This document shows positions 1 through 64,000 of a stretch of DNA of 64,000 nt, piece after piece (position 1 is the stretch's first letter; each line of letters begins with the position of its first letter). The notes below the pieces were generated by a model. The model did not search any database. It was given only the letters and a program-made list of their open reading frames with translations, and was not told the origin of the DNA. Source of the stretch: an uncultured Dongia sp. (GTDB lineage: Bacteria > Pseudomonadota > Alphaproteobacteria > Dongiales > Dongiaceae). The position numbers and the translations under genes were made by a program. The stretch lies in contig NZ_CAKZGO010000007.1 in assembly GCF_936916975.1 (NCBI RefSeq), forward strand, positions 186,001 through 250,000, given 5' to 3'.

Positions 1-112
1 AAGAACCATCGCCGCGGAAATTACGGCAGGCGCCCCGGAAAGGCAAAGGCCGAAACGCCGCGCCGCCAGTTGCTGGCCAATCGGTCAGGAAGCGACGCTT
101 TTTGTCCCCCGC

Positions 113-141
113 TTGACATGGGCCGCTGCATCCGTCATATC
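113..141 (+). promoter_or_regulatory. Probable serC-serA promoter
   Basis: A perfect -35 hexamer TTGACA lies at 113-118. A weak -10 (CATATC) follows at 136-141 after 17 bases. Transcription would start near position 148 and give a leader of about 45 nt before serC. Weak -10 boxes are common in alphaproteobacteria, so the call rests mainly on the -35 box and its position. Confidence 0.55.
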
Positions 142-147
142 GGCGGC

Positions 148-192
148 GGGCCACGCTCCCCCAACGGAGCGCTTCGTTCTGGGAGGAACGAT
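148..192 (+). promoter_or_regulatory. Structured 5' leader of serC (serC-motif-like)
   Basis: The short leader can form hairpin CGCTCC (154-159) with GGAGCG (166-171). The same CTCCC (156-160) is also complementary to the ribosome-binding site GGGAG (181-185), so two exclusive folds are possible, one of which hides the Shine-Dalgarno. A conserved serC RNA motif is known upstream of serC-serA operons in alphaproteobacteria. This leader has the right position and size, but I could not align it to the covariance model. Confidence 0.45.
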
Positions 193-1380
193 ATGACAAG
201 ACCGCTCCAGCGGCCGATTCGGCCGCTCTTCTCTTCCGGACCCTGCGCCAAGCGCCCGGGCTGGACCCCCACCCTCCTCAATACTGATGACCCCAAGATT
301 TCGACCCTGGGCCGTTCGCATCGCTCGAAGCCCGGCAAGGACCGCCTCGCCGAGGTGATCGCGCAATCGCGCCGTCTGCTCGGCATCCCGGCGGATTATC
401 GCCTCGGCATCGTGCCGGCCTCCGATACCGGCGCTGTCGAGATGGCGCTCTGGTCCTTGCTGGGGCCGCAGCCGATCACCGTCCTGGCTTTTGAGAGTTT
501 CAGCGAGGAATGGGCCAGCGACATCATCAACGAATTGCATCTGCCGACGAAATTACGACGTGCCGATTACGGCATCCTGCCGGATCTCCGCGCCATCGAT
601 CCGGCCGACGACATCGTCTTTGCCTGGAACGGCACCACGTCCGGCGTGCGCATGCCGCATGCCGATTGGATCGCCGATGACCGCACCGGCCTCACCATCT
701 GCGACGCGACCTCCGCGGTCTTCGCGATGGATCTTCCCTGGAACAAGCTCGATGTCGTCACCTGGTCCTGGCAAAAGGTCCTTGGCGGCGAAGGCGGCCA
801 CGGCATGATTGCCCTATCGCCCCATGCCGTGGCCCGCCTGCAATCGCACACGCCTGCCTGGCCGATGCCCAAAGTCTTCCGTCTCGCCAAGGGCGGCAAG
901 CTCATCGAAGGCATCTTCAAGGGCGAGACGATCAACACGCCCTCCATGCTATGCGTTGAAGACCAGATCGATGCCTTGCGTTGGGCTGACTCAGTTGGTG
1001 GCTTGAAAGGCCTCATCGCCCGCAGCGAAGGCAACGCCGCCTTGATCGCCGATTGGGTGGCAAGCTCTGACTGGGCGAGTTTCCTTGCCAAGGATCCGGC
1101 GACGCGCTCCTGCACCAGCGTGTGCCTCGCCATCAAGGATTCGTGGTTCACCGGCCTCGATCCCGACCGGCAGCAGGCAATCGCCAAGGACATCGTGTCG
1201 CTGCTCGACAAGGAAGGTGTCGGTCTCGACATCGGCGCCTATCGCGATGCACCGCCGGGCCTGCGCATCTGGTGTGGCGCTACCGTGGAAAGCGACGACA
1301 TCAAGGCGCTGCTGCCCTGGCTCGACTGGGCCTATGCGGGTGTCAAACAGAATGCGACGAATATCGCCAAGGAAGCCTGA
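193..1380 (+). CDS. serC: Phosphoserine aminotransferase
   Basis: Converts 3-phosphohydroxypyruvate and glutamate to phosphoserine and 2-oxoglutarate, the second step of serine synthesis, using PLP in the cytoplasm. The 395-residue product begins [20 protein letters not shown] and carries the PLP-lysine motif [14 protein letters not shown], with Lys at about residue 195. The fold is that of the alphaproteobacterial/archaeal SerC subfamily rather than the E. coli type. The ATG at 193 was chosen because GGGAGG stands 6-12 bases upstream. In-frame starts further upstream lie inside the promoter. serA follows with only two bases between stop and start, so the two are co-transcribed. Confidence 0.93.
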
Positions 1381-1382
1381 TC

Positions 1383-2963
1383 ATGCCCAAGGTTCTTATC
1401 TCCGATGAACTGTCCCCCGCCGCCGTCCAGATATTCAAGGAGCGCGGTATCGAGGTCGTTGAAAAGACCGGCATGAAACCAAAAGAACTCGCCGCCATGA
1501 TCGGCGAGTTCGACGGCCTCGCCTTGCGCTCTGCCAGCAAGGTGACACCGGAAGTTCTCGCCGCCGCGACGAAACTCAAAGTCATCGGCCGCGCCGGTAT
1601 CGGTGTCGACAATATCGACGTCAAGACCGCGACCGCCCGCGGCATCTGTGTCATGAACACACCGTTCGGCAACAACATCACCACCGCCGAGCATTCCGTC
1701 GGCATGATGATGGCGCTCGCCCGCCAGATCCCGGAAGCCAATAGCTCGACCCATCTCGGGAAGTGGGAGAAGTCGCGCTTCGTCGGCGTCGAGCTTTACG
1801 CGAAGACCCTGGGCCTCGTGGGCTGCGGCAACATCGGCTCGATCGTCGCCGACCGCGCGCAGGGTTTGAAGATGAAGGTCATCGCCTATGACCCCTTCCT
1901 CTCTCCGGAACGCGCCGTCGATCTCGGCGTCGAAAAGGTCGATCTGGACACCCTGCTCCACCGGTCCGATTTCATCAGCCTGCACACGCCGCTCACTGAC
2001 CAGACACGCAATCTCATCGACAAGGTGGCGCTCGCCAAATGCAAGCCGGGTGTCCGCATCATCAATTGCGCGCGTGGTGGCCTGATCATTGAAGAGGACC
2101 TCAAGGCAGCCCTCGACAGCGGCCATGTCGCCGGCGCCGCGATCGACGTCTTCCTGACCGAGCCAGCCACCGAGAACATCCTGTTCGGTCATCCCAACGT
2201 CGTCTGCACGCCGCATCTTGGCGCATCCTCGACGGAGGCACAGCTCAATGTCGCCATCCAGGTTGCCGAGCAGATGTCGGACTTCCTGCTGCATGGCGCC
2301 GTCACCAATGCGCTCAACATGGCCTCGGTCACGGTCGAAGAGGCGCCGCGCCTGCGACCCTATATGAAGCTTGCCGACCAGCTCGGTGCCTTTGCCGGTC
2401 AGGCGACGGAAACCGGAATCATGAAGGTGACGGTGGAATATGAGGGCCAGGTCGCCGCGCTCAACACGCGTCCGCTGACCGCCCTCATGCTGCAGGGTCT
2501 TCTGAAGCCCCTCCTCTCCGACAGCGTCAACATGGTGAATGCGCCACTGGTCGCTAAGGAGCGCAACATCGACTTGACCGAGATCAAGCATGAGCGCGAG
2601 GGGGATTATCACACCCTCATCCGCCTCACGGTGGAATCCGAACGCTGGTCGCGCTCGATCGCTGGGACTCTCTTTGCCGATCAGCGCCCACGCGTGGTCG
2701 AGATCAAGGGTATCAAGATCGACGCCGAGCTCGGGCCGCATATGCTTTACGTCACCAATGACGACAAGCCCGGCTTCATCGGCCGTTTAGGGACCTTGCT
2801 GGGCGATAACGGGATCAATATTGCGACGTTTGCTTTGGGTAGATCGGCACCCGGCAGGGATGCAATCGCCCTGGTGGAAATCGATGGCCCGATGCCCCCT
2901 TCGCTGCTCAAACAGGTCCAGGATCTGGCCCAGGTGCAGCAAGCTAAGCACCTCGTTTTCTAA
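1383..2963 (+). CDS. serA: D-3-phosphoglycerate dehydrogenase
   Basis: Oxidises 3-phosphoglycerate to 3-phosphohydroxypyruvate with NAD, the committed step of serine synthesis. The 526-residue product is the long form. It has a catalytic/NAD domain with GCGNIGS at about residue 147, the Arg in NCARGGLI, a Glu in TEPATEN and the His in HLGAS, then an ASB intervening domain, then a C-terminal ACT domain (MLYVTNDDKPGFIGRLG) that usually gives serine feedback. It starts at ATG 1383, two bases after serC, with AAGGAAG inside the serC 3' end as ribosome site. It forms a two-gene serine operon with serC. Confidence 0.96.
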   Translation: MPKVLISDELSPAAVQIFKERGIEVVEKTGMKPKELAAMIGEFDGLALRSASKVTPEVLAAATKLKVIGRAGIGVDNIDVKTATARGICVMNTPFGNNITTAEHSVGMMMALARQIPEANSSTHLGKWEKSRFVGVELYAKTLGLVGCGNIGSIVADRAQGLKMKVIAYDPFLSPERAVDLGVEKVDLDTLLHRSDFISLHTPLTDQTRNLIDKVALAKCKPGVRIINCARGGLIIEEDLKAALDSGHVAGAAIDVFLTEPATENILFGHPNVVCTPHLGASSTEAQLNVAIQVAEQMSDFLLHGAVTNALNMASVTVEEAPRLRPYMKLADQLGAFAGQATETGIMKVTVEYEGQVAALNTRPLTALMLQGLLKPLLSDSVNMVNAPLVAKERNIDLTEIKHEREGDYHTLIRLTVESERWSRSIAGTLFADQRPRVVEIKGIKIDAELGPHMLYVTNDDKPGFIGRLGTLLGDNGINIATFALGRSAPGRDAIALVEIDGPMPPSLLKQVQDLAQVQQAKHLVF

Positions 2964-2990
2964 GAGGATTTGCCGTTTTATACCAGATGT

Positions 2991-3026
2991 TGAGGTGTGC
3001 CGGCCGCGAACGGTCGGCACACCTCA
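2991..3026 (+). terminator. Strong hairpin after serA
   Basis: TGAGGTGTGCCG (2991-3002) is perfectly complementary to CGGCACACCTCA (3015-3026), and three more inner pairs (one G-T) extend the stem. No T-run follows, so this is either a Rho-type end or an mRNA-stabilising stem. Confidence 0.55.
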
Positions 3027-3152
3027 ACTCTTGCGGTTAACATATTATTATGATTTGATTGGTCATGAAGGGTTCTGCCGGAATCGGGGGCTCACGCGGT
3101 GACGTGTGGGTTGTTAACCGGCAACAGACATCACTTAAAAGGGGTAGTTCGC

Positions 3153-3494
3153 ATGATGAAGATTTTGTTGCCCGTCCTGGGCGCCCTCGCGCTGACCGCA
3201 TGCGCCGTGGAACCGCAATACGAACTGCATCAGCAGGTTTCGGGCCTCTGCGGCAACGCCGAGACCGCCTTGGCGACGCTGAGCGGCGCCGAGCCCGTGA
3301 TCGCGGCCGAAGTCTACAAGAACAGCCCGACCGTCGCCGTTGACCCGGAAGTGGCTGCCCTGTTGGGCGGTGACTACGTGGACATCGCCGAGGCTGGCGG
3401 TGCAGCGCCGACCAACGATTACTGGCGCCATGTCGAATTGCGCAGCAATGACTACTCGGCTGCCTGCATCGGTGCCCGTGCACCCAATCCCTGA
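3153..3494 (+). CDS. Small lipoprotein, unknown function
   Basis: A 113-residue product starting MMKILLPVLGALALTACAVE, with a clear type II signal peptide and lipobox LTAC. The mature protein would be anchored by a cysteine at about residue 17 and is short, acidic and rich in Ala. I recognise no domain. The ATG at 3153 (or 3156) is preceded by AAAAGGGG. It is transcribed alone, between the hairpin after serA and a classical terminator, so it is probably a constitutive envelope protein. The function cannot be inferred. Confidence 0.75.
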   Translation: MMKILLPVLGALALTACAVEPQYELHQQVSGLCGNAETALATLSGAEPVIAAEVYKNSPTVAVDPEVAALLGGDYVDIAEAGGAAPTNDYWRHVELRSNDYSAACIGARAPNP

Positions 3495-3511
3495 TCGGGT
3501 TTGAACGTCAG

Positions 3512-3549
3512 AAAAGCCGCCGGCTGGCATCTGCCCCGGCGGCTTTTTT
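3512..3549 (+). terminator. Intrinsic terminator
   Basis: AAAAGCCGCCGG (3512-3523) pairs with the following CCGGCGGCTTTT, and the stem runs into a T-run ending at 3549, directly after the lipoprotein gene. Confidence 0.88.
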
Positions 3550-3715
3550 GTTGCCTCGCGTCAACCGGCATTTCGCTCAAATTATAGCCTTATCCCATTG
3601 ATTATACTGTTATATTTCTGTACACGCCTTTTCGACCCCTCACCCCGGTGTTATCTTGATCGGAGCGACTCACCCGGCCCCGACGGCATTGGGATCGAGG
3701 CCAAGGAGCGGTTCG

Positions 3716-4726
3716 ATGAATGACAGCAAGCTCATCCTGATAGCCGGTCGCAACGCGGTTCTGGCCCAGGAATTGGAAGAGATGATCTGGCCGGCGGGCT
3801 ATGAAGTCCGCACGTTGACCGGGATTGAGCTTGGCCTGCTCGACATCGACCGCCTGCGACACAATCTCGACGTGCTGGCGCCGGCGCTCATCATCAACAC
3901 CATCGGCTATGCGTCGCCCGACAGCGCCGAAAATCACCGCACCCTGACCCAGGCTCGCAGTCATTGGTCGGTGGGAGATCTTGCGGAAGTGGCGGGTGGG
4001 AACGGCATTCCCCTGCTGCACCTCTCCTCGGACCAAGTGTTTGCCGGCGACAAGTTCACGGCCTATCTCGAGACCGACCAGCCGGACGCGATCAGTGTCT
4101 TCGGTCAGGCCCAGGCGGCTGGCGAGGCTGAAATCGCGGTTCATTGCCGCAATTATGCGATCCTGCGCACCGGGTGGCTGTTCGGCGCCAAAGGCCACAA
4201 CATGCTGAAGACCATGCTGTCCTTGGGCAAGCGCGGTGGCCGCGTGCATGTCCCCAACGATCATATCGCTGGGCCCACGCCAGTCCGCGAGTTGTGCGCC
4301 GCCTTGCGCCGCGTCGGGCTCAGCCTGATGGCGGGCGAGGTCGACGGCGGCACCATCCTGCATTTCTGCGGCACGCCCTCGGCCACCTGGTTCGATTTCG
4401 CGACCCACGCCCTGCGGCATGCAGCACCCTATCAGCGCCCGCCCGAACTGGTGCCGATCACGCCGAACCGCTTTGGCGTTACGGGCGCCCCCGCGCGCCG
4501 TACCGAACTGGATTGCAGCCGCGCCAAAGGTCTGTTCCAGCTCAGCCTGCCTGATTGGCGCAAGGCGCTCGACGATTGCGTTGAGGAGATCTGCCTGGCA
4601 GATCAACGACAAGTGCAGATATCCGTACCGGAACCGCAGCTTCCCTACCGCGCCATGGTTCCCGAACACCGCCGCCGCGGCGCCCTGCCCTATGGTGTCA
4701 CCATGGACCGGCGCGCCGGGCGTTGA
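3716..4726 (+). CDS. RmlD-like SDR protein with lost catalytic pair
   Basis: A 336-residue protein of the RmlD (dTDP-4-dehydrorhamnose reductase) substrate-binding family, recognised by SSDQVFAG, the TDQP segment and the GPTPV region. RmlD reduces a nucleotide-sugar ketone with NAD(P)H through a YxxxK pair. Here the expected YGxxKxxGE is FGQAQAAGE, so the Tyr is Phe (about residue 129) and the Lys is Gln (about 133). The N-terminal glycine motif is also degenerate (AGRNAVLAQEL). It is therefore probably not a normal reductase and may be a binding or regulatory paralogue, like the MAT2B branch. Start ATG 3716 has AAGGAGCGG upstream. No rhamnose genes are nearby. Confidence 0.75.
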   Translation: MNDSKLILIAGRNAVLAQELEEMIWPAGYEVRTLTGIELGLLDIDRLRHNLDVLAPALIINTIGYASPDSAENHRTLTQARSHWSVGDLAEVAGGNGIPLLHLSSDQVFAGDKFTAYLETDQPDAISVFGQAQAAGEAEIAVHCRNYAILRTGWLFGAKGHNMLKTMLSLGKRGGRVHVPNDHIAGPTPVRELCAALRRVGLSLMAGEVDGGTILHFCGTPSATWFDFATHALRHAAPYQRPPELVPITPNRFGVTGAPARRTELDCSRAKGLFQLSLPDWRKALDDCVEEICLADQRQVQISVPEPQLPYRAMVPEHRRRGALPYGVTMDRRAGR

Positions 4727-4732
4727 TGGCAG

Positions 4733-5563
4733 CTATTCGGCACTCTTCGGAAATACCGGCAGCTTCTTGATGTCATTGGCGTCATGCTGAACGACCAGCA
4801 CCGCCCTTAACGTCTTGGCCATGTGCTGCATCCGATCCATCGAGGCCAGGGAATGCGCACGGTCCGTGTTGAAGGGCGGCACGCCGTCATTCTTGAACTG
4901 CTCCTCGAAATGCACGATGTCGCCGCTGAGCAGGACCGCTCCCATCTTCGCGAGGCGGACCAGCAAAGCATAACTTCCCGGCGTATGGCCCGGCATCGCC
5001 AACATGACGACCGAGCCATCGCCAAAGATGTCCTTGTCGCCGACGACTGCCTCAACCGGCGATCCGTTCTTCAACCAAGGGGCAAGCAGATCCGGCGCAG
5101 CGCCGAAAGGCAACGGCTCGCTTTTCAGGGCATCCAGGTCACCCTTGCCCATCAGCAATTTTGCCTTCGGGAAATCGGCCGCTTGGCCGATATGGTCGAA
5201 ATGGTAATGGCTGATGCCGACGGTCGCGATATCCGCCGGCTTGACGCCGATCTTCTCGAGCTGCGTCGGCAAGGTCACCGCCAGCGTGGGTGACATCGCG
5301 TCGTCGTTGAGCGGCGCGTTCAGCAAGCCGGCCGGCAGGCCGGTATCCCACATCAAATATTCCTTGTCGTGCTGGATCAGGTAGCAGCTATCGGTCAGCG
5401 TCCGCGACGTGCCCGCATAGTCATAGGTGTCGGAAAAGGAGCTGAGGTCCTTGACCTTGACCGAGCCGCAATCCAGGCGCCACAGCTTGACCTCGGCAGC
5501 CGCGGCCGCCTGTGCAGTTGCCAGGGTGCTGGCCAGGGCCAGGATAAATGTCGAGATCTTCAT
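4733..5563 (-). CDS. Secreted metallo-beta-lactamase-fold hydrolase, AHL-lactonase-like
   Basis: A 276-residue product with a cleavable signal peptide (MKISTFILALASTLATAQAA), so probably periplasmic. The MBL zinc motif SHYHFDHIGQ supplies HxHxDH. A later histidine (MPGHTPGSY) and an aspartate (LSGDIVHF) complete the usual ligands, and QHDAND may supply the last His. The overall layout fits the AttM/AiiA group of N-acyl-homoserine-lactone lactonases and related lactone hydrolases, but substrate cannot be fixed from sequence. Start 5563 has GGAGAG a few bases upstream. It is divergent from the AraC-type gene at 5701, which may control it. Confidence 0.8.
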   Translation of the reverse strand: MKISTFILALASTLATAQAAAAAEVKLWRLDCGSVKVKDLSSFSDTYDYAGTSRTLTDSCYLIQHDKEYLMWDTGLPAGLLNAPLNDDAMSPTLAVTLPTQLEKIGVKPADIATVGISHYHFDHIGQAADFPKAKLLMGKGDLDALKSEPLPFGAAPDLLAPWLKNGSPVEAVVGDKDIFGDGSVVMLAMPGHTPGSYALLVRLAKMGAVLLSGDIVHFEEQFKNDGVPPFNTDRAHSLASMDRMQHMAKTLRAVLVVQHDANDIKKLPVFPKSAE

Positions 5564-5700
5564 GGTTCTCTCCAATCGGGTGATGTGACGCGGACTATGG
5601 CCGGTCGACGCGCCTGACATGCGCCGGAACTGCTACCAATTGAGCCCGAAACGCTCACTTGTCGTTTGCCCGGTTTGGCGGTCAACGCTAGGATCGCGCC

Positions 5701-6576
5701 ATGGACATCCCCACACCCCAAGAAGCCCTGCGGAAGTTGCTGCTGGAGCGCCTGCGCCCCTTGGTGCCGGATCGCGCCGAGAAAACACATGGCATGCATA
5801 CGCACAGCAACCAGCTCTTCAGCTATTGCTGCTTCACGACCGAGCGCATTGCCGCCTTTCAACCGCCCCGCGCCATCATCGGCATCGTACTGAATGGCGA
5901 GAAGGAGTTCTGGCTCGGCGATGTCGGGCAGCGGTTTTCCGCCGGCCAGGTCTTCGTCCTGCCGGCCGGCGCGAAACTCGACGTGGTCAATATCCCCGAT
6001 GAACGCAAGGGCCGGTATGAGGCGCTGATCGTCGAGGTCCGCAACATACCGCCCGCCATCTCCGCCATGCCCGATGTCACCAAGGCGAGCGACCGGCAGG
6101 TCAAGCATGACGTGACCCTGACCGCCGAACTGGTCGACGCCCTGGCGCATGCCGCCTTGACGCTGGCGACCTCCGACCATGCGCAGATTCTGGCCGAGCA
6201 TCGCCTGGCGGAAGTGCTGATGCTGCTCCGCGACGATCCGGCCGCGCGCTGCCTGTTCGACGTCTCCCTGCGTGAGCGCATCGGACGGATGGTCGCGGTG
6301 GATCCGTCAGCCGATTGGACCGCCGACGCGATTGCCACGAAGCTCGGCATGGGGGCGTCCACCTTGCGCCGTCACTTGGCCCATGACGGCACGGCGTTGC
6401 GTGAGGTTCTGGCCGTAGCGCGCATGCAGATCGCGCGCAATCTGCTCGAACGCGGCGAAGGCAATGTCACAGCCGCTGCCGAGGCCGCCGGCTACGCCTC
6501 GCGCTCGCACTTCGTCCGCCGCTTCCGCAGTGTATTCGGCAGCACGCCCAGCGAGCATCGTGCCAGGCGGCTCTGA
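5701..6576 (+). CDS. AraC-family transcriptional regulator
   Basis: A 291-residue product. The N-terminal half is a cupin-like sensing domain (HTHSNQLFSY, and VFVLPAGAKLDV). The C-terminal third, from about residue 190, is an AraC double helix-turn-helix: the first helix pair lies near WTADAIATKLGMGASTLRRH and the second near VTAAAEAAGYASRSHFVRRF, ending FGSTPSEHRARRL. It is divergent from the secreted MBL hydrolase, with about 140 bases between the two starts, so regulation of that neighbour is the simplest inference. The effector is unknown. Confidence 0.88.
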   Translation: MDIPTPQEALRKLLLERLRPLVPDRAEKTHGMHTHSNQLFSYCCFTTERIAAFQPPRAIIGIVLNGEKEFWLGDVGQRFSAGQVFVLPAGAKLDVVNIPDERKGRYEALIVEVRNIPPAISAMPDVTKASDRQVKHDVTLTAELVDALAHAALTLATSDHAQILAEHRLAEVLMLLRDDPAARCLFDVSLRERIGRMVAVDPSADWTADAIATKLGMGASTLRRHLAHDGTALREVLAVARMQIARNLLERGEGNVTAAAEAAGYASRSHFVRRFRSVFGSTPSEHRARRL

Positions 6577-6765
6577 GCGCGCACGGATCGATACATTCCG
6601 ATACGTGATTGGCGGGAAATGCTTCTGGCCCGCAGCGGCACTTGGCTGATTTCGTGCGCGACATCACATTGTCGCGCCGATCCAGCGAACCCCTACCTTG
6701 CACATGACACCTAATCCTTCAGATGAGGGTCCATCCCGGCCCTCGAGGTTCGCGAGGACTGTGTC

Positions 6766-7485
6766 ATGTGGAAATCCAAGCTTCTGATGGCTGGCGCCAC
6801 GGCGCTGGCTCTTTCGATGGCAGCACTCAATCCGGCGAAAGCCGATTGGCATGTCGACCATGTCGACTATTTCGACGACGAGGGCGACTGGGTCGAGTTC
6901 TGGTCCGATGATGAGGGCCACCAGCTTATCTTCGTGATCGAGGATGGCGAGACGATTCACTACATCGCCGTGGGCTTCGACAATCCCAACCCCGAGGAAG
7001 GCAGCGGCAGCGAAGAGAATTGGGACCATCTCGTCGATCTGCTGAAGAAGCACGGTGCCCCCCTTGAACGTCGCACCAATCTGGCCGGCACGCCGCTGGG
7101 GCATGTCCTGCTGCGCAACGGCAACCTGATCGACCCCTATCACAACCCCTCGGATGTCGGTTACGAGGACACCGGCGGCTTTGGCGGCGGCGGTGGCGGC
7201 TTTACGCCCGGCAATGGCAGCCCGACCGAACAGCTCAAGCGACAGGCTAAAAAGGGCGGCAAGAGCAAGGGTGATGGCGAAGACGGCGACGACCTCAACA
7301 CCGGCGATGTCGGGCTGTTCGACGACGATATGCCTGGGCCGCCGGATATCGTGAACCCGAACCCCGTGTCTGCCGGCTTCGACCGTGTCGGCCGCGGTCG
7401 CGACGGTGGTGGCAATGGTGGTGGCAATGGTGGTGGCAATGGTGGTGGCAACAACGGCGGCGGTGGTGGTGGCGCCACACGCTAA
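6766..7485 (+). CDS. Secreted acidic protein with Gly-rich tail, unknown
   Basis: A 239-residue product with a signal peptide (MWKSKLLMAGATALALSMAA, cleavage probably after AKA). The mature N-terminal part is rich in Asp, Glu, Trp and His (DWHVDHVDYFDDEGDWVEFW). A linker rich in Gly, Lys and Asp follows, and the tail is almost pure Gly/Asn, encoded by tandem 12-bp units at 7405-7452. I recognise no domain. The acidic/aromatic head could bind metal or matrix, but that is a guess. It is expressed as a single gene ending in a bidirectional terminator shared with fhs. Confidence 0.7.
   Translation: MWKSKLLMAGATALALSMAALNPAKADWHVDHVDYFDDEGDWVEFWSDDEGHQLIFVIEDGETIHYIAVGFDNPNPEEGSGSEENWDHLVDLLKKHGAPLERRTNLAGTPLGHVLLRNGNLIDPYHNPSDVGYEDTGGFGGGGGGFTPGNGSPTEQLKRQAKKGGKSKGDGEDGDDLNTGDVGLFDDDMPGPPDIVNPNPVSAGFDRVGRGRDGGGNGGGNGGGNGGGNNGGGGGGATR
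7405..7452 (+). repeat. Four tandem 12-bp units in a coding region
   Basis: GGTGGTGGCAAT is repeated three times exactly, and a fourth copy differs only in its last base. Each unit encodes Gly-Gly-Gly-Asn, so copy-number changes stay in frame. Confidence 0.9.
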
Positions 7486-7496
7486 CCTGCCCAAAG

Positions 7497-7524
7497 AAAA
7501 AGCCGGCTTCGCAGCCGGCTTTTT
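7497..7524. terminator. Bidirectional intrinsic terminator
   Basis: AAAAAGCCGGCT (7497-7508) and AGCCGGCTTTTT (7513-7524) form a stem with a four-base loop, an A-run on one side and a T-run on the other. It serves both the Gly-rich gene and the convergent fhs. Confidence 0.9.
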
Positions 7525-7548
7525 CACATTCGCTATCGAAGCCGAGCC

Positions 7549-9228
7549 TTAGAACAGACCCTCGACCTCATGCTTGTCGTTGAGGCGGATATGGTTGGCC
7601 GACGGGACGCGCGGCAGACCGGGCATGGTCATGATCTCGCCGCAGACAACGACGATGAACTCGGCGCCGGCGGACAGGCGGATCTCGCGGATCGGCACGA
7701 CGTGGTTCGACGGCGCGCCCTTGAGGTTGGGATCGGTCGAGAAGCTGTACTGCGTCTTCGCCATGCAGACCGGGTAATGGCCAAAACCGGCCTTCTCATA
7801 CTCTGCAAAGCGATCGCGCACCGATTTGTCGGCGATGATGCCCTGGGCGCCGTAGAGGCTCTGGGCGATCGTGCGGGTCTTGTCCCACAGCGACATGTCA
7901 TCGGGATAGAGCGGCTTGAAGTTGCTGGGGCCGTCGGTGAGCTTGACGACCGCATTGGCCAGTTGCTCGATGCCGGCCGAACCCGAGGACCAGTGGTTGC
8001 ACTCGATCGCTTCCGAACCCAGCTCGGCGCAGAGCTGACGCACGGCGTCCAGTTCCGCATCGGTATCGGCGATGAAGCGGTTGATGGCGACCACGGCCGG
8101 CACGCCGAACTTCTTCACGTTCTCGATATGACGGGCGAGGTTCTCGCCACCCTTCTTCACGGCGGCAATGTTCTCCTTGCCAAGATCTTCCTTGGCCACA
8201 CCGCCATGCATCTTCAGTGCACGGACGGTGGCGACGATGACGGCCGCGGCCGGCTTCAGACCCGCCTTGCGGCATTTGATGTCGAAGAACTTCTCAGCGC
8301 CGAGATCGGCACCGAAACCGGCTTCAGTGACGACATAGTCAGCGAGCTTCAGTGCGGTGGTGGTGGCGATCACCGAGTTACAGCCATGGGCGATGTTGGC
8401 GAACGGACCGCCATGGATGAAGGCCGGGTTGTTCTCCAGCGTCTGCACGATGTTGGGCGCAATGGCGTCCTTCAACAGCACCGTCATCGCACCGTCGGCC
8501 TTGAGGTCACGGGCAAAGATCGGCTTCTTGTCGCGGGTGTAGCCAACGATGATGCTGCCCAGGCGCTTGGTGAGATCAGCGAGATCGGTCGACAGGCAGA
8601 AGATCGCCATGACTTCCGAGGCGACAGTGATGTCGAAGCCGTCTTCACGCGGGAAGCCGTTGGAAACGCCGCCCAGCGAATTGTTGATCTGGCGCAGAGC
8701 GCGGTCGTTCATATCCATGACACGACGCCAGGTGATGCGGCGGCTGTCGAAGCCCAGCTCATTGCCCCAATAGATGTGATTGTCGATGAGCGCTGAAAGC
8801 AGGTTGTGCGCCGAACCGATGGCGTGGAAGTCGCCGGTGAAGTGGAGGTTGATGTCTTCCATCGGCACAACCTGGGCGTAACCGCCGCCGGCAGCGCCAC
8901 CCTTCACCCCGAAGCAGGGCCCGAGGCTGGGTTCGCGCAGGCAGATGATGGCCTTCTTGCCGATACGGTTGAGGCCGTCACCGAGGCCGACCGTGGTCGT
9001 GGTCTTGCCTTCACCGGCCGGGGTCGGGTTGATGGCGGTGACCAGGATCAGCTTGCCGTCCTTCTGGCCCTTCAGGCTCTTGATGTAATCCATCGAGATC
9101 TTGGCCTTGGTGTGGCCGAACGGCAGCAGATGCTCTTCCTTGATCCCGAGTTTCGCCGCGACTTCGCGGATCGGCTTCATTTTGGCTTCGCGCGCGATTT
9201 CGATATCGCTGCCGACCTTCTTGGACAT
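7549..9228 (-). CDS. fhs: Formate--tetrahydrofolate ligase
   Basis: Makes 10-formyl-tetrahydrofolate from formate, THF and ATP, feeding one-carbon units to purine and serine metabolism. The 559-residue length is normal for the family. The ATP-binding P-loop-like segment [16 protein letters not shown] lies at about residues 67-82, and [20 protein letters not shown] is a family signature. Start 9228 gives [20 protein letters not shown], with AGGGGAATCTCC just upstream. It is a single gene. It may link to the folate-dependent GcvT-like protein further right, but they are not adjacent. Confidence 0.97.
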
Positions 9229-9440
9229 GGAGATTCCCCTATTGGATCAAGACGTTTGACGGGCGCCCGGGCAACCCGATGTTTTCCGGACGCGATGGCA
9301 GAGACTAGGTCCGAATCCGGTTCCTCATCTGCCTACCGGCGACCGATTTTTGTCGATTTCCCGCCGCCGTCAATGTCGCGATGGCGTCATTTTCTCATCC
9401 ATTGGGCCTGGAATTCTCATTTCTGAGCAAGTAGCTGGCG

Positions 9441-10310
9441 TCAGTGACGCTCCAAGGGACGGGTTAGGCAGGTCGGACCGCCCTCGCCCGGCACCGAAAT
9501 GGCATCGGCGTCGATGACATGGACCTTGACGCCCGACGCTTCCATGCGCGCCTTGGTTTCCGGATTGCCCTTCACCATGACGACCTCGCTGGGGGCGATG
9601 GCCAAGACATTGCAGCCCATGCTGGCAAATTCACTGTCCGGCACCTCGATGATCTCATCGCCGCGGGCGAGCAGCCATTCGCGGAACGGGATCGGCATCA
9701 AGGGCGAATAGACCAGATGCAGCTTGTCATCCAAGGGCGAGATCACCGACATCAAGTGGAAGACATCGGTCGGGCCCTTGTAATGCGGCATGATCGCCAC
9801 CTCGACATGCACGTCCGGGCCGATGAGATGCTTGAATTGACGAATGCCGGCATCGTTGGTGCGATAAGTACGACCAATAGCGACGGTCTTTTCATCCAGC
9901 CAGATGAGATCGCCACCTTCCAGCCGCCCCTGGCCGGAGATCGAGCCCAGCACCGGAATATCCGCTTCCTCGAAGAAATGGCCGTGGATCGGCGGTTCGC
10001 CCTCGCGCTGCTTCTTGCCCATATTGGCGAGAATGACGCCCTTGGGGCAGATTGCCGCCGCGTCGCGGACATAAAGGCTGTCCATGGTGAGCTTCTTGTC
10101 GGCGGGCAGATAAAGAATCTCTGCGCCCACACTCTTGATGATGTCGGCAAAGTTCTGATGCTCCGCCACGGCCTTTTTGAAGTCCGGACGCGTATGGTAG
10201 TTGAGATTCTTCCATTCCTTGTCGATCTTGGCATCGTCGACAAAGGCATCCTCCGGCCGGCGCATGGCGAGACGCTTCAACCGACCGAACTCATTGATTC
10301 CCGTGAGCAT
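9441..10310 (-). CDS. Amidinotransferase/DDAH-fold hydrolase
   Basis: A 289-residue member of the guanidino-group-modifying superfamily (arginine deiminase, dimethylarginine hydrolase, amidinotransferases). The nucleophile is the Cys in GGPTCLTRPLER near the C-terminus. An acidic pair lies in GRLEGGDLIW and a candidate His in TDVFHLMS. The enzymes attack the guanidinium carbon of arginine-like substrates through a Cys-thiouronium intermediate. Start 10310 was chosen because the reading frame further upstream overlaps the ABC gene. It is the last gene of the importer operon (5 bases after the ATPase stop), so its substrate is probably what the importer brings in. Exact substrate unknown. Confidence 0.8.
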   Translation of the reverse strand: MLTGINEFGRLKRLAMRRPEDAFVDDAKIDKEWKNLNYHTRPDFKKAVAEHQNFADIIKSVGAEILYLPADKKLTMDSLYVRDAAAICPKGVILANMGKKQREGEPPIHGHFFEEADIPVLGSISGQGRLEGGDLIWLDEKTVAIGRTYRTNDAGIRQFKHLIGPDVHVEVAIMPHYKGPTDVFHLMSVISPLDDKLHLVYSPLMPIPFREWLLARGDEIIEVPDSEFASMGCNVLAIAPSEVVMVKGNPETKARMEASGVKVHVIDADAISVPGEGGPTCLTRPLERH

Positions 10311-10315
10311 ATTAC

Positions 10316-11383
10316 CTACCGCTGCAACAGCACCACATCGGTGCGCGCTGCATAAAGGCTCACTTCCTGGCCTGGGGTCAAGCCTACCGATACCGGCGCC
10401 CTGAGGATCAGGTCCTGGCCGGCGACCCGGCAATGGCAGCGGCAATGGGTACCCTGGAAGGACAATTCCTCCACCCGGCCGCGGCCCAGGCTGACGCCAT
10501 CGGGATGGGGTGCGAGCAGCAGCTGCTCCGGCCGCAGGGCGATATGGACGGCAGCGCCCGCTGCACTGTTGCCAGGTACAATGATGGCGCCGAGCGCGGT
10601 TTCAACCTTCACGTCGCCGCCCAGAGATTCGACCACGCGGCCGCCCAGCACATTGCTTTCGCCCATGAACTTGGCAGCAAACAGGCTGGCGGGCTTCAGG
10701 TACACGCGGTCCGGCGGTCCCATATCCTCGATGCCGCCCTTGTTCACGACCACGATCCGGTCGGCGATCGACATCGCCTCCTCCTGGTCATGGGTGACAT
10801 GGACGAAGGTCGCACCCAGGCGCCGCTGCAACCGAACCAGTTCCTCCTGCATCTGCCGGCGCAAGGCGAGGTCGAGCGCACCCAGGGGTTCATCGAGCAG
10901 CAAGACCTTGGGCTCGACCGCCATGGCGCGGGCAAGGGCCACACGCTGCCGCTGGCCGCCCGACAATTGGTGGATGCCGCGATCGCCGAAGCCGTCCAGC
11001 CCTACCAGACGCAGCATTTCGGCAGCCTTGGCGAGGCGTTCCGCCTTCGGTACCTTCCGCATACGCAGGCCGAATGCGACGTTATTCAGCAGGCTCATAT
11101 GCGGGAACAAAGCGTAATCCTGGAACACCGTCGCGGTTGGACGCTTGGCCGGCGGCAAATCAGTCACATCCTCGCCATCGATCAGCACCTGCCCGGCACT
11201 CGGATTGGCAAAGCCACCGATCATGTTGAGCAAGGTCGTCTTGCCACTGCCCGACGGTCCCAGCAAGACAACGAATTCGCCCGCCGCAATGGTCAGGTCA
11301 AGCGTCTCCACCACGGTGACGTTTTCATAGACCTTGCTCACGCGGCGCAGTTCGACCCGAGGCGATATAGGTTTCTCAGGCAT
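10316..11383 (-). CDS. ABC transporter ATPase, spermidine/putrescine (PotA) type
   Basis: A 355-residue ATPase. Walker A is GPSGSGKTT, the ABC signature LSGGQRQRVALARA, and Walker B VLLLDEPLGALD with the H-loop in VHVTHDQEEA. A C-terminal TOBE domain (about residues 275-355) is typical of PotA/FbpC importers. Start 11383 has AAGGAAAC upstream and overlaps the end of the permease gene by 8 bases, which indicates translational coupling. It energises the two permeases encoded just before it. Confidence 0.9.
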   Translation of the reverse strand: MPEKPISPRVELRRVSKVYENVTVVETLDLTIAAGEFVVLLGPSGSGKTTLLNMIGGFANPSAGQVLIDGEDVTDLPPAKRPTATVFQDYALFPHMSLLNNVAFGLRMRKVPKAERLAKAAEMLRLVGLDGFGDRGIHQLSGGQRQRVALARAMAVEPKVLLLDEPLGALDLALRRQMQEELVRLQRRLGATFVHVTHDQEEAMSIADRIVVVNKGGIEDMGPPDRVYLKPASLFAAKFMGESNVLGGRVVESLGGDVKVETALGAIIVPGNSAAGAAVHIALRPEQLLLAPHPDGVSLGRGRVEELSFQGTHCRCHCRVAGQDLILRAPVSVGLTPGQEVSLYAARTDVVLLQR

Positions 11384-12164
11384 GATGTTTCCTTGAACGC
11401 CACAGCAGGAATTCGACCACGCCGACGGCCAGAATTGAAATGATGAAGACGAGCGTGCCGGTGGCATTCAGTTCCGGCGACAGGCCGGACCGGAGCATGC
11501 TCCAGATCACAACCGGCAAGGTGACGTCGAAGCGACTCATCAGGAACGCGATGACAAATTCATCCCATGACAATGTCGCGGCGATGAAAAATGCTGCCAG
11601 CAAACTCGGCCACAGCATCGGCACCGTGATCTCCAGCACCACCCGCCAATCGCCGGCACCCAGATCATAGGCTGCCCGCTCGATATTGGCCTGATGCTCA
11701 CCCAGCTGCGAATAGAGGATGGCGAAGGTGAGGGGCAGGTTGATCACCACATGGCCAATGCCGATCGCCCACAGCGACTTTCCCAAACCCAGATAGTTGA
11801 AGGTGATCTGCAGCCCCATGCCGATGATGAGGTAACTCACCGTGATCGGCGCCATCAGCAGAAACTGATAGAACCCGCTCAAGCGTCGGCGCTTCCGGGC
11901 CAGAGAATAGGCCGCGAGGAACCCCAGCACCGTGGCAACGAACGCCGATCCCAGTCCAACCAGCAGCGAGTTCGTGAGCCCGTCTGTTATCTTGCGGTTG
12001 GCGAGCACCTTAGCCCACCATTTGAGGCTCGGCCCATCGAATGGCGGAACCGGTGCCAATCCGCTCTGGAACGAGAACTGGATCAGCACTAGCACCGGCA
12101 GGAAGATGAACAGCAGGGCCGCAGCGAAATAGACCCACGGTGCCCAGCGATAAAGTGCAGTCAT
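11376..12164 (-). CDS. ABC transporter permease, PotC type
   Basis: A 262-residue inner-membrane permease with about six hydrophobic segments (first at 12-32: WVYFAAALLFIFLPVLVLIQ). The cytoplasmic EAA loop is near RAAYDLGAGDWRVVLEITVP, the site that contacts the ATPase. It starts three bases after the stop of the partner permease and overlaps the ATPase start, so all four importer genes form one operon. The family carries polyamines or similar cationic compounds. Confidence 0.88.
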   Translation of the reverse strand: MTALYRWAPWVYFAAALLFIFLPVLVLIQFSFQSGLAPVPPFDGPSLKWWAKVLANRKITDGLTNSLLVGLGSAFVATVLGFLAAYSLARKRRRLSGFYQFLLMAPITVSYLIIGMGLQITFNYLGLGKSLWAIGIGHVVINLPLTFAILYSQLGEHQANIERAAYDLGAGDWRVVLEITVPMLWPSLLAAFFIAATLSWDEFVIAFLMSRFDVTLPVVIWSMLRSGLSPELNATGTLVFIISILAVGVVEFLLWRSRKHHA

Positions 12165-12167
12165 GCG

Positions 12168-13016
12168 CTACACCCGCTCCATCTTGAGCCGCTTGGCGAA
12201 GACCATGAACGCCGCGGTGATGACCAGCATCAGAATCATCGACAAGGCCGAGGCCAGCGGGAAATCCGCCTGTCGCCCGATCTGCAGCATGACCGCCTGC
12301 GGCAGCAGCATCTCCTTTGCCCCGCCCAATATCTGCGGCGTGATGTAGTCGCCGATCGCCAGCACGAAGGTGAGGAACGCGCCGACCGCAACACCCGGCA
12401 CACTCAGCGGCAACGTGATGTACCAGAAGGCCTGCCAGCCATTGGCGCCGAGATCGTTGGCGGCCTTGCGGTAGCTGTCCTTGATCTGCACCAGGTTGGC
12501 GTAGATGGTGAGCGTCAGCAGCATCGCAAAGAAATGCACGAAACCCAGCACGGTCGCAAAGCGGCTGTTGCCCATGCCGATGGGTGTATCGAGGATGCCC
12601 GCCCACAGCAGGAATTGATTGATGATGCCGTTCTCCGACAGCACCAGCAGCCAGCTATAGGACCGCACCACATAGGAGGTCCAGAACGGCAGGACGGTCA
12701 GCACCAGCGCAAAACGCTGCCAGTTCTTCGGCACCCGGTAGGCCAGGATATAGGCCAGCGGATAGGCCACCAGCACCGAGATGATGGTGGTGAGAACCGT
12801 GACCTCGATCGAGTTCCACAACGCGCCGACAAAGGTACCGTCGGCCCTCGTCAGAAACGATCGGTAATTGTCGAGCGTCCAGGTGAGCGTGATCTTGCCG
12901 TCGATCCGCGCCGAGAAGCTCATCACCAGCATGGCAATGAGCGGCGCCACAAAGAACACTGCCGTCCAGGCAAGGGCCGGGGCATGGCCCCAGTTTTTCA
13001 AATTCCAGCCTTTCAT
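12168..13016 (-). CDS. ABC transporter permease, PotB type
   Basis: A 282-residue permease starting MKGWNLKNWGHAPALAWTAV, with a first membrane helix at about 12-34 and an EAA loop near KAANDLGANGWQAFWYITLP. It pairs with the PotC-type permease. It lies 181 bases downstream of the binding-protein gene, and that gap is filled by a paired hairpin repeat. Such an arrangement often lets the binding protein be made in excess of the membrane parts. Confidence 0.88.
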   Translation of the reverse strand: MKGWNLKNWGHAPALAWTAVFFVAPLIAMLVMSFSARIDGKITLTWTLDNYRSFLTRADGTFVGALWNSIEVTVLTTIISVLVAYPLAYILAYRVPKNWQRFALVLTVLPFWTSYVVRSYSWLLVLSENGIINQFLLWAGILDTPIGMGNSRFATVLGFVHFFAMLLTLTIYANLVQIKDSYRKAANDLGANGWQAFWYITLPLSVPGVAVGAFLTFVLAIGDYITPQILGGAKEMLLPQAVMLQIGRQADFPLASALSMILMLVITAAFMVFAKRLKMERV

Positions 13017-13024
13017 CAGTCACT

Positions 13025-13165
13025 CCCCCTCACCCTGACCCTCTCCCGCAAGGGGAGAGGGAATGAGATTTGCCGGCAAGACCCAGCCATTGAGAAGGGA
13101 TCTAAAATCAACACGCATGGCAAAAGCCCCTCTCCCCTCGCGGGAGAGGGGTTGGGGTGAGGGGG
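13025..13165. repeat. Paired REP-like element, family A copy 1
   Basis: Two inverted arms, each itself a hairpin: left at 13025-13061 (core CCCTCTCCCGCAAGGGGAGA) and right at 13127-13165 (core CCCTCTCCCCTCGCGGGAGA). The arms end in CCCCCTCACCC and GGTGAGGGGG. The middle contains ATGAGATTTGCCGGCAA (13063-13079), which is also found, inverted with one mismatch, in copy 2 at 25547-25563. It sits inside the importer operon between the binding protein and permease genes. Confidence 0.85.
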
Positions 13166-13197
13166 TTTTCGAAGCACTGCGAACCGACCGCGTAAAC

Positions 13198-14286
13198 TCA
13201 AGCCCCCAGGACTTCCGTCCACACTTCCTGCATCGCCGCATCCAATTCCGCATCACCGAAGAAATACGGATATGATTTCGCGATGAAGCCCGGTTGCTGG
13301 TCCCAGCGCAGGCGCTTCTTCTGGTCGTCGTCGAGATTGGCTTTGGAATTGGCCGGCATCGCCCAATAGCAATCCGCCGTGGCGAGCCGCCCCTGGCCTT
13401 CCGGCGAGACGATGTATTTGACGAACTCGGTGGCGAGATCCTTCTTCGTGGAATCCGCGAAGATGCCGATCGACTGCGACCAGCGCACGCCACCTTCATT
13501 GGGCAGTACCCAATCGAGTTCCGGTTTCTCCGCCATCAACCCGGCCACCGCGAACTCGCCGCCACCGACGATGATGTCGGCAGCACCGGTCACCAGCGCA
13601 TTCTGGGTCGTCGGCACGTCACCCACCAGCGAGGACAGCTTCTTCATCTCCACCAGCTTTTCCTTGATGGCCGGCAGATGCATCTTGGTGATCTCCTGCG
13701 GCTTGATGCCGAGGCCGATTGCCACCATTTCCATGGTCGGGATGTAATAATCATAGATCGCGATGCGTCCGGCGAATTTCGGATCCCACATGACCGCGGC
13801 GTGCGACGCTTCCTCCTGGGTCACCTTCGTGTTGTTGAAGGCAATCGTGTTGTAGCCGAACTTCTCCGGCACGGCGTAGAGCTTGCCATCCTTGTAGTGC
13901 GAATCCGGCTGCTTCAGGTCTGGGAAGATGTCCGCCCAGGGCATGTCGGCATCCGGCAATTCGCCGAGATAGCCTTTGGATACGGCGCTCATAATGTCGC
14001 CGGTATCGGCCACGAACACATCCCAATCCCCTGGCTGCGATTGTTCCAGGATGCTGTAGGCGACACCGGGCAGATCGTATTCCTTGCTGTTGATCTTGAT
14101 GCCGTGCTTTTCCGCAAACGGATCCAGCAGGCCCGGACCCGTATGGTCGCACCACACCAGCAGATTGAGTTCGTCCGCCGCGCGCGCGCCCTTTGGCATG
14201 AAGCTGAGCGATGCCAAGGCGGCACCACCGGCCTGCAAGGCACGCCGGCGCGAGATGGCCTGTCGACCCATTGAACTGATCATCAT
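13198..14286 (-). CDS. Extracellular polyamine-type substrate-binding protein (PotD family)
   Basis: A 362-residue periplasmic solute-binding protein of the PotD/PotF family. The N-terminus has a Tat-like signal (SRRRALQAGGAALASLSF) and the mature part begins near ADELNLLVWCDH. It delivers substrate to the two permeases. Tandem ATGs at 14286 and 14283 follow GGGAGACAG; 14286 is used here. It is the first gene of the importer operon and divergent from a TetR gene, with a dyad at 14333-14361 between them. Ligand could be a polyamine, arginine derivative or another cation. Confidence 0.87.
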   Translation of the reverse strand: MMISSMGRQAISRRRALQAGGAALASLSFMPKGARAADELNLLVWCDHTGPGLLDPFAEKHGIKINSKEYDLPGVAYSILEQSQPGDWDVFVADTGDIMSAVSKGYLGELPDADMPWADIFPDLKQPDSHYKDGKLYAVPEKFGYNTIAFNNTKVTQEEASHAAVMWDPKFAGRIAIYDYYIPTMEMVAIGLGIKPQEITKMHLPAIKEKLVEMKKLSSLVGDVPTTQNALVTGAADIIVGGGEFAVAGLMAEKPELDWVLPNEGGVRWSQSIGIFADSTKKDLATEFVKYIVSPEGQGRLATADCYWAMPANSKANLDDDQKKRLRWDQQPGFIAKSYPYFFGDAELDAAMQEVWTEVLGA

Positions 14287-14332
14287 CTGTCTCCCTGTAA
14301 GAAGCCGGTTTGTTTTCTTGTTGCCAAAAAGG

Positions 14333-14361
14333 TGAATGAACTCCAAAATAAAGTCAATTCA
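14333..14361. promoter_or_regulatory. Candidate TetR operator between potD-type and tetR genes
   Basis: Arms TGAATGAACT (14333-14342) and AGTCAATTCA (14352-14361) are inverted repeats matching at 8 of 10 positions, with a 9-base spacer. On the minus strand the right arm contains TTGACT, a plausible -35 for the importer operon, so binding would block its transcription. Confidence 0.5.
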
Positions 14362-14388
14362 TATTGTGCCAGGATTTATCGACCGCCC

Positions 14389-15030
14389 ATGACAGGTCTC
14401 CGCGAAAGACAGAAAGCCGGCCGCCGCCGCGACATCCTCGCCGCCGCGAGCCAGTTGTTCCGCAAGGATGGTTTTGCCGATACCTCGGTAGAAGCCATTG
14501 CGGCGCTGGCTGAGGTTGGCACCGGTACGGTCTATAACTATTTCTCCTCCAAGGGCGATCTGTTGATGGCCCTGGTGGCTCTCGACGGCGAACAGGTGCG
14601 CGCCAAGGGCAAACGCTACATCGCTAGCGTCAGCGGCGACGCCGCCACAGCGCTCTATGGCTTGCTGGCGATCTATGTCGACCACTCCCTGGTGCATCTC
14701 ACCAAGGAACTCTGGCGTAACGCCATGGCGACCGCTGTCACCCAGGCGGATTCACCCTTCGGCACCGGCTATTTCGAAAACGACCGCCTGCTCGCCGAAC
14801 AGGTCGGCGAATTGGTGACGGCCCTCCAGGCCAAAGGCAAACTGCGCGCCGACATTGACCCGGTTGTCACCGGCAGCGCACTCTTCACCGTCGTTAATGG
14901 CCTATTCATGCAGTTCGTGGCGCGTGACGCGATGCCCAAGGCAGCGCTCCATGCCAAACTGCGCGAACAGGTGACCTTGCTGTGCAGCGGGCTGGCGACG
15001 GAAGCTGCATCGCAACGAAAGCGCGCCTGA
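14389..15030 (+). CDS. TetR-family transcriptional regulator
   Basis: A 213-residue regulator. The N-terminal helix-turn-helix reads DILAAASQLFRKDGFADTSV, with the recognition part AEVGTGTVYNYFSSKGDLL (about residues 15-55). The remaining helical domain binds an unknown ligand. Start 14389 (MTGLRERQKAG) fits the family. The upstream ATG at 14332 would add 19 residues and place the candidate operator inside the gene. It is divergent from the importer operon and followed after one base by an MBL hydrolase gene, so it probably controls both. Confidence 0.85.
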   Translation: MTGLRERQKAGRRRDILAAASQLFRKDGFADTSVEAIAALAEVGTGTVYNYFSSKGDLLMALVALDGEQVRAKGKRYIASVSGDAATALYGLLAIYVDHSLVHLTKELWRNAMATAVTQADSPFGTGYFENDRLLAEQVGELVTALQAKGKLRADIDPVVTGSALFTVVNGLFMQFVARDAMPKAALHAKLREQVTLLCSGLATEAASQRKRA

Positions 15031-15031
15031 G

Positions 15032-15766
15032 ATGAAGATCGCCACACCGGAAACCTGGTACGCGACCCGCGCCATGGGCGACGGCATCACCTGGATCTAT
15101 GAGCCCTTCATCAAGGAATACTATCGCTGCAACATCTGGCATGTGCGCGGCCGCGACCGGGATCTGCTGATCGATTCCGGCATGGGTGTGGTGAGCCTGC
15201 GAGAGCAGGTCTCCACCCTCGCCGGACGACCCATTCTGGCCGTGGCGTCGCACACCCATTTCGACCATATCGGGACCCATCACGAATTTGCCGACCGCGC
15301 GGTCCATCCGGCGGAAGCAGAAATTCTGGCGCACCCGACGCGCGCAAACACGTTCGCGGACTATTATGTGGCCGATGATTCAATCTTCACCGCGTTGCCG
15401 CCGGGTGATTGGCATGCGCAGGCCTATGACGTGAAACCGGCCCCTGCCCAGACCTTGCTCAATGAAGGCAGCATCGTCGATACCGGCGACCGGCCGTTCG
15501 AGGTGTTCCACCTGCCCGGCCATTCCGATGGTTCGATTGCGCTCTACGAACGCGCCACCGAAACGCTCTTCGCCGGCGACGTCATCTATGACGGCGAACT
15601 CGCCTATGACGCGGACGATAAGGTCAAGATGCAGCAATATGTCGCCAGCATGAAGCGGCTCCTGAACCTGCCGGTCCGCACGGTTCATGGCGGCCACTAT
15701 CCCAGCTTCGGCCAAGACCGTATGCGGGTCATCATTCAGGATTTTTTGAGCGAGTTTGATCGGTAG
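15032..15766 (+). CDS. Metallo-beta-lactamase-fold hydrolase
   Basis: A 244-residue cytoplasmic MBL-fold protein without a signal peptide. The zinc motif is SHTHFDHIGTHHEF (HxHxDH), the next ligand is in LPGHSDGSIA, then AGDVIYDGEL and a final HGGHYPS. It starts one base after the tetR stop and must be co-translated with it. Substrate unknown. Its link with the importer/amidinotransferase operon suggests it acts on a product of the same pathway, but this is inference only. Confidence 0.82.
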   Translation: MKIATPETWYATRAMGDGITWIYEPFIKEYYRCNIWHVRGRDRDLLIDSGMGVVSLREQVSTLAGRPILAVASHTHFDHIGTHHEFADRAVHPAEAEILAHPTRANTFADYYVADDSIFTALPPGDWHAQAYDVKPAPAQTLLNEGSIVDTGDRPFEVFHLPGHSDGSIALYERATETLFAGDVIYDGELAYDADDKVKMQQYVASMKRLLNLPVRTVHGGHYPSFGQDRMRVIIQDFLSEFDR

Positions 15767-15795
15767 GGAGGGGGGTAGGAATCGACCGGGTGAAG

Positions 15796-16980
15796 TTAGG
15801 CCACCTTCCCCACCAACCCCCGCGTAAACGCTGCGATGCGCCGACACGCTTCGCTCAGATTCTTCTCATCGATCGCGAAGGAAATACGCAGATGACCCTC
15901 TGCGCTCGGCCCGAACGCTGTCGCATCCAAGGTCGCGACACCGGTCTCCCTGAACAGCGCCCAGGCGAAGTCGTTGCCGCTCATGCCGGTGCCGCGCACA
16001 TCGGCCATCATAAACATGCCAGCGGCCGGACTGCGGCAGATGATGCCAGGCAACTGCCCGAGGGCCGCCATCGTCATGTCGCGGCGCCGTTGATAAATGA
16101 CGCGCATTTCCTCAACCTGCGGAATGTCGCTTTCGAGCGCCGCGGCCGAGGCATTCTGAATAAAGGGTGGCAAGCCATACATATTGGCGAGGCCCAGATT
16201 GCCGACATGACCGATCAGTTCCTCCGGCCCCACGAGCCAACCGAAGCGCCAGCCGGTCATGGCATGGGATTTGGAGAGGCTGTTGATGGTGACCGTCCGC
16301 TCCGCCATGCCGTCGAGACCGCAGATGCTGACATGCTCACCGTCGAAAATGATCGTGCTGTAGACCTCGTCCGACACGACCCACAGGTCATGTTTCTTCG
16401 CCAAAGCGGCAATGCCCTCAAGATCGGCACGGTTCAACACCACGCCGGTGGGATTGCTCGGGCTGGCAAAAAAGATCGCCCGCGTCTTCGGCGTGATCGC
16501 GGCGTCAAGGTTGGCAAGATCGAGACGAAAATTGTTGGCGGCCTTCAGCGGCACGCGCACCAGCTTGGCGCCACTTGCCTGAATGGTTGCCTCATAGGTC
16601 ACATACATCGGCTCCAGCACCAAGGCTTCGTCGCCCTGATCGAGGATGTTCATGGCGGCGGCAAACAACCCGCTCTGCGCACCGGACATGATGGCCACTT
16701 GCTCCGGCCCGATCGTCTGCCCGGTGAGCCGCGTATGCTGTGCCGCAACCGCTGCCCTGGCACGCGGCAGGCCCAGGATGTCGGCGTAATGCGTATCGCC
16801 ATCGCGCAGCAACCTGACGGCTTCCTCCGTAATGGCCGGCGGCGTGTCGAAATCCGGATCACCGATGGAGAGGATGATGACATCGCGCCCGGCGCGCTTT
16901 TGCGTCAGCGCCTCGACATGGAGGTCCCAGGCCGCCGCACCTTCGCCTGCCATACGATCGACAAATCGTGAGTAACGCAT
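15796..16980 (-). CDS. aruH: Arginine:pyruvate transaminase-like aminotransferase
   Basis: A 394-residue fold-type I PLP aminotransferase. The PLP lysine is in NSLSKSHAMTGWRFGW. The sequence follows Pseudomonas AruH closely as I remember it (LSIGDPDFDTPPAI, EPMYVTYEA, DEVYSTIIFDGEHVS, TAFGPSAEGHLR). AruH transfers the alpha-amino group of arginine to pyruvate and makes 2-ketoarginine. Start 16980 (MRYSRFVDRMAGEGAAAWD) matches the family N-terminus. It is divergent from a guanidinobutyrase-like gene, which acts later in the same arginine transaminase route. Other alpha-amino acids remain possible substrates. Confidence 0.75.
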   Translation of the reverse strand: MRYSRFVDRMAGEGAAAWDLHVEALTQKRAGRDVIILSIGDPDFDTPPAITEEAVRLLRDGDTHYADILGLPRARAAVAAQHTRLTGQTIGPEQVAIMSGAQSGLFAAAMNILDQGDEALVLEPMYVTYEATIQASGAKLVRVPLKAANNFRLDLANLDAAITPKTRAIFFASPSNPTGVVLNRADLEGIAALAKKHDLWVVSDEVYSTIIFDGEHVSICGLDGMAERTVTINSLSKSHAMTGWRFGWLVGPEELIGHVGNLGLANMYGLPPFIQNASAAALESDIPQVEEMRVIYQRRRDMTMAALGQLPGIICRSPAAGMFMMADVRGTGMSGNDFAWALFRETGVATLDATAFGPSAEGHLRISFAIDEKNLSEACRRIAAFTRGLVGKVA

Positions 16981-17060
16981 TCCAAAACCCCAACAGTGAG
17001 GGCACTTGTTGATTTTTGTGCCGGTTAATTCCACCAAGAGGTAGAGTCCTGCTGAGACGC

Positions 17061-17080
17061 GGTCAAGGAAGGTCTTGACC
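17061..17080. promoter_or_regulatory. Dyad in aruH/gbuA intergenic region
   Basis: GGTCAAG (17061-17067) and CTTGACC (17074-17080) are perfect inverted repeats with a six-base spacer, inside the divergent promoter region. This is a candidate operator. Confidence 0.5.
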
Positions 17081-17095
17081 CGACAGTTGAAACGA

Positions 17096-17112
17096 GATCG
17101 GTTAAACCGATC
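17096..17112. promoter_or_regulatory. Second dyad in aruH/gbuA intergenic region
   Basis: GATCGGTT-A-AACCGATC is a perfect 8-1-8 palindrome 81 bases before the ureohydrolase start. It is a candidate binding site for an unidentified regulator of the divergent pair. Confidence 0.55.
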
Positions 17113-17192
17113 CGCATGTACCCAGCACCGCAGATCGGCGTTTCGCCTGCCCTAACGGCGTTTCGTCAGATACCTATGAAGTGAGGCAGATC

Positions 17193-18161
17193 ATGAACAA
17201 GGTTACGCAAGACAAGATTTTCCACCAGCCGCTCGGCGGCAATCAGATGCCACGTTTCGGTGGGCATGCCACCATGATGCGTCTCCCCGCCAAGGAGAGT
17301 GCGGCCGGCCTTGATGCTGCCTTCGTCGGTGTTCCGTTTGATATCGGCACCTCGAATCGGGCCGGCGCCCGTTTCGGCCCGCGCCAGATCCGAGCTGAAT
17401 CCTGCCTCATCCGCCCCTACAATATGGCGACCCGCGCAGCACCCTTCGACAGCCTCTCGGTGGCTGACATCGGCGACGTCGCCATCAACACCTTCAATCT
17501 GCAGAAGAGCATGGGCATCATCGAGGCTGCCTATGACGATATCCTCGGCCACAATTGCGTGCCGATGACGATCGGTGGCGATCACACCATCGCCCTCCCC
17601 ATCCTGCGCGCGATGAAGAAGAAATACGGACCTGTCGGTATGGTCCATATCGACGCCCACGCCGACGTCAACAATTCAATGTTCGGCGAGCCGATCGCTC
17701 ATGGCACGCCGTTCCGCCGCGCGGTCGAGGAAGGCCTGCTCGACGGCAAGCGCGTGGCGCAGATCGGCCTGCGCGCGACCGGTTATGCCGCAGAAGATTT
17801 CGACTGGCCGCGCGCGCAGGGCTTCCGCGTCGTCCAGGCCGAAGAATGCTGGTACAAATCGCTGACACCCTTGATGGCCGAGATACGCGAACAACTCGGT
17901 AAAGGCCCGGTCTATCTGTCCTTCGACATCGACGGCCTCGACCCCTCCTCGGCGCCCGGCACCGGCACGCCCGAGATCGGCGGCCTTACCACCATCCAAG
18001 GCATCGAGATCATCCGCGGCTGCCGCGGCCTCGATCTCGTCGGTTGCGATCTGGTAGAAGTGTCGCCGCCTTACGATCCCACCGGCAATACCGCGCTCCT
18101 GGCGGCAAACTTGCTCTACGAAATGCTCTGTGTGATGCCGGGTGTGAAGTACCGGACGTAA
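17193..18161 (+). CDS. gbuA: Guanidinobutyrase-type ureohydrolase
   Basis: A 322-residue manganese ureohydrolase (arginase/agmatinase superfamily). Metal ligands are in GGDHT, HIDAHADV and SFDIDGLDPS. The N-terminus (FHQPLGGNQMPRFGG) and ends such as GLDLVGCDLVEVSPPYD match Pseudomonas GbuA as I recall it more than agmatinase SpeB. GbuA splits 4-guanidinobutyrate into GABA and urea. ATG 17193 is used; a GTG at 17181 in the same frame is less likely because GTGAGGCAG itself looks like the ribosome site. The divergent AruH-like gene supports guanidinobutyrate rather than agmatine, but agmatinase is not excluded. Confidence 0.78.
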   Translation: MNKVTQDKIFHQPLGGNQMPRFGGHATMMRLPAKESAAGLDAAFVGVPFDIGTSNRAGARFGPRQIRAESCLIRPYNMATRAAPFDSLSVADIGDVAINTFNLQKSMGIIEAAYDDILGHNCVPMTIGGDHTIALPILRAMKKKYGPVGMVHIDAHADVNNSMFGEPIAHGTPFRRAVEEGLLDGKRVAQIGLRATGYAAEDFDWPRAQGFRVVQAEECWYKSLTPLMAEIREQLGKGPVYLSFDIDGLDPSSAPGTGTPEIGGLTTIQGIEIIRGCRGLDLVGCDLVEVSPPYDPTGNTALLAANLLYEMLCVMPGVKYRT

Positions 18162-18170
18162 TACTCTGTC

Positions 18171-18202
18171 ATCGCTCCCCTGGGCAAATCCCGGGGAGCG
18201 AT
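18171..18202. terminator. Hairpin between convergent gbuA and cytochrome genes
   Basis: ATCGCTCCCC (18171-18180) pairs with GGGGAGCGAT (18193-18202). There is no T-run, but the position between convergent genes supports a shared terminator. Confidence 0.6.
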
Positions 18203-18217
18203 AGAGAGCGCAGGACC

Positions 18218-18712
18218 CTATTTGGGCATAACCACGCTCATGTAAGGCGCCGTCGCCTTCTCATCCGCGCCGAAGGGACCCGGCACCTTGTGATCCACTG
18301 CCGGCAACGTCCGCAGATAGGCGACCAGCGCCGCAGCGTCGTCCCTGTTGATATGCCCATAGGACATCCACGGCATCGCCGGCGCCAGCATGCGCCCGTC
18401 AGGCCGCACGCCGGTGGTGAACGCGGCGATCACCTCGGTATCGGTCCACTCGCCCAGGCCCGTCTTCTTGTCCGGCGTCAGATTGGGCGGATAGAAAATC
18501 CCCAGCCCCGGAATCTCGAAACCGATGTCGGATCCGGCCAAAGGTGTCTTCACATTGGGATCGGGCGTGAATGCGCCAGTATTGTGGCAGCCACCGCAAT
18601 CCATGATCTGCGCCAGATAGGCGCCTCGCGCTACCTGGTCATCCGCCTTGGCGCCTGTCACCAGACTGGCAAACATGGCCGTCGCTGTTGTAACGACAAA
18701 ACCGAATTTCAT
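18218..18712 (-). CDS. Periplasmic c-type cytochrome
   Basis: A 164-residue protein with a signal peptide (MKFGFVVTTATAMFASLVTG) and one haem c site CGGCH at about residue 43 of the precursor. Candidate axial methionines are in GRMLAPAMPWMSYG. The C-terminal RDDAAALVAYLRTLPAVDHK is typical of small cytochromes in alcohol/aldehyde dehydrogenase electron chains. Start 18712 has AGGAGAG upstream. There is no dehydrogenase partner nearby, so the electron donor is unknown. Confidence 0.88.
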   Translation of the reverse strand: MKFGFVVTTATAMFASLVTGAKADDQVARGAYLAQIMDCGGCHNTGAFTPDPNVKTPLAGSDIGFEIPGLGIFYPPNLTPDKKTGLGEWTDTEVIAAFTTGVRPDGRMLAPAMPWMSYGHINRDDAAALVAYLRTLPAVDHKVPGPFGADEKATAPYMSVVMPK

Positions 18713-18925
18713 CGCGATCTCTCCTGTGCTCAATAAGCCGGTGCCTACCTAAAGCCGCGGACGCACCGGCAAAACTTAAGAGATTGCTAACCATGCGCTG
18801 CATCACAGGCACTGCCGCGTGCCGCCTGCAGTTTTCCTCGACGGCGCCGAGCCTTAACGCAGTTTTCATGATTTATATGACAAATCATTATGGACACAAG
18901 AATGCGAAACCGGGGAAGGCCACCG

Positions 18926-20944
18926 ATGCTCGAGAGAATTCTGACCAGAATGCGGATCGGCAACCGAATCGCACTGGGATTTGGTGCGCTTCTACTGCTC
19001 CTTGCCGGCACCTCGACCTACAGCGTCATCGCTGCCGGCGGGACCGAGGACAATGTCGCCGCCTATGCCGGCATCTCCGCTGCCACCATCGAGGTGCAGC
19101 AGATCGCCCGCGATGTCGCCCTCCTGCGCAGCGAGATCCTGACCTTCGCCCGCGATCCCAAGCCGGAAACTGCCGACGCCACCCGCGCCATCCTGGCCCG
19201 GTTGGATGCCGCCTTACAGGCCCGCATCGAGCAGGCCAGCAGTGACGGCCAGAAGGCGCTGTTCGAAGAAATGCGCAGCCTGATCACGGCCTATGGGGCG
19301 GATTTCGAAACATCGGTGGCGCTACGTGCTGCCCGCGACAAGATCGTGGCCGAACAATTGGCGCCGGTTGGCGCTGCTGCCAGCAAAACCATGAGCGACC
19401 TCGTCACCGGCGCCTTGGCGGAAAGCAATTTCGAGGGTGCTGCACTCGCCGGCGTCGCTTCCGACGCGCTGATGGCAGCACGCCTCACTGCCACGCGCTA
19501 TCTGGCGGAGATGGACCCGAAGCTCATCGCCACCGCCAAGCAATATGTCACCAAGTTCACCACCAGCATCGCCAAGATGCAGCGCAAGCTCACCACACCG
19601 CAGCAGCGCATGGCGGCCCAGGACGTCACCATGATCCTGTTCAAATATGGCCAGGCCCTGCAATCATTGGCCAAGAGCGCCGACGAAGCCCACCAGTTGA
19701 TTGACGTCGCCATGCCTGAGAAGGCCGGCAAGATTGCAGCCCTCGCCGACCAGATCCGCGATTCCGAAACCAGCCTCCTCGACGGCATCAAGCTGCGCAC
19801 CCAGGCCGCCATGGGTGACACCCGGCGCATCACCATCGGCATCGCTATTGCCGGCCTCGCCTTGGGCGGAATCGGCGCGTGGCTGATCGGACGCAGCATC
19901 TCAGGCCCGATCCGCCGCATGACAACGACGATGAGCGATCTCGCGGGTGGCCGCCTCGATGCCGACATACCAGCGCAGACGCATCGCGATGAGATCGGCG
20001 ACATGGCACGCACTGTCGTGGTGTTCAAGGATGCCCTCCTCGCCCAGCGCGATGCCGACGTTTCCATCCAGGCCGATGCAGCTGCCAAGCTCGCGCGCTC
20101 CCAAGCACTCGATCGGTTGATCGCCGGCTTCGAAGGCAAAGTGGGCGAGCTCGCGGCGTCGCTATCCTCCGCCTCCGGGGCGCTCCAGCTCTCGGCCAAA
20201 TCGATGACCGACACCGCCGATCAGACCAACCGCCAGTCGACTGTCGTCGCCACTGCCGCACAGCAGGCCACTGCCAACGTCCAGACCGTGGCTGCTGCAA
20301 CCGAGGAACTCAGTGCCTCGATCAGTGAGATCGGCCGCCAGGTCAGTCAATCGACCAGCATCGCACAAAAGGCCGTGGCGCAGGCCGCGTATACCAACGA
20401 GCAAGTACATGGGCTTTCTATCGCTGCCCAGGCGATCGGCGACGTCGTCCGCCTGATCAGCGAGATCGCCAGCCAGACAAACCTCCTTGCCCTCAACGCA
20501 ACGATCGAAGCCGCCCGTGCTGGCGACGCCGGGCGCGGCTTTGCCGTGGTGGCGTCCGAGGTCAAGAATCTCGCCAACCAGACAGCGCAAGCGACCGACG
20601 AGATCAGCGCCAAGATCGCCGAGATCCAGCAGGCGACCGATCAATCGGTCGGCGCCATTCAGGGTATCGCCGCGGTAATCGAGGAAATCAGCAGCATCTC
20701 CGTCTCGATCGCCAGCGCCGTCGAACAGCAGACCGCGGCCACCGCCGAAATCGCGCGCAATGTGCAACAGGCAAGCCAAGGCACCACCGAAGTCTCGCTC
20801 AATATCGCCGAGGTCACCATGGCCGCCGGCCAGACCGGCCATGCCGCCGGCGAGGTACTGAGTGCATCGACCGAACTGGGCAACAAATCCACCACCCTCA
20901 ACGAAGAAGTCGGCCGCTTCATCGGCGACGTGCGCGCGCTTTAA
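18926..20944 (+). CDS. Methyl-accepting chemotaxis protein
   Basis: A 672-residue transmembrane chemoreceptor. A first membrane helix lies at about 14-36 ([20 protein letters not shown]). A periplasmic domain of about 270 residues follows, mostly helical with an Ala-rich pattern, possibly of HBM type. A second membrane helix at about 310-330 leads into a HAMP domain ([18 protein letters not shown]). The signalling tip is [20 protein letters not shown]. It controls CheA activity at the cell pole. ATG 18926 with GGGGAAGG upstream is preferred to 18890. Ligand unknown. Confidence 0.92.
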
Positions 20945-20960
20945 TCTCGTGAATCAAAAA

Positions 20961-20988
20961 GGGCCGCGATTCGCATCGCGGCCCATTT
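20961..20988 (+). terminator. Intrinsic terminator after chemoreceptor gene
   Basis: GGGCCGCGAT (20961-20970) pairs with ATCGCGGCCC (20975-20984), preceded by AAAAA and followed by ATTTCTT. It can work on both strands for the convergent DUF992 gene. Confidence 0.85.
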
Positions 20989-21008
20989 CTTCTACGACCT
21001 GAAGGACG

Positions 21009-21476
21009 TTAAATTCCCGGACGCAGTTCGATCTGCGCGACGCCGGCGGCGACATTGATGCCGACGCTGCCCGTGACGCTCACCGGCTGCAGGGCGATCT
21101 GGCTGTTGCCGCCACCCACCAGCACATTAGCGCCGAGGCCGAGGCCGGCCGCGACATCCGCCGTGGCGCCGCCATACTGGCCGGCGAGCGCACCCGGGGC
21201 GACGTTGCCCGGCGCGAACACGACCCAGATCATGTGGGCTTCCTTGGTGAAACCGATATCGACACCGTATTTGTTGATCTCGCCGTTATAGACTTCGGCG
21301 GAACCGTCCGGGCGGGTGAACACACAGGACATCGTCTTCGACGAACCGAAGATGAAGCCCATACCGCCGGCTACATTGCAGCTCAGCGAACCAACATTGA
21401 CGCCCGACGCCGAAAAGGCCGGGACAGCAGAAATCATCAGCGCCGCGGCGGCGGCGATCAGGCTACGCATATTCAT
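21009..21476 (-). CDS. DUF992 secreted protein
   Basis: A 155-residue protein with a signal peptide (RSLIAAAAALMISAVPAFSA) and the DUF992 pattern: VNVGSLSCNVAGGMGFIFGS, then MSCVFTRPDG, Y-GEI, and a Gly/Ala-rich C-terminus. The family is almost restricted to alphaproteobacteria and has no known function; it is exported to the periplasm. Two conserved cysteines probably form a disulphide. ATG 21476 is used because GGGAGC lies upstream; 21470 is an alternative. It is a single gene. Confidence 0.85.
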   Translation of the reverse strand: MNMRSLIAAAAALMISAVPAFSASGVNVGSLSCNVAGGMGFIFGSSKTMSCVFTRPDGSAEVYNGEINKYGVDIGFTKEAHMIWVVFAPGNVAPGALAGQYGGATADVAAGLGLGANVLVGGGNSQIALQPVSVTGSVGINVAAGVAQIELRPGI

Positions 21477-21696
21477 ATTGAAGCTCCCATGAATGAAGAC
21501 GTCCGTCGCCCGTCCGCGGCGGTAAGGACAATCTAGCCTCGGCCGATTGAAAATCCCAGTGCGGACTAGTCCATTCGCTGTGACGCCCCTCACAAAGCCT
21601 TGATTTACGCTGCTTTGCGAATTTCCTCCCGATCATGCGGAATATTTGCCGCTCCGCACCGGGAAGGTTAGTCTCCAGGGTAGGCATCCCAAAACA

Positions 21697-22611
21697 GTGC
21701 AGACCTTGCAGAAACGCCATCTCCCGCCACTCAACGCCCTGCGCACCTTCGAAGCCGCCGCCCGCCATCTCCATATGGGCAAGGCGGCGGACGAGTTGGG
21801 CGTGACGCATGGCGCCGTTTCGAAGCAGATCGTCAATCTCGAAGACCAGTTCGGCTTCAGCCTGTTCCAGCGCATCGGCAATCGTCTTGTCCTCACCGAA
21901 CAGGGACAGAAACTGCTGAAGGCCTCGACCACGGCCTTCGACCAGCTCGGCGACGCGATCGCGCGGCTGGACGGAGCCTCTATCGACGGCGAATTGCGCG
22001 TCTCGATCCCCTCGGCCTTTGCCGAGAAATGGCTGATCCCGCGCCTTGGCAAATTCATTGCAATGGTGCCTGGATTGAAGCTGGTCCTGCTCTCGGCCAA
22101 TGCCAGCTACAACCGGGCCGGCGAGGATGTGCTGGGCGACAACCTCGATCTTGCCGTGCGGTTTGGCGAGCCGGTCTGGCGCGACGGAACGGCGCGACTC
22201 CTCTCTCATGTCGGCTCTTTCCCCGTCTGCAGCCCGGCCTTGGGCGGCAGCCTCAAAAGCCCGGCCGATATCCTGCAGCACACCTTGCTGCTGGATGACC
22301 CGCAGGGTGCCAACTGGCAGCGATGGCTGTCCCGCGCCGGCCTGACTCAGCCGGACCTGCCCAACACCATCTACTTCCAGGACTTCAACCTGCTGCTGGC
22401 CGCCGCGAAACAGGGGCTGGGCCTATGCCTTGCCGACCAGATCACCGCCGGCGAGGATCTGGCGCACGGCCAACTCCTGCGCCCATTCCCTCAATCGATC
22501 GAGCATCTGGGCGCCTATTTTGTGATCCTGCCACCCCTTGTCTCGCCCGGCGCCCGCGCCTTCGCCGAGTGGCTGGAGACGGAGATGGCCGCGTCCATTG
22601 GCCCAACCTAG
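21697..22611 (+). CDS. LysR-family regulator, GcvA-like
   Basis: A LysR-type regulator of about 304 residues. The DNA-binding helix-turn-helix is at about 10-65 (PPLNALRTFEAAARHLHMGK, then GVTHGAVSKQIVNLEDQFG), and a periplasmic-binding-like effector domain follows. The opening PPLNALRTFEAAARH is typical of the GcvA/AmpR branch. No ATG is available near the family start. GTG 21697 is the best guess, and TTG 21706 is also possible. The target is not obvious because both neighbours are transcribed independently. Confidence 0.85.
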   Translation: MQTLQKRHLPPLNALRTFEAAARHLHMGKAADELGVTHGAVSKQIVNLEDQFGFSLFQRIGNRLVLTEQGQKLLKASTTAFDQLGDAIARLDGASIDGELRVSIPSAFAEKWLIPRLGKFIAMVPGLKLVLLSANASYNRAGEDVLGDNLDLAVRFGEPVWRDGTARLLSHVGSFPVCSPALGGSLKSPADILQHTLLLDDPQGANWQRWLSRAGLTQPDLPNTIYFQDFNLLLAAAKQGLGLCLADQITAGEDLAHGQLLRPFPQSIEHLGAYFVILPPLVSPGARAFAEWLETEMAASIGPT

Positions 22612-22732
22612 GCCCGCACACCCATTATCCCACACCAATTTGTAAGACAAATCTCCGCCGTCTTAACTGAATAGAAACTGCTTCGTGATAAGTCATCGAT
22701 ACTGATCTATCCCTCGCCCCACGGAGCGCACC

Positions 22733-24409
22733 TTGACCCTCAAAAACATCACCATATCCGCAAAAGTAATCATGCTCGTCATGATGCTGGCGGGGCTTTC
22801 CGCCGTTATCGCCGTCACCGGCTGGTATGGCATGAGCCGCATGGGTCAGACGCTGGAAGATGTCGGCACGGTCGAATCCGCGGCCCGCGAGGCGATGGAT
22901 CTGCGCCTCGACATCATCGCCATCAGCCGCATGACCTATCAGTTGGCGCAAAGCCCGGAGAAGGCGGCCGATTTCCAGAAGGAAACCGAGCGCCGCACCG
23001 GTGAGATGATGGAACGCTTCGCCATCCTCGACGCCGCCGCCGACGCGCAACAGAAGACTCAGCTGGATGCCGTCAAAGGTGTCCTTGCCCCCTATTTCGA
23101 CAAAATCCGCGCGCTGGTCGACGTCGCCGCCAAGGGTGGTGACAAGGCGGCCATCGACGCCGCCCTCAAGGACGGTCTCGCGGCCCAGAAAGTCGTCACC
23201 GACACGGTCAAGATCTACAGCACCTATTCCGCCGAACGCATGACGGCGATGCGCGACGGCGCTCTTGCCTTGTCCGCCAACGCGCAATGGGTTCAGATCG
23301 TCGTCGCCCTCGTCGGCATCGTGTTCGGCGTTCTGGTCGGCTACATCGTCGCCAAGCGCGGCATCGTGAACCCGATCCGCCGAGTCACCGAAGCGCTGCA
23401 GAGCCTCGCCAACGGCAATCTCAACGTCGAGGTCGTCGGCACCGAGCGCCGCGACGAAGTGGGCGACATTGCCCGCACCATGGCGACCTTCAAGGAAAAC
23501 GCCGAGGCGCGGGCCAAGCTCGCGCTTGAGGAAGAGCGTCAGCAGCGCGAGAAGATCGCCCAGGGCGAGCGCGTGGCGAAGCTGATCCAGGCCTTCGAAG
23601 GTCAGACCACCAATGTGCTGGGCATCATCAATGCCGCTGCCGGCACGTTGAACCAGACCGCCGGCACCTTGTCCAACGCCTCCGACGAAACCTCGCATCA
23701 GACCACGGCCGTCGCGGCCGCGTCCGAAGAAGCTACCCGCAATGTCGAATTGGTCGCCGCGGCGACCGAGGAGATGTCGGCCTCGATCCGTGAAATCGCC
23801 CAGCAGATGGCTGGTGCCCGCACGGTTGCCAATGATGCGGCTGCCCGTGCCCAGGAAGCCCGCAGCATGGTGCGCAATCTCGAGGAAGCCGGCACCCGCA
23901 TCGGCGATGTGATCGGCCTCATCAACGACATCGCCAGCCAGACCAACCTCCTCGCTCTCAACGCCACCATTGAGGCGGCGCGGGCTGGCGAAGCCGGTCG
24001 CGGCTTTGCCGTGGTCGCTACCGAAGTGAAATCTCTTGCCACCCAGACCGGCACTGCGACCGAGGACATCCGCAGCCAGGTCGAAAGCATGCGCAGCAGC
24101 ATCACCTCGGCCACCGACGTGATCAGTGAAATCGCCACCGTTATCGATCGCCTCAACGAAATGGCGACAGCGGTCGCCAGCACCATCGAGGAACAGACCG
24201 CCGCCACCCAGGAAATCGGCCGGAATGCCACCGAAGCTGCCCAGGGTACCCAGGAAGTGGCGAAATCCATCGGCCATGTCTCGGTTGCCGCTGCGACCAC
24301 GGCGGACGGCGCCGGCAAAGTGCTCGACGCCGCCAACGGCCTCACCTTGCAGACCGATACCCTGCGCCGGAACATTGTCGACTTCATCAGCGGCGTCCGT
24401 GCCGCGTAA
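22733..24409 (+). CDS. Methyl-accepting chemotaxis protein, TTG start
   Basis: A 558-residue chemoreceptor. The first membrane helix is at about 10-30, a helical periplasmic domain of about 150 residues follows, and the second membrane helix lies at about 185-207 ([20 protein letters not shown]). HAMP follows at about 210-262, then the cytoplasmic signalling domain with tip [23 protein letters not shown] 22733 is chosen because CGGAGCG lies upstream and the encoded [11 protein letters not shown] is the typical first segment. It shares the tip but not the sensor with the receptor at 18926. Ligand unknown. Confidence 0.92.
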
Positions 24410-24431
24410 GCGGCGCCCGCCTGTGAGAAAT

Positions 24432-24478
24432 AGTGGACCACACCCGGAACTTTAGTCCCTGTTCCGGGCGTGACCACT
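24432..24478 (+). terminator. Long imperfect hairpin after chemoreceptor gene
   Basis: AGTGG...CCCGGAAC (24432-24450) pairs with GTTCCGGG...CCACT (24461-24478). About sixteen pairs form, with two mismatches and one bulge. It ends 48 bases before the next start. No T-run is present, so it may be a terminator or a leader structure of the next gene. Confidence 0.45.
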
Positions 24479-24525
24479 GCTGTTAGTCTCGCCCCATCAA
24501 ATCACATCAGATGGGGAATACTCCG

Positions 24526-25458
24526 ATGACTACCACCCAGACTCCGTTGCGCGGCCGTGTTGTCGGCGGCGGCACGCCGCTCATGAAGAAATGGAACCTC
24601 GCCTCGGAATCCGGCGCCCTCAAGGACGTACTCCTCGGGCCGGCCGAAGGCTTCCGCTGGATGGGCCTGGAGAACGCCCAATGGTCGTCGCTGGTCCGCG
24701 ACACCATGCGCAAGGGCTACAAGTTCGACAAGCAGGTCGCCATGCGCCAGCACCGCGAGATGGTCAACGCCTACGAAGATGCCGGCGTCAACTGCCACTT
24801 CCTGCCGCTCGACGAGCACAACCCCTATCAGGTCTACGCCCGCGATTCCTCGTTCATGACGCCCTATGGCGCCGTCATCTGCCAGATGGCCAATCCGCGC
24901 CGCCGCGGCGAATACGCGTCATGCCTGCGCTTCTATCTGGAGAACGACATCCCCGTATACGACATGGTGAGCTCAGGCAATTTCGAAGGCGGCGATTTCA
25001 ACATCATCGCCGACAAGACCGCTCTCATCGGCTACACCGACCACCGCTCGGAAGAAATTTCCGCCCGCCAGATCTCGGAATGGATGAAGGATGAAGGCTG
25101 GGAAATCAAATTCGCCCCCATCGACCAGTTCTACGTCCATATCGATCTGATGGTCTGCATGCTGAACGAGCATGTCGCCGCTGTGTGCCTGGAGACGACC
25201 GAGGACGATGTCATCGATTTCCTGAAACAGAAGAAGATCGAGATCATCCCGGCGACGTTCAAGGAAACCATGGCGCTCGGCTGCAACGTCGTTGCGCTGG
25301 GCAAGGACCGCATCCTCTCGACGCTGGGCGCCAAGGATTTGAACGCCAAGATGCGGGCCAATGGCTTCACCGTCTACGACCCGGACATGACCATGTTCAC
25401 CTGGGCCGGCGGCGGCGTCCACTGCATGTGCCAACCGCTTAACCGCGAAGCAGCGTAG
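24526..25458 (+). CDS. Amidinotransferase/arginine-deiminase-fold enzyme
   Basis: A 310-residue guanidino-group-modifying enzyme, only distantly related to the one at 9441. Acidic residues are in FEGGDFNI, a His in YVHIDLMVCML, and the nucleophilic Cys in GGGVHCMCQPL at the C-terminus. RDSSFMTPYG fits the conserved Arg/Asp loop of DDAH-like enzymes. ATG 24526 is used because GGGGA lies 9 bases upstream, whereas ATG 24511 has no ribosome site. It is a single gene, convergent with the acyl-CoA synthetase. Substrate could be arginine, a methylarginine or another guanidino acid. Confidence 0.78.
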   Translation: MTTTQTPLRGRVVGGGTPLMKKWNLASESGALKDVLLGPAEGFRWMGLENAQWSSLVRDTMRKGYKFDKQVAMRQHREMVNAYEDAGVNCHFLPLDEHNPYQVYARDSSFMTPYGAVICQMANPRRRGEYASCLRFYLENDIPVYDMVSSGNFEGGDFNIIADKTALIGYTDHRSEEISARQISEWMKDEGWEIKFAPIDQFYVHIDLMVCMLNEHVAAVCLETTEDDVIDFLKQKKIEIIPATFKETMALGCNVVALGKDRILSTLGAKDLNAKMRANGFTVYDPDMTMFTWAGGGVHCMCQPLNREAA

Positions 25459-25462
25459 GAGC

Positions 25463-25601
25463 CCCCTCACCCCAACCCCTCTCCCGCAAGGGGAGAGGGG
25501 CGTGAGCCTCGCCCGCGCAGCAAGTTCTAGAAAATCAAAACGAGTATTGCCGACAAATCTCATCCCCTCTCCCCTCGCGGGAGAGGGTCAGGGTGAGGGG
25601 T
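25463..25601. repeat. Paired REP-like element, family A copy 2
   Basis: The left arm (25463-25500) and right arm (25564-25601) are inverted hairpin units with cores CTCTCCCGCAAGGGGAGAG and CTCTCCCCTCGCGGGAGAG. It matches copy 1 in length (about 140 bases), arms and the shared 17-base middle segment, but in reverse orientation. It lies between convergent genes. Confidence 0.85.
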
Positions 25602-25608
25602 GTTTCAG

Positions 25609-27687
25609 CTAACCCACTGCCGCCACAACCAACGCATCCACGGCCACGGCACCACGTTCGTTCACAATGAGCGGATTAACATCAATCTCCGCGATCAAGC
25701 CTTCAAGATCCGCGACCATCACCGAGAACGCTGCAAAGGCCTGCGCCAATCTCTCAATATCCGCTGGCTTCGCACCACGCTTGCCATCCAGCAGCGGCCG
25801 CAGTGACAGGCGGTCGATCTGCCGTCGCGCCTCGACCGCGCCGAAAGCCGGCAGGACGAAGCGCCGGTCAGCCATCATCTCGATCAGCACGCCACCGGCG
25901 CCAACGATGACGATCGGGCCGAATTGCTCGTCCTGGATCATGCCGAAGGAGATCTCGATCCCCTTCCCCGCCATCGGCATCAAGAGCACGCGGGCACCCA
26001 ACCGTGTCTTGAGGTCGGCATAGGCCACACCCAGTGCCGCCGCATCGGCCAGATTCAACTTCACACCGCCCACATCCGATTTATGCAGAATGCCCGGTTC
26101 CGCCGTCTTCATGACGACCGGATAGCCGATCTTCGCGGCGGCCGCTTGGGCCGTCTCCAAACTTTCGGCGTGGGCATGCGCGATCACCGGAACTCCGTAA
26201 TCCGCCAGCAAATCGAGCGCGTCGGCTTCGGACAACGCCATTCCTGGCGCCAACCGCTTCTGCCATTTGGCACGCAATCCAACCGGCGCCGCAGTAGGCC
26301 TATCGGCACCAAGCGCCTTACGGTCCCGCTCCGCCATCAGCTTCTTGACCAGGCCCAGCATATTCTCAACACCCGAGAGCACCGGCACGCCGTCATGCGA
26401 CAAGCGCACCGCGACATCGTCACTGGAATTGCTGGCGACATTGGTCGTCAGCATCACCAGCTTGGTGGTCCGTGCCCGCACGCGGCGCAAAATGTCTCCA
26501 TAGCCTTCGGTCAAATAGTAGCCATCCCGCGTCTCGACGCAGAGCGAGGCCATCGCGGTGTCGGGATCATCGACCAGGGCCTGCAGGCAATCCTCGAAGA
26601 TGCCCTCCCAATCGGCGCCCGTCCCCCAGGCATCGAGCGGATTGATCGGCTCCAACCCGTAATCCAGCCGCGCCGCAAGCTTATCGCGCGTCGCCTCGTT
26701 GATCTTCGCGAACGGCACGCCGGTCTCGATCCCCAGGTCCATCACCAATTCTCGGAAGCCGCCGGAATCATGCACCGTGGCGAGGCCGCCCTTGGCTAAC
26801 GGGCGATCGCCGGCCAGGAAATGAATCGCATTGCTGAGCGCATCCATATTGGCGACCTCGATGACGCCGTAATGATCGAACAGCGCCTGATAGGCCGCGT
26901 GGTTGCCGGCGATGGCGCCGGAATGGGAGACGGCAAGCGCTGCACTCTCCGCCGTGCGGCCGACCTTCAGGGCGACGACCGGAATGTTCTTCGCGCGCGC
27001 CTTGGCAAGCGACGCCTTGAAGCCCGCCGGATCGCGCACAGTTTCCAGGAACAGCGCCACCACTTTCGTTGCCGGAATATCGAGGGCAAAATCCATATAG
27101 GCGGCGACATCGGTTGCCAGCTCCTGCCCCGCCGACACGGCGAGGCTGAATCCCATGCGCTTGTCGTTGTGGCACAGCGCTGAAAAGGCCGAGCCGGAAT
27201 GTGTGATGAACGCGACGGACCCCTTGCGCAGCCAATCCGGCGGCGGGAAGCCGCAGACGCGCAGGCCGTAATCGAGGTGATAGAAGCCCATGCCGTTGCC
27301 GCCGCAGATCGCAATGCCGGCGGCCCTGGCTTTCATCGAGATCCGCTCGGTCAGCTTGGGTTCGGTATCGTTTTCCAGATAGCCGCTGGCAAAGATCGTG
27401 GCGGCGCCGATGCCGCATTTGATGATCTCGTCGAGCGCCGCTTCAAGTCGCGCATTGGCGATGCCCAGCACCGCCATGTCGACCACTTCGGGCAGATCGG
27501 AGAGCGATCTGTAGCATATCTGCCCGTCGATCTCGTCATAGCCCGGATTGACGAAATAAATCTTTGACGGCGTGCCCGCCATGCCCGTCGAGGTGATCAT
27601 CCCGCGCCCGACGGTCCCCGCCTTCGGACTGGCACCGACAAGCGCCACGCTCTTCGGCCGCAACAGCCGATCCAGTTTATGTGCCAT
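25609..27687 (-). CDS. NDP-forming acyl-CoA synthetase (fused alpha-beta)
   Basis: A 692-residue fused acetyl/acyl-CoA synthetase of the ADP-forming type. In order: a CoA-binding Rossmann domain (PKSVALVGASPKAGTVGRGM), succinyl-CoA-ligase-like domains with a phospho-histidine candidate in AVSHSGAIAGN, and a C-terminal ATP-grasp domain from about residue 475 (IGYPVVMKTAEPGILHKSDV). It joins a carboxylate to CoA, or makes ATP in reverse. Some relatives are protein acetyltransferases (Pat), but no GNAT domain is fused here. It lies downstream of the long TetR gene on the same strand, so it may be in its operon. Substrate unknown. Confidence 0.88.
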   Translation of the reverse strand: MAHKLDRLLRPKSVALVGASPKAGTVGRGMITSTGMAGTPSKIYFVNPGYDEIDGQICYRSLSDLPEVVDMAVLGIANARLEAALDEIIKCGIGAATIFASGYLENDTEPKLTERISMKARAAGIAICGGNGMGFYHLDYGLRVCGFPPPDWLRKGSVAFITHSGSAFSALCHNDKRMGFSLAVSAGQELATDVAAYMDFALDIPATKVVALFLETVRDPAGFKASLAKARAKNIPVVALKVGRTAESAALAVSHSGAIAGNHAAYQALFDHYGVIEVANMDALSNAIHFLAGDRPLAKGGLATVHDSGGFRELVMDLGIETGVPFAKINEATRDKLAARLDYGLEPINPLDAWGTGADWEGIFEDCLQALVDDPDTAMASLCVETRDGYYLTEGYGDILRRVRARTTKLVMLTTNVASNSSDDVAVRLSHDGVPVLSGVENMLGLVKKLMAERDRKALGADRPTAAPVGLRAKWQKRLAPGMALSEADALDLLADYGVPVIAHAHAESLETAQAAAAKIGYPVVMKTAEPGILHKSDVGGVKLNLADAAALGVAYADLKTRLGARVLLMPMAGKGIEISFGMIQDEQFGPIVIVGAGGVLIEMMADRRFVLPAFGAVEARRQIDRLSLRPLLDGKRGAKPADIERLAQAFAAFSVMVADLEGLIAEIDVNPLIVNERGAVAVDALVVAAVG

Positions 27688-27697
27688 CCCAGTTCAC

Positions 27698-27797
27698 TCC
27701 CCCCCTTCAGGGGGGAGGTCGGGAGGGGGGCCTGCCGGCGAACCCGGCACCACCCGTCACTTCGCCCCCACCCTGCCCTCCCCCTGAAGGGGGAGGG
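27698..27797. repeat. Paired REP-like element, family C
   Basis: Two inverted hairpin arms: CTCCCCCCTTCAGGGGGGAG with tail (27698-27730) and CCCTCCCCCTGAAGGGGGAG with lead (27765-27797). The architecture is the same as families A and B but the core differs. It sits between the tetR stop and the acyl-CoA synthetase start. Confidence 0.8.
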
Positions 27798-27804
27798 TTA
27801 CTTT

Positions 27805-28845
27805 CTAATCCCTCTTCCCCGCCAGCGTCGCCAACGCGGCCCTGTCCCGCATCGCCTGCTCCTGCGCATTGGCGAGCCTCGCCTCGAACAGGCGCTGCGC
27901 TTCCTCATGAATGGGGCCATAGACCTCCATCCACAATTGAGCGTCGGTGGCGACGATCAATCGCCCGACCTGCCACGAGGTCGGTTCCGCGCGGCCATCC
28001 AGCCAGCTCTCCAAAATCTTCACCGAGATGCCGGCCGCTGCCGCCAGGATCTCCCGGCGCAGCGGTCCCACCGGTTCCATGCGCTTGCGCAAGGCGGCGG
28101 CCAGGCGCGCGCGATGGGCGTTGCGGCCCTGCACTTCCTGGTCGATCGCCAGCACCACACCGTTATCATTGTCGCTCTTCGACTTCTTCACGCCACCCGC
28201 GAAATGCGCGGGGAAGACCGAGGCGAGATACTGCCGGCAGATGCGCTTGGCCTCGGACCGGTTGAAGGTCTTGGGCTCCATGAGGCAGTCGAACCACATG
28301 CCGTCGATCATCGCATTCAAACCAGTCGCGATGTCGGCAGGACTGACACCCTCATAGCCGCCTTCCTGGATGATGCGCTGGCACAGCGTCTCGGTCTGGG
28401 CGAGATAGTCCTGCTCCAGGCGCTGCACCACGTCGTGATAGGCCTGGTTGCCGCGCGCTTCTGCCCAGAACGCGTACCAGATCGAGACCTTCTCGACATT
28501 GCACACGGTGGGATGGAAATCAGCCTCGATCATGGCTTCAAGCCCGGCGGCCGGCGCCACCTTGCCCTTGTTGATCGCCGCCTGCCAGAAGGCCGAATAC
28601 TCCTCGGCAATCTGCTCCAAGGTCGCGATCAGCAGCTGTTCCTTGGACTTGAAGTAGAAATTGACGATGCCCGGCGACAGGCCCGCCTCGGACGCGACAT
28701 GGGTCAGAGTCGCATTGGCGTAGCCGACCCTCCCAATCGCGCGAATTGTCGCATCTATCAACTGCTTACGACGGACTTCCTTGACGGCTTCGGCCTTGGC
28801 CATTGGCGCTTTAACCTTTTCACTGCCACTTACGGGAATCGGCAT
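27805..28845 (-). CDS. Long BetI-like TetR regulator with extra C-terminal domain
   Basis: A 346-residue protein, far longer than the usual 190-220. The N-terminal TetR helix-turn-helix (RRKQLIDATIRAIGRVGYAN, then ASEAGLSPGIVNFYFKSKEQ) and the ligand domain (IWYAFWAEARGNQAYHDVV) resemble BetI. From about residue 255 there is an additional segment whose RREILAAAAGISVKILESWL reads like a second helix-turn-helix. ATG 28845 is used; 28803 is an alternative that removes 14 residues. It is divergent from the aminotransferase, and the motif TAAATGTTCATTCA at 28885-28898 between them is a probable operator. Confidence 0.82.
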   Translation of the reverse strand: MPIPVSGSEKVKAPMAKAEAVKEVRRKQLIDATIRAIGRVGYANATLTHVASEAGLSPGIVNFYFKSKEQLLIATLEQIAEEYSAFWQAAINKGKVAPAAGLEAMIEADFHPTVCNVEKVSIWYAFWAEARGNQAYHDVVQRLEQDYLAQTETLCQRIIQEGGYEGVSPADIATGLNAMIDGMWFDCLMEPKTFNRSEAKRICRQYLASVFPAHFAGGVKKSKSDNDNGVVLAIDQEVQGRNAHRARLAAALRKRMEPVGPLRREILAAAAGISVKILESWLDGRAEPTSWQVGRLIVATDAQLWMEVYGPIHEEAQRLFEARLANAQEQAMRDRAALATLAGKRD

Positions 28846-28884
28846 AACCTCATGATATCTTTAACTTTGCTGCGCTCGCAACAT

Positions 28885-28898
28885 TAAATGTTCATTCA
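28885..28898. promoter_or_regulatory. Candidate TetR operator, second copy of the flavoprotein-operon motif
   Basis: TAAATGTTCATTCA differs at 2 of 14 positions from TGAATGATCATTCA (38246-38259). It lies in the AT-rich gap between the divergent long tetR and aminotransferase genes. A further half site CATTCA follows at about 28945. Confidence 0.55.
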
Positions 28899-29037
28899 GT
28901 GATATTGTCATTTTCTGAATCGCATGATAGATTTTTTATACAAACATTCAATGACCGGACGGTAACAGGCGCGTGATTTCTGCCGAACCGGGACGCGGGA
29001 CTTCCCGCATACCTTTGAGACCAATGGAGATTTTCAC

Positions 29038-30408
29038 ATGACCACGATCAAAACAGATCGTCGCAAAATGGATAAGAGCCAGGCCCATTTCCAAGAGGCC
29101 ATCAAGCATATGCCGCTCGGTGTCAGCTCCAACTTCCGCTACTGGGGCGACGAGAACACGGTCTTCGTGAAAAAAGGTAAGGGCGCCCGCCTCTGGGACA
29201 TCGACGGCAACGAATACATTGACTACCGCCTGGGCTATGGCCCGGCGATTCTCGGCCATTGCAACGACATCGTCGACCAGGCCGCCCATGAGGCGCAATC
29301 GATCGGCACTGTCTTTGCGCTCGGCACCGAAAAGGAAGTCACCGTCGCCAAGCTGATCAAGGAGATGATGCCGGCTGCTGAGCTGGTGCGTTTCTCGAAT
29401 TCCGGCACCGAAGCGGTGATGGCCGCCTTGCGCCTCGCGCGCGGCTATACCGGCAAGGACAATTACGTGACGTTCGAGGGCTCCTATCACGGCCTGTTCG
29501 ACGCCACCATGTGGACCGCCGATCCCGAGGACATGAAGGATCAGAGCAAGGATCCGGCCGTCATTCCCTATGGCCTCGGCATTCCGGCTGCCGTCCGTCA
29601 GCTGTTCTGGCAGGTGCCGTATAACGACGCGCAGCGCCTCGAAGACGTGCTGAAGAAGAACCATGACACCATCGCCGCCGTGCTCATCGAACCGATCCTC
29701 GGCAATTGCTGCGGCATTCCCTCGAAGCCGGAATTCATCAAGGCCGTACGCGAACTCTGCACCCGCTACGGCGTGCTGATGATCGTCGACGAGGTGAAGA
29801 CCGGTTTCCGCGTCGCCAAGGGCGGCGCCCAGGAACTCTATGGCATCCAGGCAGACATCTTCACCGTGGCGAAGGCGATGGCCAACGGCTACCCGATCTC
29901 GGCGATCGGCGGCAAGGAAGAGATCCTGCGCAAATACGGCAAGGGCGTTGCCCATGGCGGCACCTACACCGCGCAAGCCATGAGCCTCGCCGCGGCGGAA
30001 GCTACCTTGACCATCCTCAAGGACACGACCGCGCTGGCCGATATCGCGAGCTACGGCCAGTCGATGCAGGACGGCATGCACAAGGTGCTGAGCAAACGCG
30101 GCATCCCGCACAGCTTCACCGGCCACCAGTCGATGTCCGGCCTGTTCTTCAGCGCCGAAGCGCCGACCACCTATCGCAACTGGAAGCTCTCCGACTACAC
30201 CTTCTACGACACCATGGCCGGCATCCTCATCGACATGGGTGTCATGTGCGAACCGGACAGCCGCGAACCCTGGTTCATCTCCTCGGCCCACGACAAGAAG
30301 TGTCTCGACGAGACCCTGTTGAAGTTCGAGGAAGCCGTCGACCTCACCCTCGACGAACTCGGCCAAGGCCGCGAGACCGAAGACAAGCTGATGCCAGGTA
30401 TTGGCTGA
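29038..30408 (+). CDS. Class III aminotransferase (GSAM-like)
   Basis: A 456-residue PLP enzyme of the class III family, closest in pattern to glutamate-1-semialdehyde aminomutase-like and beta-amino-acid aminotransferases (MPLGVSSNFRYWGDENTVFV, SNSGTEAVMAALRLAR). The PLP lysine is in FTVAKAMANGYPISAIGG, and the PLP-contacting Asp in IVDEVKTGFR. It moves an amino group from an omega- or beta-amino substrate to a keto acid. Start 29038 has GGAG nine bases upstream. It is not expected to be HemL because the context is catabolic. Probably controlled by the divergent TetR. Confidence 0.85.
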   Translation: MTTIKTDRRKMDKSQAHFQEAIKHMPLGVSSNFRYWGDENTVFVKKGKGARLWDIDGNEYIDYRLGYGPAILGHCNDIVDQAAHEAQSIGTVFALGTEKEVTVAKLIKEMMPAAELVRFSNSGTEAVMAALRLARGYTGKDNYVTFEGSYHGLFDATMWTADPEDMKDQSKDPAVIPYGLGIPAAVRQLFWQVPYNDAQRLEDVLKKNHDTIAAVLIEPILGNCCGIPSKPEFIKAVRELCTRYGVLMIVDEVKTGFRVAKGGAQELYGIQADIFTVAKAMANGYPISAIGGKEEILRKYGKGVAHGGTYTAQAMSLAAAEATLTILKDTTALADIASYGQSMQDGMHKVLSKRGIPHSFTGHQSMSGLFFSAEAPTTYRNWKLSDYTFYDTMAGILIDMGVMCEPDSREPWFISSAHDKKCLDETLLKFEEAVDLTLDELGQGRETEDKLMPGIG

Positions 30409-30441
30409 GTCATCGGCTGACCCTATCGACCTGAAGGCAGC

Positions 30442-30476
30442 AACGGCGCCGTGGCAATACGGCGCCGTTCTTGTTT
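30442..30476 (+). terminator. Terminator after aminotransferase gene
   Basis: AACGGCGCCGT (30442-30452) pairs with ACGGCGCCGTT (30459-30469) and is followed by the T-rich CTTGTTT. Confidence 0.75.
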
Positions 30477-30481
30477 GTAGT

Positions 30482-30628
30482 GAGGAGCAGGCCCTGATCG
30501 ATAAATTATCTGTGGTATGCGTCGCCCTCTTCGGCGTGCTCTTGTCCGGTGAACAATTGTCCATGACACCCTGGGCCGGCATCTCACTTATTGTCGGGAG
30601 CGCGGGATTGCTCGTGTTTCGCTCCTAA
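30482..30628 (+). pseudogene. Remnant of a DMT/EamA-family transporter
   Basis: About 48 codons without a proper start encode LSVVCVALFGVLLSGEQLSM, then TPWAGISLIVGSAGLLVFRS and a stop. This is the pattern of the last two membrane helices of EamA/DMT permeases (usually about 290 residues). The rest of the gene is missing, and a terminator lies directly before it. I read it as the 3' end of a deleted transporter gene. Confidence 0.6.
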
Positions 30629-30800
30629 GCATCGGCGCGCTTCTTCATCAGCGCACATCCCTGTCGTCATAAGCGAAATTGCCGATAATTTTCGCGATGT
30701 AATATCTGCCAAAATGCTGAAGAACATGAGCATTTGACCCACCAGCAAGCGCCTGGAACTATCGACTCCCATCACGTCGACAAAGTCAGGGGAGCTCGTC

Positions 30801-32828
30801 ATGGCAGAGATCATCGGCACCAACGGCGACGACTACATTTCCTACGGCAGCAATTTGGCGGACATCATCCGCGGCCTCGGTGGCAACGATATTCTTTGGG
30901 GCGGCGAGCGCGGTGACATCCTCGACGGCGGCGATGGCATCGACACCGCCGACTATCGCTATGGGCCAGGCGCCGTCTTTGTCGACATGCGCCTCGCCGT
31001 GCAAACCGGCATCGGCGATGCGGCCGGCGACCAACTGATCTCCATAGAGAATCTGGCTGGATCTGCCTATGCCGATACGCTCATCGGCGATGACGGCAAC
31101 AACACGATCCGCGGTGGCAAAGGTGCCGACCAGATCGACGGCAGTGGTGGCACCGACCGCGCCAGCTATGCCCACTCCGCTTTCGCTGTAGATGTCGACC
31201 TCGCACGGGCCGTGCAGCTGGGCGGCGATGCCCAGGGGGATACACTTGCGAACATCGAGAATATTACTGGCTCCGATCATAATGACCGCCTTGCGGGCAA
31301 TGATCTCAGAAACGAGTTCAGCGGCGGTCTCGGCGCTGATCAGATCGATGGCCGCGGTGGCCGCGACTTCGTCGATTACCGCGGTTCAAGCGGTGTCGAT
31401 ATCGATCTTGCCCGTGCCACGCAATCCGGCGGCCATGCCGAGGGCGACCAACTGGTCTCCATCGAGAACGTTCGCGGCAGCACCGCTGACGACCGCATCG
31501 TCGGCACCAGCGGCGCCAACGAACTCATCGGCGATGCCGGCAACGATTATCTCGACGGCGCAGGCGGCAACGACCTCCTCAAAGGCATGACCGGCGACGA
31601 CACCATCGCCACCCGCAGTCACGGCTTTGCCGATGGCGGCGCCGGCTTCGACACGCTGGTGGTGCAATTCGACGAACGCGACCCCTATGACGGGGTCGAA
31701 GTCTATATCGACAGCACGGGCGCGCTGTCGAGCCGCTATTACAGCGATTACGACCCGCCTGCCGGCTACAATCTCGGCGCCGTCAATTTCGAGCGGGTCG
31801 ATCTCACCGGCACGCAATGGTCCGACTTCCTGATGGGCACCAGCGGCGGCGACGTGTTGCGCGGCGGCGGCGGTGACGATTATCTCCTGGGCGGCATCGG
31901 CGATTCCCTCAATGGCGGCGACGGCCGTGATGCGGTCGAACTGCGTTACGACCCGAACACGACCGAGGACATCTTCGTCGACCTCACAACGAGCTTCGCC
32001 ACGGGCGTCAATGTCCTCGTCAATTTTGAAGACCTCACGGTCACCACGGCTCGCGGCGGCGACCACATCATCGGCGGCACCGAAATGAACTACGTCAACA
32101 CGCAAGGTGGCGACGATATCGTCCAGCTCTCGGGGCACCACAACTACGCCGATCTCAATCCCGGCGATTTCGACGACTTCGACACCTATGTCGGTGGCGA
32201 TGGCGTCGACCAGGTCTGGGTCGGCAGTCGCGGCTATGTCAATGGTGGGGGTGGCACCGAAGACGTCGTCGGCCTGCGCTTCTATGGCAGCGATGCGGTG
32301 ACCTTCAATGCCGCCGGCAATTATTCCAGCACCGGCCTCACCTTCGAGAATTTCGAAACCTTCAACATCTACCGCGAGAATACGACGGCCGGCGATACGC
32401 TCCACCTCGGCGAAGGCCACGACTTCGTCTCCGGTGGCGGCGGCGATGACCTCATCGACGGGCATGGTGGTTACGACATTTTGCGCGGCGGGCTCGGCCA
32501 TGACACATTGGCAGGCGGCACCGGCGACGACCAGCTTTACGGCGACCAGGGCCACGACAATCTCCGCGGCGATGCCGGCTCGGATCGCTTCTATTTCAGC
32601 CAGGGACAGGACGTCGTCACCGATTTCAGCGCTGCCGACGGCGACATGATCATCATCGGGGCAGATTTCCAGGATGACGACCACGACAGCTTTGCCGACC
32701 TGATGGCCCACGCCCAGGACACAGTGGCAGGCCTGCTGCTCACCAGCAGCGACAGTGCCTCGACGCTATTGCTGGCCGGGGTCACCAGGTCCGATCTGAC
32801 GGCAGAGAATGTCGACTTTCTGGTGTAG
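30801..32828 (+). CDS. RTX calcium-binding repeat protein
   Basis: A 675-residue acidic protein with many RTX-type nonapeptides (GGxGxDxUx), for example GGNDILWGG, GGDGIDTAD, GDAGNDYLDG, GGLGHDTLAGG. Such repeats wind into beta-rolls when they bind calcium outside the cell. The repeats come in blocks separated by beta-rich stretches. There is no N-terminal signal peptide, and the C-terminus (SDLTAENVDFLV) fits an uncleaved type I secretion signal. No HlyB/HlyD/TolC genes are within the window. No enzymatic domain is visible. Start 30801 has GGGGAG upstream. Confidence 0.88.
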   Translation: MAEIIGTNGDDYISYGSNLADIIRGLGGNDILWGGERGDILDGGDGIDTADYRYGPGAVFVDMRLAVQTGIGDAAGDQLISIENLAGSAYADTLIGDDGNNTIRGGKGADQIDGSGGTDRASYAHSAFAVDVDLARAVQLGGDAQGDTLANIENITGSDHNDRLAGNDLRNEFSGGLGADQIDGRGGRDFVDYRGSSGVDIDLARATQSGGHAEGDQLVSIENVRGSTADDRIVGTSGANELIGDAGNDYLDGAGGNDLLKGMTGDDTIATRSHGFADGGAGFDTLVVQFDERDPYDGVEVYIDSTGALSSRYYSDYDPPAGYNLGAVNFERVDLTGTQWSDFLMGTSGGDVLRGGGGDDYLLGGIGDSLNGGDGRDAVELRYDPNTTEDIFVDLTTSFATGVNVLVNFEDLTVTTARGGDHIIGGTEMNYVNTQGGDDIVQLSGHHNYADLNPGDFDDFDTYVGGDGVDQVWVGSRGYVNGGGGTEDVVGLRFYGSDAVTFNAAGNYSSTGLTFENFETFNIYRENTTAGDTLHLGEGHDFVSGGGGDDLIDGHGGYDILRGGLGHDTLAGGTGDDQLYGDQGHDNLRGDAGSDRFYFSQGQDVVTDFSAADGDMIIIGADFQDDDHDSFADLMAHAQDTVAGLLLTSSDSASTLLLAGVTRSDLTAENVDFLV

Positions 32829-32835
32829 GGTTCGC

Positions 32836-32985
32836 CCCCTCTCCCCCACCCTCCCCCACCGCCGACGAATGTCGGCCTTCGCCGACTGCGGGGGGAGGGA
32901 GTTCTACCGAGTTCGCTCAGGCGATTGCGTTCAAGTCCGCTAGGATTCCCTCCCCCCAACGTGGGGGAGGGTTAGGGAGAGGGGG
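32836..32985. repeat. Paired REP-like element, family B copy 1, interrupted by a D repeat
   Basis: The right arm (32950-32985, core CTCCCCCCAACGTGGGGGAG) is identical over 36 bases to the right arm of copy 2 at 45585-45620. The left arm starts CCCCCTCTCCCCCACC but is split in its loop by the 28-base D repeat (32864-32891) before resuming GGGGGGAG. The right arm supplies the last five codons and stop of the tetR gene at 32972. Confidence 0.85.
32864..32891 (+). repeat. D repeat copy 1
   Basis: GACGAATGTCGGCCTTCGCC followed by GACTGCGG; 25 of 28 bases match copy 2 at 33729-33756. The two are direct repeats on either side of the BetI-like tetR gene. Confidence 0.75.
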
Positions 32986-33637
32986 TCTTCTCGCTATCCA
33001 GCTTGTTCAATTTCTCCCGCTGAACATAATACAGATCAAGCAGCTTGATGAACGCCATGCAGGACCGCACGGCATCCTTGGTCTTGAAGGTCTTTGGGTA
33101 AAGCAGCGCCTGCAGCCAGAATCCGTCGATCATTGCTGAAAGTGCGCCGGCCACACGAATGGCGACCTTCTTCGCGTCCTTGATCGCCTCGGGTTGGGAG
33201 ATGATCAGATTATAGATCTGATGCTCCAACTCCTTGACATAGCGCCGCTCGACGGCCGTCGCAGCATCGCGGAACTTGTCGCGCAACTGCGGGTCCGACC
33301 AGAAGCTGAACCACACAGCCAGCTTCGCGCTGGTAAAGACGTCGCGGTCGAAATAGGCCTCGATCATCGCCTGCAGCCGCAGCCAGGGATCAAGCGGTGC
33401 CGCTTTGACGCGGACGTTCCAGACCAGCTGATATTCCTCGGCAAGATATTTGAAAACCTCCTCGAACAGCTTGTCCTTGCTCTTGAAATGGAAGTTCATC
33501 AAGCCGATCGACACGCCCGCCGATTTGGCCACCCGGCTCACTGTCGTGCCGTGATAGCCAAAGGCGGCGATGACCGCGATGGTCGCCTCGACCAGCTCTT
33601 TCTTGCGATTGCTGCGGATGGGAATGTTCTTGGCCAT
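32972..33637 (-). CDS. BetI-like TetR regulator
   Basis: A 221-residue TetR regulator. The helix-turn-helix is ELVEATIAVIAAFGYHGTTV then AKSAGVSIGLMNFHFKSKDK. The ligand domain contains KLAVWFSFWSDPQLRDKF and IDGFWLQALLYPKTF, characteristic of BetI and related sensors of quaternary amine pathways. Start 33637 follows GGTAGG. It lies 139 bases downstream of the GcvT-like gene on the same strand, separated by a large inverted repeat. It is a candidate regulator of the two-flavoprotein operon through the 38242-38282 dyad. The last codons lie in repeat B. Confidence 0.87.
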   Translation of the reverse strand: MAKNIPIRSNRKKELVEATIAVIAAFGYHGTTVSRVAKSAGVSIGLMNFHFKSKDKLFEEVFKYLAEEYQLVWNVRVKAAPLDPWLRLQAMIEAYFDRDVFTSAKLAVWFSFWSDPQLRDKFRDAATAVERRYVKELEHQIYNLIISQPEAIKDAKKVAIRVAGALSAMIDGFWLQALLYPKTFKTKDAVRSCMAFIKLLDLYYVQREKLNKLDSEKTPSP

Positions 33638-33653
33638 TTAACCTACCGTCATG

Positions 33654-33722
33654 GTCCGCGAAGGCGGACCACCCACGAGTTTGTCGGCCACTGAAGATAG
33701 CAATTCGTGGGTGGTCCGCCCC
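33654..33722. repeat. Nested inverted repeat upstream of tetR
   Basis: GGCGGACCACCCACGA (33665-33680) and TCGTGGGTGGTCCGCC (33707-33722) are perfect 16-base inverted repeats. A second hairpin TGGTCCGC/GCGGACCA (33654-33661, 33666-33673) overlaps the left arm. It may act as terminator of the upstream operon or be a small mobile repeat. Confidence 0.75.
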
Positions 33723-33728
33723 AGCTGA

Positions 33729-33756
33729 CGAATGTCGGCATACGCCGACGGCGGAC
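33729..33756 (+). repeat. D repeat copy 2
   Basis: GACGAATGTCGGCATACGCC followed by GACGGCGG. It contains the small palindrome GTCGGC-ATAC-GCCGAC-like stem seen in copy 1. Confidence 0.75.
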
Positions 33757-33776
33757 TATGACGATTTGGAGTCACC

Positions 33777-34967
33777 TCACACAATCTCCTTCTTCCGGGG
33801 CGGATCGAAGAACATCCGGTTCCGGGTCCAGCACTTCACCATGCTGCGCTCGATCTTCTTCTCCTTGGGATACCAGATCTCGATCCACATTTCAGTACCG
33901 GGCTTCGTGAAGGCCGGCGGGATCTGCGCAAAGGCGATGTTCTTCTTCAACAGGGGCGACCACATGGCCGACGTGGTGAGGCCCAGCTCCTTGGTGCCCT
34001 TCTGATCGGCGTAGAGGAAGGCGCCTGGTGCCGGCTTGCGACCCTGGATCTCGATACCTGAGAGGATGAAGCGCGACGATCCTTCAGCCTTCTCCTTCTG
34101 CAGTGCGCGCTTACCCACAAAATAGGCATCCTTCTTCAGTGCCACCGCCCAGCCGATCCCGGCCTCGATAGGCGAGATACGCTGCGTCGGCCGGACCGCA
34201 TGATGCGAGCCGATGTAATCCGCATCGACCAGGATGAAGCCGGCCTCGATCCGCGTCATCTCCAATGCATGGCCACCCATCGGCGCGATCTTGTGGGGAT
34301 CGCCCAGGCGAAACAGGCTTTCCCATAGCCAGGGCGCATCGTGCGGCTTCACCCAGATCTCATAGCCGAGATCACCGGTAAATCCGGCGCGGTCGATGCG
34401 CAGCCAATGCCCGTCGATACTCGTCTCCATGATGCCGAAATGCGGCAGCTTGCCGATCGCTTGCACACCCAACACTTCCAGAATGGCCCGCGAATTCGGT
34501 CCCTGCAGCGACAGCCCCGCCAGTTGATCAGAGATCTCCTCGATCTCAACCGAGAATCCATAGGCGCTCTCATTCAACCAATGCAACTGGTGCAGCGCCG
34601 CATTGAGCAGAAAGTCGTTCGGCCCCAGGCGGAACAGCGTCCCCTCCTCGATCATGCGGCCGTCATCGTCGCACCAGGCGGTATAAGCGACATTCATCGG
34701 CGCCACCTTGGTAAGGTCGCGCGTCACCAGGTAATTGGCGAACTTGGCCGCATCCTTCCCCTTGATCGCATATTTGATCAGCGGCGAGACGTCATAGACC
34801 GTGGCACCGTTGCGGGTCGCCATGTACTCCGACTGTGTGGAATCATAGAAGGCCGGCGAATAATAGCCCTGCCAGCGAATCCAACCTGCGCCATGCATCA
34901 TGGCTTCCATGGCATCATGGAACGGCGTCTTCTTCAGGAACGGCTTCAGATGCTGGACATGGGTCAT
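33777..34967 (-). CDS. GcvT-like aminomethyltransferase/demethylase family protein
   Basis: A 396-residue protein of the folate-binding GcvT family, which includes glycine-cleavage T-protein, the folate domains of dimethylglycine/sarcosine oxidases and DMSP demethylase. Signatures are DVSPLIKYAIKGKDAAKFAN, FTGDLGYEIWV and GIGWAVALKKDAYFVGKRAL. At the place of the usual IDD motif it has MIEEGTLFRL. No H- or P-protein gene is nearby, so it is not the glycine-cleavage T-protein. It probably moves a methyl group from an N- or S-methyl compound to THF. The start overlaps the preceding stop by one base (TGATG). Confidence 0.83.
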   Translation of the reverse strand: MTHVQHLKPFLKKTPFHDAMEAMMHGAGWIRWQGYYSPAFYDSTQSEYMATRNGATVYDVSPLIKYAIKGKDAAKFANYLVTRDLTKVAPMNVAYTAWCDDDGRMIEEGTLFRLGPNDFLLNAALHQLHWLNESAYGFSVEIEEISDQLAGLSLQGPNSRAILEVLGVQAIGKLPHFGIMETSIDGHWLRIDRAGFTGDLGYEIWVKPHDAPWLWESLFRLGDPHKIAPMGGHALEMTRIEAGFILVDADYIGSHHAVRPTQRISPIEAGIGWAVALKKDAYFVGKRALQKEKAEGSSRFILSGIEIQGRKPAPGAFLYADQKGTKELGLTTSAMWSPLLKKNIAFAQIPPAFTKPGTEMWIEIWYPKEKKIERSMVKCWTRNRMFFDPPRKKEIV

Positions 34968-36571
34968 CAGGCAGCTCCCTTCCTGGCGGTGCTCTTTCGG
35001 ATATCCTTCAAGATCTCGCGCGCGGCATTGGCGCCTGCCGCCCCTGAGACGTTGCCCCCTGGATGCGCGCCCGCGCCGCACAGCCACAACCCCGGCAGCG
35101 GCATCTTGTATTGCTGGAACGATGCTGCCGGTCGCAGGAAGAACACCTGATCCAGGGTCACTTCGCCCTGATGCCACTGGCCGCCAGAGAGATTGAACTT
35201 GGTTTCGAGATCATGCGGCGTCAGCACCTCCGACGCCGTCACCTGATTGCGCACGCCCGGCGCCACCTGATCGAGCACGTTCAACGTGCGCTCTAGCACC
35301 TGCGACCGCGCCGCATCCTGCGTCGTCTCGCGCAGTTTATAAGGCGCGTATTGGCACAGGATCGACGCCACATGCTTGCCTGACGGTGCCAGACTTGGAT
35401 CGGTCAATGTCGGAATGACGATCTCCAGCGCCGGATTGTCGGAGACGCGGCCATACTTCGCACAGTCAAAGGCGCGCTCGACATAATTGGTCGACGGTGC
35501 CACCACCATGCGCCCCTGCGCCTGCTTGAACACATCCGGCAGGCTGTCCAGCGCCAGATGCACCTTGGCAACACAGCCGTTCATCCGGAGGTGTCGCATG
35601 CGGCGCAGGAATTCGGTGTCAAGATTGCCGGGTTCGACCAGATGCAACAGCGTCCGTTGCGGATCGGCACTCGACGCCACGATCGGCGCGCGGATTTCCT
35701 CGCCATTCGCCAGCACCACGCCGACGGCCACTTCCTTCTCGATCAGAATATGGCCGACCGGCGCCTGCGTGCGAATGGTGACACCGGCAGCCTTCGCCGC
35801 CCCGAGCAGCGCGTCCACCACGGCGCCCATGCCGCCTTGCGGCAGGAACAATCCACCCTGCCCGTGCTTCACATTCATCGAGGCCAGGCGATACAGCAGG
35901 TTGAAGACGGTGTTGGGTGAGCGCGGCCCGAGATAGACGCCGAGCGTCGCCTCGAATCCCAGCAACCCTTTGATGATATCGCTTTCGAAGAAGTCGTTGG
36001 CGAGGTCGGCGACATTGATGGTGAGGATACGGGACATTTCCAGCATGTCCTTCTTGCCCATCAGGCGCAGCTGCACCGCGAACATGCCAAGCGCCAGCTT
36101 GGTCTGGAAATCATTGGCGGCCGGCGACGGGCTGGGGGGTGTCTTCAGCAGGAAACTGCCGAGTGCGCCCGCCAGCTTCACCAAGCGTTCCATGCGCGGA
36201 TGATAGGCCTGGGCATCGGCCGGCGAGAACCGCGCCAGCGAGGCCTGGGTCGTTGCCTTGTCGTCGGTGATGTCGAGCCGACCTCCACCTGGCAGCATGG
36301 CGGAGGTACCGATACGGTGCTGCGTGGCCTGCAGGCCGTGGGATTCCAGGCCGAGATCGCTGATCACCTTGGGATGCAGCGCATGCAGGATATGGGCAAC
36401 GGCCGACGTGCGATAGCCCTTGGCGAATTCCCGCGTCTGCGCGGCGCCGCCTGGCTGCTCGCCCGCTTCCAGCACCAGCACCTTCTGCCCTGCCTTGGCG
36501 AGATAGGTCGCGGTGACCAGGCCGTTATGGCCGGCGCCGATGACGATGACGTCGTAGTTCTGGGCGCTCAT
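34967..36571 (-). CDS. Phytoene-desaturase-like FAD oxidoreductase (second of pair)
   Basis: A 534-residue flavoprotein of the CrtI/PYROXD2-like family. The N-terminal Rossmann motif is DVIVIGAGHNGLVTATYLAK, and the C-terminal FAD motif LCGAGAHPGGNVSGAAGANA. Despite the family name no carotenoid genes are near. The neighbours suggest oxidation of an amine or related substrate. It starts at the TGATG overlap with the gene before it, and its own stop overlaps the GcvT-like gene in the same way. It is a diverged paralogue of its operon partner. Confidence 0.85.
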   Translation of the reverse strand: MSAQNYDVIVIGAGHNGLVTATYLAKAGQKVLVLEAGEQPGGAAQTREFAKGYRTSAVAHILHALHPKVISDLGLESHGLQATQHRIGTSAMLPGGGRLDITDDKATTQASLARFSPADAQAYHPRMERLVKLAGALGSFLLKTPPSPSPAANDFQTKLALGMFAVQLRLMGKKDMLEMSRILTINVADLANDFFESDIIKGLLGFEATLGVYLGPRSPNTVFNLLYRLASMNVKHGQGGLFLPQGGMGAVVDALLGAAKAAGVTIRTQAPVGHILIEKEVAVGVVLANGEEIRAPIVASSADPQRTLLHLVEPGNLDTEFLRRMRHLRMNGCVAKVHLALDSLPDVFKQAQGRMVVAPSTNYVERAFDCAKYGRVSDNPALEIVIPTLTDPSLAPSGKHVASILCQYAPYKLRETTQDAARSQVLERTLNVLDQVAPGVRNQVTASEVLTPHDLETKFNLSGGQWHQGEVTLDQVFFLRPAASFQQYKMPLPGLWLCGAGAHPGGNVSGAAGANAAREILKDIRKSTARKGAA

Positions 36572-38226
36572 CACACCACCCCATGCTTGAAGTCGCGCAG
36601 CATTTCGCGGGCCGCATTGGCGCCGGGCGCCCCCATGACGCCGCCGCCGGGATGCGTGCCCGATCCGCACATGTAGAAATTATCGAACGGCCCTCGATAT
36701 TGGCCAAGGCCCGGGAATGGCCGGTTGAACAGCATCTGATCGAGGGTGAGTTCACCCTGGAAGATATTGCCTTCGGTTAGGCCTACTTCATTCTCGATGT
36801 CCCACGGCGTGCGCGTCTGGCAATGCAGGATCAGGTTCTTGAAGCCCGGCGCATTCATCTCGATGGTGTCGAGCACATCCTTCTCGAAGGCTGATTTCAT
36901 CTCCGGCGTCCAAGGCTGTTCGCCCAGTTTATAAGGGACGTATTGCACGAAGACCGACATGAAATGCTTGCCCGGCGGGGCCATCGTGGGATCGACCGTC
37001 GTTGGGATGACGATGTCGAGGAAGGGCCGCTTCGACCACGACCCGTATTTGTAATCGTCATAGGCGCGCTCGATGTAGTCGAAATCGCCGCCGATATCGA
37101 TCGTTCCCCAGGCGGATTCCTTGGGCAGACCGGCGAATTGCGGCAGGCCGTCGAGCGCGATGTTCAGCTTGCCCGAAGAGCCACGGATCTTGAAGTTCTT
37201 CGCATAAGCGTGGATATCTGGATCGATACTGTCGAGGTCCGATTTCTCGATCAGCTTCAGATAGGTGCGCTTAGGGTCGGCATTGCTGACGACGGTGCGC
37301 GCGTAAATCTCCTCGCCATTGGCGAGCGTCACGCCGACCGCCTTGCCGCCTCGGATGATGACCTTGGCGACCTCGGCATTGGTGCGGATCTCGACGCCGG
37401 CTTCCGTGGCGGCCGAGGCAATCGCCTTCGAGACCGATCCCATCCCGCCGCGCGCAAAGCCCCAGGCGCCGATCTGACCGTCGACTTCACCCATATAATG
37501 GTGCAGCAGCACATAGGCGGTACCCGGCGAATAGGGCCCCAGTGCCGTGCCGATGATCGAAGAGGCGGCCGAGAAACCCTTCCATTTCGGATGTTCGAAA
37601 TATTCGTCGAGGAAATCGCCGATCGACATGGTCCAGAAGCGGATGATCTCATACATCTGCTTCTCACCCATCCGCCCGAATTCGCGGCCGATCTTCAGCA
37701 GACCTTCAAGATCGTTGCGCTTGCCCCAGGGATTGATCTTGTTCTGCGCGAATGGGTTCAACTTGGTGGGATCGGGTGGTGTCACCATCAGCAGCGGCTT
37801 GATGAAACGGCACTGGCGGCTGATCTCGGCCGCATAATGATCATAGGCTTCCGCATCCTTGATCGAATGCCGGCGCAGTGACTCGCGCGTGCGGTCATGA
37901 TCCGAATAAGTGACGATTCCCTCGCCCTCATGATTGGGCGATGAATTGATCTCGTAGGGAATGACCTGCAATCCATGGCGCGGCAGATCGAGGAACCTGA
38001 AAATCTCCGGCCGCAACAGCGAGCACACATAGGAGCAGGTCGAGTAGGTGAAGCCCGGATAGATCTCCTCCGACATCGCCGCACCACCGACCTTGTGATA
38101 GCGCTCGAGGACGAGGACCTTCAGTTTATTCTTCCCCTCCTTCTCGCCGCCCTTGGCGAGATAGGCGGCGGTGACGAGGCCGTTATGACCGCCGCCGATG
38201 ACGATCGCGTCGTATTTGGTTGCCAT
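36571..38226 (-). CDS. Phytoene-desaturase-like FAD oxidoreductase (first of pair)
   Basis: A 551-residue flavoprotein of the same family. The FAD Rossmann motif is DAIVIGGGHNGLVTAAYLAK, with a Lys/Glu-rich insertion just after, and the C-terminal motif MCGSGTHPGGGVMGAPGANA. Start 38226 (MATKYDAIV) was chosen over the upstream ATG because the family begins there and the longer form would run into the operator. It is the first gene of a three-gene operon headed by the 41-bp dyad. Paired paralogous flavoproteins may form a heterodimer or act in sequence. Confidence 0.86.
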   Translation of the reverse strand: MATKYDAIVIGGGHNGLVTAAYLAKGGEKEGKNKLKVLVLERYHKVGGAAMSEEIYPGFTYSTCSYVCSLLRPEIFRFLDLPRHGLQVIPYEINSSPNHEGEGIVTYSDHDRTRESLRRHSIKDAEAYDHYAAEISRQCRFIKPLLMVTPPDPTKLNPFAQNKINPWGKRNDLEGLLKIGREFGRMGEKQMYEIIRFWTMSIGDFLDEYFEHPKWKGFSAASSIIGTALGPYSPGTAYVLLHHYMGEVDGQIGAWGFARGGMGSVSKAIASAATEAGVEIRTNAEVAKVIIRGGKAVGVTLANGEEIYARTVVSNADPKRTYLKLIEKSDLDSIDPDIHAYAKNFKIRGSSGKLNIALDGLPQFAGLPKESAWGTIDIGGDFDYIERAYDDYKYGSWSKRPFLDIVIPTTVDPTMAPPGKHFMSVFVQYVPYKLGEQPWTPEMKSAFEKDVLDTIEMNAPGFKNLILHCQTRTPWDIENEVGLTEGNIFQGELTLDQMLFNRPFPGLGQYRGPFDNFYMCGSGTHPGGGVMGAPGANAAREMLRDFKHGVV

Positions 38227-38241
38227 GGAATCCCGCCCTCG

Positions 38242-38282
38242 AAACTGAATGATCATTCAATTATTGAATGCTTATTCAGTTT
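38242..38282. promoter_or_regulatory. 41-bp near-perfect dyad, operator of flavoprotein operon
   Basis: Outer arms AAACTGAAT (38242-38250) and ATTCAGTTT (38274-38282), and inner arms ATTCAAT and ATTGAAT around 38261, form one long dyad broken only at two four-base spacers. It holds two 14-base sites, TGAATGATCATTCA (38246-38259) and TGAATGCTTATTCA (38265-38278). It lies 16 bases upstream of the first flavoprotein start and so probably overlaps its promoter. Confidence 0.75.
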
Positions 38283-38381
38283 CAAATCGCCTGTCTAGCG
38301 AGATTCTGGATGGCCCATTGACCTGCCCGACCGGCCCCTTTACCAAGACCCCAGGGACGCCCAAAAAGACTAGGAATTTCA

Positions 38382-39452
38382 ATGAAGGTTAATATCTGGC
38401 TGGCGACCACGGCCCTGTTCTGCCTCACCCTGGTGGCCGACCCCGCGCTGGCCAAGCAGAAGAATCCCCTGCAACCACCCCCGCCGGCGGTGCCGGTGGG
38501 TGACGTCGATTCAGTCCCCCTCGATGCCCCTGCCCCGCCCGTGCTGGAAGGTACCGGCCAGGCGATCGATGGTGATGAGATTGCGATTGGCGATGTCATT
38601 GTCAGGCTGGATGGAATCGCAGCGCCCCTCATGACGGTGCCATTGGGGCCAGAAGCGCGCGTGGCGCTGCAAGCGTTGATCGATGGCCAGCGCCTGACCT
38701 GCGATGTCATTGACCGCGGTATCGATGCGCAGCATCTCTCCGGCGTGTGCAAGATCGAGGATGATGATGTCGCGGAAGCGATGCTGGCTGGCGGCATGGC
38801 GGCGGTTTATCGCCCGTCGGTCAATACCGATGCGGCCTCGCGCGAACGGGCGGCGCGTTATGATGCAGCGGAGACCGAAGCGCGCGGACGCGATCTTGGC
38901 CTCTGGACCAAGCCGCCGGCAGCGGAGGAAATTGCTGTCGAACCCGCACCGGTCGTCGAAGCGACGATGGACCGTGATCTGCTGCGCGGCTGGTTGATCC
39001 AGGCGCCGTTCCTCCTCTTCCTTGGCCTGGCAGGTATCGTCGCATTGATCGCAGCCGGCAGCCGCAAGCGCGCCCGCGATGTGCAGGCCGAGGCCGATAT
39101 GCAGGCTCTGCTGGCCCTGCTGCTGGGCGAAGTGCTGGCCATTCGGGCGGCGGCGCAAGCGGCGTTCGATACCACAGCACCTCTCATTCAGGATCTGCCG
39201 ATACCCACGGCGCAGCTGGCGGGCCTTGCCTTGCCGCCGGCCACGGTGTTCGAGGCCAATGCGGCACGGCTGAGCTCGCTGCCGCGCGAGGTATCAGTCG
39301 ATCTGGTGCAGTTCCATGCTCGCCACCGGGTGGTAAGCCGCATCCTGCTGCAAGCCTCTGCCCTGCGCTGCGAACAGTTGCGGGCATTCCTGGATGCGCT
39401 GATCCAGGCCGCCGACGAACCGATGAACCGCGCGGAAAAGCTGCTGGCCTAA
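38382..39452 (+). CDS. Membrane protein with SNase-like domain
   Basis: A 356-residue protein. A signal peptide or anchor (LATTALFCLTLVADPALA) precedes a Pro-rich linker. A thermonuclease/SNase-like beta-barrel follows at about 62-175 (IAIGDVIVRLDGIAAP ... AEARGRDLGLW). A membrane helix at about 208-228 (APFLLFLGLAGIVALIAA) and an Ala/Leu-rich cytoplasmic helical tail complete it. The catalytic Arg/Glu of true nucleases are not evident, so it may be non-catalytic. Start 38382 has AGGAA upstream. The stop overlaps the convergent permease gene by four bases. Function unknown. Confidence 0.7.
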   Translation: MKVNIWLATTALFCLTLVADPALAKQKNPLQPPPPAVPVGDVDSVPLDAPAPPVLEGTGQAIDGDEIAIGDVIVRLDGIAAPLMTVPLGPEARVALQALIDGQRLTCDVIDRGIDAQHLSGVCKIEDDDVAEAMLAGGMAAVYRPSVNTDAASRERAARYDAAETEARGRDLGLWTKPPAAEEIAVEPAPVVEATMDRDLLRGWLIQAPFLLFLGLAGIVALIAAGSRKRARDVQAEADMQALLALLLGEVLAIRAAAQAAFDTTAPLIQDLPIPTAQLAGLALPPATVFEANAARLSSLPREVSVDLVQFHARHRVVSRILLQASALRCEQLRAFLDALIQAADEPMNRAEKLLA

Positions 39453-40237
39453 TTGTGTTGCGGATAGCGCCGCTCGAGATATCGGGCGAGCGCCGTCAGC
39501 AGCGCGCAGATGGCGATGTATTCCAGCGCCAGGAACGAATAGATCTCCATCGGATGCAGGATTTGTGTCTGCAACAGGATCGCGCGGCGAGTCACATCCG
39601 CTACGCCGATGGCGCCGCCCAGGGATGAATCCTTCACGATCGAGATGAACTGGCTGGTCATCGGCGGCAGCATGCGGCGGACCGCCTGCGGCAGGATAAT
39701 GCGCCGCATCAGCATCGGCCGCGACATGCCGAAGGCAAGCCCGGCATCGATCTGCTGCCGGGAGACGGATTCCATGCCGGCGCGGAAAATTTCCACCAGG
39801 AAGGCACCCGCATTCACCGAGAGGCCGATGGTCGCCGCCGTAAAGGGCGTCATCTGGCGGAAAATATCCATGCCTGGAAGTTCGCCGAATTCCGGCGGAA
39901 GCTCATTGATGGCGATTGGCAGCGCGTAATAGATCCACAGCAGCAGCACAAAGAGCGGCACCATGCGAAAGCCTTCGACATAGAGCCATACCACGCGTCG
40001 CACAGCCCGAAAGCGACTGCGGGACATTATCGCGCCAGTGAGGCCGATGATCGATCCGAAGACAATGGCATAGAGAGAGATGAGCAGCGTGTATTGGATG
40101 CCAGCGACCAAGATCCAGAAATTCTGATCACCGGTCGGCGTGCCGGGGATGATCGGCGTCCAGTTACCGCAGGCGGTGAGGAGCAGCGGCAGAATCAGAA
40201 CGGCGCCAGTACGGCCCAATGTCGATGATCGGGCCAT
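39449..40237 (-). CDS. Polar amino-acid ABC permease (HisM/GlnP family)
   Basis: A 262-residue permease. The N-terminal segment VLILPLLLTACGNW resembles a lipoprotein signal but is more probably the first membrane helix. Transport helices follow, with the EAA loop in DAGLAFGMSRPMLMRRIILP. The C-terminal part ends ALARYLERRYPQHN. It is the second gene after the solute-binding protein. No ATPase or second permease is present nearby, so the system must borrow an ATPase or be incomplete. Confidence 0.87.
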   Translation of the reverse strand: MARSSTLGRTGAVLILPLLLTACGNWTPIIPGTPTGDQNFWILVAGIQYTLLISLYAIVFGSIIGLTGAIMSRSRFRAVRRVVWLYVEGFRMVPLFVLLLWIYYALPIAINELPPEFGELPGMDIFRQMTPFTAATIGLSVNAGAFLVEIFRAGMESVSRQQIDAGLAFGMSRPMLMRRIILPQAVRRMLPPMTSQFISIVKDSSLGGAIGVADVTRRAILLQTQILHPMEIYSFLALEYIAICALLTALARYLERRYPQHN

Positions 40238-40273
40238 GCCAGCGCCGCTCCTTAGATCTTATCTAGAAAAAAC

Positions 40274-41074
40274 TCAGCTGGCCGCGATCCATTTGGCGAA
40301 CAGGGCGTCGAAGAAGCCGGATTGCTTCTTCAGGGCGACCCAGGTGTTCAGCCAGCGCTGCCACGTGGGATCGTCGCGCACGGTCATCATGGCGATCGGC
40401 TGGCCTTCGATGGCGTGGGTCGGATCGACTGCGACCAGCTTGTCGCTATATTGCGCGAGCGCCTTCTGGATGAAGATCGTGTCGGTGATGGCGGCGTCCA
40501 CCTTGCCGGACAGCAACTCCTGGTAATCCAGGGCCGGGGCGATGATCGGGACGATTTCGGCGTTCTTGAAGTTCGCCTTGGCGGAGCCTTCGGCGGAAGT
40601 GCCGCTTTGCACGGCGATGCGGATGCCGGCCTTGTCGAGGTCACGCCAGGCGGCGAATTTGGCGCCGTCCTTGGTCTGGACGAGCGGTACCAGCGGGGCA
40701 TCGAGATAGGCGTCGGAGAAGCCGATGCTCTTCAAACGGTCGAGCGTCAAAGTGATACCCGACGCCGCAACATCGTATTTGCCGGCCTGAATGCCGGCCG
40801 CCAGTGTTTCCCAGGTCGTCGGCACGAATTCGACCTTCACGCCGAGATCGGCCGCCAATTGGGTAGCGACGTCGATTTCATAGCCCTTATAGGTGTTGGC
40901 GGCCTGATCCAACTCGGAATAAGGCGGATAGTCGCCGGTGGTGCCGACCCGCAGGGTGCCGCGTTCCAGGATCTCGTCGAGGAAGGATTTTGCGTCATCC
41001 GCGGCGGCAAGGGTTGGCATGGCCATGGCAGCCGCCATGATTGCGGCGGCGAAGCCGTTCAGCATTCTGCGCAT
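40274..41074 (-). CDS. Polar amino-acid ABC substrate-binding protein
   Basis: A 266-residue type 3 solute-binding protein with signal peptide (ending PTLAAA). It begins LDEILERGTLRVGTTGDYPP and has GYEIDVATQLAADLGVKVEF and DVAASGITLTLDRLKSIGFS. The nearest remembered pattern is that of cyclohexadienyl dehydratase (PheC), a periplasmic enzyme derived from the same fold. The adjacent permease favours a transport role. Start 41074 follows GGGAGAC. Ligand unknown. Confidence 0.82.
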   Translation of the reverse strand: MRRMLNGFAAAIMAAAMAMPTLAAADDAKSFLDEILERGTLRVGTTGDYPPYSELDQAANTYKGYEIDVATQLAADLGVKVEFVPTTWETLAAGIQAGKYDVAASGITLTLDRLKSIGFSDAYLDAPLVPLVQTKDGAKFAAWRDLDKAGIRIAVQSGTSAEGSAKANFKNAEIVPIIAPALDYQELLSGKVDAAITDTIFIQKALAQYSDKLVAVDPTHAIEGQPIAMMTVRDDPTWQRWLNTWVALKKQSGFFDALFAKWIAAS

Positions 41075-41307
41075 TTGAAGTCTCCCTGTGGCTGATTTCT
41101 GTCATGGATAGCGCGCCAAAACCGCCCTGCCAAGGGAAAGCACGGTGCGCCGCCCCCGATCCACGGGCATTTATATCACTGAGAACGCTCGATAGTATGT
41201 CCTCTGCCGAATTTGACTAATTATTAATACTATTCGCCAAGAATAAAATTCGTGAATTGCGATTATCGGGGCCCGTTTCACGTTAAAATTCCCCAAATAG
41301 GACCTGC

Positions 41308-43041
41308 ATGTCAGCTACGGTGGCCAATCGCCTGCGCGAGGAACGTGACCGCTTTGTCGGCTTCGCATTCTCGAATGCGGATGTGCTGCTGGAACTGGAT
41401 GAAACCAGCAAGGTGCTGTGGGCCGGCGGCGCCATCAAATCGATCCTGGGCATCGACAACGCAGATCTGACCGGCAAGCCGCTGACCAGCATCCTGGCGA
41501 CCGCCGATGGCATCCTGCTGAAAGCCGCTCTGCGCAATCTGGGCCTGGGACAACGCCGCCGCGATCTCAATCTGGTGTTGCTGGGCGGCGAGGAGCAAGC
41601 AGCCGATCATAGTGGCTCGGGGACCAATAGCGGCGCCGACAAGCGCCACATTGTCTCGACCTGCATCAACCGGTCGCTCAAGAAAGACAGCCCTCATTAC
41701 TTCCTGACCATGATGAATGCCGCCTATAATGCGGTCCCGCATAGCGGTGCGCGACGGCGGGACCGGGTCACGGGCCTTGCCGAAGCAGTCGAGTTCACCT
41801 ATGCCGCCACCCATGCGGTGCAGGAAGCGCGCAAATCCGGCAAATCCGCCTGCCTCACTCTGTTGGAAATCTGCGAGACGGACGAGCTCAACCGGGTCAT
41901 GGGTGCTGCGCGCGCCGAGGCGCTGATGGCGGAGATCGGCGCAGAGTTGAAGCTGCACGCGATCGACAACGAAACCGCCGCCAAACTGGGGGATGGCAAG
42001 TTCGGCGTCACCCATCTGGACGGCACCACGACCGAAACCATCGTCGAGGCGATCAACCGCGTCGGCGATAATTTCGATGTGACGCCGGAAACCATTCACG
42101 CCACCGGCAAGACGATTTCGTTCAGCGGCAATTCACTCGCGGATGATGATGTCGAGAGCATCCTCTCTTATGTCGTCGGCAAGTTCAGTGCCGAGGGGAT
42201 CGTCAATTTTGATGGCGCGACGGCCGATCAATACCTGAAGCGGATGACCGCCGAGGTGCTGACCCGGGTGGTCGCCATGCGCGATCTCATTCACGAGCAT
42301 CGCATCAACCTGCATTTCCAGCCAATCATACATATGCAGGACCGGACACCGCATCATTACGAGGTGCTGCTGCGCTTCGAGGATGGCCGCTCGCCTTTCG
42401 CCGACGTGATGTTCGCCGAGGAAATCAACATCGTCCATGAGCTCGACCTTGCCGTCACTCATGGCGCCATCGCCCGCATCCTAAAGTCCGAGGCCAAGGG
42501 GCAAGAATTACGCCTGGCCGTGAACATGTCGGCGCGATCCCTGCTCAACGATACCTTCCTCACCATGTTCGAGCAGTTGACAGAGCGGATGGGCAAGAAC
42601 CGTAACCGGCTGATCATCGAAATCACGGAATCGGCCAAGCTCGACGATCTGCCGAAAGCGGCGCGGGCGGTCGACACGTTGCGCAGTGCCGGGCATTACG
42701 TTTGTCTCGACGATTTCGGCGCCGGTGCGTCGTCCCTGCCCTATCTGCAGCAATTGCAGGTCGATTTCGTGAAGATCGATGGCGCCTATATCAAGAGCAT
42801 CACCGAGAGTCTGCGCGAACGTGCGATCGTCCAGGGTGTGCTGACCACCTGCCGCTGCCTCAACATCAAGACCGTGGCGGAGATGGTGGAGAAGGAAGAC
42901 CAGCACAAATGCCTGTTGGATCTCGGCGTCGATCTAGGCCAGGGCTGGCTCTATGGCAGGCCGGCTCCGGAGATCCCGGCCGCAACCGGCAACGGAATCC
43001 GCCACGGCAAGCGCCAGGGTGCCAAGGAACAATGGGCGTAA
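41308..43041 (+). CDS. PAS - degenerate GGDEF - EAL protein
   Basis: A 577-residue cytoplasmic signalling protein. A PAS-like domain lies at about 15-75 (FSNADVLLELDETSKVLWAG). A middle section at about 150-280 has the size of a GGDEF domain but no GGDEF motif (KFGVTHLDG in its place). An EAL domain runs from about 325. Its motif reads YEVLLRF, so the E is kept but the A is V, and the other catalytic residues are in NMSARSL, IEITES, LDDFGAG, VKIDGAYI and TVAEMVE. It should hydrolyse cyclic-di-GMP, or act as a sensor if weak. Start 41308 has AGGA upstream. No flagellar genes adjoin. Confidence 0.85.
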   Translation: MSATVANRLREERDRFVGFAFSNADVLLELDETSKVLWAGGAIKSILGIDNADLTGKPLTSILATADGILLKAALRNLGLGQRRRDLNLVLLGGEEQAADHSGSGTNSGADKRHIVSTCINRSLKKDSPHYFLTMMNAAYNAVPHSGARRRDRVTGLAEAVEFTYAATHAVQEARKSGKSACLTLLEICETDELNRVMGAARAEALMAEIGAELKLHAIDNETAAKLGDGKFGVTHLDGTTTETIVEAINRVGDNFDVTPETIHATGKTISFSGNSLADDDVESILSYVVGKFSAEGIVNFDGATADQYLKRMTAEVLTRVVAMRDLIHEHRINLHFQPIIHMQDRTPHHYEVLLRFEDGRSPFADVMFAEEINIVHELDLAVTHGAIARILKSEAKGQELRLAVNMSARSLLNDTFLTMFEQLTERMGKNRNRLIIEITESAKLDDLPKAARAVDTLRSAGHYVCLDDFGAGASSLPYLQQLQVDFVKIDGAYIKSITESLRERAIVQGVLTTCRCLNIKTVAEMVEKEDQHKCLLDLGVDLGQGWLYGRPAPEIPAATGNGIRHGKRQGAKEQWA

Positions 43042-43048
43042 GCCAGGC

Positions 43049-44026
43049 CTAGCGGATTCCTGCTTCGGCCAAGGCCTTCATCGCCAGCGCATCATGCTCT
43101 TCCACAAAGCTCGGTCCGGTTGGATAGAAATGATCTGTCCGCACCGGCATCAGCTTGTACTTCTTCAACAGGCTGAACGTCACGATCGGCACATAGCCCA
43201 TCAGATAGGGCTGGGAGTCGATGGCCCATAGCATCCGACCATCGGCCACCGCGTCGAGTACCTGGGGCGAAATATCGAAGGTACCCAGCATGGGCCTTAC
43301 CGCCGCCGGCATCCCGCCCGCGATGGCGAGCGCCACTTCGGCCGTGGAAGCCCCTAAGGTCAGAATGAAGTCCGTGTCAGGATTTGTCGTCAAATATTGT
43401 TCCAGATGTTGTCTGGCGGCTGCCGGATCCAGGTTCGTCTCCAGCACCGGAACCGGAAAACCGAGGCCGCTGCTGAAGCCATGGCAGCGCGCTTCAAGAC
43501 TGACATTGCCGATTTCGTGGTCAACGCAGACCGGTCGTTTGACATCGAGATCATGCGCCCGGCGGCCTGCCTCCAGGCCAGCCCCGAATTCCGATTGTCC
43601 CATGAAAAACAGGGCGCCCAGACTTTTCGCTAAGGTCGGTCCTCCGGAATCAATTATGACGACAGGAATCCCGGCCGCGGTGGCAGCCTTGACCGCCGGG
43701 CCCAATGCAACCTCGTCAGGCACGGAAACGACCAGCCCATCGGGGCGCGATGCCACGGCGGTGTCGATCATGCTGCGCATCTTGGATGTGCTGAAAGTAG
43801 CTGGGGCGTGATATTCGACCGTCGCACCATAGGTCGCAGCCGCGTCGTTCAATCCGTTCTTGATGATTTTCCAATACGGGTCTGCCGACTGGCCGTGCGT
43901 CACAAAGACAATACGCAAATCATTGGGCCGCAAATCATTGGCAAGGCATGACGAGGACATAGCGCAGCCAACGACAAATATGATCGCCGCCAGCGGCACC
44001 AGCCTGCCCAATGAAAACAAACGCAC
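43049..44026 (-). CDS. Periplasmic sugar-type binding protein (RbsB-like), orphan
   Basis: A 325-residue type 1 periplasmic binding protein (RbsB/LacI fold): LRIVFVTHGQSADPYWKIIK, GLVVSVPDEVALGPAVKAAT, GIPVVIIDSGG. The N-terminus may be a lipoprotein (IIFVVGC) or be cleaved after SSSCLA. GTG 44026 is the start, with GGAG nine bases upstream. No permease or ATPase is adjacent. The PAS-EAL gene ends just 7 bases away, convergent. It may feed a transporter elsewhere or present a ligand to a chemoreceptor. Confidence 0.82.
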   Translation of the reverse strand: MRLFSLGRLVPLAAIIFVVGCAMSSSCLANDLRPNDLRIVFVTHGQSADPYWKIIKNGLNDAAATYGATVEYHAPATFSTSKMRSMIDTAVASRPDGLVVSVPDEVALGPAVKAATAAGIPVVIIDSGGPTLAKSLGALFFMGQSEFGAGLEAGRRAHDLDVKRPVCVDHEIGNVSLEARCHGFSSGLGFPVPVLETNLDPAAARQHLEQYLTTNPDTDFILTLGASTAEVALAIAGGMPAAVRPMLGTFDISPQVLDAVADGRMLWAIDSQPYLMGYVPIVTFSLLKKYKLMPVRTDHFYPTGPSFVEEHDALAMKALAEAGIR

Positions 44027-44190
44027 CCAGCAAGCTCCCGTCAGTTAGACCTGCAGAAAGTATAGGCAGAAATTATAGCCAGAAATCATAAACTGGCCCG
44101 CGAAACCTGAGAAGCAGAAGCATTCTCCGAAAGAAACGCTCGCCAAGGTGTAATGTCCTACAGGCTTGCGATCTCACAAGGTGCAGCGAC
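44027..44190. other. Intergenic stretch, nothing recognised
   Basis: AT-richer than its surroundings. I found no reading frame with a credible start and no strong hairpin. It separates the divergent binding-protein and mntP promoters. Confidence 0.5.
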
Positions 44191-44216
44191 TTGACATGAT
44201 AGCGGCTGGGCATTAA
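44191..44216 (+). promoter_or_regulatory. Probable promoter of mntP riboswitch transcript
   Basis: TTGACA at 44191-44196 with a weak -10 (about CATTAA, 44211-44216). Spacing is short (14 bases) and the -10 could lie slightly downstream. Transcription would begin close to the riboswitch 5' end. Confidence 0.45.
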
Positions 44217-44224
44217 GCCCACGT

Positions 44225-44347
44225 TACTCATTGGGGAGTAGCCACCTGCAACTTCCGCAGGGCGCATATCAACATACTTGAAGGCGACAGCCTTCATGGT
44301 ATGCGCAGTTTCCCAGCCATCGGTCCGCAGCCTTTGCGGGACCGGTA
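44225..44347 (+). ncRNA. yybP-ykoY manganese riboswitch
   Basis: The hallmark GGGGAGTAGCC is at 44233-44243. It is followed by hairpin CCTGC/GCAGG (44245-44261) and the long arm GCGCATA (44262-44268) with TATGCGC (44300-44306), enclosing TCAACATACTTG and hairpin GAAGGC/GCCTTC. TTTCCC (from 44309) closes against GGGGA. A further hairpin (44320-44345) lies before the coding region. The family binds manganese and commonly precedes mntP, which is the next gene. Switching may act on translation, since no T-run follows the last hairpin. Confidence 0.87.
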
Positions 44348-44444
44348 GCCAGGACCCGGGCGAGACCAGTGGCACGCGTTCTTCCTGCACGCCAGGGGAA
44401 GAGGCTCGTGTCCGCTGCTCTCAACACCTGGCGCCGGAACCCTG

Positions 44445-45017
44445 ATGATGACCCTCAGCACCTCGCTCGCTCTCGCCTTCTCACTCTCGGCCGATGCCTT
44501 TGCAGCTTCGCTCGGCAAAGGCGCCAGCCTGCACCGTCCGGGCATGCGGGAAGCGGCCCGCATCGGCGCTTATTTCGGCATTTTCGAACTGGCGACACCC
44601 TTGGTCGGCCTCGCTTTGGGCTGGAGCATCGGTAGTTATATCCAGGCGGTCGACCATTGGATCGCGTTCAGTCTGCTGCTGGTGGTGGGTGGACGTATGT
44701 CCTATCTCGCCTGGGCGGGCAGTGTGGATGACGATGCCCCCAAGCCCAGCCGCCACAGCGCGCTTGCTCTTATCGCCACCGCCATGGCCACCAGCGTGGA
44801 CGCGACCGCGGTCGGGGTGACACTTGGCTTCATGAACGTGCACATACCGATGACCATCGCGCTGATCGGTGCGGTGACGTTTGCCATGGCGTTCGGTGGC
44901 GTGCTCATCGGCCGCGCAGCGGGGCCGCTCCTGGGCCGCTGGGCGGAATTCGTGGGCGGGGTTGGACTGATCGCGATCGGTGTGAAGGTGCTGTTCGAAC
45001 ACGGGGTGTTCGGGTGA
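44445..45017 (+). CDS. mntP: Manganese efflux pump
   Basis: A 190-residue inner-membrane protein with six predicted helices that exports manganese. The two inverted halves carry the conserved acidic motifs SLSADAFAASLGKGA (about residues 14-28) and ATSVDATAVGVTLGF (about 113-127). The long leader holds a yybP-ykoY riboswitch, so it should be induced by excess Mn. Start 44445 or the next ATG 44448; the ribosome site is weak (GGAA), as expected for riboswitch control. Its stop is three bases from the convergent crcB stop. Confidence 0.93.
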   Translation: MMTLSTSLALAFSLSADAFAASLGKGASLHRPGMREAARIGAYFGIFELATPLVGLALGWSIGSYIQAVDHWIAFSLLLVVGGRMSYLAWAGSVDDDAPKPSRHSALALIATAMATSVDATAVGVTLGFMNVHIPMTIALIGAVTFAMAFGGVLIGRAAGPLLGRWAEFVGGVGLIAIGVKVLFEHGVFG

Positions 45018-45020
45018 GTT

Positions 45021-45398
45021 TTACCGCATGCCGGATTTGATGACGGCGAGGCCGATGAAGACGGCGAGGATCGAGAGCACGACCGACGTCAGCACATAGA
45101 TGGCGAGCGACATCATGGCGCCTCTTTCATAAAGCATCGCGGTATCCAGCGAGAAGGCGGAGAACGTCGTGAAGCCGCCTAGGATGCCGGTGGTGAGGAA
45201 CAGGCGCCAGGCCTGCGCCGCCTCGCCCTTGAACGCGAAATAGCCCGCGAGCAATCCCATCGCCAGCGACCCCACGATGTTGACGGTCAGTGTACCCCAG
45301 GGAAACCCCGTCCCGAGCAGCCGCGCACTGACGTTGTTGACACCGTGCCGCAAGGCACCGCCGATCCCGGCACCTATGAAAACGATAAGGTAGTTCAT
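45021..45398 (-). CDS. crcB: Fluoride channel
   Basis: A 125-residue four-helix fluoride channel (Fluc). Signatures are GGALRHGVNN, the pore Asn region NIVGSLAMGLLAG and the Na-site stretch GGFTTFSAFSLD. It works as an antiparallel dimer in the inner membrane and exports fluoride passively. ATG 45398 is the start. No fluoride riboswitch consensus is visible upstream. Confidence 0.95.
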   Translation of the reverse strand: MNYLIVFIGAGIGGALRHGVNNVSARLLGTGFPWGTLTVNIVGSLAMGLLAGYFAFKGEAAQAWRLFLTTGILGGFTTFSAFSLDTAMLYERGAMMSLAIYVLTSVVLSILAVFIGLAVIKSGMR

Positions 45399-45496
45399 CA
45401 AGGGATCTCTCCACTTTCGATACGGTGTGTATGGCTTGAGCGACGGTATTGGGCGCGGTGGGAATGGTCAATGGCAAGCCGCGCGCTACGCGCGCC
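45399..45496. other. crcB upstream region, nothing else recognised
   Basis: Carries the crcB promoter region on the minus strand. No open frame or structured RNA was recognised. Confidence 0.4.
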
Positions 45497-45620
45497 CCCC
45501 CTCTCCCTAACCCTCCCCCACGTTGGGGGGAGAGGACTCTATCGAGTTCGGATCGGGTGCTGAGTTCAAGCTGGCTGGTATTCCCTCCCCCCAACGTGGG
45601 GGAGGGTTAGGGAGAGGGGG
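45497..45620. repeat. Paired REP-like element, family B copy 2
   Basis: The left arm 45497-45532 and right arm 45585-45620 are perfect 36-base inverted repeats, each a hairpin around CCCCCCAACGTGGGGG. The 52-base middle (CTATCGAGTTCGG, GAGTTCAAG, GGTATTCCCT) resembles the middle of copy 1. This is the most intact copy. Confidence 0.9.
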
Positions 45621-45752
45621 ATCGATCAAGACCAACTCGGTCCTCCTCATGCATTCACCGCCGATAGGCATGCGACGCGCGCACAGGTTGCTGCGTTGAC
45701 GTCGAGGCGCCGCCGCTCTTAGCGTTGTCGATCGCCCGCGTGGAGGTGCCTT

Positions 45753-46451
45753 ATGGAACGGCCGGACTGGTATTATATCGACCTCAAGCAGGTCGGCCTC
45801 GATTTTGCCGACATAGCGCAGGTCGAGAGTTATGACGAGCGTCAGGCCGACGATCCTGCCGACGATCAGGCGTTGCTCGCGCAACTGGGTGTGGGTGCCT
45901 CACAGGTGGTGGCAGATTTCGGCTGTGGCACCGGCATGCTGGCCTGTGAAGCAGCGAAGCTTGCCGGGTTTGTCCATGCCGTCGATATCTCGGCGGAAAT
46001 GTTGCGGGCAACGCTCGCCCGGGCGAAGGCGATGCGCCTTGCCAACCTCACGGTACGTCAGGCCGGGTTTCTCAGCTACCAGATCGTCGATGAGTCGCTC
46101 GACCTCATCACCACGAAATTCGCGCTGCATCATCTGCCGGACCTCTGGAAAGGCGTCGCCCTTGCGCGGCTGCATCGCAGCTTGAAGCCGGGCGGGCGGC
46201 TGTTCATCCGCGACGTGGTGTTTTCCTGCGACCCGGCGGAAGTGCCGGAGGTCGCCGAAAATTGGATCAGCTGGATGGGCAGCAATACCGGTTACTCACG
46301 CGCGGAAGTGGCGCAGCATATCCGCGAAGAGCACAGCACCTATTCCTGGGTCATGGCCGGACTCATCGAACGCGCCGGCTTCCGCATCATGCATGCCGAT
46401 TACAGTCAGCGCATTTATGCGGATTATCTGGCGGAGAAGGTGTCAGCATAG
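45753..46451 (+). CDS. Class I SAM-dependent methyltransferase
   Basis: A 232-residue methyltransferase. SAM-binding motif I is VADFGCGTGMLACEAAK, motif II AVDISAEML, then FALHHLPDLWKGVALARLHR and LKPGGRLFIRDVV. A small N-terminal helix precedes the core and the C-terminus adds YSRAEVAQHIREEHSTYSW. Start 45753 follows GGAGGTG. It is a single gene between repeat B and an HD-GYP-like gene. Methyl acceptor unknown. Confidence 0.85.
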   Translation: MERPDWYYIDLKQVGLDFADIAQVESYDERQADDPADDQALLAQLGVGASQVVADFGCGTGMLACEAAKLAGFVHAVDISAEMLRATLARAKAMRLANLTVRQAGFLSYQIVDESLDLITTKFALHHLPDLWKGVALARLHRSLKPGGRLFIRDVVFSCDPAEVPEVAENWISWMGSNTGYSRAEVAQHIREEHSTYSWVMAGLIERAGFRIMHADYSQRIYADYLAEKVSA

Positions 46452-46468
46452 CGTCTGCACTGTGCGGG

Positions 46469-47083
46469 TCAGGCGTCCGCACCGCCATCGAAGACCTGTC
46501 TGGCAAATTCACTGATCTGCTGGAATCCGTTCCAGGTACAGGGAGCGAAATGGGCCGGCGTGGACCGCTTGTCTCCGTTGACGATGATGTGCACGGCAGC
46601 ATCATGGGTCATGCCGCGGCGATAGGGGCGGTCCTGTCGTAGGGCGTCGTACGTGTCGCAAATGGCGAGGATCTGAGCCGGCAGCGGAATGGCGTCCCCC
46701 GCAAGACCAAACGGATAGCCCGACCCGTCATATTTTTCGTGGTGATGCAGCGCTATATCCGCCGCCAGATTCATCAATGTGTTTCCGGTCGTGGCCAGGA
46801 TGTCATGACCGGCCTGGGAATGTGTCTTGATCAGAGCGAATTCTTCGACCGACAGCGGCGTCGATTTCTGCAGCAGGTCAATCGGCACAGACATTTTGCC
46901 GATGTCATGCAAGATCGCCGCATGGGCGATCTTGCGGCTTTCACCCAGTGACACGCCGACCTGCAGCGCCAGTCGTTCGACGACAGCCGCCACCCGACGG
47001 GCATGCGCATTCGTGCCAAAGTCGCGGCGCGCCTCCGCTCGTGTGAGGCATGCGATTGTTGTCGGAAGGCTGAGATCATTCAT
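46469..47083 (-). CDS. HD-GYP-like phosphohydrolase domain protein
   Basis: A 204-residue stand-alone HD domain of HD-GYP type. Metal motif AAILHDIGKMSVP (HD) lies at about 54-66 and LHHHEKYDGSGYPFG (HHExxDGSGYP) at about 111-125, followed by ICDTYDALRQDRPYR. HD-GYP proteins degrade cyclic-di-GMP. There is no receiver or sensor domain, and the C-terminus is unusual. It starts at ATG 47083 with only a weak ribosome site. The PAS-EAL protein 3.4 kb away may act on the same second messenger. Confidence 0.83.
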   Translation of the reverse strand: MNDLSLPTTIACLTRAEARRDFGTNAHARRVAAVVERLALQVGVSLGESRKIAHAAILHDIGKMSVPIDLLQKSTPLSVEEFALIKTHSQAGHDILATTGNTLMNLAADIALHHHEKYDGSGYPFGLAGDAIPLPAQILAICDTYDALRQDRPYRRGMTHDAAVHIIVNGDKRSTPAHFAPCTWNGFQQISEFARQVFDGGADA

Positions 47084-47264
47084 CGCGGGAATGCAGTCCC
47101 AATCAGACGTTCATCCGAGTTAGTGTACATCTCTAAGTCGTTAAGGCACCGTAAATATCGCGTCGATACCAATGCCATTCGGATAAATTGCCACGCCCAC
47201 TGATCGCAACAATGGCTGAAAACAGCGATTTTTCCGTTGTTACATCTGCTGGGAGAGAACGCGG

Positions 47265-47666
47265 CTAGACGGCCGATTCCGCCCCTCGCCCGCGTTGTCT
47301 TTGCGCGAGGTATTTGGTGTTGGTGATGCGGAGTTCGGCGGCCGTGGTTTCAACCAGGTGATCGATCAATTTGTTTTCGTCCGGTGTGCCGGGCTTGAAC
47401 TTTCGCGCGCGGATGTCGGTGGCGAGTTGCTTGCGCAAGGTGGCGAGGTCGTCGTCGGACGGTTGCCCATAAAGGCGCGCCAGGCTGTTGCGTTCGGCCT
47501 GTGCTGATTCATGCGCACCGGCGATGTCCTGCCTTGCCACGGAGACTGCGCGCGCGATCATGGCGGCGAGAAATTTCTGGCGGCCGGTCAGAGTCGGCAG
47601 GAGGTCTTCCTGCAAGGTCGCGAGGGCTGCGTCGAGCAGCGCATCGGCGCCGGGGCGTCGTTTCAT
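47265..47666 (-). CDS. DUF6285-type small protein
   Basis: A 133-residue helical protein, rich in Ala, Arg and Leu, with a C-terminus AAELRITNTKYLAQRQRGRG. This size, composition and position immediately after an APH-like phosphotransferase and an acyl-CoA dehydrogenase fit the DUF6285 family as I know it. No function is established. Its ATG overlaps the phosphotransferase stop by four bases (ATGA), so the two are coupled. Confidence 0.72.
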   Translation of the reverse strand: MKRRPGADALLDAALATLQEDLLPTLTGRQKFLAAMIARAVSVARQDIAGAHESAQAERNSLARLYGQPSDDDLATLRKQLATDIRARKFKPGTPDENKLIDHLVETTAAELRITNTKYLAQRQRGRGAESAV

Positions 47667-48736
47667 GAGGCGGCTCCGTGGCTTTTCTTTGGGGCCGGCT
47701 TGAAACCGGGCAAGCGCAGATCGATCAGCAGATCGTATTCCGTTTCCAGCGAGACAAGACCGGTCAGCGCCAATTCGAGCGAACGTTCGCGGCCGCCAAG
47801 ATGGCGCTCGGCCTGCTCGAGGGCCATGATCGACCAGCGCAAGGCTGCCATCTGTTCCCAGAAGCGGACCTGTGCGTCGTCAACAAATGCGCCGCCGCCG
47901 GCTTCGTAACCGGCATAGAAGGCGGCGCGGCTGCCGATGCCACCGGCTTCAGCACCAGCCATGCCGAAGCGCCAGCAGCGGGCGCAGAACCAGCCCAGAT
48001 CTTCGTATGGATCGGACCAGCCGGCGAATTCGAAATCGAGGATGCCACTCAGCTTTTCGTCGAGCACCAGATAGTTGCCGGTGCGGAAGTCGCGATGGCA
48101 CAGCGTCACCACGCCTGTGTCGCGGGCATATTTCGGCGCTTCGTCTTCCAGGCGGTTAATGGCCCATTCCAGCACCGGCTGCGCCTCGGGCAGGCGGTCG
48201 AGCTGGCCGCGGAAGCGAGCGATGCGCGATGCGATGAGATCGCCGGGCGCTGGTGGCAGGAACGAAAGATCCTTGGGGGCGCTGGCCGGCGTCACCTTGT
48301 GCAGTTTGGCGAGTTCGACACCAAGTTCATGGGCCAGTGCGTCACCCGCCTCTTCTTCCAAGGCGCGCACCAGCTTGCGTGGATCGGCGGATCCCTTGAG
48401 GCGCTGCGTGATATGAAACGGTTGGCCGATCACCGCGCCGGTAGGCTCCAGCCACAGTGGTTGCGGCGCCATCACGCCGGCGGCGTGGGCTGCCTTGAGC
48501 AATGCGAATTCCTCGGCCTTGCCCCAGCTTTCGGCGATACCGCTCGGTGCATCGGCGCGCAGCACGGTTTCATGCACGGTACCGTCGATGTCGAGATCGA
48601 GCGCCCAGTTTTCCTGGATGGCGCCGCCGCCCAAGCGACCGATGAGTTTCGCGGTGACCTTGGCGGCCTGTGTCTGTTGTTGAATGAAGCCTTCGAGAGC
48701 GGCAATCTTGTTGGCAAGCACGCTGATCAACCCCAC
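47663..48736 (-). CDS. APH/choline-kinase-like phosphotransferase
   Basis: A 357-residue kinase-like protein of the aminoglycoside-phosphotransferase fold. The catalytic loop is TLCHRDFRTGNYLVLD and the metal motif ILDFEFAGWSDP. ACAD11-like pathways pair such a kinase with an acyl-CoA dehydrogenase, with the kinase phosphorylating 4-hydroxyacyl-CoA. The neighbouring dehydrogenase fits that scheme. GTG 48736 is the start and overlaps the dehydrogenase stop by ten bases (GTGGGGTTGA). The actual substrate is unproven. Confidence 0.83.
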   Translation of the reverse strand: MGLISVLANKIAALEGFIQQQTQAAKVTAKLIGRLGGGAIQENWALDLDIDGTVHETVLRADAPSGIAESWGKAEEFALLKAAHAAGVMAPQPLWLEPTGAVIGQPFHITQRLKGSADPRKLVRALEEEAGDALAHELGVELAKLHKVTPASAPKDLSFLPPAPGDLIASRIARFRGQLDRLPEAQPVLEWAINRLEDEAPKYARDTGVVTLCHRDFRTGNYLVLDEKLSGILDFEFAGWSDPYEDLGWFCARCWRFGMAGAEAGGIGSRAAFYAGYEAGGGAFVDDAQVRFWEQMAALRWSIMALEQAERHLGGRERSLELALTGLVSLETEYDLLIDLRLPGFKPAPKKSHGAAS

Positions 48737-49926
48737 TTCCAGAAGTCGCGGCCTTCGAGGCCGAGATGTTGCGCCAGCACCATCTTATGCACTTCCGAGG
48801 CGCCGTCGACGAGACGCGCCTGCCTGGCATAGCGGTACATCCACTCCAGGATCGTGTCCTTGGAATAGCCTTTCGCGCCGAGCAGTTGAATGGCGGTGTC
48901 GACCGCCTTGTGCAGGCAATCAGCGACGGCGATCTTGGCCATAGAGACTTCCTTGCGGGCGCGGCGGCCGAGGTCGAGCTGATAGGCGGCGTGGAAGGTG
49001 AGCAACCGGCCCATCTGCACCTGCAAGGCGGCCTCGCCCAGCATCCATTGCACACCCTCATGATCCATCAGCTTGGTGCCGAAGGCCTCGCGCTTCTGCA
49101 CATGGCGGCCGGCAATGTCGAGGGCGCGCTTCGAAAGGCCGAGCCAGCGCATGCAATGCGTGAGGCGCGCGATGCCGAGGCGGATCTGCACCGCCTTCAT
49201 CCCCTCGCCCACTTCCATCAGGCGGTCGCTGTCGGGAATCTCGAGGCCGTCGAAGATGAGCTCGCAATGGCCGCCATGTTCCTCCGGCCCCATGATCGGG
49301 ATGCGCCGCTTGATATGCCAGCCGGGGGCGGATTTATCGAACAGGAACGCGGTCAGGCCGCGGCGCGGATCGTCGGAGGTGCGCGCCAGCAGGATGAAAT
49401 GCTCGGCAGCCTCCCCGCCGGTGATGAACCATTTGTGGCCGCGGATGATCCATTTGTCGCCGACCTTCTCGGCCGTCGTGCGCATCATGCCCGAGGGGTC
49501 GGAGCCGGAGCCGGGGGCCGGCTCGGTCATGACGATGGCCGAGCGCACCTCGCCATGGACGATCGGCATCAGCCAGCGTTCCTGCTGTTCCGGTGTCGCG
49601 ACCCGGGAGAGAAGATGGATGTTGCCGTCATCGGGGGCCGCGATGTTGAAGCAGACCGGGCCGAAGATCGAGCGGCCGGCGGCTTCGTAGATCGGCACCA
49701 GCTCGGTGAATTTAAGGCCCTTGCCGCCGAGCTTTTCCGGAAGCTGGAAATTCCACAGGCCGGCGGCCAGCGCCTTGGCATGGAGTTGCTGCAGGAGTTC
49801 CTCGCGGATATTTTCGCCGGCATCAAAATTGGCGCGGTCGCTTTCCAGCGGGATGACATGCTCGTCCAGGAAGTCGTCGATCTGTCGGACATAGTCTTCG
49901 GCGCGTTTGCTGATCGAGAAATCCAT
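48727..49926 (-). CDS. Acyl-CoA dehydrogenase, ACAD10/11-like
   Basis: A 399-residue FAD acyl-CoA dehydrogenase. The helical N-domain carries FQLPEKLGGKGL, the beta-domain SAIVMTEPAPGSGSDPSG and KWFITGGEAAEHFILLAR, and the C-terminal helical domain LLGAKGYSKDTILEWMYRYA then RLVDGASEVHKMVLAQH. It introduces a double bond into an acyl-CoA, or in ACAD11-type enzymes eliminates a phosphate. It lies 12 bases after an SDR gene and overlaps the kinase gene, in a four-gene operon. Confidence 0.9.
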   Translation of the reverse strand: MDFSISKRAEDYVRQIDDFLDEHVIPLESDRANFDAGENIREELLQQLHAKALAAGLWNFQLPEKLGGKGLKFTELVPIYEAAGRSIFGPVCFNIAAPDDGNIHLLSRVATPEQQERWLMPIVHGEVRSAIVMTEPAPGSGSDPSGMMRTTAEKVGDKWIIRGHKWFITGGEAAEHFILLARTSDDPRRGLTAFLFDKSAPGWHIKRRIPIMGPEEHGGHCELIFDGLEIPDSDRLMEVGEGMKAVQIRLGIARLTHCMRWLGLSKRALDIAGRHVQKREAFGTKLMDHEGVQWMLGEAALQVQMGRLLTFHAAYQLDLGRRARKEVSMAKIAVADCLHKAVDTAIQLLGAKGYSKDTILEWMYRYARQARLVDGASEVHKMVLAQHLGLEGRDFWKWG

Positions 49927-49938
49927 GGCTTTCGCCCC

Positions 49939-50703
49939 TTACAGACTGGAATTGAGATGGCCGCCATCGACGGTGAGCACCGTGCCGGTCATATAGGATG
50001 ACGCGGCCGAGGCCAGCAGGAGGAGCGGGCCATCGAGATCCGGCAATTGGCCGAGGCGCCGCTGCGGAATACGCTTCACCAGTGCAGCGCCGGCCTCTGT
50101 GCTGAAGAACTCATCGTTGAGGGCGGTGCGGATATAACCTGGCGCCAGCGCATTGACGCGGATGTTATGCCGCGCCCATTCCAGCGACAGCGCCTTGGTC
50201 ATCTGGATGAGGCCGGCCTTCGAGACGGCATAGGGCAGCGTCTGGCTGGTGACGCGTTGCCCCAGGATCGAGGCGATGTTGATGATATTGCCGGGCCGCT
50301 TCTGCTTGACCCAGCGCTGTGCCGCCTCGCGGCTGGCGAGCCAGGCGCCCTTGAGGTTGGTGTCGATCACCGCGTCCCAATCGCTGTCGGCAAGATCGAG
50401 CGAGGGCGTGGTGAGCGAGATGCCGGCATTGTTGACCAGCAGCGAGATGGGGCCGAGTTCACTCTCGGCGGCGGCGAAGGCGGCGTTGAGGCCCTGCGAG
50501 AGTGTGATGTCGCCGGTGACGGCAGCGGCGCGGTAGCCTTCCTTGCGCAGGCGTTCGGCTTCGGCGGTGACGAGGTCGCCGCGCCTTGCCATCAGTACGA
50601 CCGCGGCACCGGCTGCGGCCAGGACCTGCGCGAAATGGCGCCCGAGATCGCCGGAAGCGCCGGTTATCAGCGCCACCTCGCCCGTGAGATCAAAATCCGC
50701 CAT
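49939..50703 (-). CDS. Short-chain dehydrogenase/reductase
   Basis: A 254-residue classical SDR. NAD(P)-binding TGASGDLGRHFA is at about 14-25, NNAG is present as LLVNNAGIS, catalytic Ser in NIASILGQR, and Tyr-Lys in YAVSKAGLI. The C-terminus ends GTVLTVDGGHLNSSL, as usual in the family. Start 50703 follows AGGGGC; upstream frame runs into a REP repeat. It is the first gene of the dehydrogenase/kinase/DUF6285 operon, so it probably oxidises a 3-hydroxyacyl-CoA or a related alcohol. Confidence 0.9.
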   Translation of the reverse strand: MADFDLTGEVALITGASGDLGRHFAQVLAAAGAAVVLMARRGDLVTAEAERLRKEGYRAAAVTGDITLSQGLNAAFAAAESELGPISLLVNNAGISLTTPSLDLADSDWDAVIDTNLKGAWLASREAAQRWVKQKRPGNIINIASILGQRVTSQTLPYAVSKAGLIQMTKALSLEWARHNIRVNALAPGYIRTALNDEFFSTEAGAALVKRIPQRRLGQLPDLDGPLLLLASAASSYMTGTVLTVDGGHLNSSL

Positions 50704-50790
50704 CAATGCCCCTGCGTATTCTTTTTCTGGGAGCACTATGCCTGGAGGGGGAGCGGATGTGAAAGGGTGAGAGCGAGCTTGGCCGATCAG

Positions 50791-50836
50791 CCCCCTCTCC
50801 CCTCCCCCCAACGTGGGGGAGGGTTAGGGACAGGGG
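50791..50836. repeat. Solo family B repeat arm
   Basis: CTCCCCCCAACGTGGGGGAG with tail GGTTAGGGACAGGGG matches the right arm of family B with one change in the tail. A short CCCCCTCTCCC remnant stands directly before it, as if the 50-base middle and a hairpin were deleted. Confidence 0.8.
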
Positions 50837-50872
50837 TGCTGCAAAACGAATCTCCTCAGCCCCAAAAGCCAC

Positions 50873-50912
50873 AAAAACAGAGACCCGCCGCGGCCTTGGC
50901 CCGGCGGGTCTC
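50873..50912 (-). terminator. Intrinsic terminator of the minus-strand RNA
   Basis: Read on the minus strand, GAGACCCGCCG pairs with CGGCGGGTCTC (plus-strand arms 50880-50890 and 50902-50912) and is followed by TGTTTTTGTGG, a proper T-run. The plus-strand side has only GTTCTTT. Confidence 0.8.
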
Positions 50913-51025
50913 GTTCTTTGTGTGTGTCGCAGGGATCTAGCTGGGTTGCGCCGGAATTGGGGAGAACCCCCGCCTCGCGAGCCAACCCTAAGGTCCATCA
51001 CGGACCCGTCGGAATCCCTGGATCT
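50913..51025 (-). ncRNA. Candidate structured small RNA (possibly 6S-like)
   Basis: Nested complementary segments: CAGGGAT (50930-50936) with ATCCCTG (51014-51020) closes the structure; GGGTTG (50943-50948) with CAACCC (50983-50988) encloses hairpin GGGG/CCCC (50959-50970); GGTCC (50992-50996) with GGACC (51002-51006) forms another hairpin. The only good terminator is on the minus strand just beyond, giving a transcript of about 150 nt with no open frame. The size and a long interrupted helix recall 6S RNA. I could not test this against Rfam, so the family is open. Confidence 0.5.
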
Positions 51026-51304
51026 CAGGTTGAGAGCTGAGTGCTCAATCTGCTGTCAGTTTCAGATTGTGCGAACATATCGCCGGTGGAGTCATGTTTC
51101 TTAATCACCCTCCTGTTGCAGGTGGACGGAACACCTTCCGCAAAGCCAGCAATCCCGTTCTCCTGCGAAGGGATGCGGCGCTGGAAGATCCCAGAAACGC
51201 TCCCTCCCCATATGGCATGGAGGGCTCTCTTTGTCAAGAAATACGCAATAAACATGCGCATATTGCGCAATATTTGTTTCATTTATTGCGAGACAAAACC
51301 AACG
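51026..51304. other. Non-coding stretch with an AT-rich dyad
   Basis: No credible gene. GCAATAAA (51245-51252) and TTTATTGC (51282-51289) are inverted repeats enclosing the palindrome ATTGCGCAAT (51262-51271), just after the ppa stop. On the minus strand TTGACA (51232-51237) with a weak CATATG 17 bases on could be a promoter toward the structured RNA. Confidence 0.45.
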
Positions 51305-51832
51305 CTATTTCTTGCCGTCCTCGATCGCCTTGCGGATGATGTCGAGGGATTCCTCGGTCTCGGCCCAGCGCGAAAACTTGACCCATTTGCCTTTCTCCAG
51401 ATCCTTGTAGTGGCTGAAGAAATGCTGGACCTGTGCCCGCAGCACTTCCGGCAGATCGCGGTAGGAGCTGACGTTGGAGTAGAACGGGTGCAGCTTGTCG
51501 ACCGGCACCGCGATGATCTTTTCGTCGCCGCCGGCTTCGTCTTCCATCATCAGGCAGCCTACGGGACGCGAGCGCACGATGGCGCCGGGGACAACCGGGG
51601 TCGGCCCCAGGACCATGATGTCGAGGGGATCGCCGTCGCCACCCAAAGTGTGCGGGATGAAGCCGTAATTGCCGGGATAGAACATCGCCGTATAGAGGAA
51701 GCGGTCGACGAACATCGCCCCGGATTCCTTGTCGAGTTCATATTTCACCGGCGTGCCGCCGAGGGGAATTTCAATGACGGCGTTGAGGTCGTAAGGCGGA
51801 TTCTCGCCAATTTTGATTTTGCTGATATCCAT
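51305..51832 (-). CDS. ppa: Inorganic pyrophosphatase
   Basis: A 175-residue family I soluble pyrophosphatase that hydrolyses PPi and drives biosynthesis. The signature DGDPLDIMVLG lies at about 66-76 after YPGNYGFIPHTLG, and further Asp/Lys ligands are in EDEAGGDEKIIAVP and KDLEKGKWVK. Start 51832 (MDISKIKIGENPPYD) is the family start; the ribosome site is weak. It is transcribed alone. Confidence 0.96.
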   Translation of the reverse strand: MDISKIKIGENPPYDLNAVIEIPLGGTPVKYELDKESGAMFVDRFLYTAMFYPGNYGFIPHTLGGDGDPLDIMVLGPTPVVPGAIVRSRPVGCLMMEDEAGGDEKIIAVPVDKLHPFYSNVSSYRDLPEVLRAQVQHFFSHYKDLEKGKWVKFSRWAETEESLDIIRKAIEDGKK

Positions 51833-51947
51833 AATGGTCTCTTTCGGTCTGCCGCGCCCGTTTGGGCACGTTATGCTGCAGTGCAAATAAAGACCAATCG
51901 ACCCACTTCGCAACAAAAAAGCGCCGCCTGCGGCAATCGTCACAAAA

Positions 51948-51981
51948 AAACCCCACCGCCGGCAGGCCAGCGGTGGGGTTT
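51948..51981 (-). terminator. Terminator after glycine-zipper lipoprotein
   Basis: AAACCCCACCGC (51948-51959) pairs with GCGGTGGGGTTT (51970-51981). On the minus strand a run of seven T follows, so it ends the gene at 51998. Confidence 0.85.
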
Positions 51982-51997
51982 CTAGAAAAACGCCGTG

Positions 51998-52378
51998 TTA
52001 GTTCAGGACGTTATAGCCACGGCCAGCCATGCAGCGGCGATAGACTTCGCGCTGGTTGGAGACGCCGCTGACCGCGCCGCCGCCAAGGCCCAGGGCGCCG
52101 CCGCCGGCCGCACCCACCGCAGCACCCGTGCCGGCGCTGACGCCGCCCACGAGGGCGCCTGTGATCGCACCGAGCGCCGCACCAGCCGCGGCACCGCCCA
52201 AGGCGCCGACCGCCGCATCGCCGACCGGGCTCACCTGGTTGGCATATTGCTCGCACTCGTAATTATCCTGGGAGTAGCGCGTCGTATCCACTCCCTTGGT
52301 GTCGACCATCGGCTGGCTGTAGCTGGAACACGCCGCCAGCATCGATGCCGTCAAAACAGCCGCCACAATGCGCTTCAT
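51998..52378 (-). CDS. Glycine-zipper lipoprotein
   Basis: A 126-residue outer-envelope lipoprotein. The signal MKRIVAAVLTASMLAACSSY has lipobox LAAC. After YECEQYANQVSPVGDAAVGA comes a glycine-zipper hairpin (AAAGAALGAITGALVGGVSA and AGTGAAVGAAGGGALGLGGG) that can insert into membrane, then NQREVYRRCMAGRGYNVLN. It is a paralogue of the next gene upstream, with the same core. Similar proteins stabilise the envelope, but the function here is unproven. Confidence 0.85.
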   Translation of the reverse strand: MKRIVAAVLTASMLAACSSYSQPMVDTKGVDTTRYSQDNYECEQYANQVSPVGDAAVGALGGAAAGAALGAITGALVGGVSAGTGAAVGAAGGGALGLGGGAVSGVSNQREVYRRCMAGRGYNVLN

Positions 52379-52550
52379 GATGTTCAGTCCCTTTCTGCTT
52401 CTCGTTCCGGCAGCCGGCCCAAAGGACCGGGAAATGCCAGATAGCCATAAATCTCACGTATTATAGATCGGTTCCCTGCCCCCTCGAACACTCAATTTTA
52501 AGTGAGCGGCGGGGATTGGGGGTCGATGGAACGGCCGATTTGGGGCCGTT

Positions 52551-52910
52551 TTAGTAGTAAGTGCTGTAACCGCGACCGCGCATGCAGTTGTTGAGCACCT
52601 CTTTCTGGTTCTGGGTGCCGGTATAGGCACCGCCCGCCAGGCCAAGAACGCCGCCGGCGGCAGCGCCATACGCCGCACCCTCACCGACGCTGACACCCTT
52701 GAACAAGGCGCCTGAGAGCGCGCCGAGTGCCGCACCGCCGGCGGCACCGCCCAGGGCGCCCACGGCCGCATCCTGGACCGGGCTGACCTGGTTGGCGTAG
52801 CTCTGGCACTCGGCCAGGTCCTGGTTGTAGTTGCCCTGGGCAAAACTGCTGGGGGCAAAAGCGCCCGAACTCAAGACCGTCAGCGAGGCAGCAAGAATAA
52901 AGTGTTTCAT
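52551..52910 (-). CDS. Glycine-zipper secreted protein, paralogue
   Basis: A 119-residue protein with a cleavable signal (MKHFILAASLTVLSSGAFAP, cleaved near SFA). The mature part AECQSYANQVSPVQDAAVGA, a glycine zipper and NQKEVLNNCMRGRGYSTYY match the lipoprotein at 51998 nearly domain for domain. It lacks the lipobox cysteine, so it should be soluble or inserted rather than lipid-anchored. Both keep two cysteines that may pair. The two genes lie in tandem with a separate leader each. Confidence 0.85.
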   Translation of the reverse strand: MKHFILAASLTVLSSGAFAPSSFAQGNYNQDLAECQSYANQVSPVQDAAVGALGGAAGGAALGALSGALFKGVSVGEGAAYGAAAGGVLGLAGGAYTGTQNQKEVLNNCMRGRGYSTYY

Positions 52911-53169
52911 GATCTGATCCCTTTCCCAACCGGTTCAACCCAATTAGTTCAACTTGGGGGTCCCAGGTCATCGCGACCGGCCCCGTTGCCTTAAGAACTA
53001 GGGCATCGCGTTCTTTTGCGCAGTGACCGGGGACACAGGTCTGGCGTGATATGGCGCACAGTCTTGCGCAGCCCTGGCTTGCGGAACCCCCTGGCCCGGT
53101 ATTGACAGTGCCCGCGGGCGCTATAGAGAGGATGGGAAATTCCGCAGTCCGATAGGTTGCCCTGACACC

Positions 53170-53910
53170 ATGCCCAGAACACCCATCACCCGCCGCAAAG
53201 GCCGTGCCCGCGCCGGCCAGAAAAGCGGTGCTGCCACCGCGACCCGTCCTGCCGTCTCGCCCGCCAAGATCTATGAGCTACTCCGTCAGCGGATCGCCAC
53301 GCGCAGCTATCCGCCAGGCACGCGCCTGAGCGAATCCGACCTCGCGGCAGAGTTCGGTTTGAGCCGGACCCCGGTGCGCCAGGCCCTGCAGCGCCTGGCG
53401 ACGGACGGGCTGGTCAGCATCAAGAACGGGGTCGGTGTCACCGTCACGGATCTCGACCGGGTTGAGATCGACCAGGCCTATTACCTGCGCTGCGAGCTGG
53501 CGGCGATGATCGGCCATACGGCACCACGTCCGCTAAGCGATGATGATCTTGCCGACCTTGCCGATGTGCTGGCCGGCGTGAAGGCGCTGCTCGCACGCCG
53601 CGGTGCGCCAGTGCTCGCCGATTTCTCGGAGCTGTGCGAGCGCTTCCACAACATCGTCAACAATGTCATCGGGTCGCGCATGCTGCGCGACTTCATCGAG
53701 ATCCTCTATCACCAGACCGATCGCTTCTGGTTCGGCTGGATGAGCGAAGCCGATACGCGGACCGAGGTGACGCATTTCCTGCACGAGGTCGAGGAGACAC
53801 AGCGCGCGCTCGAGATCAACGATTTCGAGGCCGTGGGCTATATCCGGCGCAACCACATCACCATGATGCTGGCGCGCATGGCGGCCCTGCGCGACGGGGT
53901 CAGAGGGTAA
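53170..53910 (+). CDS. GntR-family regulator with FCD domain
   Basis: A 246-residue GntR/FadR-type regulator. After a basic, disordered N-terminus the winged helix-turn-helix runs at about 34-100 (KIYELLRQRIATRSYPPGTR, FGLSRTPVRQALQRLATDGL). The C-terminal all-helical FCD domain, with metal-binding His in CERFHNIVNN and NHITMM, senses a carboxylate or similar. No catabolic operon adjoins, so its targets are unknown. The next small membrane gene starts five bases after its stop. Confidence 0.88.
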   Translation: MPRTPITRRKGRARAGQKSGAATATRPAVSPAKIYELLRQRIATRSYPPGTRLSESDLAAEFGLSRTPVRQALQRLATDGLVSIKNGVGVTVTDLDRVEIDQAYYLRCELAAMIGHTAPRPLSDDDLADLADVLAGVKALLARRGAPVLADFSELCERFHNIVNNVIGSRMLRDFIEILYHQTDRFWFGWMSEADTRTEVTHFLHEVEETQRALEINDFEAVGYIRRNHITMMLARMAALRDGVRG

Positions 53911-53914
53911 GCCT

Positions 53915-54223
53915 GTGGTGATGGCGACCTTCTATCTGCTGGCACTGATCGTCACCGGCGCCGGGTGGATGATAGGGCGGCGCGGCGGGCGACCCGTGTG
54001 GTCTTTTGCAGCCGTCGGCGTCGGGCTCTTGCTATCATACGGATTGGCCATGACGGCACTGTGCATCGACCCGTATTTTGAGGATAACGGCCTGCCCGAA
54101 TTCATTGAGTGGCGATTCCGCTGGATGTGGGCAGCGGAGTTTGCGGCCTGGATCTCGGTCATAGCTGTACCGATTGTCCTCATCAGCGCATCGTTCGCAC
54201 AGGCGCGGCGTGCGAAGCGCTAG
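53915..54223 (+). CDS. Small three-helix membrane protein, unknown
   Basis: A 102-residue hydrophobic protein with helices at about 5-22, 30-52 and 75-95 and a basic C-terminus (FAQARRAKR). I recognise no family. GTG 53915 or ATG 53921 is the start. It follows the GntR gene by 4 bases and is probably co-transcribed. Its stop overlaps the convergent gene by four bases. Confidence 0.65.
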   Translation: MVMATFYLLALIVTGAGWMIGRRGGRPVWSFAAVGVGLLLSYGLAMTALCIDPYFEDNGLPEFIEWRFRWMWAAEFAAWISVIAVPIVLISASFAQARRAKR

Positions 54224-54663
54224 ACCGCCTTGCTGGCCTTCTTCCAGTCGCCGGTCGTGTTCCACCAGCGATGCGGATTCTTGCTGTCATCCATGCCCTT
54301 CGACCTGCTAGCCAGCACTTCCTGAACAGTGATCAGCGGTTCCTGATAGCTGTGGATCTGAAAGATGGCTTCGACGATCTGATTCAGCAAAGCCGGGTCG
54401 CGGGCGATCTCGAACATCACGGCGACAACGCCGGGGCGCTGGCGGACCTCTTTCTCAGGACCGGCCGCCGCGCCCTGCAACGGGCGATAGCGTTCGATGC
54501 CCGACGCAGAGACAAAGGCGTTGTTGTCGTACTTCCCCATCACCAAAGGCACAATGCGCACCACCGCCGCCATGATACGGTCCACATCTTCCGGCGGCGC
54601 CAGCACGGTGATCTGGAGAAACGGCTCCATCCGAACCGAGGCGGTTTCAAAACCTGTCGACAT
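54220..54663 (-). CDS. NIF3/YqfO-like PII-fold domain protein
   Basis: A 147-residue protein whose core (YDNNAFVSASGIERYRPLQG, then VVAVMFEIARDPALLNQIVE and FQIHSYQEPLITVQEV) matches the small CutA/PII-like insertion domain that also exists alone in NIF3-like proteins. It lacks the NIF3 metal-binding halves. The tail KNPHRWWNTTGDWKKASKAV is unusual and charged. Start 54663 follows AGGGGTG. Function unknown; trimeric PII-like assembly and ligand binding are possible. Confidence 0.65.
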   Translation of the reverse strand: MSTGFETASVRMEPFLQITVLAPPEDVDRIMAAVVRIVPLVMGKYDNNAFVSASGIERYRPLQGAAAGPEKEVRQRPGVVAVMFEIARDPALLNQIVEAIFQIHSYQEPLITVQEVLASRSKGMDDSKNPHRWWNTTGDWKKASKAV

Positions 54664-54736
54664 TATGGTCACCCCTGTAAGCGAATTGATCCGCGGCAAG
54701 GGTAACCAGCGCCTCCTGACAACTGCGTGTCAGTAG

Positions 54737-55246
54737 TCATTTCTGGATGGCGTGGACGCTGCAGGCTGTTCCATCGAGAATGAGGTCGCGCTCAAACCGC
54801 AGCCCGGCCTTGATCGCCGTGCGGCGCGAGGCTTCGTTCTGCGGATCGATCAACGCGATGAGGCGGGATAGCCCTAGTTCCTCGAAGCCGTAGTGGACGA
54901 GCGCCGTAGCGATTTCGGCACCCAGGCCCTGGCGCCAATGCGATTTCGCAACAAGATAGGCGATCTCGATTTCCGTGCGGCCTTCTATCTCCCAGGGAAT
55001 GAGGCCGCTGCGACCGATAAAGGTCTTGGTCTCCTTATGAATGGTCGCCCACAGGCCGAGGCGCGGATGGGCCGGATCGTCACCGTTCGTAAACCAGGCA
55101 AGTTCCTTAGCTGTCTCGGCGCGGGTCAGCGTGCCTTCCGGGAAATAGCGGCGGATATCCGGGTCCTGATAGAGCGCCGCCAGATCGTCGAGATCATCCG
55201 GTTGCAAGCGCCGCAGGATGACCCGGTTCGTTTCCAGGATGACCAT
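54737..55246 (-). CDS. GNAT acetyltransferase (RimJ/RimL-like)
   Basis: A 169-residue GNAT-fold acetyltransferase: TNRVILRRLQPDDLDDLAAL at the start, and the acetyl-CoA-binding stretch VAKSHWRQGLGAEIATALVH followed by LIALIDPQNEASRRTAIKAG. The family acetylates protein N-termini or small amines. It starts 6 bases after the DUF1513 stop and so may be the last gene of the iron-type operon, although its role there is not obvious. Confidence 0.85.
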   Translation of the reverse strand: MVILETNRVILRRLQPDDLDDLAALYQDPDIRRYFPEGTLTRAETAKELAWFTNGDDPAHPRLGLWATIHKETKTFIGRSGLIPWEIEGRTEIEIAYLVAKSHWRQGLGAEIATALVHYGFEELGLSRLIALIDPQNEASRRTAIKAGLRFERDLILDGTACSVHAIQK

Positions 55247-55252
55247 GGCCGT

Positions 55253-56299
55253 TCAGCCGCCGCGGATGAGTGACAGATGGTTGTCCCATTGCAGCGGATC
55301 GGCGGGCTGCATGGCCGCGATGGTGATGACGCGGTCCGAAACGCTGACCTCCCGGCGATGGCCATGGCCGGATGTGAGCAGGAAGGTGCCATCCGCTATG
55401 CCGCCAGCGACGCCACAGGTATCGGCGAGATCGACGGCGCCAAGATAGCGACCGCCACTCGACCAGAAGGCTGCCAACCCGCCGCGCGGTGAGGTGGCGC
55501 AGATCACGGCGCCGCTGCGATCAACCGCGACACTGCCGATATAACCGGCCATGCGGCGATGGATGTCGGTGGGCATGTCGAGAAACTCGACCGTCCCCGC
55601 ATCGTCGATGATGCCGACGAGCGGTCGCAGATCGGTCGCCGGATCCTGGTCCTGGGCACCGAAGACGACGCGGCTGTCCCGCAGCAGCGCAAGATGCCGC
55701 AAGGAGAGCGTTTCCAGATCCTCGTCGAGGACCGTCTTCGCAAGGCAATTGCCCGTGGTCGCGTCGATCCGCACCAGGCTGGAGTGAATGGGATCGGTGG
55801 CATGGCGATCGACGATGCCGCCATTGCCGACGACGAGCTGCTGGCCGTCCGCCGACCAGAGCAACTCATGTGGTTCGATGCCCTGGGTGGAAAAACTGCT
55901 CTGCAGCGCGCCGGTCGCCACGTCATAGATGGCGATATGGCCGAGCTGCGCCCTGCCCTGGCTTTGCGTCGTATAGAGTTTGCCGCCATCGGCGGAAAAC
56001 ACGGCATGGCCGTCGAAGGTGCAGTTCGGCAAGGAATCGAGGCCGCGCAGGCTGGTCCCGGTCGCGAGATCGCACAGCGTTACCATCGGCCCCGGCTTGC
56101 GTCCGACGATAGCACAGATCTGGCGCGCCGGATCGGCGACGATGTCATGGGCGCGATAGCCGAGGTCGTGTTGCCAGAGCGCAATTCCATGCCGATCGAG
56201 GGCCACAGCGGCAAAGCTGGCGCTCACACCGCAGGCGGCGAGATGGCTCGGGCACCCTATGTCCAGACTGGTCAAGGCAATCTCCATCATCTTGCGCAT
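55253..56299 (-). CDS. DUF1513 beta-propeller protein
   Basis: A 348-residue protein with repeating beta-propeller-like strands (FDGHAVFSADGGKLYTTQSQ, HELLWSADGQQLVVGNGGI, HLALLRDSRVVFGAQDQD) and the family end PLQWDNHLSLI. DUF1513 genes normally stand beside imelysin and DUF1111 genes and are iron regulated. No clear signal peptide is visible, which is unusual since relatives are often exported by Tat. Its ATG overlaps the imelysin stop (TAATG), so translation is coupled. Confidence 0.85.
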   Translation of the reverse strand: MRKMMEIALTSLDIGCPSHLAACGVSASFAAVALDRHGIALWQHDLGYRAHDIVADPARQICAIVGRKPGPMVTLCDLATGTSLRGLDSLPNCTFDGHAVFSADGGKLYTTQSQGRAQLGHIAIYDVATGALQSSFSTQGIEPHELLWSADGQQLVVGNGGIVDRHATDPIHSSLVRIDATTGNCLAKTVLDEDLETLSLRHLALLRDSRVVFGAQDQDPATDLRPLVGIIDDAGTVEFLDMPTDIHRRMAGYIGSVAVDRSGAVICATSPRGGLAAFWSSGGRYLGAVDLADTCGVAGGIADGTFLLTSGHGHRREVSVSDRVITIAAMQPADPLQWDNHLSLIRGG

Positions 56300-57411
56300 T
56301 ATGGCAGTTTGATCCCGATCGCTGACGGCAGTTCATGCGCCAAGATATCGCGCAATCGATTGATCTCACCAAGCCATAGGAGCTGGTGCGCATGTCGCTC
56401 TTCCGGCGTTGGCATGATCGACTCGCCGCCGACTTGGACATTCAGGTTGCGACGAAGACGGAGAGTGGCAAATGCGTCGCGGACATGGTTAGCGAGATCC
56501 TGACGATCCGCTGGCAACAATTTGACGAAGCCGGCCGATGACAGAACCGAGCGGGATATCGCCGTCAGATTGATCCTGATATTTTCAGAAGAGCGACCGG
56601 AGCGCCACTGTTCCCCAAGCTCTGGCCTTTCCGAGGCAACATCAGCACCCAATGGTACCGCGATCTTCCGTTCGGTAACGATCTGCAGCATATTTAACAT
56701 GTCGACATAGAAGCGTGTTGTCGCCTCAATCGGGCTGCTGGAGAAGGGCATCTCGGATGCGCCGATATCGGCAATCGCGTCGGACCAGCCAACCTCAACC
56801 TCTTCGGCGATTGCATGCAGATTGGCAGTGATTGCCCGGAATATTTCACAACGCCGCCTAGCGCGATCGCTCACCATGAAATCCTGCACGAGATCCATGA
56901 AGAAATGGCGGAGCTTACGCGGCTGCCCAAAGCCGTAGATCATGCGCTCCAACAGCGGCAGTCCCTGCACGGCGATGTTTTCTGTGGAGAAGCGGCTGGG
57001 CGAGAGGTCCAAAGGATCATCACTTGCGAGCAGCCGCGAAAATTCCGCCGCAATGACATCGTCCTGTTCAGGCCAGCAGGAAAATCGCTCGGCGCGCCCT
57101 GCTGACGTCAACGGCCCCATGCGGAACTGCTGGGCACCTATCCAGGCATCGGACACCGGGTCGAAGCCATCAAGCGCGAGATCGAGCTTGGCGCCAGAAG
57201 ATGACGACGCGAATGCAGCGACATTGTCTGCCCAAACGGCACACGACTTACGTAAATTGGTGAACGCTGGCAGCGCGATGTCAGTTGCATAGGATGCATT
57301 GAATGCCGCGAAGTCAGGCATGGCAGCAGCCGCGCGATGCGGTACGAACGGCATCATCCCAATGGCCGCCGTACCACCTAGAACCTGCCTGCGCGTCATC
57401 TGGCTAGCCAT
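56299..57411 (-). CDS. Imelysin-family protein (third paralogue)
   Basis: A 370-residue imelysin-like protein with a Tat-type signal (MTRRQVLGGTAAIGMMPFVP). The segment EQWRSGRSSENIRINLTAIS and GEINRLRDILAHELPSAIGI match the paralogue upstream. The place of the imelysin GxHxxE motif reads VQGLPLLERM, so the His is missing and the Glu kept. Start 57411 follows AGAGGAT. It lies 19 bases downstream of the second paralogue and is more diverged than it. Likely periplasmic. Confidence 0.84.
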   Translation of the reverse strand: MASQMTRRQVLGGTAAIGMMPFVPHRAAAAMPDFAAFNASYATDIALPAFTNLRKSCAVWADNVAAFASSSSGAKLDLALDGFDPVSDAWIGAQQFRMGPLTSAGRAERFSCWPEQDDVIAAEFSRLLASDDPLDLSPSRFSTENIAVQGLPLLERMIYGFGQPRKLRHFFMDLVQDFMVSDRARRRCEIFRAITANLHAIAEEVEVGWSDAIADIGASEMPFSSSPIEATTRFYVDMLNMLQIVTERKIAVPLGADVASERPELGEQWRSGRSSENIRINLTAISRSVLSSAGFVKLLPADRQDLANHVRDAFATLRLRRNLNVQVGGESIMPTPEERHAHQLLWLGEINRLRDILAHELPSAIGIKLP

Positions 57412-57430
57412 GCTGATCCTCTGCGAAGCG

Positions 57431-58531
57431 TTAAGACCCGTCGCCATCCAATTCATTAAAGCCGAGCGTGATGCCGATCGCCGGCGGCACCTGCTGTCGC
57501 AGGAGATCGCGGAGGTGGTTGATCTTGACCAGCAGGGCCGTCACCGGCTTGCGCATTTCCTGATGCGCGATGTCCTCGGCGAAATTGTCGCCGACGGCTT
57601 TTGCAGCGGCGATGGAATCGTCAAAGGCCTTGGTGAGGTCGGCCTTGAGTGCCGCCTTGTCGGCACCGAGGAGATCGGCAAAACCGCCCGGGTTCAGCAC
57701 GGAGCCACGTGCCGTCGTCAGGTTGAGGACGATGTTGCGCATCGAGCGGCCGGAACGCCACTGCTCGGCGGCCTTGGGCTTGGCGGCCGCGGCATCGCCA
57801 CCCAGAGGCGCCCCGATCTTCTGGTCGGCAATCACCTGGGTGATGGTGAGGAGATTGGTATAGGATTGTGCCGTGCCCTCGGCCGGGTTCGCGGCAAAGG
57901 TATTGGCGGCCAGGGCCGGATCCTGCAGCGTCTTTTCCCAGACGGCTTTCGCTTCGGCAGCGATGCTCTTCAGATTGTTCGCGATGGCAAGGATAACGGC
58001 GCTGCGCCGCTTTGCTTGATCGCCATCCGCCGAGACCGATTCATAGAGCAGGCGTTCCAATGCCGGGAGCCCCTGGACCGCGACGCTGCCAGTTGCGAAC
58101 TGTGCCGCCTCCAACCCTTCCTTGCCCTTGCCAGCGAGAAGGGCGCGATACTGCTTGTCCACCACGTTGCGGCGCTCAGGCCAATAGGCGAAGCGTTCGG
58201 AGCGCTGTTCCTGTGCCAAGGCGCCGAGGCGGAATTGCTGTGCCGACGCCCAGGCGTCCGCGACATTGTTGAAACCTTGCCTGACCTTATCGAAGTCGCC
58301 GGCACCATTCGCCGCATCAAAGGCTGCGGCGGTCGCGGCGAAGGAATCCGTCACCTTTACCAGATTGTCCAAAGCCGGCAGGATGACCTTGGCAGCAAAG
58401 GCCGTGTTGAACGCGCCGAAATCCGGTTCGGCCGCACGCGCGTGCCGCGTCATCGCCGGCACCATGGAGGCCGCAAGGATGGCAGCCAAAGTCTGGCGCC
58501 GCGTGATCTTGTCATTGCGCTTGTCGCTCAT
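57431..58531 (-). CDS. Imelysin-family protein (second paralogue)
   Basis: A 366-residue imelysin-like periplasmic protein with a Tat signal (ITRRQTLAAILAASMVPAMT). It has AFNTAFAAKVILPALDNLVK, AWASAQQFRLGALAQEQRSE, and VQGLPALERLLYES at the GxHxxE site, where the His is replaced by Pro. C-terminal NHLRDLLRQQVPPAIGITLG is conserved with the third paralogue. It sits between the di-heme gene and the third imelysin. The family is linked to iron uptake, but this branch may not bind metal in the classical way. Confidence 0.87.
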   Translation of the reverse strand: MSDKRNDKITRRQTLAAILAASMVPAMTRHARAAEPDFGAFNTAFAAKVILPALDNLVKVTDSFAATAAAFDAANGAGDFDKVRQGFNNVADAWASAQQFRLGALAQEQRSERFAYWPERRNVVDKQYRALLAGKGKEGLEAAQFATGSVAVQGLPALERLLYESVSADGDQAKRRSAVILAIANNLKSIAAEAKAVWEKTLQDPALAANTFAANPAEGTAQSYTNLLTITQVIADQKIGAPLGGDAAAAKPKAAEQWRSGRSMRNIVLNLTTARGSVLNPGGFADLLGADKAALKADLTKAFDDSIAAAKAVGDNFAEDIAHQEMRKPVTALLVKINHLRDLLRQQVPPAIGITLGFNELDGDGS

Positions 58532-58540
58532 GTCAGGCCT

Positions 58541-59923
58541 TCACAAACTGGAGAGAAAGGAAATCAGCGCCTGCCGGTCGGCGGCAGACAGCGATGCAAC
58601 GTGATCCCGCGCCGGCAACGCCTCGCCGCCATGCCACAGGATCGCTTCAAGGAGATTGCGGGCGCGGCCGTCATGCAGCAGCGATGCATGGCCCTGGTCA
58701 TCGACGGCCCAGCGCAGGCCCCAGAGCGGCGGCGTGCGCCATTCGGCACCCTTGACGCCACCCTCGTTCAACTCCTCGGCCAGACCATCGCCCATGTCGT
58801 GCAGCAGCAGATCGGTATAGGGCGAGATGCGGCGCGTTTTCGTGCTGCCCGCGGGCCAGACGATGTCGTAGCTATCCTTGTGACAGGACAGGCAACCGGC
58901 GGCGGCGAAGATATTGCGGCCTTGATTGATTTCGTCCGTGGTGGCGCGCGGCTTCGGCCCATTCGGCAGCACGGCTTCGCCGACGAATCGGTCGAGTACC
59001 TTCATCAGCATGCTCGAGACTTCGAGAGCTTCGAATTGCGACGAGGCGCCGCTGGGCGCACTGCGGCAGGCGGTCTGCAGTGCTGTGCATTCACCATAGG
59101 CGTCGTGGAACAGCGGCGTCGAGAGGCCCATGTCGGCGAGGAACGCATGGGCGTTCTGCGCTTCCATGGTTGGCTGTTGCGCCTTCCAGCCGAAGCGACC
59201 GAAGGTTTTGTGCTCGGCGTCCAACCAGCTGACGCGGCCGGAAATGCCGTCGCCGTCGTGATCGTCGGGGTCGGCGGCAGCAATGATCGTCTCGCCGGGA
59301 ATGCTGTCGAGCGGGCCGATGCCATGGATCGCCGGGGCAAGGCGCAGGCCGATGCGGGTCGCGGCATCGAGCGGACCGTCGGCGAGATTGGCGACCTCGG
59401 CGACCGGTCGCTGCAGCTCGACCACCGTGCCGTCGGCGAGCTTGGTCGCAGCCTTGGCATAGGTGACCGTGAACCGGCCCTCCGCCGGGACGCCGCTCGC
59501 CGCATCGGTCTGCAATTGGTGGCCATAGATCGGATCGGCGGCGCCATCGTCGTTGCGGCCGAACCGGACCAGCAGCGACGGGCTCATGGTGCCGTCCTTG
59601 TTCAAGACGCTGCCGCGGGCGCCACCGGGATGGCAGGCAACGCAAGAGCGCGCGTTGAACATCGGCCCCAACCCATCGGCCGCTTCCGTCGAGGACGGCG
59701 CCGAGACCCAGATGCGTTCGAAGATGGATTGGCCGATGACGTTCTCCATCCGCGCCACCGCATCTTCGCCGAGGGCAGGATCGCGGATCACCTTGATATC
59801 GTGGTTGCGCTTGTGGATCTGCGTCGTGTCGTCCGTGCGCGCAGGCAGGCTGTTGCCGATGAGGAAGACGGCGGCCGCCGGCAAGAGCAGCGCAAGACCG
59901 AGGGCGAGGCGTTTAGGTGACAC
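58541..59923 (-). CDS. Di-heme DUF1111 oxidoreductase
   Basis: A 460-residue periplasmic c-type cytochrome of the DUF1111 (di-heme oxidoreductase, formerly thiol oxidoreductase) family. A signal helix (LALGLALLLPAAAVFLIGNS) precedes two haem c sites, CVACH at about 94-98 and CLSCH at about 343-347. The segment DDHDGDGISGRVSWL is a calcium-like Asp-rich loop. GTG 59923 overlaps the multicopper oxidase stop by 11 bases. Family members are co-regulated with imelysins by iron and may carry electrons for metal reduction or oxidation. Confidence 0.9.
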   Translation of the reverse strand: MSPKRLALGLALLLPAAAVFLIGNSLPARTDDTTQIHKRNHDIKVIRDPALGEDAVARMENVIGQSIFERIWVSAPSSTEAADGLGPMFNARSCVACHPGGARGSVLNKDGTMSPSLLVRFGRNDDGAADPIYGHQLQTDAASGVPAEGRFTVTYAKAATKLADGTVVELQRPVAEVANLADGPLDAATRIGLRLAPAIHGIGPLDSIPGETIIAAADPDDHDGDGISGRVSWLDAEHKTFGRFGWKAQQPTMEAQNAHAFLADMGLSTPLFHDAYGECTALQTACRSAPSGASSQFEALEVSSMLMKVLDRFVGEAVLPNGPKPRATTDEINQGRNIFAAAGCLSCHKDSYDIVWPAGSTKTRRISPYTDLLLHDMGDGLAEELNEGGVKGAEWRTPPLWGLRWAVDDQGHASLLHDGRARNLLEAILWHGGEALPARDHVASLSAADRQALISFLSSL

Positions 59924-61418
59924 GGAAGATTCCCATCATGCCGGTCTCCTGGTGCTCGATGATATGGCAGTGGATCATCCAATCCCCCGGATTGTCGGCC
60001 ACCAGCGCGATCTTCACGCGTTCCTTAGGGGCAACGATGGTGGTATCGGCGAAATGCGGAACGACATCGCCTTTGCTGGAGGATAGCACCTTGAAGGTGT
60101 GGCCGTGGAGATGGATCGGATGGATATGCGGGGTCTGGTTAATCAGCTCGATGATGTAGGTGCGGCCCTTCTGAAAGGTCACCAAGGGCGGCGGCAGAAC
60201 CTCATGGGATTGGCTGGGCCAGGGCTGACCGTTGAACGCCCAGAAGGTGTTAGGCGTCAGGCACAGTGCATCGGCATAGCGCAGTACGGAGCCGTCAGGC
60301 AGCACGAAATCCGGCGGCAGATTGGCGGACGCAGAACTGGCGCTGAGGCGCAAGGTGAAGGTCTCGGCGCCCTCCAGGACCGGTTCCGGGATGGGTGCTG
60401 GCTTGAGCGGCGCCGGCACGAAGGTCGGGCGGTCGAGTACCGGGCCGGTCGCTTCCAGTTCCGCCATCACGATCGGTTGGGCGGCGTAGTAATTCACAAG
60501 TTGAATCCGGGTGCCGGGTTTCGCTGGCGTGCGCAAGGTGAGATCGGCACGCATCGCTGGGCCGAGGCGCCAGCTCTTGAGCTTCTGTGGTGGCAAGGCG
60601 TTGCCGTCGGTGGCGATCACCCAGGCGTCCGTGCCGGTGACGCCGAGATCAACCACACGCGACATGTCGAGATTGAGGAAGCGAACGCGGATATCGCCGC
60701 CCGCCGGAACCTGGAAGACCGGATGTTCCTGGTCGTTGATGGTGCGATGATCGCCGAAGGTGCCGGCCTTGCTGGCTCCAGCTTCCGTCATCATCGGCGT
60801 GAACTTGCCGGCAGCATCGATCCGCCAGTCGCGATAGGCGCAGACCAGATCGTGATCATGGGGCCGCGTCTCGTCACCCTCAATTATGAGCACACCGGCG
60901 AGGCCGCGGCCAAGCTGCTCGACGGTGTTGCAATGGGGATGGAAGAAGAAGGTGCCGGTATCGGGCGGCTGGAATTGATAGGTGAAGCTCTCGCCCGGCA
61001 GGACCGGCTTCTGGGTGAGATAGGGAACGCCGTCCATCGCCGCCGGCAGTCGGATGCCGTGCCAGTGAATGGTCGTGTGTTCCTTGAGCTGGTTGGTGAG
61101 AGTTGCCTGCAGCCACTCGCTTTGCTGCATGCGGATGACCAGCGGACCATCGTCGTCGGCGTAGTCGAAGATATCGCTGGCGGCGACGGGCGTCGGTTTC
61201 AGCTGGCGTTTGTGGGCCTTCGCGGTGAGTGAGATTTTGTGAACCTTGGCGCCGGCCGGCATCGCGGGTGCGGTGGGATAGGTTTGCGTGGCACCCTTGC
61301 CTGCATCAGCCACAGCACGTGCGGCAAAATGACCGAGGCTGGCGCCCATAACGACGCCGCCGAGCGACAGGATCGCTCGGCGGCGGTTGATGGGTTTATG
61401 ACCCGGTCTCTTAAACAT
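59913..61418 (-). CDS. Multicopper oxidase
   Basis: A 501-residue three-domain copper oxidase exported by Tat (INRRRAILSLGGVVMGASLG). All four copper motifs are visible: HWHG, FFHPHC, HPIHLHGH and HCHIIEHQETGMM, the last including Cys-His for type 1 copper and the axial Met. It couples substrate (metal or phenol) oxidation to oxygen reduction. Its position inside an imelysin/DUF1111 operon suggests a ferroxidase or cuprous oxidase role. Start 61418 was chosen at the family start; the ribosome site is modest (GAGAG). Confidence 0.92.
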   Translation of the reverse strand: MFKRPGHKPINRRRAILSLGGVVMGASLGHFAARAVADAGKGATQTYPTAPAMPAGAKVHKISLTAKAHKRQLKPTPVAASDIFDYADDDGPLVIRMQQSEWLQATLTNQLKEHTTIHWHGIRLPAAMDGVPYLTQKPVLPGESFTYQFQPPDTGTFFFHPHCNTVEQLGRGLAGVLIIEGDETRPHDHDLVCAYRDWRIDAAGKFTPMMTEAGASKAGTFGDHRTINDQEHPVFQVPAGGDIRVRFLNLDMSRVVDLGVTGTDAWVIATDGNALPPQKLKSWRLGPAMRADLTLRTPAKPGTRIQLVNYYAAQPIVMAELEATGPVLDRPTFVPAPLKPAPIPEPVLEGAETFTLRLSASSASANLPPDFVLPDGSVLRYADALCLTPNTFWAFNGQPWPSQSHEVLPPPLVTFQKGRTYIIELINQTPHIHPIHLHGHTFKVLSSSKGDVVPHFADTTIVAPKERVKIALVADNPGDWMIHCHIIEHQETGMMGIFRVT

Positions 61419-61485
61419 CTCTCGCAAGATCCATCCTGCGATCGTCCCGTTGGCGCGGTCGTTCTGGGGGCGATCTATGCCCCTA

Positions 61486-62790
61486 TTACTGACCGACGGC
61501 CGAGGGATTGTCGAGGCTGTCCGACCCTTCGACGGTGATCTTGAGACCAAGTGCCGCAACAGCTGCTTCGACCGCATGGGCCTGACCGACGAGACCGTCG
61601 ACGACATCCTGGACGATCTTGTTGCCGGCAGCATTGTCGGCGCCGATCATCTGGTCATAGGCTTGCTTGCCGCTGTCGGCTTCGTCTTTGAGGACCTGCA
61701 TCGCCTTGCTGGTCGTGGCGAGGGCGGCGACCACGCGGTCATTCACGGCCTTGTCCTTGGCAGCGACCAGATCCTTCACGCTGGGGCCGGACACGACGGT
61801 GCCATCGAGACGGGTGTAGGTGCCGTTGTAGATGTCGACCATGCCGACCTGGTCGTAATAATGCGAGTTGTGGGTGTTGTCGCTGAAGCAGTCATGTTCC
61901 TCTTCCGGATCATGCAGCATCAGGCCGAGCTTGGTACGCTCGCCGGCAAGTTCGCCGTAGGAGAGGCTGCCAAGACCGGTGAGGATGCCGGCGATGCCTT
62001 CTTTGGCGTCTCCCTTGAGGAGACGCTGACGTGCGGCACCATCGCTGGCCCAGATGCCGTGCATGGTGCCGAGATCGTCGATCAGCAATTCGGTGGCGGC
62101 CTTCAGGTACGCGGCGCGGCGATCGCAATTGCCGTTTGTGCAATTGGCGGTGTCATAATCGCTGGCCGGACGGTTGCCCGCCCCCGGACCGGTACCGTTG
62201 AGATCCTGGCCCCAGAGCAGGAATTCGATGGCGTGATAGCCGATCGCGACATTGGCTTCGTTCTCGCCCACTTCCTGCAGCGACTGCAGCAGCTTCTTGT
62301 CGATCACGGTCGCATCGACCTTGTCGGCGCCGATCTGCAGTTCCTTATTGGCGATGACGTTGAGCGTGTAGAACGGGTTGGCGTCGGAGGTCGTGCCGTA
62401 GGACGAGGTGTCGACATAGTCGATCAGGCCTTCGTCGAGGGGCCAGGCATTCACCAGGCCTTCAAGGTCGTCGACTTCCGGATTGCCGAAGCGGAAGCCT
62501 TCGGTGCGCATGTAAGACGGACGGGAATCGATCCAGGCCTGGCGCGCGGCCTTGAGGTTGGCGTCGGTCGGCTGGGCGATAAACTTGTCGATGGCGACCT
62601 GAAGATTCCCGGCGGTCGAGATCGCGTCGCCGAACATCGCCTCAGCGACATCGGCATAGGTTGTGAGGACCGCGGTGGTGTCCGGCGCCTTGGCAGTGGC
62701 GCAACCGGCGGCTACCACGCCGAAGGCGATCAAAATCGCCGGACGCGTGAACTTCTTCTGGCCCGCAAACATCATCTGGCGTGTGGTCAT
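61486..62790 (-). CDS. Imelysin-family lipoprotein (IrpA/ICMP-like)
   Basis: A 434-residue imelysin (peptidase M75 family) lipoprotein: lipobox VAAGC at about residues 26-30. The conserved metal motif GYHAIEFLLWGQD contains GxHxxE. Other family segments are RPSYMRTEGFRFGN and HDCFSDNTHNSHYYDQVGM. Such proteins are iron-regulated outer-envelope proteins needed for iron uptake in several bacteria. Start 62790 follows AGAGGGG. It is the first gene of the seven-gene operon and has a Fur/Mur-like dyad about 70 bases upstream. Confidence 0.92.
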   Translation of the reverse strand: MTTRQMMFAGQKKFTRPAILIAFGVVAAGCATAKAPDTTAVLTTYADVAEAMFGDAISTAGNLQVAIDKFIAQPTDANLKAARQAWIDSRPSYMRTEGFRFGNPEVDDLEGLVNAWPLDEGLIDYVDTSSYGTTSDANPFYTLNVIANKELQIGADKVDATVIDKKLLQSLQEVGENEANVAIGYHAIEFLLWGQDLNGTGPGAGNRPASDYDTANCTNGNCDRRAAYLKAATELLIDDLGTMHGIWASDGAARQRLLKGDAKEGIAGILTGLGSLSYGELAGERTKLGLMLHDPEEEHDCFSDNTHNSHYYDQVGMVDIYNGTYTRLDGTVVSGPSVKDLVAAKDKAVNDRVVAALATTSKAMQVLKDEADSGKQAYDQMIGADNAAGNKIVQDVVDGLVGQAHAVEAAVAALGLKITVEGSDSLDNPSAVGQ

Positions 62791-62858
62791 TGGCCCCTCT
62801 TGGAAACATTGTTGGAAATGCGACGCATATGCAGGTCCTAGCCTAAGCTATTGGACTT

Positions 62859-62873
62859 TGCAACTCATTCGCA
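62859..62873 (-). promoter_or_regulatory. Candidate Fur/Mur-type box
   Basis: On the minus strand TGCGAATGAGTTGCA is a dyad with TGC-AA and TTGCA halves, one mismatch. It resembles the TGCAA-type iron/manganese regulator boxes of alphaproteobacteria and stands upstream of the imelysin operon. Confidence 0.45.
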
Positions 62874-62894
62874 TTTACATTCTTAGGGGTCGGC

Positions 62895-63404
62895 TCAGGC
62901 GGCCTTGGCGTCTTTTGCCTGGAGGGCGGTCATACGCTCGATTTCAGTCCAGGATTCGCGCACTTTCGAGTCGGATTCAGGGCTGCTCTCCTTGCGCATG
63001 TAGTCGCGCAGGCCGCGGTGGAAGCCGCGGATATGCTTATCGACCTCCATCTTGTTGCGGCGCAGGAAATCGCGCCGGAACAGAATCCGCTTGATGAGAT
63101 CGAGGGACATGTCCTCGTCCGGGACCGAACTCACGATGGCAAAAGCGGCACTGACCAGGGCGAAACGCTGGGCGGTCTCGTTCTGCATTTCGTAGAGGGC
63201 GTCGAGGGTATGGGCCTCTTGTTTCTGCTCTTTTTCGGCGATCAGTGTCGCTTGGTCGGGGCTGGATTGCGGGATGTCACGCAGGCGTTCGTTATACTCG
63301 AACTCAAGCTCCATCACGGCGTGCTCGGCCCGCTTTACTTCCTCATAAGCGAGATCGAGCTCCGCCTTGGCCTCTTCGATGAGATGATGCCGCCTGATCG
63401 CCAA
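62895..63404 (-). CDS. Coiled-coil protein, unknown
   Basis: A 169-residue, highly charged, helical protein. A coiled coil runs at about 8-70 (EEAKAELDLAYEEVKRAEHA, MELEFEYNERLRDI). A basic stretch KRILFRRDFLRRNKMEVDKH follows, and the tail ends RMTALQAKDAKAA. I recognise no family. The start is TTG 63404, supported by AGGAG nine bases upstream; no ATG is available before residue 31. It lies upstream of the imelysin operon, with a gap of 104 bases holding the candidate iron box. Confidence 0.65.
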   Translation of the reverse strand: MAIRRHHLIEEAKAELDLAYEEVKRAEHAVMELEFEYNERLRDIPQSSPDQATLIAEKEQKQEAHTLDALYEMQNETAQRFALVSAAFAIVSSVPDEDMSLDLIKRILFRRDFLRRNKMEVDKHIRGFHRGLRDYMRKESSPESDSKVRESWTEIERMTALQAKDAKAA

Positions 63405-63502
63405 ACCGACCCGCTCCTGACCTGCCCCCGAAACGCGATTGCCGGGGTCGCCTACAGCATGGCGCGGCGCGTGTTAAGGTGAGGTTAAACCCCTGAACAG
63501 GA

Positions 63503-64000
63503 TCAATATCCTTTCATGACATCGACTTTGTTGAGCAGCGGTTCGCCGGCCATGGCGCGGCGATAATTCTCCAGGATGTCACCGGCGCCCGTGCCGGCCC
63601 GGGTAATCGCGGCGACATGGGGGGTGAGCGTGATGCCGGGATGGCGCCAGAACGGATGGTCGGGCGGCAACGGCTCTTCGCGGAACACGTCCAGGACGGC
63701 GCGGCTGAGGCGGCCGCTATCGAGGGCCTGGATCAGATCGGCCTCGTTGAGCTGGGCGCCACGGCCGACATTGATGAGCACGGCACCATCGGGCAGATGG
63801 GCGAACAGCTTTGCATCCAGGATGTTTTCCGTGTCGCCGGTGAGCGGCAGCAGGCAGATGAGGATATCGAGCCCGCCCAGGAAAGCCGGCAGCGCCTCAG
63901 CGCCGGCAAAGCTCGTGAGGCCGGGCACGTCCTTGGGCGACCGGCTCCAGCCCCGCAGGTTGCATCCGAGGCTGCCGAGCTTGGCGGCAATATCCGACCC
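63503..64000 (-). CDS. Glyoxylate/hydroxypyruvate reductase, partial
   Basis: The last 165 residues of a D-2-hydroxyacid dehydrogenase; the 5' part is beyond the window. Visible features are the end of the NAD Rossmann domain (GSDIAAKLGSLGCNLRGWSR), the PLTGDTENILDAKLFAHLPD stretch, INVGRGAQLNEADLI with the catalytic Arg, DVFREEPLPPDHPFW with the Glu, and the final His in LTPHVAAITR. The short C-terminal domain and pattern fit the GhrA group, which reduces glyoxylate and hydroxypyruvate. Confidence 0.88.
   Translation of the reverse strand, partial: GSDIAAKLGSLGCNLRGWSRSPKDVPGLTSFAGAEALPAFLGGLDILICLLPLTGDTENILDAKLFAHLPDGAVLINVGRGAQLNEADLIQALDSGRLSRAVLDVFREEPLPPDHPFWRHPGITLTPHVAAITRAGTGAGDILENYRRAMAGEPLLNKVDVMKGY

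Follow-up and report, generated by a model that had tools for sequence, protein, structure and literature searches.

Introduction

Dimethylglycine dehydrogenase/oxidase (DMGDH/DMGO) and heterotetrameric sarcosine oxidase couple the oxidation of amines by a flavin to a GcvT-type folate-binding unit. The TMAO demethylase Tdm has a folate domain in its C-terminal part and is one long chain without flavin. The gamma-N-methylaminobutyrate oxidase (MABO) of Arthrobacter pAO1, a single chain of the DMGO type, acts in nicotine breakdown, where its demethylation of an N-methyl amino acid that stems from a larger amine is coupled to tetrahydrofolate (THF). The human protein PYROXD2 belongs to the CrtO-like flavoproteins and, to our knowledge, has no known reaction.

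Here we describe a locus in a 64-kb stretch of DNA from an uncultured Dongia sp. (the window), in which the genes of two flavoproteins, FAD1 and FAD2, and of a GcvT-like protein form a trio. The trio resembles DMGDH/oxidase and sarcosine oxidase in its predicted flavin-dependent amine oxidation and its homologous GcvT-type unit; unlike them, it has in place of a DAO-type domain two paralogues of the CrtO/amine-oxidase fold, each on its own chain, and its folate unit is a polypeptide of its own. It also differs from the single chains of Tdm and of MABO, to which its predicted chemistry can be likened. FAD1 and FAD2 may be homologues of PYROXD2.

Results

Profile searches recovered at the locus all of the genes that a first-pass annotation had named there, an aminotransferase, an acyl-CoA synthetase, two flavoproteins and a GcvT-like enzyme. 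The trio begins with FAD1 (36571-38226, minus strand; PF01593, 53 bits), followed by its paralogue FAD2 (34967-36571, minus; PF01593, 92 bits; about 40% identity to FAD1), both CrtO/amine-oxidase-fold flavoproteins, and by the GcvT-like folate-binding protein (33777-34967, minus; PF01571, 186 bits; PF08669, 36 bits). We chose the three starts within longer open frames (that of FAD1 runs on to 38256) and, given these starts, FAD1 and FAD2, and FAD2 and GcvT, overlap at start and stop, the pattern of a translationally coupled operon. A short BetI-like TetR regulator (32972-33637, minus; PF00440, PF13977) lies 3' of GcvT on the same strand. A longer one with a C-terminal extension (27805-28845, minus; PF00440, PF13977) is divergent from a class III aminotransferase of the glutamate-semialdehyde-aminomutase/GntE-like type (29038-30408, plus; PF00202, 240.6 bits). 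The long and short TetRs score 135.1 and 121.3 bits with the BetI model NF001978 (cut-off 118), and 131.2 and 124.5 bits with TIGR03384 (cut-off 201.3). The acyl-CoA synthetase does follow the long TetR on its strand, as had been annotated, and is an NDP-forming acyl-CoA ligase (25609-27687, minus; PF13380, PF13607, PF13549) with its CoA-binding, succinyl-CoA-ligase-like and ATP-grasp_5 domains all in a single chain.

Several other assignments were rejected. The aminotransferase scores 480.8 bits with the model of the guanitoxin transaminase GntE (NF041362), under its cut-off of 525. Two further sets of genes were weighed as possible members of the system: the RTX-repeat gene at 30801-32828 has no counterpart in the trio loci, and close relatives (73-90%) of the amino-acid ABC genes at 39449-41074 occur only in loci L026, L027, L028 and L031, with distant ones (about 30%) in L024.

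The best named HMM for both flavoproteins is NCBIfam CrtO, at 267 bits for FAD2 and 256 bits for FAD1 against a cut-off of 1000, and the crtI family model gave 147 and 118 bits against 238; with curated cut-offs missed by so far, membership among these carotenoid enzymes was rejected. The AlphaFold model of FAD1 (pLDDT 81.8) comes closest in fold to carotenoid desaturases and to an unnamed oxidoreductase, with NicA2 and monoamine oxidases next, and the FAD2 model (pLDDT 85.8) has the same nearest folds, monoamine oxidase and putrescine oxidase included. The best stretches aligned to the DAO-type model (PF01266) span only residues 6-50 and 7-103 of the window flavoproteins. The best solved relative of the GcvT-like protein is the C-terminal part of TMAO demethylase (191 bits, compared with 111 bits for DMGDH), although with 255 bits against the NF053776 cut-off of 1100 it was not accepted as a TMAO demethylase. 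At the position of D96 of the T. maritima enzyme, which we take to be the catalytic aspartate of GcvT, Glu is present in 6 of 33 aligned sequences (the window and L026-L030), and the others shown have Asp.

To follow the neighbourhood in other genomes we used 80 related contigs and a set of 85 loci; the counts are not independent, since FAD1 served to retrieve the loci and many of these are closely related. The gene neighbourhood is conserved in both Alpha- and Gammaproteobacteria: FAD2 comes after FAD1 in 73 of the 74 testable loci, and GcvT follows in 70 of 70, so that the co-occurrence elsewhere on which the original proposal depended is found. An orthologue of the aminotransferase (at least 50% identity) is present in 14/85 loci; in 11, which come from both alpha- and gammaproteobacteria, it immediately precedes FAD1 on the same strand. 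The ligase is present in 20/85 loci, directly after GcvT in 16, and six loci (L031, L032, L033, L052, L069 and L089) combine the trio with both. The aminotransferase and ligase genes lie on opposite strands, a few kb apart, in 15 of 17 genomes of the family. In an even sample of 190 genomes of the class, the aminotransferase was found in 4 and FAD1 in 8, the 4 all being among the 8; three of the four, among them the own genome, belong to one genus, and in the fourth (G032) the two genes are 62 bp apart. The aminotransferase/ligase block and the trio are separable, however, being on different contigs or more than 800 kb apart in G008-G014, and G015 has the aminotransferase and ligase without FAD1.

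Other genes recur beside the trio. Among the 55 loci of at least 19 kb, in counts that have no background rate behind them, we found a class III aminotransferase of any type in 43, a PotA-like protein in 41, a binding protein in 41, a Rieske oxygenase in 36, GS in 20 and an acyl-CoA dehydrogenase in 15. An aldehyde dehydrogenase cluster is present in 7 trio loci, and no BetA-type protein was found among the trio-neighbour clusters scanned with Pfam, which are part of all clusters. The polyamine ABC binding protein of the window and the binding proteins of the relatives are not orthologues. By record title, the module occurs in marine SAR92/Porticoccaceae, OM182 and Halieaceae, and in rhizobia and Shinella.

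Two operator sites closely precede the chosen FAD1 start, an exact match to TGAATGATCATTCA at 38246-38259 and TGAATGCTTATTCA, with 2 mismatches, at 38265-38278, 19 bp from the first. At up to 2 mismatches, TGAATGATCATTCA has 3 matches in the window where 0.35 are expected, a number reached by 0 of 100 shuffles. This specific core was used in place of the looser pattern TGAATGNNCATTCA, which at 2 mismatches is not above chance in the window (3 matches, 2.66 expected), and was checked by shuffles, by the reversed pattern and by 300 control palindromes; in the own genome, counting both strands, the reversed pattern has 1 match and the operator 13. The third match in the window, TAAATGTTCATTCA (28885-28898, 2 mismatches), is the 12-of-14 match previously noticed between the divergent long TetR and aminotransferase genes. 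It is weak alone, because the TGAATGNNCATTCA count is not unusual, and is backed by sites at a similar distance in relatives.

The operator is a real conserved motif. It is found at up to 2 mismatches in 11 of 16 FAD1 promoters of the family (expected 0.0), and several relatives have a second copy with the same 19-bp step. Outside the Dongia-like set it is found in 39 of 77 trio leaders, where the 300 control palindromes average 0.1 and reach 9 at most. It is absent from the other 38 of these leader regions, including all ten loci titled Mesorhizobium. The rhizobial Rieske genes are preceded by it in 14 of 15 cases, the marine-type ones in 1 of 28, and the rhizobial-type aminotransferases in 6 of 26 (one control palindrome reaches 8). 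The best other match in the own genome is again a double site with the 19-bp step (C47:10464-10496, 0 and 1 mismatch), which marks a flavoenzyme of the histamine/trimethylamine dehydrogenase type; all 4 orthologues of this amine dehydrogenase have the operator and all 8 more distant homologues are without it. A shared predicted operator is well supported for the trio and the amine dehydrogenase. Four further places with 1 mismatch (on C19, C20, C22 and C38), whose genes were judged only by first residues and by BLAST against the neighbourhood ORFs, adjoin no relative of the trio, aminotransferase, Rieske oxygenase or transporter in that comparison. C19 gave a 30% match to an aldehyde dehydrogenase cluster, and C22 other weak matches.

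In the aminotransferase promoters, the operator is found at up to 2 mismatches in 5 of 17 family genomes, mostly as a variant: the best operator-like site starts with TAAAT, 126-166 bp upstream, in 11 of 17, whereas the FAD1 promoters usually have TGAA. Given this difference, the two paralogous TetRs may both be involved rather than a single one. Related regulators appear to control the genes through one conserved DNA motif. Of the single regulon first proposed, the conserved neighbourhood and the operator are borne out; the separability of the two blocks and the variant operator of the aminotransferase speak against it.

The amine dehydrogenase, like the Rieske oxygenase and the polyamine-type transporter of the relatives, had escaped the first reading of the window. 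It is encoded elsewhere in the own genome and belongs to the histamine/trimethylamine dehydrogenase family (634 and 524 bits). In alignments it shares with these enzymes the segment that we take to contain the 6-S-cysteinyl-FMN cysteine and a CIGCNIC cluster, presumably the 4Fe-4S cysteines of the CxGCNxC segment. Unlike trimethylamine dehydrogenase (TMADH), it has alignment gaps at Trp264 and Trp355, which form the substrate bowl of TMADH, and its substrate therefore probably differs. The best solved relative of the rhizobial Rieske protein is carnitine monooxygenase, and two Rieske representatives score 275.7 and 124.8 bits against the GbcA cut-off of 670. The marine binding protein of the trio loci is PotF-like.

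Discussion

Taken together, these protein families and their arrangement make it probable that the locus is a regulon under TetR control for the catabolism of an N-methylated amine, whose carbon and nitrogen would pass into metabolism. The likeliest substrate is a methylated polyamine or a polyamine-derived betaine. The best reading of the sequences is that catabolism would proceed through a flavin/folate N-demethylase built on CrtO/amine-oxidase-fold flavoproteins, not on the dimethylglycine dehydrogenase type. FAD1 and FAD2, probably as a heteromeric amine oxidase or dehydrogenase, would convert an N-methyl group to an iminium, and the GcvT-like subunit would bind THF and trap the carbon in the form of 5,10-methylene-THF, the way that dimethylglycine dehydrogenase and heterotetrameric sarcosine oxidase do. 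The class III aminotransferase would then remove the demethylated primary amine, and the resulting carboxylic acid would be activated to its CoA ester by the NDP-forming ligase for breakdown of the acyl-CoA dehydrogenase type. The amine dehydrogenase, presumably co-expressed through the same operator, could provide a further amine oxidation, while in relatives a Rieske oxygenase may serve as the starting enzyme for quaternary amines and a polyamine-type ABC transporter may import the compound. The route suggested at first, combining deamination, FAD oxidation, folate-dependent demethylation and CoA activation, thus fits the protein families as far as N-demethylation, deamination and CoA activation go; its order and substrate we infer. 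Points against this reading are the unlinked blocks, the variant aminotransferase operator, the leader regions and marine-type Rieske genes that lack the motif, the Glu at the catalytic position of the window's GcvT-like protein and the non-orthologous polyamine binding protein. Neither this gene set nor its chemistry was found under a named pathway among the literature matches listed (titles and abstract openings), in agreement with the first-pass annotation.

Four other explanations were weighed. The trio might simply replace dimethylglycine dehydrogenase in the known glycine betaine pathway, as part of ordinary betaine, dimethylglycine and sarcosine degradation, which would suit the kinship of the GcvT domain with DMGDH and sarcosine oxidase, the BetI-like regulators and the GbcA-like Rieske proteins of relatives. 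We consider this quite improbable, given that FAD1 and FAD2 differ from the DAO-type flavoproteins of that pathway, that the Rieske representatives are far below the GbcA cut-off and that the marine binding protein is PotF-like; glycine, moreover, ought not to require a dedicated class III aminotransferase or a CoA ligase. A division into two independent systems, in which the long TetR would control the aminotransferase and ligase and the short one the demethylase, with operators alike only through TetR paralogy, is unlikely: it would account for the unlinked blocks in G008-G014, the first block alone in G015 and the operator variants, but not readily for the alpha- and gammaproteobacterial loci with the aminotransferase orthologue directly before FAD1, or for those with the ligase directly after GcvT.

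Guanidino compounds, for example methylated arginines, would be the substrates if the nearby DDAH-like, agmatinase-like and GntE/GntC-like genes belonged to the pathway. The window does contain two DDAH/arginine-deiminase-like genes (24511-25458 and 9441-10445) and an agmatinase-like one (17181-18158), the second DDAH-like gene has a 47% relative next to the trio in L065 and L066, and agmatinase relatives occur in five loci. Such genes are nevertheless rare in the 55 trio loci that span 19 kb or more (DDAH2 in 2, agmatinase in 3) and those of the window have no preceding operator match at up to 2 mismatches, making this proposal very unlikely. That FAD1 and FAD2 are enzymes of carotenoids or other isoprenoids, with the GcvT-like gene incidental, is scarcely credible: CrtO is the best named HMM of both and a carotenoid desaturase the closest fold, but the CrtO and crtI scores are far under their cut-offs, GcvT follows in every testable locus and the recurrent neighbours are amine genes.

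Returning to the flavin/folate N-demethylase, we tentatively propose, as possible rather than probable, that the trio represents a new class, in which a PYROXD2/CrtO-type flavoprotein heterodimer would deliver the carbon of the methyl group to a folate-binding subunit on a separate chain, acting on methylated polyamines or methyllysine-derived betaines in marine and soil bacteria. If so, this would be a flavin/folate demethylase architecture without the known DAO-type flavoprotein, the CrtO/PYROXD2-type family would gain a reaction outside carotenoids, and human PYROXD2, through its putative homology, would gain a testable function. Because the module is present in marine groups, rhizobia and Shinella, it may be a widespread, unrecognised sink for methylated amines in the nitrogen and one-carbon cycling of ocean and soil. 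Culturable bacteria would also be available for assigning a reaction to a family whose putative human member tracks methyllysine levels. In one study, plasma N6-methyllysine has its strongest genetic link to a variant of PYROXD2, and the entries for this locus also include dimethyl- and trimethyllysine, N-methylpipecolate and N-acetyl-isoputreanine (PMC8109053).

Conservation of the flavoprotein-GcvT trio

All of the genes named in the first-pass annotation were located in the window. The paralogous CrtO/amine-oxidase-fold flavoproteins FAD1 (36571-38226, minus strand) and FAD2 (34967-36571, minus strand) and the GcvT-like protein (33777-34967, minus strand) are encoded by three genes that are joined by start/stop overlaps when starts are chosen inside their longer open frames; a shorter BetI-like TetR gene follows (32972-33637, minus strand). 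In the other block, a longer BetI-like TetR gene (27805-28845, minus strand) is divergent from the class III aminotransferase gene (29038-30408, plus strand), and the NDP-forming acyl-CoA ligase gene (25609-27687, minus strand) comes next after it on the same strand, where the annotation had placed it. The two blocks are separated by an RTX calcium-binding repeat protein gene (30801-32828) with no obvious tie to either.

The neighbourhood analysis that had been suggested for this trio shows it conserved elsewhere. The source genome is Dongia-like, FAD1 relatives with 94-99% identity occurring on contigs titled Dongia mobilis, Rhodospirillaceae and Proteobacteria. Among the best 80 of 407 relatives kept from an orthologue scan of genome contigs, FAD2 lies within 250 bp after FAD1 in 73 of the 74 loci of sufficient length (the gap is slightly above 250 bp in the exception, L059) and GcvT is next in line in all 70 testable loci. 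Plasmid records gave 29 matches, and five of these records, one unannotated, brought the total to 85 loci. In an even sample of 190 genomes of the class, where scoring covered the 7 or 8 best candidates of each genome, FAD1 was present in 8 and the aminotransferase in 4, all among these 8 and three of them from one genus. No description of this gene set was found in the literature searched, whose coverage mostly excludes subscription papers and preprints, in line with the earlier statement that no named pathway with it was known.

The trio probably works like a flavin/folate N-demethylase, to judge from its sequences. The folate portion of TMAO demethylase is the closest relative of the GcvT-like protein among solved structures, followed by GcvT, DMGDH and sarcosine oxidase; counting against this reading, the position aligned with D96 of the T. 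maritima enzyme, which we take to be the catalytic aspartate of GcvT, is a glutamate in 6 of 33 sequences (the window and L026-L030, Dongia-like loci). The trio differs from the DMGDH/sarcosine oxidase family in that its flavoproteins fail that family's flavoprotein test. Neither FAD1 (all 17 models) nor FAD2 (best 25 of 67 models) reached an NCBIfam cut-off. Their predicted folds (pLDDT 81.8 and 85.8, respectively) are closest to carotenoid desaturases, then NicA2, monoamine oxidases and putrescine oxidase, and neither alignment shows any variation at the glycines and glutamate of the FAD motif.

A conserved operator and the extent of the proposed regulon

An exact copy of the operator core TGAATGATCATTCA lies at 38246, and copies with two mismatches lie at 38265 and 28885, the last being the site reported earlier between the long TetR and aminotransferase genes. 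These three matches compare with 0.35 expected, and none of 100 shuffles reached three; a looser pattern was no more frequent in the window than by chance. Genome-wide, 13 rows (both strands) had at most one mismatch to TGAATGNTCATTCA, versus 1 for the reversed pattern. The best site outside the window is a double site on another contig (C47), its two copies 19 bp apart as in the window, at the start of a gene encoding a flavoenzyme of the histamine/trimethylamine dehydrogenase family. This amine dehydrogenase retains the FMN-cysteine segment and iron-sulphur cysteines in alignment; it differs from TMADH in that the two tryptophans presumably forming part of the TMADH substrate pocket align to gaps.

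Across genomes of the GTDB family, allowing up to two mismatches, the operator lies upstream of FAD1 in 11 of 16 (expected 0.0) and, in 5 of 17, of the aminotransferase (expected 0.05). All 4 orthologues of the amine dehydrogenase (71-100% identity) have it upstream, and none of the best dehydrogenase homologues does in the 8 genomes where these are only 51-57% identical. In 11 of 17 genomes, the best aminotransferase site starts with TAAAT and lies 126-166 bp ahead of the gene; FAD1 sites mostly start with TGAA. We take the aminotransferase-promoter site as real, but the long TetR may be its cognate regulator. Outside the Dongia-like loci (L026-L031), the operator was found in 39 of 77 trio leader regions, 10 of them exact (300 control palindromes: mean 0.1, maximum 9); the 38 leaders lacking it include all ten loci titled Mesorhizobium. 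It also precedes 14 of 15 rhizobial-type Rieske genes, 1 of 28 marine-type Rieske genes and 6 of 26 rhizobial-type aminotransferase genes, the last count not exceeding the highest control palindrome (8).

A single regulon spanning both blocks gains partial support from the aminotransferase and ligase, which adjoin the trio in some other lineages. At 14 of the 85 loci there is an aminotransferase with 50% or higher identity to that of the window, and in 11 of them it immediately precedes FAD1 in the same orientation (gaps of 27-351 bp); the other three are Dongia-like. The ligase is present at 20 of 85 loci, directly after GcvT in 16 (12 of them SAR92/Porticoccaceae); of the remaining four, one is Dongia-like, two are members of the family in which the ligase gene is divergently oriented, and one is a match of only 30% identity. 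In L033, from the window's family, ligase, long TetR, aminotransferase and trio form a single block, into which a Rieske gene is inserted in L032 of the same family, and aminotransferase, trio and ligase are consecutive in L052, L069 (whose Paceibacterota label is probably a binning error) and L089 from other lineages. Against a joint regulon, the aminotransferase and ligase, which 15 of 17 family genomes carry on opposite strands within a few kb of each other, are separated from the trio in genomes G008-G014, and G015 (99% complete) has both without FAD1.

Proposed route and substrate

Given the enzyme families found, the likeliest route would begin with import of an amine and, where a Rieske oxygenase is present, demethylation of a quaternary amine by this enzyme. 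FAD1 and FAD2 would then oxidise N-methyl groups stepwise, with the GcvT-like subunit passing the methylene to THF, before the amine is removed by the aminotransferase or amine dehydrogenase and the resulting acid is CoA-activated. Polyamine-type transporters and polyamine-like enzymes adjoining the trio suggest that the substrate may be a methylated polyamine or a polyamine-derived betaine. Human PYROXD2, a flavoprotein probably of the same CrtO-like family as FAD1 and FAD2, offers a supporting lead for a methylated amine through its association with methyllysine. A PYROXD2 variant accounts for about 50% of the variance in plasma N6-methyllysine, and dimethyl- and trimethyllysine, N-methylpipecolate and N-acetyl-isoputreanine are further metabolites listed with the locus (PMC8109053).

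At the 55 loci spanning 19 kb or more, many of them closely related, neighbours counted by similarity, with no background rate, were TetR (45), class III aminotransferases of any type (43), PotA-like ATPase (41), binding protein (41), Rieske oxygenase (36), glutamine-synthetase-like protein (20), methyltransferase (19), DAO oxidase (17), acyl-CoA dehydrogenase (15) and ligase (15). The marine-group binding protein is PotF-like (330 bits, below the cut-off of 636), and the glutamine-synthetase-like protein scores 204 bits for GlnA and 194 bits for gamma-glutamylputrescine synthetase, both under the cut-offs. For the rhizobial Rieske enzyme, the closest match is carnitine monooxygenase (over residues 20-218, 115.6 bits); the rhizobial and marine enzymes both fall far below the GbcA cut-off.

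Other genes near the trio and in the window

The SAM-dependent methyltransferase (L099:9056-9841 and other rhizobial loci, 19 of the 55 long loci in all), often between TetR and FAD1, is surprising for a demethylation cluster. A conserved protein of 80-100 aa encoded directly 3' of GcvT (L095:14382-14642 and 21 more loci, mostly rhizobia and Shinella), a representative of which had no Pfam match, is possibly a small accessory subunit.

A second amine locus in the window (9441-18161) contains a DDAH/arginine-deiminase-like gene, a polyamine-type ABC transporter, a TetR, a metallohydrolase-like gene, a GntC-like class I aminotransferase and an agmatinase-family gene; relatives of its DDAH-like and agmatinase-like genes adjoin the trio in L065 and L066. 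Another DDAH/arginine-deiminase-like amidinohydrolase (24511-25458) lies immediately left of the ligase and had no counterpart in the 85 trio loci. A formate-tetrahydrofolate ligase (7549-9228; 926 bits, above cut-off) would be a fitting, if unlinked, outlet for THF-bound one-carbon units. The amino-acid ABC permease and binding protein genes at 39449-41074 have no directly adjoining ATPase gene, and Dongia-like loci are the only ones in which close relatives of them stand beside FAD1. At 47666-50811, acyl-CoA dehydrogenase and SDR genes lie with a third gene lacking an NCBIfam match at 1e-20, and acyl-CoA dehydrogenases repeatedly adjoin the trio in other lineages.
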